Below the pieces are notes generated by a model. The model ran no database searches and was not told where the DNA came from. It saw only the letters and a list, made by a program, of their open reading frames with translations. A stretch of DNA of 23,882 nucleotides from a virus: positions 1-23,882 of the IMG/VR virus record IMGVR_UViG_3300044522_000855; one strand, written 5' to 3'. Both the position numbers and the translations under genes were made by a program. The number at the start of each line of letters is the position of its first letter. The stretch's first letter is position 1. Below are positions 1-23,882 of this stretch, piece by piece.

Positions 1-209
1 ATGAAAAATATTTTATTGATAAAATTCAATTATTAATAGATAATGGTTTTCAATTACTAAAAGGAGATACTTTTGATGTAGAAGATTTAACCGTAGAATA
101 TGGCGATTATATCAATTATAAAGTTCGTGGAAGGCAAATATTTGTTTCGTCTGAAAATATTGAAATAATGTACTATATAGAGCTTCTACATCCACATCTG
201 GCAAAATAA
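1..209 (+). CDS. Unrecognised protein, 5'-truncated by window edge
   Basis: An open frame enters from the left edge (first full codon at 3) and ends with TAA at 207-209, giving the last 68 residues of a protein. It is acidic and rich in Asp, Glu and Tyr, with a stretch around 'VEDLTVEYGDYINYKV' followed by 'GRQIFVSSENIEIMYY'. The ATG at 1-3 is in another frame that stops after eleven codons, so it is not a start. It lies in the same direction as, and 30 bp upstream of, the winged-helix gene, so the two are probably co-transcribed. I recognise no family. That it is a real gene is inferred from its frame, composition and close packing with the next gene. Confidence 0.55.
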   Translation, partial: EKYFIDKIQLLIDNGFQLLKGDTFDVEDLTVEYGDYINYKVRGRQIFVSSENIEIMYYIELLHPHLAK

Positions 210-239
210 TAAAAAAAATAATTTAAAAAAAACAAAGTT

Positions 240-659
240 ATGGCAAGACAAACATCAATTAATTGTTACAATCAAATTAAAGCACAAGGGTTATTATCAA
301 AATTAAGATTAGCGACACATTATGCTATGTTGTATGCTTCGCCTTGTACTGCTGGAGAATTACAAAGCTACATTGACAACAATCAAATTAAAGTCAAACA
401 CGCTTGGAAATTATTATCTCAATTAAGGGATTTAGGAGTAGTGTACGAAAAAAACGAGAGAAAATGCAATGTTACTGGTAGAGTTGTTATAGAATGGGAT
501 TTAACAGATAAACTACCTATTAAGCCAACAAAACTTATTAATGCTAAACAACAAAGGGTTGAAAATGCTTTAGATGCTATGCGAGTGTTATACAAAAACA
601 AAATCACATCAAGTATTTTTGATTGGCAAGATGTGGCTAATTTAATTAGAAAAATATAA
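240..659 (+). CDS. Small winged-helix DNA-binding protein
   Basis: 139 aa. The pattern is that of a phage/plasmid winged-helix family: an N-terminal 'TSINCYNQIK' segment, a helical 'LLSKLRLATHYAML' region, a predicted recognition helix around residues 52-66 (KHAWKLLSQLRDLGV), and a wing with the motif 'YEKNERKCNVTGR' followed by 'VVIEWDLTDKLPIK'. Members of this family pair an N-terminal 'S..aY..Ik' segment with 'eLrd.GvI.....R...TGr.aivW', which matches here; this is from memory and was not searched. Role inferred: DNA-binding regulator or replication accessory. It heads a run of small genes (240-1638) with only 2-4 bp gaps or overlaps. Confidence 0.65.
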   Translation: MARQTSINCYNQIKAQGLLSKLRLATHYAMLYASPCTAGELQSYIDNNQIKVKHAWKLLSQLRDLGVVYEKNERKCNVTGRVVIEWDLTDKLPIKPTKLINAKQQRVENALDAMRVLYKNKITSSIFDWQDVANLIRKI

Positions 660-661
660 TT

Positions 662-907
662 ATGGCAAGAGTAACAGTAGATGTAGATTTAGACGATTTT
701 GATTTAGACGAACTTCTGGATGAAATTGAAGATAGGTATGGTTACGATAGAAATAAGCAAGAAATTGACGATTGGGCGAAGGACTTATTCGAGATTGAAC
801 GCCTTAACAACAACGTTAGATTAAGTCTTTTGGACACAATGAAGATTGATTTGCTTATGCGGAATTTAGATAAAATTAAACTTAACGATTTAGAAAATTT
901 AATTTAA
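662..907 (+). CDS. Small acidic protein, function unknown
   Basis: 81 aa, strongly acidic at its N-terminus: after 'MARVTVDVDLDDFDLDE' comes a nearly continuous run of Asp/Glu/Leu to about residue 25. The rest is helical with mixed charge and ends in 'LDKIKLNDLENLI'. The start follows the previous stop by 2 bp (TAATTATG), a spacing repeated at several junctions here, so it is probably translated from the same message. The acidic face could mimic DNA or bind a basic partner, but that is speculation; no family is recognised. Confidence 0.6.
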   Translation: MARVTVDVDLDDFDLDELLDEIEDRYGYDRNKQEIDDWAKDLFEIERLNNNVRLSLLDTMKIDLLMRNLDKIKLNDLENLI

Positions 908-911
908 GATT

Positions 912-1067
912 ATGGAACTTACATTACCAGAATTACGACTGCAATTAAAAGAGTTAAATAAGCAACTTGACAAACTTATGTTGCTAGGAAGTAATGACGA
1001 AAGCATCGTTGATAAAAAGAGAGAATTACAACAACAGATTAGGGATTTAAAAAATAAGAAAAAATGA
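912..1067 (+). CDS. 51-aa coiled-coil mini-protein
   Basis: A short gene reading MELTLPELRLQLKELNKQLD..., then a hydrophilic helix ending in 'QQQIRDLKNKKK'. Leucines are spaced as in a heptad coiled coil (residues 3-26 and 35-48) with a Gly-Ser-Asn-Asp break in the middle, consistent with a helical hairpin. The stop TGA overlaps the next start in ATGA (1064-1067), and the start lies 4 bp after the previous stop. That tight fit is the main argument that it is real despite its size. Function unknown; an oligomerising accessory protein would fit. Confidence 0.6.
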   Translation: MELTLPELRLQLKELNKQLDKLMLLGSNDESIVDKKRELQQQIRDLKNKKK

Positions 1068-1270
1068 CAAAATCAGAATTAATTTCCAAAGCACTTATGA
1101 CTTTAGGTGTTGGTGGGCAATTTTCAAAAGTGGAGTTTATTACTACCTATTGGGGCAAAAGTGATTATTTTGTGGAACGTAGCTTTGATGTTGCTTATTG
1201 TAAAGCAAAAAAAGAATTTCCAGATAGGGAGTTTAAGTGTAAAAGTAAAATAATAACCAGAATTAAATAG
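1064..1270 (+). CDS. Small unknown protein
   Basis: 68 aa, basic towards its C-terminus ('KAKKEFPDREFKCKSK'). Its first four bases overlap the previous gene's stop (ATGA), and the next gene starts 2 bp after its own stop, so it sits inside a translationally coupled run. The segment 'GGQFSKVEFITTYWGKSDYFVERSFDVAY' looks like a compact alpha/beta fold. The number of aromatic and basic residues would allow nucleic-acid binding, but no motif proves it and I recognise no family. Confidence 0.55.
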   Translation: MTKSELISKALMTLGVGGQFSKVEFITTYWGKSDYFVERSFDVAYCKAKKEFPDREFKCKSKIITRIK

Positions 1271-1272
1271 TT

Positions 1273-1638
1273 ATGAAAAAAGAAACAGTACAACAGATTT
1301 TTAGTAGAAAGGTTAATGACAACCTTATAGATGTGATTTTCGTAAAACCAACAGAAAATACAATTACACCAGAAGAAGAAATGCTTAAAGTTATGGATAG
1401 TCATAGAATTAAAGTACAATCGGTAGTGTTGCCTACAAAACACCAGCTTTATTCATTAAAAACGGAGGAGCAAGTGCTTAATTGGTTACAGAATAAAATT
1501 CATAATATTAATAGTGCTTTTCATCAAATTAATACGAAATACACCGAAGATGTTGAAAGAGTAAATTGGAATAACAATAAGATGCAAAATCAACGTTTTT
1601 TGGAAATAAAAAATCTATATAAAGAGAGGGTAGAATAA
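1273..1638 (+). CDS. Unknown protein with coiled-coil C-terminus
   Basis: 121 aa, last gene of the left-hand run. The N-terminal half (residues 1-60) looks globular and alternates short strands and helices. The C-terminal half (about 65-121) is a long polar helix rich in Asn, Gln, Glu and Arg, beginning 'EEQVLNWLQNKIHNINSAF'. It starts 2 bp after the preceding stop. No family or catalytic motif is recognised. It is followed by a 139-bp gap before the first membrane-protein gene, which probably marks a transcription-unit boundary. Confidence 0.55.
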   Translation: MKKETVQQIFSRKVNDNLIDVIFVKPTENTITPEEEMLKVMDSHRIKVQSVVLPTKHQLYSLKTEEQVLNWLQNKIHNINSAFHQINTKYTEDVERVNWNNNKMQNQRFLEIKNLYKERVE

Positions 1639-1777
1639 ATGCCTATTATCACGAATATACTAATTTGAAACATTGATTTGTATATTGTTCAGTTTATTTT
1701 CGTAATATTAATAATAAGTTTTAGTATATATTAGTATATTTACGCATAATTACGGATAATTTCTTATAAACAACGTT
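1639..1777 (+). promoter_or_regulatory. AT-rich gap, probable promoter region
   Basis: A 139-bp gap with no credible gene separates the small-gene run from the membrane-protein genes. It contains imperfect matches to the Bacteroidota -7 element (TAnnTTTG), such as TTGATTTG near 1675 and TATATTTA near 1735, and a short direct repeat (TAGTATAT) around 1722-1738. No match is as clean as those at 3985, 5957 and 7072, so a promoter is inferred from position and composition. Confidence 0.35.
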
Positions 1778-2389
1778 ATGAAAGCAACAAATTATATTAT
1801 AATTGGAGGTGGTGCATTAGCATTATTACTATTATTTAAAAATAAACAAAAGACAAAAGCAAGTACATCTAGTACTACTACTGGTGGAACTACTACTGGT
1901 GGAACTACTACTGGTGGAACTACTACTGGAGCAACTACTATTGGGGGAAATGCTACTGCTGGAACAAGTCAAGTAACATCTTTTCCAACCCCTACTTCAA
2001 ATGAACCAGAACAAGTATTTGGACTTGGATTGCCAATTGGAATGGATTTACCAATATTAACTGCTGGAACTGGAATACCAACGGAAGTTGCCGTTCAACA
2101 AGGAGGAGTTTCTACAATGCCTACACCAGCTATTACACCTCCACCACCTTTAGGAATTGAAGAAGGATTAGAACCGTTAAGAATTTATCCGACTGATGCA
2201 CCAAGACCGTATAGACCTACTGTAAATTTACCAGAATACCCATCTTACGGTAGAGAACCTGATGTAATAATGGAAAATACTTATAATACTCGACCATCTG
2301 ATACAACCCCTTGGGTTATACCAAGACCAACTGCACCTTATGCAGATATAAGACTTAATACTAGAGGAGATTATCGAGATTTAATGTAA
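1778..2389 (+). CDS. N-terminally anchored membrane protein with TTTGG and Pro-rich linker
   Basis: 203 aa. Residues about 5-21 (NYIIIGGGALALLLLF) form a single membrane span followed by basic residues (KNKQKTK), so the rest may be on either side of a membrane. Residues about 33-52 are repeats of Thr-Thr-Thr-Gly-Gly, and the remainder is rich in Pro, Thr and Gly without a globular core. The C-terminus (SDTTPWVIPRPTAPYADIR...) matches that of the next anchored protein (2469-3599), as does the N-terminus, so the two are paralogues that differ mainly in the linker. Anchor plus extended linker suggests a spacer that reaches across a gap, for example from a virion membrane to a capsid or across the periplasm. 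No enzyme motif is visible. Confidence 0.7.
   Translation: MKATNYIIIGGGALALLLLFKNKQKTKASTSSTTTGGTTTGGTTTGGTTTGATTIGGNATAGTSQVTSFPTPTSNEPEQVFGLGLPIGMDLPILTAGTGIPTEVAVQQGGVSTMPTPAITPPPPLGIEEGLEPLRIYPTDAPRPYRPTVNLPEYPSYGREPDVIMENTYNTRPSDTTPWVIPRPTAPYADIRLNTRGDYRDLM
1874..1932 (+). repeat. 15-bp tandem repeat coding TTTGG
   Basis: About four head-to-tail copies of a 15-bp unit (ACTACTACTGGTGGA) encode Thr-Thr-Thr-Gly-Gly. The first copies are nearly identical at DNA level and the last diverges (GGAGCAACTACTATTGGG). Recent slippage or unequal recombination is the likely origin, so copy number may vary between relatives. Confidence 0.85.
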
Positions 2390-2396
2390 ACACAAT

Positions 2397-2438
2397 ATTA
2401 CACAGAATAGTAAATTTATTTTGTTATATACTAATTAA
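2397..2438 (+). pseudogene. Remnant of the 5' end of a 3607-3924-like gene, start codon lost
   Basis: Immediately after the 1778-2389 gene the sequence reads ATT-ACA-CAG-AAT-AGT-AAA-TTT..., giving I-T-Q-N-S-K-F-I-L-L-Y-T-N-stop. The real gene at 3607 begins M-T-Q-N-T-K-L-A-L-I-Y-G-G. The DNA around both, starting with the preceding stop codon (TAAACACAATATTACACAG here, TAAATACAATATGACACAG at 3597), is almost the same. The ATG has become ATT and the frame stops after 13 codons. This shows that the unit [anchored linker gene plus start of the next gene] was duplicated in tandem and the extra copy of the third gene decayed. Confidence 0.75.
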
Positions 2439-2468
2439 ATAACATTTACTAATTTTAAATAAATTATT

Positions 2469-3599
2469 ATGAAATCAACAAACTATATAATAATCGGAGC
2501 AAGTGCAGTAGCATTATTCTTATTATGGAAGAAAATGGGAGAAGATAAATTAAAAACTACTGTTAATCCAATAATTCCTAAATTAGAAGAAGAAACTAAA
2601 CCTTTGCCAACTGTTGTTGATAAAGGTTCTATTATCACACCTAGTCCAGTAGATGTAGTGCCGACTAATAATAATCTGCAATTAGCTGAACAAGCAAGAT
2701 TAGCAGAAGTAGCTAGATTAAAATCAATAGAAACTGCAAGATTGGCTGAACAAGCAAGATTAGCAGAAATAGCTAGATTGGCTGAATTTTCAAGATTAGC
2801 TGAACAAGCAAGATTAGCAGAAGTAGCTAGATTAGCAGAAGTAGCTAGATTAAAAGCAATAGAAACTGCAAGATTAGCTGAACAAGCAAGATTGGCAGAA
2901 ATAGCAAGATTAAAAGCAATAGAAACTGCAAGATTAGCTGAACAAGCAAGATTAGCTGAACAAGCAAGATTAGCTGAACAAGCAAGATTGGCAGAAATAG
3001 CAAGATTGGCAGAAATAGCTAATTTGGCTCAATTTTCAAGATTAGAAGAACAATCAAGATTAGAAGAACAAGCAAGATTAGCAGAACAAGCAAGATTAGA
3101 AGAACAAGCAAGATTAGAAGAACAAGCAAGATTTGCTGAATTTTCAAGATTAGCGGAACAAGCAAGATTAGCAGAACAAGCAAGATTAGCAGAACAAGCA
3201 AGATTAGCAGAACGTGATTATATAATAGGTACTTATAATCCACGACCATCTAACACAACACCTTCGATTATGCCAACACCAACACCGTATGAATCTAATA
3301 TAAATTTACAAGAGTACCCATCTATTATACCTATGCCATCTGATACAACCCCTTGGGTTATGCCAACACCAGTGCGTGAAATTATAGAACCTACCGTAAA
3401 TTTACAACAGTTCCCATCTTATAATTCACAACTACTTGATACAACCACTTCGGTTATGCCAATATTAGAACCTTATATTGATGAAATAACTCCACTAGAA
3501 TATCAATCTAACACAGATAATTGGATTATACCAAGATTAACTAAAAGTTATGAAGATGCACGACCTTATAATCCAAAAGATTATCAATTTTTAATATAA
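2469..3599 (+). CDS. N-terminally anchored membrane protein with long RLAEQA helix
   Basis: 376 aa. A single N-terminal span (residues about 5-20, NYIIIGASAVALFLLW) is followed by basic residues. A Pro-rich stretch follows to residue 70. Residues about 71-248 are an uninterrupted array of RLAEQA/RLAEIA hexads with occasional 'RLKAIETA' insertions, strongly predicted as one long charged helix or coiled coil. The rest (250-376) is Pro/Thr-rich with repeated 'DTTPWVMPTP'-like blocks and a C-terminus like that of its paralogue at 1778-2389. The plan (anchor, long charged helix, Pro-rich region) resembles TolA/TonB-type periplasm-spanning proteins in architecture only; no TolA or TonB C-terminal domain is seen. 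If fully helical, about 178 residues would reach some 25 nm. Function is inferred to be a tether or spacer. Confidence 0.7.
   Translation: MKSTNYIIIGASAVALFLLWKKMGEDKLKTTVNPIIPKLEEETKPLPTVVDKGSIITPSPVDVVPTNNNLQLAEQARLAEVARLKSIETARLAEQARLAEIARLAEFSRLAEQARLAEVARLAEVARLKAIETARLAEQARLAEIARLKAIETARLAEQARLAEQARLAEQARLAEIARLAEIANLAQFSRLEEQSRLEEQARLAEQARLEEQARLEEQARFAEFSRLAEQARLAEQARLAEQARLAERDYIIGTYNPRPSNTTPSIMPTPTPYESNINLQEYPSIIPMPSDTTPWVMPTPVREIIEPTVNLQQFPSYNSQLLDTTTSVMPILEPYIDEITPLEYQSNTDNWIIPRLTKSYEDARPYNPKDYQFLI
2679..3213 (+). repeat. 18-bp tandem repeat array coding RLAEQA
   Basis: Roughly thirty copies of an 18-bp unit (AGATTAGCTGAACAAGCA and variants) encode Arg-Leu-Ala-Glu-Gln-Ala. Larger units made of several hexads plus AGATTAAAAGCAATAGAA (RLKAIE) occur three times, so both 18-bp and longer blocks have been duplicated. 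'GAATTTTCAAGA' (EFSR or similar) interrupts the array in a few places. Confidence 0.9.
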
Positions 3600-3606
3600 A
3601 TACAAT

Positions 3607-3924
3607 ATGACACAGAATACTAAATTAGCTTTGATATATGGTGGCGGAATAGTTTTTGCTTCCGCATTTGCTTATTACATATACTCAATGAAAAAAAATA
3701 AGCCAATTTTTTTGGAAGAAGTAATGATTGATGAAATTGAAGAAACGCCTACACTTCAACCTAAAAAGCCAAATCCATTTACGGAATTGCTTAATAAACC
3801 GTTACCAGCTTTTAGTTTTAAACCTACTGACTATTCAGTAAAAAATCCATTTGCCGATGTGAACACCGCAATAGCAAATGTTAACCCATTTAGTGTTTCT
3901 AATAGTAATGGAAGATTAGCATAA
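3607..3924 (+). CDS. Small N-terminally anchored membrane protein
   Basis: 105 aa. A hydrophobic segment at residues about 6-27 (KLALIYGGGIVFASAFAYYI) is followed by a basic patch (MKKNK), then an acidic stretch and a Pro/Asn/Phe-rich tail with repeated 'NPF' blocks (NPFTELL, NPFADV, NPFSV). It follows the previous anchored gene by 7 bp and ends the unit before a clear terminator. The N-terminal anchor matches the style of its two neighbours, but the sequence is not clearly homologous to them. It probably serves in the same membrane-associated structure; no family is recognised. Confidence 0.6.
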   Translation: MTQNTKLALIYGGGIVFASAFAYYIYSMKKNKPIFLEEVMIDEIEETPTLQPKKPNPFTELLNKPLPAFSFKPTDYSVKNPFADVNTAIANVNPFSVSNSNGRLA

Positions 3925-3950
3925 AAAAAACTTAAATAAATTATAAAATT

Positions 3951-3972
3951 AAGGGCAAATGCTCTTTTTTTT
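3951..3972 (+). terminator. Rho-independent terminator after the membrane-protein genes
   Basis: The stem AAGGGC/GCTCTT (six pairs, one G-U) with loop AAAT is followed by an eight-T run. It sits 26 bp after the stop at 3924 and just before the promoter at 3985, so it closes the 1778-3924 unit. Confidence 0.75.
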
Positions 3973-3984
3973 ATCTTTTATTAT

Positions 3985-3992
3985 TATATTTG
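3985..3992 (+). promoter_or_regulatory. Promoter -7 element TATATTTG
   Basis: A perfect match to the Bacteroidota sigma-factor -7 consensus TAnnTTTG, here extended to TATATTTGTA, 25 bp upstream of the ATG at 4018 and directly after a terminator. The upstream -33 element is not clear because of the T-rich run. It should drive 4018-5890. Confidence 0.7.
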
Positions 3993-4017
3993 TACCAACA
4001 ACCTAAATAAAATAAAA

Positions 4018-4299
4018 ATGGCAAAACCAAGAGGTCTTAAAAATCAAGTGTTAACATTGAGAGCAGAAGGAAAATCCTATCGTATTATTCAAAAAGAATT
4101 AAATTGCTCCAGAGGAACTATTAATTATCATTGCAAGGAAAATGATATGACAGATATTGGAATGAAAATTCATCCAATAACTAATGAACTTAAAGTTCAA
4201 ATTGCTGAATATTGCACATCTAATACAAGTGTTAAAGCAAGTGAGAATTTTGGTTTGTCCTTATCTACCGTTAAAAAATACAGAAAATATCAAGGGTAA
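4018..4299 (+). CDS. Double helix-turn-helix DNA-binding protein
   Basis: 93 aa. Two HTH units are visible. The first is at residues about 8-40, with 'LRAEGKSYRIIQKELNCS' leading into the recognition helix 'RGTINYHCKEN'. The second is at about 58-93, with 'AEYCTSNTSVKASENFGLS' leading into 'LSTVKKYRKYQ'. Both have the spacing of homeodomain-like/resolvase-type HTHs. There is no effector or catalytic domain. It is the first gene after a terminator and a strong promoter, typical for a regulator. Targets unknown; the promoters sharing TATATTTGTA would be the first to test. Confidence 0.75.
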   Translation: MAKPRGLKNQVLTLRAEGKSYRIIQKELNCSRGTINYHCKENDMTDIGMKIHPITNELKVQIAEYCTSNTSVKASENFGLSLSTVKKYRKYQG

Positions 4300-4304
4300 A
4301 ACCA

Positions 4305-5177
4305 ATGAAAAAAAATTATTCATTAAGAATATTCAATCTTTTAGCAAAGAGGGTTTATAAGCTATCTAAAAAAAGAAAGTTAGGTTGGAAATGGAGAGAT
4401 GCTCAAAAGTGGACTTCCGCTAATCTATTCCAGCTTTATAAAGGTAAACCAATTTCTAAAATTAGAGTAACAGAAGTTGACCAAGTTATTGTTGGTATTT
4501 TAGATGCTACACCAACGACTACTGGAGTACCTACACCTAAACCAGCACCAACAGTTTGTTTTGATGTTTTTAATATTCCTACAAAGGATTTAAAGGACAT
4601 TAACTGGTGGATGTTAGCCGACCAAGTTGCTTTTTTTGATAACAACCTTAATATGAGAGTTGCTATTGGAACTACAATTGATACTGGAATAGTACAAAAG
4701 TTTGAATTACCAAACTTAAATGAAACAGTTGAGGATTTGCGTAGAGCTGGATATGGTTCAGATGAATTGATTATTTTTAGAATTTTAGTTGCTCCTAACA
4801 AAAGCGATGATGGTAAACCTTGCTCGTATTATGTATTAGCTACATTAGAAGGTTCTCCTTTAGATACGGTTACTTCACAAGAAGAAGTTGTTAAGATTGT
4901 TACAGAAAGCGATTTGCCTTTAGATATTAAAAAGGAACGTGAACTTAAAGTGCAAATTAGACAAGAAAAAATTGATGACAGAATTGCCAAGAAAAAATCT
5001 AAAGAGAGATTGCGACCATCAAAAGTTGAAGGTCAAGATGAAGCCGAGAAAAAACAGATTGAAGAAACTTTAAAAAATTTAGAAAGTCTTTATGCTAAAA
5101 AATTAATTTCCAAAGAGTTATTTCAAGCTAACGTAAAAGAATTAAAAACTAAATTGAGATTAGGAGGACAAATTTAA
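4305..5177 (+). CDS. Unknown phage protein with SHOCT-like C-terminal segment
   Basis: 290 aa. The N-terminus is very basic (residues 1-45, including 'LSKKRKLGWKWRDAQKW'). A Pro/Thr-rich linker (about 67-82) precedes an alpha/beta-looking core (about 85-205) and a highly charged helical region (210-250). The last about 35 residues, with 'LESLYAKKLISKELFQANVK', resemble the SHOCT short oligomerisation motif (L..Ly..g.It.eEF...k..L). A basic N-terminus plus oligomerisation tail suggests a DNA-associated or scaffold protein, but this is inference. It starts 5 bp after the double-HTH gene and ends 2 bp before the next one, so it belongs to that operon. Confidence 0.6.
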   Translation: MKKNYSLRIFNLLAKRVYKLSKKRKLGWKWRDAQKWTSANLFQLYKGKPISKIRVTEVDQVIVGILDATPTTTGVPTPKPAPTVCFDVFNIPTKDLKDINWWMLADQVAFFDNNLNMRVAIGTTIDTGIVQKFELPNLNETVEDLRRAGYGSDELIIFRILVAPNKSDDGKPCSYYVLATLEGSPLDTVTSQEEVVKIVTESDLPLDIKKERELKVQIRQEKIDDRIAKKKSKERLRPSKVEGQDEAEKKQIEETLKNLESLYAKKLISKELFQANVKELKTKLRLGGQI

Positions 5178-5179
5178 TT

Positions 5180-5890
5180 ATGGATAACCAAGAAGAAAAA
5201 CTTAAAAGAGTTTATTCAAAAATTAAGGTTAACAGATTTTACGACAGATTAGTTAAAGGTAAAGGTAATTTCCTTGTACGGTTTGGTAGTGAATGTAATG
5301 AACTTATTTTTGATAATGTACACAATGTATTTGCAACCGAGAATAAAAATTTTCCCTCAAAGATGATTTTTTTATTTAATATGGTTCAAAACGATGTTAG
5401 GAAATTCCTTGACATAAACCCTTATATTGATGTACCGCCTAGAAAAAATGTTGCAGAGTTCAACTATAAATACGATGACGAAGTTGGTACATTAACTGCT
5501 ACCGATTTAGACCACGCATTTTGGAGAATTGCATACGTTAAAGGTTACATTAGAAAAGAAACCTATACTAGAGGTTTGAATCCACTTGCTAAAGCATTAC
5601 GCCTAGCTACACTTTCAGTTTTAGGTAGAGGTAAGAAATTTGATAGATACGAAAATGGAACGTTTGTAGAAACTATTGTGCGTAAAAAATCCGATGATAC
5701 CTTGCAAAAAGTTTATGTTGATATTCGATACTCTTGCTACTTTATGATGTACGAACTTTCAGAATTACTTAAAGACGATTTCGAGAGTTGGAAAACAGAT
5801 TGCATTTACTACCGAGATACCCCAGAAAACAGACAGATTGTGCATAACTACTTTGAGGAGAGAGAAATGCTTTTTAAACAACTGATATAA
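5180..5890 (+). CDS. Protein with possible compact DNA-polymerase palm motifs
   Basis: 236 aa. Three segments in the right order recall family B/protein-primed polymerase palms. A motif A-like 'TATDLDHAFWRIAYVKGYI' spans residues 106-124. A basic motif B-like helix 'AKALRLATLSVLGRGKK' spans 137-153. A motif C-like 'SWKTDCIYYRDTPENR' spans 203-218 (compare DTDS in known enzymes; D109/D111 and D207 would be the metal ligands). It is far shorter than any standard polymerase (500 aa or more), lacks an exonuclease domain, and has only about 30 residues between A and B, so it may be a non-catalytic relative or something else. It is last in the 4018-5890 operon. I am confident that it is a real gene; the polymerase reading is a hypothesis. 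Confidence 0.65.
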   Translation: MDNQEEKLKRVYSKIKVNRFYDRLVKGKGNFLVRFGSECNELIFDNVHNVFATENKNFPSKMIFLFNMVQNDVRKFLDINPYIDVPPRKNVAEFNYKYDDEVGTLTATDLDHAFWRIAYVKGYIRKETYTRGLNPLAKALRLATLSVLGRGKKFDRYENGTFVETIVRKKSDDTLQKVYVDIRYSCYFMMYELSELLKDDFESWKTDCIYYRDTPENRQIVHNYFEEREMLFKQLI

Positions 5891-5956
5891 ATAAACTTTA
5901 CACTTATATTATTTATTATTTTTTATAATATTTTTATTTTATATAATAATTTTATT

Positions 5957-5964
5957 TATATTTG
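5957..5964 (+). promoter_or_regulatory. Promoter -7 element TATATTTG
   Basis: A perfect TAnnTTTG match, followed by TA as in the promoter at 3985, 20 bp before the ATG at 5984. It lies in a 93-bp AT-only gap after the 4018-5890 unit. The leader ends in ACCAAGAAAA, resembling the leader motif seen elsewhere in the window. It should drive 5984-7031. Confidence 0.7.
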
Positions 5965-5983
5965 TATTATTAAACCAAGAAAA

Positions 5984-6283
5984 ATGAACTTAAAGACAAC
6001 ACCGTTTTCTGATTACGAAAACAAAAAAAACTATGAAATTTCTAGCTTTAACGAGTTAGGTATGAACATTAACATTCTTAATGAAGTAACCCAATACCAT
6101 AAGATACCAAGCGGTAACTTTTATAAGTTTGGAGTTATTATTGACGATGTTTTTAATTGGTACTTTAATGCAGTTCCAGTAGCCGATAGTAGAATCAAAA
6201 TGAGAGAAATTTATAGTGCTATCTTACAAGTTAACAATGGTACTAATAACAAACCTTTCATTTATAAAGTAAAAAGACTATGA
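5984..6283 (+). CDS. Small unknown protein
   Basis: 99 aa, first gene behind the promoter at 5957. Mixed alpha/beta composition with many aromatic residues; the central part 'GVIIDDVFNWYFNAVPVADSR' looks like a strand followed by a helix. No signal peptide, membrane span or catalytic motif. Its stop overlaps the next start (ATGA at 6280-6283), so the two are translationally coupled. Not recognised. Confidence 0.6.
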   Translation: MNLKTTPFSDYENKKNYEISSFNELGMNINILNEVTQYHKIPSGNFYKFGVIIDDVFNWYFNAVPVADSRIKMREIYSAILQVNNGTNNKPFIYKVKRL

Positions 6284-6708
6284 AACGTATTCCAAAAGAA
6301 TTAGCCGATAAAATGGTTATGGAAGTTTTAGTTACGATTGGAAAAAACGCAGATGTGAGTGATGTGTTTGCAAAAAATTCAATGGACATTATGCAAAACG
6401 AAACTGATAATTCTGTTCTTACTGGTATTCTATTAAGCAAAGCAAAACCTTGTCTGTTTGACGATAACGAAATTGATATGAAGCTAACTATCTTGTCAGC
6501 ACTTCAAACTGTTTTTACATATACGATTGAAGAAAATGATACTGAATTTAATTTCAATAAAGATTTAGCAAAGAATTTTGAAAAAAATAATTTTGACAAA
6601 TGTGCGGATAGCACTAAACTAGACTTTGCGTTAAACCAATTTGTAAATGCTTTTTTTGAATACGAAAGATTAGAAAAAAAATACCCAGAATTAATGAAAA
6701 TTATGTAA
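6280..6708 (+). CDS. Unknown, mostly helical protein
   Basis: 142 aa, acidic and almost entirely helical by composition, with 'FAKNSMDIMQNETDNSVLTG' early and a C-terminal helical part (about 95-142) rich in Asn, Phe and Lys. It is coupled to the preceding gene by an ATGA overlap and to the next by a 2-bp gap, forming a three-gene unit (5984-7031). No recognisable motif; a role in replication or host takeover can only be guessed from its neighbours. Confidence 0.6.
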   Translation: MKRIPKELADKMVMEVLVTIGKNADVSDVFAKNSMDIMQNETDNSVLTGILLSKAKPCLFDDNEIDMKLTILSALQTVFTYTIEENDTEFNFNKDLAKNFEKNNFDKCADSTKLDFALNQFVNAFFEYERLEKKYPELMKIM

Positions 6709-6710
6709 TT

Positions 6711-7031
6711 ATGAAACCAAAACAATTCCACGATTTTAAAACTGTAAAAGACAAAGTAAAGCATCTATTACTTACCAACCCAGCTCTACGAGATAACGAT
6801 ATGAAGCTAATTGCTACTTATTACTTTCACGAGATAGGAAAAGAGGAAATTGATAGCTTAAACGCCTATGAATTGCTTACAAAAATTTCTAGTTCCAAGA
6901 TGACTAACTTTGAAACAATCAGAAGATTGCGTATGCAATTACAACAACACGATGAAAGTTTAAGAGGTAGTGAATATAAGAATAGGAAGAAAAGAGTTGA
7001 CCCAACCTTTAAAGTATTTTTAAGAGAATAA
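6711..7031 (+). CDS. Small basic unknown protein
   Basis: 106 aa, basic, with charged helices: 'TVKDKVKHLLLTNPALRDND' at the N-terminus and 'ETIRRLRMQLQQHDESLRG' near the C-terminus, followed by a tail with 'YKNRKKRVDPTFK'. The pattern 'LLLTNPALRDNDMKLIATYY' (a short helix, then a second helix) is like that of small phage proteins that bind DNA or replication proteins, but no family is recognised. It is last in the 5984-7031 unit. Confidence 0.6.
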   Translation: MKPKQFHDFKTVKDKVKHLLLTNPALRDNDMKLIATYYFHEIGKEEIDSLNAYELLTKISSSKMTNFETIRRLRMQLQQHDESLRGSEYKNRKKRVDPTFKVFLRE

Positions 7032-7049
7032 AAAAATAATATGTTTTTG

Positions 7050-7079
7050 TTGTACCAATGACTTTTTTAATTATATTTG
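7050..7079 (+). promoter_or_regulatory. Promoter with -33 TTG and -7 TATATTTG
   Basis: TTG at 7050-7052 lies 19 bp from TATATTTG at 7072-7079, the usual spacing and sequences for Bacteroidota promoters. It is the best-formed promoter in the window and stands 27 bp before the ATG at 7107. The leader begins ATCAAGAACTACT. Confidence 0.8.
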
Positions 7080-7106
7080 TAATCAAGAACTACTAAAAAT
7101 AAAAAA

Positions 7107-7406
7107 ATGAACATAATTTTAATTACCACCGATGGTAAAAGAAGAAAAGTAAATATCAATACTTTTGATGAAGCAAGACAGTTAGTATGTAACTTTCAGT
7201 ATAATTCCTCTGCGGAAATAATAGTTCTAATGGATGGAACTTTTATCGTAATGGATGAAGATGCTAAACTAAAAAAACTTGATAAGAACCATATAGCTAC
7301 GGAAATTGCACACGAAAACAATTCAATATACCCAAGTGATTATATTGCTGGAGATGTATTACTTGTAGATGATGTAGATGAATTTGATGGACTACCATAC
7401 GAATAA
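7107..7406 (+). CDS. Small acidic protein, DUF3846-like
   Basis: 99 aa, acidic. The order of elements resembles the DUF3846 family common in phages and conjugative elements: an N-terminal strand with 'ITTDGKRRKV', a helix, a strand pair with 'GTFIVMDEDAKLKKL', then 'NHIATEIAH', and a final 'DYIAGDVLLVDDVDE'. This is recognised by pattern only. It is a single-gene unit between the promoter at 7050 and the hairpin at 7411, suggesting separate and probably strong expression. Its function in the family is unknown to me. Confidence 0.6.
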   Translation: MNIILITTDGKRRKVNINTFDEARQLVCNFQYNSSAEIIVLMDGTFIVMDEDAKLKKLDKNHIATEIAHENNSIYPSDYIAGDVLLVDDVDEFDGLPYE

Positions 7407-7410
7407 AAAA

Positions 7411-7430
7411 GGGAGGTAACAACTCCTCCC
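7411..7430 (+). terminator. Hairpin GGGAGG/CCTCCC, probable terminator or processing site
   Basis: GGGAGG and CCTCCC form a perfect six-pair GC-rich stem around an eight-base loop (TAACAACT), 4 bp after the stop at 7406. It is preceded by an A-run (GAATAAAAAA) and followed by CTTAAAACC, without a strong T-run, so it is a weak plus-strand terminator at best. An RNA-processing or stabilising hairpin is possible. It stands out because GC-rich stretches are rare here. Confidence 0.6.
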
Positions 7431-7436
7431 CTTAAA

Positions 7437-7460
7437 ACCAAGAAACTTAATAACAACACT
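7437..7460 (+). promoter_or_regulatory. Conserved leader motif, copy A
   Basis: ACCAAGAAACTT followed by AATAACAACACT directly precedes an ATG. The same pair of blocks (AAGAAACTT, a few A/T, then AATAACAACA) precedes the APS kinase gene (minus strand, 15595-15621) and the sulfotransferase gene (minus strand, 16459-16483). Three independent copies make this a shared 5' untranslated element, probably a translation enhancer in a genome without Shine-Dalgarno sites. Confidence 0.6.
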
Positions 7461-7508
7461 ATGGATAAAGTGTTTATTAACTTAATAACAAAAATAATTA
7501 TATTATAG
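7461..7508 (+). CDS. Possible 15-residue hydrophobic peptide or decayed gene start
   Basis: Directly after the conserved leader, an ATG opens a frame of MDKVFINLITKIIIL and then TAG. The position relative to the leader is exactly that of a true start. The peptide is hydrophobic (eight Ile/Leu/Val/Phe of 15). It could be a leader peptide, a micro-protein, or what remains of a gene whose body was lost. There is no further evidence of translation. The rest of the gap (7509-7569) shows only AT-rich sequence and an overlapping short frame starting at 7554. Confidence 0.3.
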   Translation: MDKVFINLITKIIIL

Positions 7509-7569
7509 TTATAAAAGGTTAATTCTCAAATAAATATCTAAAACTATTACAAAATGATTATTTTCATTT

Positions 7570-7881
7570 ATGAGCAAAATCCGATTTTATAAGTATTATT
7601 TTCGTGGTGTTGACAAACCAGTGATTATGGAAGCGGTAGATAGAATTACTGCCGACCAAATGATGCAACAATTAAAGCAAACTACTACTGCAAATTTAAG
7701 TGCAAAGGATTTAATTGATATAAGGGTTGAAACTCCTATAATCGGAATATCAAAGCGAAAGCGACATAACCAAGATTACGTTTGGGTTGGAAATGAATTT
7801 ACCAGTGATGGTTGGTTACTTCAATCAGAATATGACGAAATACAGAAACTTAAAAACAACAACAAAAATGATAAAAATTAG
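7570..7881 (+). CDS. Small unknown protein upstream of the recombination nuclease
   Basis: 103 aa, basic. The N-terminal half is strand/helix-like ('FYKYYFRGVDKPVIMEAVD', then 'ITADQMMQQLKQT'), and the second half has 'SKRKRHNQDYVWVGNEF', then 'SDGWLLQSEYDEIQ'. The last residues are Asn/Lys repeats (KNNNKNDKN). Its 3' end overlaps the nuclease gene by 14 bp (7868-7881), which links it to the recombination operon. No family is recognised; a partner of the nuclease or annealase is possible from position only. Confidence 0.6.
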   Translation: MSKIRFYKYYFRGVDKPVIMEAVDRITADQMMQQLKQTTTANLSAKDLIDIRVETPIIGISKRKRHNQDYVWVGNEFTSDGWLLQSEYDEIQKLKNNNKNDKN

Positions 7882-8653
7882 TCAATCTTTTTTAAAAGAA
7901 TACGCTTCATACAAAGCTGGAGAAACTTGCGGACTTCAAGTTAAAGCAAAATATGTAGATGGTGTAAAATTTCCCTCTAGCAATGCGATGGAATATGGTA
8001 ACGCATTTGAGTATTTAGCAACTGGTTCTATACCTAGAGATGGACATATTCCCGAAATGGAAATGGTTTACGTTGGAACTAAACGTGAAAGTATATCAGC
8101 ACAATATCAAAAAATTATACAGAGTGCCGAGTTATTTAAAAAAATAGTCAAAGCATACGAAATCGAAATTATTGATATAGGTAAGGTTTGCACCGAAGAT
8201 GGTATGACTGGTATAATGGATATTATTGCCAAGTGGGATGATAGGATTTGTATTATTGATACCAAGTATAGCGGACTTATAGATGATAAGTGGTCGCAGT
8301 TTGGTTGGAACATAGATGCCTTGCCAGAAAAACACAATCTAATGATACAATCAGTTCATTATAAAATTTTGTTGGCAAAAGAGTTAAATTGTGATTTTGA
8401 CGATATTGACTTTTATTTTTTCGTTTTTTCCTCTCAAAACGTACACGATGTGAAACTTATAAAAGTTCACACAGACGAAAATACCTTTGCTACTCACTTA
8501 TCTACCGTTGAATGGATAAAATCAGAATTAAAAAAACCAGTGGAGCAAATATTTAAAGCAAAACCATCGCTTAAAAGATGCTTTGAGTGTCCTATATCGG
8601 ATAATTGCAAATCTAAAGTAGAAATTCCCTTTATAGACGAAATCGTTTATTAA
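7868..8653 (+). CDS. RecB/Cas4-like PD-(D/E)XK exonuclease with Fe-S cysteines
   Basis: 261 aa from the ATG at 7868; an in-frame ATG at 7787 would overlap the upstream gene by 95 bp and adds no conserved sequence. Nuclease motifs are visible: 'GNAFEYL' (G44-E48), 'GIMDII' with D118, 'IIDTKYS' with D131 and K133, and a 'Q161xxxY165' motif in 'MIQSVHYKILL'. One Cys near the N-terminus (C21) and three near the C-terminus (C238, C241, C247 in 'RCFECPISDNCKSK') reproduce the four-cysteine 4Fe-4S arrangement of Cas4/AddB-type nucleases. With RecT two genes downstream, it is expected to resect double-stranded DNA ends and hand single strands to the annealase, as lambda Exo or RecE do. There is no Cas1/Cas2 or repeat array, so no CRISPR role is suggested. 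Confidence 0.85.
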   Translation: MIKISQSFLKEYASYKAGETCGLQVKAKYVDGVKFPSSNAMEYGNAFEYLATGSIPRDGHIPEMEMVYVGTKRESISAQYQKIIQSAELFKKIVKAYEIEIIDIGKVCTEDGMTGIMDIIAKWDDRICIIDTKYSGLIDDKWSQFGWNIDALPEKHNLMIQSVHYKILLAKELNCDFDDIDFYFFVFSSQNVHDVKLIKVHTDENTFATHLSTVEWIKSELKKPVEQIFKAKPSLKRCFECPISDNCKSKVEIPFIDEIVY

Positions 8654-8654
8654 A

Positions 8655-8873
8655 ATGACTAAAGAAGAATATCATATTGCATCAATTGATTTAGAGATTT
8701 ACGAGCTAACAACATATCGTAAAAATCTTAAACTTTTTACTTTATATGAAATTAGAAAAACAAATATGTTTGCAAAAAAGTTTTATAAAATTTTAGACGA
8801 AGTAGATAGAATAACAGTAGAAATTCACGAATTAGAAAAAAGAAAATCAGAAATATTTAACTTAAACAATTAA
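8655..8873 (+). CDS. Small helical protein between nuclease and RecT
   Basis: 72 aa, charged and helical throughout, with heptad-like Leu/Ile spacing in 'KILDEVDRITVEIHELEKR' at the C-terminus. It begins 1 bp after the nuclease stop and ends 3 bp before RecT, so it is part of the recombination operon. Phage recombination operons often carry such small accessory proteins, but I recognise no family. A coiled-coil adaptor is plausible. Confidence 0.6.
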   Translation: MTKEEYHIASIDLEIYELTTYRKNLKLFTLYEIRKTNMFAKKFYKILDEVDRITVEIHELEKRKSEIFNLNN

Positions 8874-8876
8874 AAA

Positions 8877-9719
8877 ATGACAAACGCTATTAGTAAAGAT
8901 GTAGTAGGTTCTTTTACTACTACAATTGAAAAATACGAAAAGAAAAATCTAGCCGAACTATTAGAGGGTTCTAGTATGACACCAGCTCAATTTAAGCAAA
9001 TTGTAATCAATGAACTTAAAAGGTCGCCAAAACTTCAAGAAGCATTTGTAAAAAATCCAGCTTCATTGTTTGCTAGTATATTACATTGTGCAGAAATGGG
9101 TTTGAATCCAAGTCAAATGGTGGGCGAGTTTTTCTTTATTCCTTACAAGGATAGCATAACACCAATTTTAGGATATAAGGGTTTATTAACGCTTCTAATG
9201 AGGTCGAATAAGGTTAAGAAGATTTGGAGTGAAGTAGTTTATGAAGATGATGACTTTGAGTACGAATTGGGATTAGAACCAAAGTTATTGCATACGCCTA
9301 ACCACCAGTCAATCAGAAATTCAAAAAACATAAAATGTATTTACGCTTGTGCTAAAATTGATGATGAAGTAGTTTTTAAAGTAATGTTCAAAAGCGAAAT
9401 TCAAAATATTATCAATATGTCTAAATTTCCAAACGAACTTTTTTTTAATGATAAAAAAGACCCAGAGCAATGGATGGCAAAGAAAACAGTTTTAAAGCAG
9501 TTGGCGAAGCTAATGCCTAAAGATGATGACCGATTGAAAAAAGCAGTTACAATGGATGATAATATTGAGGGTGGTGGTTATCTTATTATGGATGATAACG
9601 ATACTGTAAGATTTGTTCAAGGAACTGTTATTGGAAAAAAAAGTAGCATTTATGCCAAATTAATGGAAAAAAATGTACCAGAGGATTTGTTAGTGGAAAA
9701 TAATATTGTAGATTTGTAA
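8877..9719 (+). CDS. recT: RecT-family single-strand annealing protein
   Basis: 280 aa, close to the usual RecT length. Diagnostic segments are present: 'SMTPAQFKQIVINELKRSP' followed by 'ASLFASILHCAEMGLNP', then 'GEFFFIPYKDSITPILGYKG' (residues about 87-106), 'FKVMFKSEIQNI', and the C-terminal 'WMAKKTVLKQLAKLMPK' (about 200-217). RecT anneals complementary single strands produced by its partner nuclease and supports phage recombination and repair. It is last in the operon with the nuclease at 7868-8653, and both arms of the genome stop at the terminator just downstream. The start ATG at 8877 follows AATTAAAA with no Shine-Dalgarno, as usual here. Confidence 0.9.
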   Translation: MTNAISKDVVGSFTTTIEKYEKKNLAELLEGSSMTPAQFKQIVINELKRSPKLQEAFVKNPASLFASILHCAEMGLNPSQMVGEFFFIPYKDSITPILGYKGLLTLLMRSNKVKKIWSEVVYEDDDFEYELGLEPKLLHTPNHQSIRNSKNIKCIYACAKIDDEVVFKVMFKSEIQNIINMSKFPNELFFNDKKDPEQWMAKKTVLKQLAKLMPKDDDRLKKAVTMDDNIEGGGYLIMDDNDTVRFVQGTVIGKKSSIYAKLMEKNVPEDLLVENNIVDL

Positions 9720-9783
9720 CGTTGCGTGTTAGTATTAATCTGTATTAATTCTGTTTGCAAGGTTAATGTTCCTTAATTCAATT

Positions 9784-9807
9784 AAGCGATTGGGATTCCA
9801 ATCGCTT
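9784..9807. terminator. Bidirectional terminator between convergent arms
   Basis: A perfect 10-bp stem AAGCGATTGG/CCAATCGCTT with loop GATT is followed by TTTTTTATT on the plus strand and by TTAATTGAATT on the minus strand. It lies between the recT stop (9719) and the stop of the opposing gene (9810), so it can end both transcripts. The preceding 64 bp hold nothing recognisable. Confidence 0.9.
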
Positions 9808-9809
9808 TT

Positions 9810-10997
9810 TTATTGGACTATAATTGTAACATCGTTTGAACCTTGATTTGCAGTATAAATATTTCCAAAACTATCAATTGTTATGCTTCGTGGTACTGCA
9901 CCAGTTGTTCCTATAATTGTAGATACTCCTAATGGTGTAATTTTACTTACATCATTACTTCCACTATTTGCAGTATAAATATTTCCAGCACTATCTATTG
10001 TTATGCCAACTGGTACTGCACCAGTTATTCCTAAAATACTCGATGCACCCAAAGGTGTAATTTTACTTACATTATCATCAGTAATATTTGTAGTATAAAT
10101 ATTTCCAGCACTATCTATTGTTATGCCAATTGGATTTGTACCAGTTGTTCCTAATATAGTTGATACGCCTAAAGGAGTGATTTTACTTACATTATTACTA
10201 TTAAAATTTGCAGTATAAATATTCCCACTTGAATCAATTGTTATTCCAATTGGATTTGAACCAGTTGTTCCTAAAATAGTAGAAACTCCCAATGGTGTAA
10301 TTTTAGTTACATTATTAGAATTTTCATTTGCAGTATAAATATTTCCAAAACTATCAATAGTTATTTCATACGGACTTAATCCAGTTGTTCCTAAAATAGT
10401 AGAAACTCCCAATGGTGTAATTTTACTTACATTATTATCAGTAATATTTGAAATATAAATATTTCCAGCACTATCTATTGTTATGCCAACTGGATTTGTA
10501 CCAGTTAATCCTAATATAGTTGATGCACCCAAAGGTGTAATTTTACTTACATTATTAGCATTATTATTTGAAGTATAAATATTTCCAGCACTATCAATAG
10601 TTATTCCTAATGGAGATGCACCCGTTGTTCCAAAAATAGAACTTCCAGCAATACTTATGTTAGAATATATATAATAATTTGACGAAGCGTAAATAATGCT
10701 TCCAGAATATGAAAATAAACCTTGATTAAGCGTATTTAAGGCATCAATTACTCCAATAATGCTTTGAGAGGTTACTGGAGCATTATAAGTTACTATTACT
10801 GGGTTTGAAGTGTTTGAAATATTTATGCTTACGTTTGTAATACCAACATAAGATTGACCAGTAAAATTAAATTCATATAGAAAATTATTGTTATTAGCCG
10901 TATTTGAATTTGGAATAACTGATAACATAGATACTGGTTGCGGTAACGCAGTATTATTTACAACTCTTAAATTTATTTGACTTGATGATGAGTTCAT
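9810..10997 (-). CDS. Seven-blade NHL-type beta-propeller protein with N-terminal attachment domain
   Basis: 395 aa from the ATG at 10997; this start overlaps the upstream stop as ATGA, while the earlier in-frame ATG at 11057 would add 20 residues inside that gene. Residues 1 to about 115 are Asn/Ser-rich with beta-strand character. The rest is seven 40-residue repeats with the signature 'GITIDSAGNIYTAN...NVSKITPLGVSTILGTTG', typical of NHL/virginiamycin-lyase-like propellers. The stretch 'SIFGTTGASPL' before the first full repeat supplies the strand missing from the last one ('DVTIIVQ'), the usual closure of a seven-blade ring. No catalytic residues can be assigned. The last gene of the virion-like block, it may be a receptor-binding spike or vertex protein (inference). 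Confidence 0.8.
   Translation of the reverse strand: MNSSSSQINLRVVNNTALPQPVSMLSVIPNSNTANNNNFLYEFNFTGQSYVGITNVSINISNTSNPVIVTYNAPVTSQSIIGVIDALNTLNQGLFSYSGSIIYASSNYYIYSNISIAGSSIFGTTGASPLGITIDSAGNIYTSNNNANNVSKITPLGASTILGLTGTNPVGITIDSAGNIYISNITDNNVSKITPLGVSTILGTTGLSPYEITIDSFGNIYTANENSNNVTKITPLGVSTILGTTGSNPIGITIDSSGNIYTANFNSNNVSKITPLGVSTILGTTGTNPIGITIDSAGNIYTTNITDDNVSKITPLGASSILGITGAVPVGITIDSAGNIYTANSGSNDVSKITPLGVSTIIGTTGAVPRSITIDSFGNIYTANQGSNDVTIIVQ
9834..10620 (-). repeat. 120-bp in-frame repeats of the propeller gene
   Basis: Seven units of 120 bp, each coding one 40-residue blade, are easily aligned by the plus-strand phrase GTATAAATATTTCC, which recurs every 120 bp from about 9850 to 10570. 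Units are about 80-90% alike, pointing to recent amplification or gene conversion rather than an ancient propeller. Confidence 0.85.
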
Positions 10998-11470
10998 AAC
11001 CTTTTGTTTTTTATTAAAAAATAAACCGCTAATCCTATTAAAGCGACTGATGTCCACCTTAACACTTGCGGACTTACATAATTTTTGTTTTTTGCAAAAT
11101 TTACAAAATGCTCACAATTAAAATTTATGAAATCGTATTTGTATTTTTCTAATTCTTCATATATTTTTTCAATATCTTCTAATTTTAAATTAGTTTGTTC
11201 CACCGAAACTATATGCCTATTCTTAATCCATTTTTCTAACGGTTCTCTTACTGTGTTTCCACCTTTTGAATTAAATTTGTCTGGATGATTGTGTATAATA
11301 AAAAGACCATCTATATCCTTTTCAACAATTCCGTAATGAAAAATTAATGCGTTAGTTTCTGCTTTTGTTTTTAATAAATTTCCAGTTTCAAGTTTAGAAA
11401 TTATATAATCCCTATTTTCAATCTTTACTTTATTAATTGGTGCTTCGTTATATTTCGTCAGTATAGTCAT
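10994..11470 (-). CDS. LRAT/NlpC-P60-like papain-fold protein with C-terminal membrane anchor
   Basis: 158 aa. An 'H45-Y-G-I-V' motif, a second histidine group ('IIHNHP', H60/H62) and the late 'N118-C119-E-H-F-V' box match the order of catalytic residues in the permuted NlpC/P60 group that includes LRAT and HRAS-like acyltransferases (H...H...NCEHF). C119 would be the nucleophile. Residues about 139-154 (WTSVALIGLAVYFLI) form a C-terminal span followed by KNKRL, also a feature of PLAAT/LRAT enzymes. Family members transfer acyl chains or cleave phospholipids or amides; a cell-wall amidase is the alternative. It sits between virion-like membrane genes, overlapping the upstream gene by 23 bp and the propeller gene by 4 bp. 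Confidence 0.7.
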   Translation of the reverse strand: MTILTKYNEAPINKVKIENRDYIISKLETGNLLKTKAETNALIFHYGIVEKDIDGLFIIHNHPDKFNSKGGNTVREPLEKWIKNRHIVSVEQTNLKLEDIEKIYEELEKYKYDFINFNCEHFVNFAKNKNYVSPQVLRWTSVALIGLAVYFLIKNKRL

Positions 11471-11897
11471 TAAATAAATTAAAAAAATCGTTGTTAAAGA
11501 AATTTGTTCGTGGAATTAAATCTCGATTTGCTAATTGGTTTACTTCAAATATTAAATATAAAGATTCATTAGGTAATAATTCAAAATCTAAAGTTGTTCT
11601 TCCATCAAATATAACATTTTCTTTTGCTAATTTTATAAATAATGAAGTTTGAAATTGATAGGGGTCAATAGTTGGTATATCAACATACGATTTTAAAGTA
11701 CCATTTACATCGTATGTATTGAATTGATAACTTTGAAGTATTTGGCTAATATTACTTGCATTTAAGTACATTTCTGTAACTCCATACATAAAACTACCCA
11801 TTGATTCAACAATAGAGGTATAAGGGGTTGCATCTAAACTTGCGACAGTTACAACTCCATCAACATAAGTCGTTATGGTTGGTATATATATAGGCAT
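11448..11897 (-). CDS. Unknown beta-rich, virion-like protein
   Basis: 149 aa, acidic, rich in Thr, Tyr, Asn and Phe, with a predicted beta-rich pattern. It starts with 'MPIYIPTITTYVDGVV', has 'TTLDFELLPNESLYLIFEV' around residues 99-117, and an Asn/Phe-rich tail. No signal peptide or span. The start overlaps the preceding stop by one base (TAATG) and its end overlaps the LRAT-like gene by 23 bp. Composition and context suggest a structural protein of the particle. Not recognised. Confidence 0.6.
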   Translation of the reverse strand: MPIYIPTITTYVDGVVTVASLDATPYTSIVESMGSFMYGVTEMYLNASNISQILQSYQFNTYDVNGTLKSYVDIPTIDPYQFQTSLFIKLAKENVIFDGRTTLDFELLPNESLYLIFEVNQLANRDLIPRTNFFNNDFFNLFNDYTDEI

Positions 11898-12244
11898 TAA
11901 TCAGTAGTTTCTTGTTTAATTACTTTTCCATCTTTTGACATAGCTCTTAACAATCCAGTTTTTTTGTTAATCATAACTTTTACGCCATAATCTTGCAAAA
12001 TCATTGAACTTAACTTATCTAACTCTCCTTTGCTTTCCTTACTATCAATTGCTTCACGCATCGCTTGTAATCCTATTACCGCATTTTCTTTTAATTTTGT
12101 TTCTGTATCAGAAACTTGCTTTGGTTCAGCATATTTTACATCTAAAAGTCCTTTTTTACTTTTGTCGCTTTTAGGTCTTAATAGCCAAATAAGAAGTAAT
12201 GCACCTCCTAGTGTAATAAACAATGTTTTCGTATTCTTATCCAT
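11897..12244 (-). CDS. Small N-terminally anchored membrane protein
   Basis: 115 aa. A single span at residues about 8-23 (LFITLGGALLLIWLL) is followed by a very basic patch (RPKSDKSKK), predicting the C-terminal domain on the side that retains positive charge. The soluble part has 'ENAVIGLQAMREAIDS', then a helix and a short basic domain ('DYGVKVMINKKTGLLRAMSK'). It lies 1 bp after the stop of the tandem coiled-coil membrane genes. The plan is like that of the plus-strand anchored proteins at 1778-3924 but the sequence is unrelated. Probably a membrane component of the particle (inference). Confidence 0.6.
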   Translation of the reverse strand: MDKNTKTLFITLGGALLLIWLLRPKSDKSKKGLLDVKYAEPKQVSDTETKLKENAVIGLQAMREAIDSKESKGELDKLSSMILQDYGVKVMINKKTGLLRAMSKDGKVIKQETTD

Positions 12245-12245
12245 C

Positions 12246-12635
12246 TTATTTTTTTGCTAATTTTAATATTACTAATGCTAAAATTGTAACTCCTACTCCT
12301 AAAACTATGTACGAAGTATATCTTTTACCTTGAACTCTATTTAACATTTCATTGTTATTTTGAACTGCTAAAAATTGATAAATCATACCTTGTCTTTCGG
12401 TTTCCGATTGTACATCTTGCAATCTTTCCTCTAACTGCTTTTGTTGTGCTAAACTTAATTTTGTTAGTTCTTCTTGAAGTTTTAATGCTTTTTCATTTTC
12501 TCCTTTAGCAAACATACCACCTATTACTTGTGATATAACTGCACCAAATATTTGACCGCCAACATTTGCTAAACCGCCACCACTAGATTTTGCTCCTCCA
12601 GTAGCTCCTTCAACGTTATTGTATAAATTTTCCAT
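12246..12635 (-). CDS. Membrane protein: hydrophobic segment, coiled coil, C-terminal span
   Basis: 129 aa from the ATG at 12635, 2 bp after the stop of the upstream gene; a longer frame from 12716 would overlap that gene by 79 bp. A Gly-rich start (AKSSGGGLANVGGQIFG) runs into a hydrophobic segment (residues about 24-43). Residues 46-100 are a charged coiled coil (GENEKALKLQEEL...). A C-terminal span (about 109-125) ends in KLAKK. It is a paralogue of the upstream gene (12638-13186): the coil regions align (GENEKALKLQEELTKL with GDKNRALQKKLALAQL). A two-span hairpin separated by a coil could shape or cross a membrane; holin-like action is an alternative. Confidence 0.65.
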   Translation of the reverse strand: MENLYNNVEGATGGAKSSGGGLANVGGQIFGAVISQVIGGMFAKGENEKALKLQEELTKLSLAQQKQLEERLQDVQSETERQGMIYQFLAVQNNNEMLNRVQGKRYTSYIVLGVGVTILALVILKLAKK

Positions 12636-12637
12636 AA

Positions 12638-13186
12638 TTAATCTTTTGATGAACCAATTAAATAAACTCCGAACAAAATACCAAGTCCTATACCCAATCC
12701 AGTTACATAAAGCCAAGTATCTTTTAATCTTGCAGTACTTTCTTTTTGTAAAGTTGTTCTGTAAGCTAAAAGAGTATTAGCCATAATAGTCAACCTAGCG
12801 GTTTCTTGCTCTGCTCTAATTTTTTCTTCTGCAAGTTTTTCATCCATTGACAATTGTGCCAACGCCAACTTTTTCTGCAACGCTCTATTTTTATCGCCTT
12901 CACTCATTGCAATTACACCACTAACTACCGAGCCAACAACTGCCATAATAATCCCCGCAACAATGTTTAATTCGCCATCATTTGCCATTGAATTATCTAA
13001 TGCAAGTGCAAAATCTTTGTCTTGATTTATATATACTGCCGAGTAAACTAACTTTGTAATTTGAGGTAAGGTTGCGGTTTTTAACTGTATATCATAGCCA
13101 AATTGTTGCAATAATACTACTGCAACATCTGGCTTATCATATATAAAATCATTTATTTTTTTATCTATTGCCGTTGTGTTTTCCAT
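12638..13186 (-). CDS. Membrane protein: helical head, hydrophobic segment, coiled coil, C-terminal span
   Basis: 182 aa. An N-terminal soluble domain (residues 1-70) precedes a Gly/Val-rich span (about 74-94, NIVAGIIMAVVGSVVSGVIA), a charged coiled coil (98-155) and a second span (158-178) ending in GSSKD. Its second half is homologous to the next gene, so the pair arose by duplication, with the N-terminal domain present only here. It is the first gene of the block 13186-9810. The upstream gap (13187-13245) holds AT-rich sequence with no clean -7 element, so it may be read through from the glycosyltransferase gene. Function unknown. Confidence 0.65.
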   Translation of the reverse strand: MENTTAIDKKINDFIYDKPDVAVVLLQQFGYDIQLKTATLPQITKLVYSAVYINQDKDFALALDNSMANDGELNIVAGIIMAVVGSVVSGVIAMSEGDKNRALQKKLALAQLSMDEKLAEEKIRAEQETARLTIMANTLLAYRTTLQKESTARLKDTWLYVTGLGIGLGILFGVYLIGSSKD

Positions 13187-13245
13187 CTTTATTAAAATCT
13201 AAATTCAAATCAACTACAATATTACAAAAATTATTATTAAGAATA

Positions 13246-14121
13246 TTATTTCAAGGCATTTATTATTGATTGAGTATCAAAAACTTCCGTGAAATTTGTA
13301 TAAGGTAATGTTGAAATATCTTCGTATAGCAAATGTTTAGTATAACTGTTGCTTTCAACGTTTACTTCTTTTGTAGGTTCGTTTGCGACAATATTAGTGT
13401 GCATATCATATCCAAAAACTTTTGGATTTGTTCCTATCCAACCTACAACACTAGGTAGGTTTAAAGCGGTAGCAATGTGCATAGAACTACTATCAATCAA
13501 AAGTCTTTTAGTAGATAGTGTAAGCATTATAGCAATACTTCTCCAGCTATCTAAAGCACCAATAGTATTTTCATAAATTAATTGGTCATCTCTTTTAATA
13601 TGTAAAATTGCATAATCATTTTTAAAATAATCTACAACTTCATTTACAATTGAAGCTGGTAAATCTCTTGTCCAACTATACTTTAAAGGTTGCCCTATTG
13701 CACCTCCATTTGGCTGAATTGCCATAATTGGTTTGTCTAATTTATAGAATGGTGCAAAATATTCTTTTTCTCCTTTTGATAAAAATATTTCTGGCAATTC
13801 TCCATTATACTTTAATCCGTATATGTCGCACCATATTTTAAGTAAATGGTTGCTTTCAGTAATAAAATCACTTGTTGAATAAGGGTCTGTTATAAAAACT
13901 TTAGTGTCTTTATTGTGAATGTAGCTTTTATACAAACCTACTGCTTGTTGCTGGTGCAATACTTTGTTTACATTTGGATTTCCAATAAATACATCTGGGT
14001 AGCCAGTTATAACAATTATATTTGCTTTTTTGTATTCTTTTTTAATTACTTTTAGAATTGCGGTTGCCATTATTGACTTTCCTAAACCCCCATCTACTTG
14101 AAAAATTATTGTGTTTGCCAT
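13246..14121 (-). CDS. GT9-like (ADP-heptosyltransferase-type) glycosyltransferase
   Basis: 291 aa. The N-terminal glycine loop (QVDGGLGKSIMATAIL, residues 8-23), 'IQPNGG' (about 135-140) followed by 'YSWTRDLP', and the donor-site signature 'LLIDSSSMHIATALNLPSVV', then 'GWIGTNP' (about 207-233) are the features of GT9 enzymes, where 'DSG..H.A.AL..P.v..fG.t.P' is typical. Here the second Gly of DSG is Ser. GT9 members transfer heptose or related sugars to lipopolysaccharide or other glycans. It follows the sulfation genes with a 4-bp gap and is presumably co-transcribed, suggesting glycan modification by both sugar and sulfate. The acceptor is unknown. Confidence 0.75.
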   Translation of the reverse strand: MANTIIFQVDGGLGKSIMATAILKVIKKEYKKANIIVITGYPDVFIGNPNVNKVLHQQQAVGLYKSYIHNKDTKVFITDPYSTSDFITESNHLLKIWCDIYGLKYNGELPEIFLSKGEKEYFAPFYKLDKPIMAIQPNGGAIGQPLKYSWTRDLPASIVNEVVDYFKNDYAILHIKRDDQLIYENTIGALDSWRSIAIMLTLSTKRLLIDSSSMHIATALNLPSVVGWIGTNPKVFGYDMHTNIVANEPTKEVNVESNSYTKHLLYEDISTLPYTNFTEVFDTQSIINALK

Positions 14122-14125
14122 TTTT

Positions 14126-14404
14126 TTATTTTTTATTTGTTAAACCATATTTAATCCATCTATACCAAACTCTCTCGTGAATATAGTATTGTATTGGCTT
14201 GTAAACCAATTCTGCTATTCCAAATGCAGTTCCTACTTTAATAGAACCGCTTACACCCCAAACTACTACAAATCCAATTGCAGTACTTAATATTCTATAA
14301 CTAATCGTTTTAGCGATATGTCTTTTATAACTTACTTCTTTTTCTTTTTTTGAAAAATCTTTAACGCTTTTATATTTTCCAGAATTGTTGCTTGTTGTAA
14401 CCAT
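14126..14404 (-). CDS. DUF2061 membrane protein
   Basis: 92 aa. After a polar N-terminus come 'KRHIAKTISYRILSTAIGF' (residues about 27-45), a hydrophobic hairpin through 'VGTAFGIAELVYKPIQYY' and the closing 'HERVWYRWIKYG', which is the DUF2061 pattern (R..aKtisyR...K...Yy.HERvW). It probably has two membrane-embedded helices. From memory, DUF2061 genes often sit beside cysC/cysD/cysN in bacteria, which would fit the APS kinase here, but I could not check this. Role inferred: membrane partner of the sulfation cassette, for example in sulfate supply. The gap to the nucleotidyltransferase gene is 3 bp. Confidence 0.8.
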   Translation of the reverse strand: MVTTSNNSGKYKSVKDFSKKEKEVSYKRHIAKTISYRILSTAIGFVVVWGVSGSIKVGTAFGIAELVYKPIQYYIHERVWYRWIKYGLTNKK

Positions 14405-14407
14405 ATT

Positions 14408-14818
14408 TTACAATTTACCTTCTTTTTTCATTTGCTCTCTAATTTTAGTAGCCGAAACATCTGATATTTCAGTAGGTGGTACATACTCTACAATGTCATA
14501 TCCAACACCTCTGCCAAAATTAACCGATTCAATATCTGGTATTACCATTACTTTCATAATTCCCGAACTTACTAATAAAGCATAGGTATCTTCTATATTT
14601 TTTTTTACTTGCTCTGGAGTAAAAGGATTATTTTCATTTAATTCTCCATCTCTTATACAAATCAATAAGTTTTTACCCTCGTTAAGTGCTTCTTGAAATA
14701 ATGCTTGATGCGATAAGTGAAGTGGTTGCCAACGACCAACAAACATTGCATATTGATTTTTTTTATTTTCTAAAGAAGATTTAATATGAACTATTTTTTT
14801 CCAATTTTTTGTTTCCAT
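14408..14818 (-). CDS. HxxH-type nucleotidyltransferase (cytidylyltransferase-like superfamily)
   Basis: 136 aa. 'MFVGRWQPLHLSHQALFQEA' (residues 25-44, H34 and H37) is the nucleotide-binding HxxH/HxGH loop, and 'SATKIREQ' (122-129) is the second conserved site of the superfamily that includes NMN adenylyltransferase, CoaD, TagD and ATP sulfurylase. The size is close to the minimal fold. In its setting, among APS kinase, sulfotransferase and DUF2061, an adenylyl transfer to sulfate is an attractive idea, since ATP sulfurylase has the same two sites (RNPxHxxH and SGTxxR). NMN adenylyltransferase-like or sugar-nucleotide activity is equally possible from sequence. The assignment to the superfamily is firm; the substrate is not known. 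Confidence 0.75.
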   Translation of the reverse strand: METKNWKKIVHIKSSLENKKNQYAMFVGRWQPLHLSHQALFQEALNEGKNLLICIRDGELNENNPFTPEQVKKNIEDTYALLVSSGIMKVMVIPDIESVNFGRGVGYDIVEYVPPTEISDVSATKIREQMKKEGKL

Positions 14819-14819
14819 T

Positions 14820-15131
14820 TTAGTTTATGTAAGCTATTAATTTATCAAATACTACTTCTGGTGCATCAGCAACAATGTGATGTACAAATCCCCCTAATTC
14901 TTCGTAAAAATGACTTTCAGTCCTACAAGGTGCATTAATTATTATTTCAGAAACGTGAAATTCTAGACCATCTAAAATAATTCTCCATTTTCTACTTCCA
15001 TCAATATCATTAGGATTAAATCTAATTTGAATGAAGTAATTGCCTTCTGCCTTTTTCATTAAAATTTTTCTGCCCTCCAAAATTAAATCTTGCAAGGCGT
15101 TTGCCGTTGCATTACTCTTTTTCAAATCCAT
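14820..15131 (-). CDS. Unknown protein within the sulfation cassette
   Basis: 103 aa. It has a likely helical N-terminus (residues 1-27) and then a beta-rich core: 'NYFIQIRFNPNDIDGSRKWR', 'ILDGLEFHVSEIIINAPC', and 'GFVHHIVADAPEVVF' near the end. His85/His86 and Cys69 are possible metal ligands, but this is speculative. It starts inside the APS kinase gene (20-bp overlap); a later ATG at codon 25 is the alternative start. Its fixed place between APS kinase and nucleotidyltransferase suggests a partner or specificity subunit. I recall similar small proteins next to sulfotransferases in marine phages, but without a search this stays an impression. Confidence 0.6.
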   Translation of the reverse strand: MDLKKSNATANALQDLILEGRKILMKKAEGNYFIQIRFNPNDIDGSRKWRIILDGLEFHVSEIIINAPCRTESHFYEELGGFVHHIVADAPEVVFDKLIAYIN

Positions 15132-15594
15132 CGTTACTAAATTTAATTGAATTAATTTTATCTAGCAATTCATTTACGGAAGTAAGTTCATCAATATCGG
15201 TTGTATCAATATCAATAAAATTTGTTTCTGGTTTTTCAAAATCAACAACGTGGAAGTTTTCTCTACCTCTTATGTTTTCTGTGTGAACAAAAATCTCAAC
15301 TACATCAGAAATTAGTTTAAATTCCTCTCTTAAATCTAAAAAGGGCGAAACTACCGCAATAATTACATCGTTTGTTCTATCTGCATCTAAATATCTAGCA
15401 ATAGCGTATGCTTTGCCAATATTATCTCTGCGACCTTCTCTTGAATAATCTTTGTTATTAAGAATTTTACGCAAATCATCGCCATCAATAATAAATGCTT
15501 TTCTATGGGGATTGTTAATTTCTAAAGCAGTTTTTAAGTGTTTTGCTAAAGTTGTTTTTCCAGAATGGGGTTGTCCGATTAAGTTGTAAATCAT
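15112..15594 (-). CDS. cysC: Compact adenylylsulfate (APS) kinase
   Basis: 160 aa. It has a P-loop GQPHSGKTTLAK (residues 7-18), then the APS-kinase signature 'IDGDDLRKILNNKDYSREGR' (36-55), followed by 'RDNIGKAYAIARYL' and 'VVSPFLDLREEF' (81-92). It phosphorylates APS to PAPS, the sulfate donor used by the neighbouring sulfotransferase. It is shorter than cellular CysC (about 200 aa): the lid/APS-binding part usually containing 'KGLYKKARAGEIK...TGID' is replaced by 'RGRENFHVVDFEKPETNF', so the substrate site is altered. A small P-loop kinase with another substrate remains possible. A promoter and the conserved leader precede it. Confidence 0.75.
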   Translation of the reverse strand: MIYNLIGQPHSGKTTLAKHLKTALEINNPHRKAFIIDGDDLRKILNNKDYSREGRRDNIGKAYAIARYLDADRTNDVIIAVVSPFLDLREEFKLISDVVEIFVHTENIRGRENFHVVDFEKPETNFIDIDTTDIDELTSVNELLDKINSIKFSNDGFEKE

Positions 15595-15655
15595 TTTGTT
15601 GTTATTTTAAAGTTTCTTGGTTCAAATGTAATCAAAATTTTAAACGTAACCAAAA
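15595..15655 (-). promoter_or_regulatory. Promoter and conserved leader (copy B) before cysC
   Basis: On the minus strand TTTTG (15655-15651) lies 20 bp from TACATTTG (15630-15623), a good -33/-7 pair. It is followed at once by the leader ACCAAGAAACTTTAAAATAA then CAACAAA and the ATG (15594). The promoter overlaps the end of the sulfotransferase gene. This means 15594-13246 can be transcribed independently of the sulfotransferase. Confidence 0.65.
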
Positions 15656-16458
15656 TAATCGTAAAACCATTTGTAAGTATTTTTGATACTGTTAGATAAT
15701 TCAAATCCTAAAACTTCATTATAATCATCTTCATTTTTCTCAAATTTAGGTCTTAACTGGTGGTCGCCATATATTCCGTGAATAAGGTCGTTTTCGTGTG
15801 TCAATTGAGTAACGTTTTCAAAATCGTGTGATTCGTAGTAAGGAACTTCAAAATACTCGTATAAACGCTTCATTTCGTTTTCTGGATTAGACATTAAATC
15901 TTCGTAACGAATGAATAACATTTTTTTTGCTATTCCTTGCTGAATACAATCTTTTAATCTATCCATTGAAACTCCAACTGGAACTCCATCTGCCCAAATA
16001 TTAATTCTTTTATCCAATGTAGTACCAACTAATTGTGGTGCATTTTGAATATGACTTTCACGGTGTGGGTTTTTACGGAAGTTTTTTTCCATTGAAGAAT
16101 AAACTGAACGTACATCTCTTACCATACAAACGATTTTTGGATTTTCGTTAAGCATATTCAAAAGGTTGTAATGAATACCCCAATCTCTGCTTTTATCAAC
16201 GATAAATTCTTTTGGTGTAAGGTTATTGAAAAAACCTTGCATACCAGCTCTACAAAAACCTAAAAATGCTTTTTCCATTGCTTCTTTGTCTTGCGACAAA
16301 ATTGCTTGGGAATGAGCATAAGTGTTTTTTGAATTTAAAACCAAATCGCCTAAACCAGAGGTAGGCGTACAATAAAAGTCTGGGTTTTGAGCAATTAAAT
16401 TTGACAAAAGTGTCGAACCAGCTCTAGGTAATGAAGAATTGAAAAAAATCTTTTTCAT
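15640..16458 (-). CDS. PAPS-dependent sulfotransferase
   Basis: 272 aa. The 5'-phosphosulfate loop is 'SSLPRAGSTLLSN' (residues 8-20), and the 3'-phosphate site is 'RDVRSVYSS' (114-122), both in their standard places. 'FIRYEDLMSNPENEMKRLYE' is the usual late motif. There is no signal peptide or membrane span, so it acts in the host cytoplasm. It transfers sulfate from PAPS to an acceptor, which may be a glycan, lipid or protein tyrosine; the acceptor cannot be read from sequence. It is the first gene of the cassette, with the conserved leader upstream. The APS kinase just downstream would supply its donor. Confidence 0.85.
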   Translation of the reverse strand: MKKIFFNSSLPRAGSTLLSNLIAQNPDFYCTPTSGLGDLVLNSKNTYAHSQAILSQDKEAMEKAFLGFCRAGMQGFFNNLTPKEFIVDKSRDWGIHYNLLNMLNENPKIVCMVRDVRSVYSSMEKNFRKNPHRESHIQNAPQLVGTTLDKRINIWADGVPVGVSMDRLKDCIQQGIAKKMLFIRYEDLMSNPENEMKRLYEYFEVPYYESHDFENVTQLTHENDLIHGIYGDHQLRPKFEKNEDDYNEVLGFELSNSIKNTYKWFYDYFGYV

Positions 16459-16490
16459 AATTGTTGTTATTTATAAGTTTCTTAATTAAG
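16459..16490 (-). promoter_or_regulatory. Conserved leader motif, copy C, before the sulfotransferase
   Basis: On the minus strand CTTAATTAAGAAACTT, four A/T bases, then AATAACAACAATT leads directly to the ATG. It matches copies A (7437) and B (15595) in AAGAAACTT and AATAACAACA. No TAnnTTTG is seen immediately upstream; instead an inverted repeat precedes it, as for copy A. Confidence 0.6.
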
Positions 16491-16497
16491 TCTTTCA

Positions 16498-16535
16498 CTC
16501 GGTTTCATTTGAATTAACAAAGAGGAGTTACCGAG
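16498..16535 (-). terminator. Inverted repeat CTCGGT/ACCGAG, possible weak terminator or processing hairpin
   Basis: A six-pair stem with a 26-base interior lies between the 109-aa gene and the sulfotransferase. On the minus strand it begins CTCGGTAACTCCTC, which resembles the hairpin at 7411 (GGTAACAACTCCTC). There is no T-run, so a plain Rho-independent terminator is doubtful. Confidence 0.35.
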
Positions 16536-16552
16536 CATTGACTATTTTTTAA

Positions 16553-16882
16553 TTATTTTGCTACTTTCGGAGCTGGTGCTACTTCGCTATCTTTTGCTTT
16601 TTGCAATTCAGCAATTAAAGCATCAATAAGAGGTTTTAAACTAGCATCATCTTTTACGTTAAAGCTATCTTTTGCAGTCCAACGAACATCGTTATAACCA
16701 AATAGGTTAATAGCGTGAAAGTCTGTAATTACCGTTGGGTTATCAGCTGGTTTTTTAGCAAAAATTGCTTCGATTAAAGGCGTTACTGTTGTCAAAGTAT
16801 CAGTAGCAACTTTTACTGACAAATTTTCTGAATTGATTTGTGTTTCTCCGTAACCGAAGATGTGAATTGTGAAATTTTCCAT
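16553..16882 (-). CDS. Internally duplicated small protein, function unknown
   Basis: 109 aa made of two similar halves. Residues about 4-46 contain 'FTIHIFGYGETQINSENLSV' and 'VTPLIEAIFAKKPA'. Residues about 56-97 contain 'HAINLFGYNDVRWTAKDSFNV' (with one extra residue) and 'LKPLIDALIAELQKA'. Each half would be a small strand-strand-helix unit. The C-terminus is a Pro/Ala/Lys tail (VAPAPKVAK). It has its own -7 element (16921-16928) and codon use richer in G/C than its neighbours, suggesting high expression, as for a structural or scaffold protein. No family recognised. Confidence 0.65.
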   Translation of the reverse strand: MENFTIHIFGYGETQINSENLSVKVATDTLTTVTPLIEAIFAKKPADNPTVITDFHAINLFGYNDVRWTAKDSFNVKDDASLKPLIDALIAELQKAKDSEVAPAPKVAK

Positions 16883-16920
16883 TTTAATTTATTTTTAATT
16901 TTTAATTTAATTTTGAAATA

Positions 16921-16928
16921 CAAATATA
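16921..16928 (-). promoter_or_regulatory. Promoter -7 element TATATTTG (minus strand)
   Basis: CAAATATA on the plus strand reads TATATTTG, extended to TATATTTGTA as at 3985, 5957 and 7072. It lies 38 bp before the ATG at 16882 in the gap after the long fibre gene. A -33 element is not evident. Confidence 0.6.
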
Positions 16929-16966
16929 AAAAAGTATTTCGGTTTTATTGTTTTTTTTATTTATTA

Positions 16967-19417
16967 TTAAGGTACAATACACAAAGTACCAGCACTACTC
17001 CAAACCGAACCACTCGGTAAACCAGCACTTGCAGTTGGAATGTTTTTAATTGAAAGGTTATTTACAAATGTAGCACAATTTCTATCAGCAGTTATGTAAG
17101 AACCAGCTATTACAACGCAAGTAAATGAGCAAGTAGCGTTGTTACGACCACCTACAATTGCAGAATAACAACCAAAAGCAGTATTATTAACACCACCACT
17201 TATTGTTGAATAAGTACCAGAAGCAATATTATAATAACCACCGCCTATTGTTGAACGATTACCAGAAGCATTATTACCAGCACCACCACCAACTGTTGAC
17301 AAACAATTAGAAGCAGTATTATCTTTACCTCCACCAACTGTTGAATGATAGCAAGAAGCAACATTTCCTCTACCACCACTAACTGTTGAATAATTATTAG
17401 AAGCAGTATTTTCATAACCACCACCAATTGTTGAACAAGCACCAGAAGCAGTGTTACTTTTACCTCCACCAACTGTTGACTTATTCCCAGAAGCAGTGTT
17501 ACAATAACCACCACCAATTGTTGAATAATAATTAGAAGCAGTATTTTGATTACCACCACCAATTGTAGATTGACTACCAGAAGCATTATTATAACTACCA
17601 CCACTTATTGTAGAACGGAAACCAGAAGCAGTATTTTGAAAACCACCTCCAACTGTTGAATAACAACCAGAAGCAGTGTTAGCTTTACCGCCACTAATTG
17701 TAGAACAACCACTAGAAGCAATGTTAGATGTACCACCACTAACTGTTGAATAAAAATTAGAAGCAATGTTACTTGCACCACCACCAACTGTTGACTTAAA
17801 ACCACAAGCAGTATTATAAGAACCACCACCAATTGTTGAATAAGCGTTAGAAGCAGTATTAGAATAACCACCTCCAATTGTTGACCTATCGCCAGAAGCA
17901 GTATTATTTTTACCACCCCCTACTGTTGAAATATAACCAGAAGCAGTGTTTGATTGACCACCACCAACTGTTGAATTATTATAAGAAGCAGTGTTTTGCC
18001 TACCACCACCAACTGTTGAACGAGAACCAGAAGCAGTATTACCTTGACCACCACTAATTGTTGAATAAGAATTAGAAGCAGTATTATTTCTACCTCCACC
18101 AACTGTTGAAAAGTTACCACCAGCAGTGCTTAAACAACCACCACCAATAAATGCACAATTTCCAGAAGCAGAATTACAATAACCCCCTCCAATTGTTGTA
18201 AAACATCCAATACTCTTATTTGCAAAACCACCACCAATTGTTGCATAATTACAAGAAGCAGTGTTAGCTCTACCACCACCAATTGTTGAAACAAAACCAG
18301 AAGTAGTGTTATACTTACCACCTCCAATTGTTGAATAGTCAGTAGCATAATTACAATAACCCCCTCCAATTGTTGACCTATCGCCAGAAGCAATATTACT
18401 AGCACCGCCACCTACTGTTGACCTATAACCAGAAGCAGTATTACTTTGACCACCACCAATTGTTGAACGACTACCAGAAGCAGTGTTGCTTTGACCACCT
18501 CCTACTGTTGAATAATAATTAGAAGCATTGTTATATTTTCCACCACCAACTGTTGAACATTGACCATAAGCAGTATTATTAGTACCACCACTTATTGTAG
18601 AACGGAAACCAGAAGCAGTATTTTGAAAACCACCTCCAACTGTTGAATAACTACTAGAAGCAGTGTTATTACAACCCCCACTAACTGTTGACATAAAACC
18701 AGAAGCAGTATTTTGTAAACCACCACCAACTGTTGATGTAACACCAGAAGCAGTGTTACTTTGACCCCCAGCAATTGTTGAAGAAATATTAGAAGAAGTA
18801 TTATAATAACCACCTCCAACTGTTGAACAACTACTAGAAGCAGTGTTTTTTTTACCACCAGATATTATTGATAATATACCAGAAGCAGTATTAAAATATC
18901 CACCACCAATTGTTGCATAATCATTAGAAGCATTATTATAATAACCACCAATTGTCGATGCATAACTAGAAGAAGCAGTGTTTTTTTTACCACCAACAAC
19001 TATTGATAATCTACCAGAAGCAGTATTACATTGACCACCACCAACTGTTGAAAAGCATCCAGAAGCATCATTAGTTCCTAAAATTGGCTCTATACCAGTA
19101 GCATTAGCATTATATTCAAATGGACTACTTGCACCAACACAACCACCACCAGCAGTATCAAATCCAAAATTTGCTTCCGCAAAAGCAATAAATGAAGCAA
19201 CATCAAAAGGCACATCGGCTGAATCAACGCAATTTGCTAAAGGTTGAGTAAATATAACAGTTGAGTTACCTAAATACTTATTGTAAATAACTATTAAAGG
19301 AATAGCATCGTATAAAGAGAGTACATCAATTGCACACGAGTTTTTCGGTGTAACTAATATTACATTGCCATTATTTGATACTTGTAAACTTCCATCTACT
19401 ATTTGTAATTTTATCAT
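16967..19417 (-). CDS. Long YadA-head-type repeat fibre with modular N- and C-termini
   Basis: 816 aa. Residues 1-88 form an N-terminal domain also present alone in the upstream gene (19429-19689). A bridging segment 'SPFEYNANATGIEPILGTN' (98-116) is shared with the 942-aa fibre. Residues about 118-765 are roughly 43 copies of a 15-residue repeat (STVGGGQSNTASGYR) of the Hep_Hag/YadA-head type, which forms a left-handed trimeric beta-roll in known members. The last about 50 residues ('CATFVNNLSIKNIP', then 'AGLPSGSVW...LCIV') are shared with the other fibres. No signal peptide, membrane anchor or autotransporter barrel is present, which argues for a virion fibre rather than a bacterial adhesin. 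Likely host recognition. Confidence 0.85.
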   Translation of the reverse strand: MIKLQIVDGSLQVSNNGNVILVTPKNSCAIDVLSLYDAIPLIVIYNKYLGNSTVIFTQPLANCVDSADVPFDVASFIAFAEANFGFDTAGGGCVGASSPFEYNANATGIEPILGTNDASGCFSTVGGGQCNTASGRLSIVVGGKKNTASSSYASTIGGYYNNASNDYATIGGGYFNTASGILSIISGGKKNTASSSCSTVGGGYYNTSSNISSTIAGGQSNTASGVTSTVGGGLQNTASGFMSTVSGGCNNTASSSYSTVGGGFQNTASGFRSTISGGTNNTAYGQCSTVGGGKYNNASNYYSTVGGGQSNTASGSRSTIGGGQSNTASGYRSTVGGGASNIASGDRSTIGGGYCNYATDYSTIGGGKYNTTSGFVSTIGGGRANTASCNYATIGGGFANKSIGCFTTIGGGYCNSASGNCAFIGGGCLSTAGGNFSTVGGGRNNTASNSYSTISGGQGNTASGSRSTVGGGRQNTASYNNSTVGGGQSNTASGYISTVGGGKNNTASGDRSTIGGGYSNTASNAYSTIGGGSYNTACGFKSTVGGGASNIASNFYSTVSGGTSNIASSGCSTISGGKANTASGCYSTVGGGFQNTASGFRSTISGGSYNNASGSQSTIGGGNQNTASNYYSTIGGGYCNTASGNKSTVGGGKSNTASGACSTIGGGYENTASNNYSTVSGGRGNVASCYHSTVGGGKDNTASNCLSTVGGGAGNNASGNRSTIGGGYYNIASGTYSTISGGVNNTAFGCYSAIVGGRNNATCSFTCVVIAGSYITADRNCATFVNNLSIKNIPTASAGLPSGSVWSSAGTLCIVP
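17123..19066 (-). repeat. 45-bp tandem repeat array in the 816-aa fibre gene
   Basis: About 43 head-to-tail 45-bp units; on the plus strand the phrase ACCACCACCAACTGTTGA recurs with variations and is followed by AGAAGCAGTATTA. Some non-adjacent stretches are identical over more than one unit, for example near 17607 and 18595, where CGGAAACCAGAAGCAGTATT occurs in the same context. This is a sign of internal recombination. Confidence 0.95.
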
Positions 19418-19428
19418 AATTTTATTTT

Positions 19429-19689
19429 TTAAAATCCTAAATTAGCTTCCGCAAAAGCTATAAAAGAACTTGATGTAAAAGCAGTATTTGTTGAATCAAC
19501 ACAACTTGATAATGGTTGATTAAATATTGGTGTAAAGTTAGCTAAATATTTATTAAAAATAGAAGCAAACGGTGTTGTATTAGTTAACGCCAATGTATCA
19601 ATAGCACACGCATCTTTTGGTATTACCAATATGATAGTTCCATTTTTTGATATTTGTAAACTTCCGACAACTATTTCTAATTTATTCAT
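19429..19689 (-). CDS. Stand-alone copy of the fibre N-terminal domain
   Basis: 86 aa, homologous along its whole length to residues 1-86 of the 816-aa fibre: 'MNKLEIVVGSLQISKNGTII' against 'MIKLQIVDGSLQVSNNGNVI', both continuing with 'AID' and ending in 'SFIAFAEAN[LF]GF'. It stops (TAA) exactly where the fibre goes on into its repeat region, 11 bp before the fibre's start. It may be an attachment/anchor domain kept as a separate subunit, or a truncated fibre whose repeats were lost by recombination. Identity is estimated by eye at about half of the positions. No other family recognised. Confidence 0.75.
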   Translation of the reverse strand: MNKLEIVVGSLQISKNGTIILVIPKDACAIDTLALTNTTPFASIFNKYLANFTPIFNQPLSSCVDSTNTAFTSSSFIAFAEANLGF

Positions 19690-19708
19690 AATTTTTTATT
19701 TTGTTTTA

Positions 19709-22537
19709 TTATATAACAATACATACCGCATTACCAATTCTATAAATAGAACCCGATGGTAAACCAGCTCCACTTGTTGGTATATCTTTGATTGATAAGT
19801 TATTTACAAATGTAGCACAAACTCTATCGGCAGTTATATTACTACCTACAATCATAGCACAATCACAAGAATTTGTTGAGTTCGATGCACCGCCTAAAAT
19901 TGCTGAAACATTACCAGAAGCAATGTTTAATATACCACCACCAACTGTTGAACATTGACCAGAAGCAGTATTAGATTCTCCACCACCTATTGTTGATGAT
20001 GTATTACAAGCAATGTTTAATATACCACCACTAATTGCAGAACAAGCACCAGAAGCAATATTACCACAACCACCACCAATTGTTGAAATTAAAGCAGAAG
20101 CGGTGTTTGATTGACCACCACCAATAAAAGAGCAATTTCCAGAAACTATGTTATTTTGTCCTCCACTAACTGTTGTCAAAGTACCACAAGCAGTATTTAA
20201 ACAACCCCCACCAACGAAAGAATTTGCACCAGATGAAGTGTTACTATAACCACCACTAATTGTTGAACGACTACCAGAAGCAGTGTTTTGTTGACCACCA
20301 CTAATTGTAGCACTAAAACCACTTACAGTATTTCTATAACCACCACCAATAGTTGAACGATATTGAGAAACAGTATTACAAGCACCACCACCTACTGTTG
20401 AATTACAATTGGCAGAAACAATATTTAAACATCCACCAGAAATTGTGGAAAGTACACCAGAAGCAGTATTACAAATACCACCGCTAATTGTTGAAAAATT
20501 ACCAAAACCGCAGTTTAATAAACCCCCACTAATTGTAGAAATTGCACCAGAAACAGTATTACAACTACCACCACCTATTGTAGAACAAGCACCAGTAGCA
20601 CAATTCAATAAACCACCACTAATTGTAGATAATTTACCAGCATTACAACAAGTAATTGCACCAGTTAAATCTCCAGTAGTTGCGTTTAATGTACCACCAG
20701 TAGTATTATGTCCTATACCACCACCTATTGTAACTCCTAAAGAGCAACATTCGTTAGTAGGCGATTGAACTATATTTCTTTGCCCTCCCGATATTACAGA
20801 GTGTCTTGAATTTGTTATGTTGCCACATCCACCACCAATAGTTGAAAAACAAGCAGATGCAAAATTAAAACCACCACCACTTACTGTTGAAGTAGAACAA
20901 CAAGCATAATTACCAACACCACCTCCTACGATTGAAGAAATACCACGAGCATTATTACCAGAGCCACCACCAACTGTTGAATAACAATTAGAAGCAGTGT
21001 TAGCTCTACCACCACCAATTGTTGAATAATTACCAGTAGCATTATTTACACAACCTCCATTTACAGTAGAGAACGCACCATTAGAATTATTTTGCCTACC
21101 ACCTCCCATTGTTGAATAATTACCAGAAGCAGTATTTCTATAACCACCACCAATTTTTGAATGAACACCAGAAGCAGTATTTGATTGACCACCACCAATT
21201 GTTGAACAAGCACCAATACCGCAGTTTAATAAACCACCACTAATAGTTGATAATCTACCAGCATTACAACAAGTAATTGCACCAGTTAAATCTCCAGTAG
21301 TTGCATTAAGCACACCACCAGTAGTATTATGTCCTATACCACCACCAATTGTTACCCCTAAAGAGCAACATTCGTTTGTAGGGGATTGAATTATGTTTCT
21401 ATTACCTCCATTAATAATAGAAAATCTTGAATTTGTGATATTACAAAAACCACCACTAACTGTTGAACGACCACCAGAACTACTATTACAAATACCACCG
21501 CCAATTGTAGCATAATTACCAATGCCACAATTTCGTAAACCACCGCTAATTGTAGATAATTTACCAGCATTACAACAAGTGATTACACCAGTTAAATTAC
21601 CATTAACGGCATCAAGCACACCACCAGCAGTATTATGTCCAATACCACCACCGATTGTAACCCCTAAAGAACAACACTCGTTTGTAGGGGATTGAACTAT
21701 ATTTCTTTGTCCTCCAGCAATAGTTGAAAATCTTGAATTAGTTATATTGCAATAACCCCCAACTTGACTTACATAAGTTCCAGAAGAAAGATTACACGCA
21801 CCACCACCAATAAATGAACGTTGAGCAGAAGCAGTATTTAAACAACCGCCACCAATTGTTGAAAAGGAATTAGAAACAATATTGCTTAAACCTCCACCAA
21901 TTGTTGCTCCAAGTGCCGATGATGTATTTAAACATCCTCCACCAACTGTTGAACGAGAACCAGATGAAATATTTGATTCTCCACCACCTACTATTGACCT
22001 TGCCCCAAGAGAAGCATTATCGCAACCTCCACTTATTGTTGCTAACGCACCACAAGTTAAATTACTAAATCCTCCACCAATAAATGAACAACTACCATAA
22101 ATAGCATTTGATTCTCCACCAATTATACTTGCTAATTGACCATTAGCAATATTACCATCGCCCCCAACAATCACGCTTTTTAATCCAGAAGCAGTATTAT
22201 TTCTACCACCACTAACTGTTGACCATCCACCAGAAGCAGTATTGCCTTGACCTCCACCTATTGTTGTACAATCATTAGAAGAATTATTCGCCCTACCACC
22301 ACCAATTGTAGCGTAAACTCCAGTTGCATTGTTAGAACCTAATACTGGCTCTATACCAGTTGCATTTGCATCATATTTAAAAGGACTTGCAGAGCCAGTA
22401 AAATCAGATAACGGTTGAATATTCCCCATTACATCTTTTACTTTCATTACTCCAGTTGTTCCCTCTACGAAAACCGCCAAACTATTACCGTTTGGACTTG
22501 TTATATTATTTTGTTGCGATTTGGTTACATTTCCCAT
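19709..22537 (-). CDS. Very long YadA-head-type repeat fibre
   Basis: 942 aa. The N-terminal about 50 residues ('MGNVTKSQQNNITSPNGNSL', then 'VEGTTGVMKVKDVMGNIQPL') differ from those of the 816-aa fibre and resemble phage fibre attachment regions. Then come the shared bridge 'SPFKYDANATGIEPVLGSN', about 50 Hep_Hag/YadA-head repeats (about residues 71-887) and the shared C-terminus ending 'AGLPSGSIYRIGNAVCIVI'. Three longer modules containing 'NIVQSPTNECCSLGVTIGGG' and 'TCCNAGKLSTISGGL' interrupt the array. Cysteine is unusually frequent (CC pairs in each module). No signal peptide or membrane anchor. Likely a trimeric virion fibre that binds the host surface. Confidence 0.85.
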   Translation of the reverse strand: MGNVTKSQQNNITSPNGNSLAVFVEGTTGVMKVKDVMGNIQPLSDFTGSASPFKYDANATGIEPVLGSNNATGVYATIGGGRANNSSNDCTTIGGGQGNTASGGWSTVSGGRNNTASGLKSVIVGGDGNIANGQLASIIGGESNAIYGSCSFIGGGFSNLTCGALATISGGCDNASLGARSIVGGGESNISSGSRSTVGGGCLNTSSALGATIGGGLSNIVSNSFSTIGGGCLNTASAQRSFIGGGACNLSSGTYVSQVGGYCNITNSRFSTIAGGQRNIVQSPTNECCSLGVTIGGGIGHNTAGGVLDAVNGNLTGVITCCNAGKLSTISGGLRNCGIGNYATIGGGICNSSSGGRSTVSGGFCNITNSRFSIINGGNRNIIQSPTNECCSLGVTIGGGIGHNTTGGVLNATTGDLTGAITCCNAGRLSTISGGLLNCGIGACSTIGGGQSNTASGVHSKIGGGYRNTASGNYSTMGGGRQNNSNGAFSTVNGGCVNNATGNYSTIGGGRANTASNCYSTVGGGSGNNARGISSIVGGGVGNYACCSTSTVSGGGFNFASACFSTIGGGCGNITNSRHSVISGGQRNIVQSPTNECCSLGVTIGGGIGHNTTGGTLNATTGDLTGAITCCNAGKLSTISGGLLNCATGACSTIGGGSCNTVSGAISTISGGLLNCGFGNFSTISGGICNTASGVLSTISGGCLNIVSANCNSTVGGGACNTVSQYRSTIGGGYRNTVSGFSATISGGQQNTASGSRSTISGGYSNTSSGANSFVGGGCLNTACGTLTTVSGGQNNIVSGNCSFIGGGQSNTASALISTIGGGCGNIASGACSAISGGILNIACNTSSTIGGGESNTASGQCSTVGGGILNIASGNVSAILGGASNSTNSCDCAMIVGSNITADRVCATFVNNLSIKDIPTSGAGLPSGSIYRIGNAVCIVI
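19877..22327 (-). repeat. 45-bp repeat array with three long modules in the 942-aa fibre gene
   Basis: Tandem 45-bp units like those of the 816-aa fibre gene, but more diverged from each other. About 250-bp modules at roughly 20570-20820, 21200-21440 and 21500-21745 are near-copies of one another; each contains GAGCAACATTCGTT or a close variant and CCAGCATTACAACAAGT on the plus strand. Confidence 0.9.
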
Positions 22538-22553
22538 TATATATATATTTTAT

Positions 22554-23882
22554 TTAAAAAACTTTATTCAATACGAAATTTCTTGAAAATATTGAATTAC
22601 TTGCATTATTTGTATTCCATTGTGCAGTTATTATTAGTGTATTATTAAGCGTTGTATCAAATGTAGTATTATTAACAGTTCCTAAAACATATCCATCAAA
22701 ATTATCCGCACCATTTCTTATATAAGAAAAAACTCCTCCAGATGACAACGATGCCACTCCAGATGTTCCTATTGCTCTTATTGTAAATTGTAAACTTAAT
22801 GTCCACGATTTTAAAGTAGTAACGCTTAAATCAATAAGACCACTATCTAAAAGTATAACTCCTAATAATGTTTTTACTCTAATTTGTATAGTAGCACTTC
22901 CTAAACACGAAATTCCTCCATCTAAAAAACCATTAAAACTATCTCCAACTTCAAATGCGTTTGCTGGTACACTTAATGTACCAACTCCAGTGCCTATTAA
23001 TGATGTTTCAACCGTTGTAGCAGTTATTATAGTACTATCAGTTATTTGAGAAAATAATCCAGCATTAACTGTACTTGCGTTTATATTTGAATTTTCAAGA
23101 ACTTTATTAGCACCTACACATACAAGACAACCTTGCGTTAAATTTTCAACAGATGCACAATTCATAAATGTAGTACACGATTGAGTAGCACATAAATTAG
23201 AACCAACTATCATTGCGTTTGCAAAGTTGCAAGTGTTATTTACACAACCACCTAAAATTGCCGAACAGTTACCTTGTGCGGTATTAACAAATCCACCACC
23301 TATAAAAGAATGTTCTCCAATTGCGTTGTTAAATTGACCCCCAGTTATTGAAGCACCTCCGCCAAGAGAAGCGTTTTGACTTCCACCGCCAACTGTTGAA
23401 ATTGCTCCAGAAGAAGTGTTACCATATCCACCTATTATTGACGAATAAAATCCATTTGCTATATTATAGCCACCACCCGAAATTGTCGAATGACTTGAAC
23501 TTGAAACGTTTAAATCCCCACCACCTATTGTTGAATAACAACCAGATGATGCGTTGCTTTTCCCTCCAACAACTATTCCGTGTATTCCAGAAGCAATATT
23601 ACAATATCCACCTCCTATAAAACTATGTTCAGCATTTGCAATATTACAACTACCACCACCTACAATAGAATTATCTGCAATTGAATTATTTTTATAACCA
23701 CCGCCTATTATTGAATAACATCCAAAAGTTGAATTACATTTACCACCAGCAATAGTTGAATCATTACCGTTTGTAGTATTGTAGCTTCCACCACCTATGA
23801 TTGATTGATTAGCACAAGTTACGTTTTGCTGACCACCAGCAATTGTATCAAAATTACTATAAGTACAATTACAAATACCCCC
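22554..23882 (-). CDS. Third repeat fibre, 5'-truncated by window edge, with distinct C-terminal head
   Basis: The frame is open from the right edge (first codon GGG at 23880-23882) to the TAA at 22554-22556, 442 codons; the Met at 23213 is internal, not a start. The first about 220 visible residues are Hep_Hag/YadA-head repeats (for example 'SIIGGGSYNTTN'). A junction 'MIVGSN...CTTFMNCASVENL' matches the C-terminal junction of the other two fibres. After this comes a different C-terminal domain of about 180 residues, beta-rich and without repeats ('FEVGDSFNGFLDGGISCLG', later 'SLQFTIRAIGTSGVASLSSG'), which looks like a jelly-roll-type fibre tip. This tip is the likeliest receptor-binding part. 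It is upstream of the 942-aa fibre by 16 bp. Confidence 0.8.
   Translation of the reverse strand, partial: GGICNCTYSNFDTIAGGQQNVTCANQSIIGGGSYNTTNGNDSTIAGGKCNSTFGCYSIIGGGYKNNSIADNSIVGGGSCNIANAEHSFIGGGYCNIASGIHGIVVGGKSNASSGCYSTIGGGDLNVSSSSHSTISGGGYNIANGFYSSIIGGYGNTSSGAISTVGGGSQNASLGGGASITGGQFNNAIGEHSFIGGGFVNTAQGNCSAILGGCVNNTCNFANAMIVGSNLCATQSCTTFMNCASVENLTQGCLVCVGANKVLENSNINASTVNAGLFSQITDSTIITATTVETSLIGTGVGTLSVPANAFEVGDSFNGFLDGGISCLGSATIQIRVKTLLGVILLDSGLIDLSVTTLKSWTLSLQFTIRAIGTSGVASLSSGGVFSYIRNGADNFDGYVLGTVNNTTFDTTLNNTLIITAQWNTNNASNSIFSRNFVLNKVF
23219..23882 (-). repeat. 45-bp repeat array of the truncated third fibre
   Basis: About 15 units of roughly 45 bp are visible, continuing out of the window. 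They are more diverged from the consensus than those of the 816-aa fibre. Confidence 0.85.

Follow-up and report, generated by a model that had tools for sequence, protein, structure and literature searches.

The stretch of DNA analysed here (the window) is a 23,882-base record of an uncultivated virus and is a fragment without end repeats. An open reading frame that begins with ATG and encodes 236 amino acids lies on its plus strand, as the original prediction had indicated; we refer to the product as the palm protein. The gene lies in a block that includes the following:

4018–4299, plus strand: helix-turn-helix protein of 93 amino acids (HTH matches; present in 22 loci)
4305–5177, plus strand: upstream partner of the palm protein, 290 amino acids, basic, pI 9.4 (in each of 50 loci, a homologue precedes the palm gene on the same strand)
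5180–5890, plus strand: palm protein, 236 amino acids, ATG start (conserved family, palm-containing model, structural matches)
7787–8653, plus strand: PD-(D/E)XK exonuclease-like protein (PHROG 69 exonuclease, 5.5e-07; weak PDDEXK_1 match below the curated cut-off; 37 loci)
8877–9719, plus strand: RecT single-strand annealing protein (Pfam RecT, 8.7e-32; 29 loci within the flanks covered)

In the window's nearest relatives the helix-turn-helix gene opens the block, and the putative exonuclease and RecT genes lie downstream of the palm gene in the same block. The gap between the partner and palm genes runs from −11 to +51 nt in 45 of the 50 loci. Homologues of the partner have 284–354 amino acids, a pI of 8.9–10.1, and an invariant T127 and R146. 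Searches of Pfam, PHROGs and further libraries matched the partner to no known family, and we regard it as a candidate terminal protein or cofactor.

The palm protein family and its conserved residues

Close relatives of the palm protein, at 78–81% identity, are present in a handful of viral contigs. A DNA pattern for motif A, together with two scans by profile, widened the family to 51 non-identical members of roughly 233–260 amino acids, with 32–81% identity to the window protein. All of them come from uncultivated viral contigs, and relaxing the motif-A pattern yielded no additional family. Judged by sequence, the protein is without recognisable relatives in the phage records, plasmid records and genome collection searched (the last in two scans of genome_contigs). 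Used as a single query against PHROGs, Pfam, PDB sequences, phages and plasmids, the protein returned nothing useful, and the family as a whole is absent from Pfam, PHROGs, NCBIfam, PADLOC and PDB sequences. Neither the family nor its virus group turned up in searches of the open-access literature.

Three stretches of the protein had originally been singled out as resembling motifs A, B and C of family B or protein-primed DNA polymerases. These stretches (residues 107–123, 141–153 and 204–217) occur in the order claimed, and their conservation goes beyond chance, since they hold 13 of the 25 invariant residues within 44 of the 236 residues (hypergeometric p = 6e-5, for 51 non-identical homologues and three stretches that had been picked from one sequence). 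The parts of the protein are:

5180–5491, plus strand: N-terminal part, residues 1–104, three short strands and a helix in the model; no invariant acid
5495–5533, plus strand: motif A, residues 106–118, TATDLDHAFWRIA; T108, D109, A113, W115 and A118 invariant in 51 of 51; strand 105–110, then helix 113–120
5591–5626, plus strand: motif B, residues 138–149, KALRLATLSVLG, a short fingers helix; K138, L142 and L145 invariant, R141 in 49 of 51, G149 in 40 of 51; helix 135–146
5789–5818, plus strand: motif C, residues 204–213, WKTDCIYYRD; T206, D207, C208, Y210 and Y211 invariant; strands 201–205 and 208–212

Residues invariant in all 51 members thus include T108, D109, A113, W115, A118, K138, L142, L145, T206, D207, C208, Y210 and Y211, among which D109 (codon 5504–5506) and D207 (codon 5798–5800) are the sole invariant acidic residues of the family. 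Of the key aspartates named in the original prediction, these two held up, whereas D111 did not: this position is D in 27 members, N in 22 and E in 2, and because it varies across the family a catalytic role for D111 is unlikely. D213 varies between D and E, and the putative sugar-gate position is occupied by F/Y114.

Predicted fold and relation to family B polymerases

An AlphaFold2 model made with only 7 close sequences had a pLDDT of 39 and was discarded; with the 51-member alignment the pLDDT was 93.3 and the pTM 0.86. A palm is present in this model of the 236-residue protein, as had been anticipated. Up to motif B it contains strand 105–110 (with D109) and helices 113–120, 126–132 and 135–146 (motif B), followed by strands 152–158 and 161–169, helix 173–200, strands 201–205 and 208–212, helix 215–227 and strand 232–235. 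D109 closes a strand and T206–D207 lies at the turn of a β-hairpin, and in the model these two residues are placed, as regards secondary structure, where the metal-binding Asp of polymerase palms would be. The palm protein would thus share with the polymerase palm superfamily a predicted palm fold with the corresponding Asp placement, and two invariant, putatively metal-binding Asp. The palm-containing predicted fold, together with the invariance of D109 and D207 in the 51 homologues, supports the earlier reading of the protein as a stripped-down polymerase relative.

VIA-align was run against Foldseek's best PDB candidates. Each of the 50 rows listed is a polymerase, a reverse transcriptase or an entry for the herpes helicase-primase, in the last of which we take the matching chain to be UL8; no GGDEF or Cas10 palm is among these 50 rows, drawn from Foldseek's best candidates. 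Family B tops the rows listed, with Pol alpha (8v6g) at Z 8.7 over 130 residues and 3.4 Å, and other family B values of 8.3 (E. coli Pol II), 8.2 (TgoT), 8.0 (KOD), 7.3 (phi29) and 6.9 (RB69); UL8 scored 7.8, Taq 6.8, and DinB and retron RT 6.0, where a Z of 7–9 is middling according to the tool's own note. The phi29 row ends with model residue 236 on chain residue 487 which, if the row is ungapped, would presumably set D207 on D458, an indirect reading because the tool gives range ends only. Read in the same indirect way, the RB69, KOD and Pol alpha rows begin at positions that presumably place motif A within 2–3 residues of the catalytic Asp. Foldseek against the PDB was weak on its own (best E 1.7e-3), and its rows include Abi-P2 (7r08, E 0.039). 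In BFVD, several divergent viral DNA polymerases, including family B, matched at a probability near 1.00.

The sequences themselves gave a different picture for family B. None of 25 family members scanned had a Pfam polymerase match, hhalign against 11 protein-primed family B polymerases (PolBs) was not significant (Prob 0.1%), and in a block-wise comparison with the fingers excised motif A alone of three blocks was marginal (1 of 60 shuffles). Membership of family B by sequence was rejected, as profile–profile comparison was not significant, either whole or in blocks, save for the weak signal in motif A. The proposed kinship with family B or protein-primed polymerases is thus suggested by the predicted fold and the order of the motifs, but is not accompanied by significant sequence similarity in profile–profile searches.

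Compared with the DxxSLYP form of motif A, the family reads D[LIV][NDE][HSG]A[FY]W, in which the D, the position before the A and the aromatic residue match, while L is replaced by A and P by W throughout. Distant members read TGTD[IV]NSAYW, nearer to the DVNSLYP of phi29 than the window protein is. Motif B does not show the KxxxNxxYG pattern: it retains K138 and R141 but has Leu at the N and Y positions, and the Gly corresponds to the partly conserved G149. Nor is the DTD of motif C present in full, since the invariant T206–D207 is preceded by K, R or N; the first Asp of DTD is also missing in several active PolBs (PMC11071308). An exonuclease domain was rejected, there being no invariant acid in residues 1–104. 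The thumb is absent, as the window protein stops at strand 232–235 and the tails of other members have at most about 25 residues. Because motifs A and B are only about 30 residues apart, there is no room for TPR1.

The virus group and its genome ends

The original prediction saw no other polymerase in the window, and none was found: a scan of ten ORFs of the window gave no match to any polymerase family, and PF03175 is absent from the whole window, one of four shorter records scanned for this family together with a 72.5-kb contig. Across 21 related contigs of 60–101 kb there was no match to PF00136, PF00476, PF07733, PF09250 or DnaB_C, and no DnaB-type helicase was found in them. For the four groups scanned, namely A, B, C and Prim-Pol, the idea of a standard polymerase hidden elsewhere in these viruses is not supported. 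The phage initiator domain Phg_2220_C is present in 20 of the 21 related contigs. The packaging-type ATPase of the virus group was found on 11 contigs, and all of those of at least 47 kb also carry the palm gene, whole or in part.

Exact inverted repeats of 123–653 bp were found at the ends of 5 of 18 related contigs, and the other 13, possibly fragments, show none. The repeats measure 123 bp in G001 (72.5 kb), 127 bp in G015 (84.4 kb), 653 bp in G022 (74.1 kb), 123 bp in G017, where the repeat contains a tRNA-Leu gene, and 127 bp in G021. The values of 123 and 127 look like assembler overlaps into a collapsed repeat, so that the true repeats may be longer; they could also stem from inverted repeats at some other place in the genome. 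The ends of G014, G015 and G016 lie within about 80 bases of each other, and the repeat of G021 matches the end of G024; because these ends coincide, real termini are favoured. Linear genomes with inverted repeats usually imply protein priming, which is established for phi29, PRD1 and adenovirus. By computation from coordinates, the palm gene lies about 5–14 kb from one end in the five repeat-bearing contigs.

Several observations were made on the remaining genes of the group. In the 72,545-bp contig G001 (L010–L013) and at 11448–13186 on the minus strand of the window, the genes of interest comprise numerous short proteins with a single membrane span and a P-loop ATPase (L011:14493–15314); a protein encoded at L011:16965–17660 shares the string PTIDPYQ with the window protein at 11448–11897. 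The shared PTIDPYQ, the membrane-span proteins and the P-loop ATPase suggest an unusually large virus that has no tail and contains a membrane. The same contig carries, at L010:16495–19436, a MoxR-type AAA ATPase (PF07728) followed by a 524-residue protein with a weak DUF7192 match, making an AAA-plus-partner pair. On the minus strand of the window, a PPPDE-type peptidase (10994–11470; Pfam 7.8e-07) overlaps the beginning of a SAGNIYTAN-repeat protein (9810–11057). Further along this strand, 13246–16458 holds metabolic-looking genes resembling glycosyltransferase 9, nucleotidyltransferase, adenylylsulfate kinase and sulfotransferase; the adenylylsulfate-kinase-like homologue in L012 matches APS_kinase and the other three were assigned by eye. 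Two minus-strand proteins of 816 and 942 amino acids (16967–19417 and 19709–22537) consist of repeated STIGGGxxNTASG units and resemble in look the head repeats of YadA/Hep-Hag adhesins.

Proposed role, alternatives and comparison with known systems

We consider it fairly probable that the palm protein is an active miniature family-B-like palm nucleotidyltransferase that acts in viral DNA replication, with catalysis predicted from the model and the conserved residues. On this reading, a virus group not described before, in which none of the known polymerase families tested was found, might rely on it as a pared-down polymerase. The motifs and their invariance, the confident palm-containing model, the constant partner gene, the exonuclease–RecT setting and the inverted repeats of five contigs speak for this reading, whereas the lack of significant sequence-profile similarity, the missing NxxYG and the middling Z values speak against it. 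Its core would have the order β-α-β-β-α-β, with very short fingers formed by the helices between motifs A and B and a small N-terminal part. D109 and D207 would bind two metal ions, K138/R141 would hold the triphosphate and F/Y114 would act as the sugar gate, so that the palm protein, working with its upstream partner, might transfer nucleotides either to a 3′ end or to the hydroxyl of a protein as the viral genome replicates. Since there is no thumb, processive synthesis by the palm protein alone is unlikely, as is the copying of 60–101 kb by a thumbless 28-kDa palm on its own. Because the Phg_2220_C initiator is present, and would recruit it, the host replisome probably does the bulk of synthesis. 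Possible sub-roles of the palm protein are initiation at the inverted-repeat ends, or extension and gap filling after exonuclease–RecT annealing.

In an alternative that we regard as unlikely, a polymerase-derived palm would have lost catalysis and would have a structural or recruiting function within a viral replication complex, in the manner of UL8 and partnered by the upstream protein. UL8, a component of the herpes helicase-primase described as an inactivated family B polymerase in a statement cited in PMC4304020, is indeed among the structural matches, with the Z of 7.8 given above, and the absence of the thumb, the first Asp of motif C and the Asn of motif B fits a scaffold. Against this, both putative metal-ligand Asp are invariant in 51 of 51 members and are the sole invariant acids, which is the opposite of the inactivated F12, in which most catalytic palm residues are replaced (PMC4304020).

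A palm nucleotidyltransferase working outside DNA copying, which would make untemplated DNA as Abi enzymes do, or a small nucleotide signal, for host takeover or counter-defence, seems to us quite improbable. Palms do serve such roles too, Abi polymerases being protein-primed and template-independent (PMC9508834), and Abi-P2 is among the Foldseek PDB rows; however, the gene, present at every locus compared, sits in a block with the exonuclease and RecT genes, a placement of core replication type rather than accessory, and PADLOC returned no match. There is only a very slight chance that the palm model is itself wrong, a common alpha-beta arrangement having been over-read from the resemblance of motifs. 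Family B lacks sequence-level support, the best Z is below 9 and the best Foldseek E against the PDB is weak, all of which would agree with an over-reading. Yet the Asp positions were named when no homologue had been seen, and two of these turned out to be the sole invariant acids, on the expected strand and hairpin; moreover, all 50 VIA rows listed are palm polymerases or their derivatives, whereas a common arrangement would be expected to bring in unrelated proteins.

If the protein is an active miniature palm, as we favour, a more specific and rather doubtful possibility is that it forms, with the 290-residue partner, a minimal protein-primed initiation pair. The partner would be a new terminal protein, and the palm would attach the first nucleotides at the inverted-repeat ends of linear genomes of 60–101 kb before the host replisome takes over. 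Such a system would fall far below the known protein-primed family B polymerases in size and would represent a new way of replicating linear DNA without a full viral polymerase.

More generally, an active miniature palm would illustrate how small a part of a family B polymerase can be maintained by selection, namely a palm and a stub of the fingers, in a protein less than half the size of the PRD1 polymerase (553 amino acids). The palm gene is, in addition, a marker of what seems to be an undescribed virus group from aquatic and other environments, whose contigs span 60–101 kb. The same reading would bear on how replication starts in linear inverted-repeat viruses without an identifiable polymerase, such as the alphasphaerolipoviruses (PMC5332951), and would make a fold-based search of such genomes for overlooked miniature palms a concrete test.

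In the alphasphaerolipoviruses SH1 and HCIV-1 the genome is a linear dsDNA bounded by inverted terminal repeats, and a canonical polymerase gene is missing (PMC5332951, PMC4958249). In these respects they parallel the present group, but they differ in being archaeal and about 30 kb in size, and no palm relative was found by sequence in the HCIV-1 genome. The protein-primed PolBs of phi29, PRD1 and Cp-1 share with the palm family the A-B-C order of motifs, a D..SLYP-like motif A in distant members (TGTDINSAYW), the TD of motif C and the palm topology, which is predicted here; their systems also have inverted repeats, seen here on five related contigs. As in PRD1 and Cp-1, a basic gene lies directly upstream, where their terminal-protein gene sits, and the terminal-protein gene of phi29 is also just upstream of its polymerase gene. 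In contrast to the PRD1 and phi29 polymerases (553–572 amino acids), however, the palm protein has 236 amino acids, and unlike the protein-primed PolBs it is without exonuclease motifs, TPR1, thumb and NxxYG, and has K, R or N in place of the first Asp of DTD. Mavirus-type PolBs and Tlr1-like palm-helicases differ in being large and multidomain, with both TPR1 and TPR2, and in belonging to eukaryotic elements. Finally, herpesvirus UL8, itself a structural match, and poxvirus F12 are likewise polymerase-derived palms in viruses, but they are described as lacking catalysis (PMC4304020), whereas the palm family keeps both putative metal-ligand Asp invariant.
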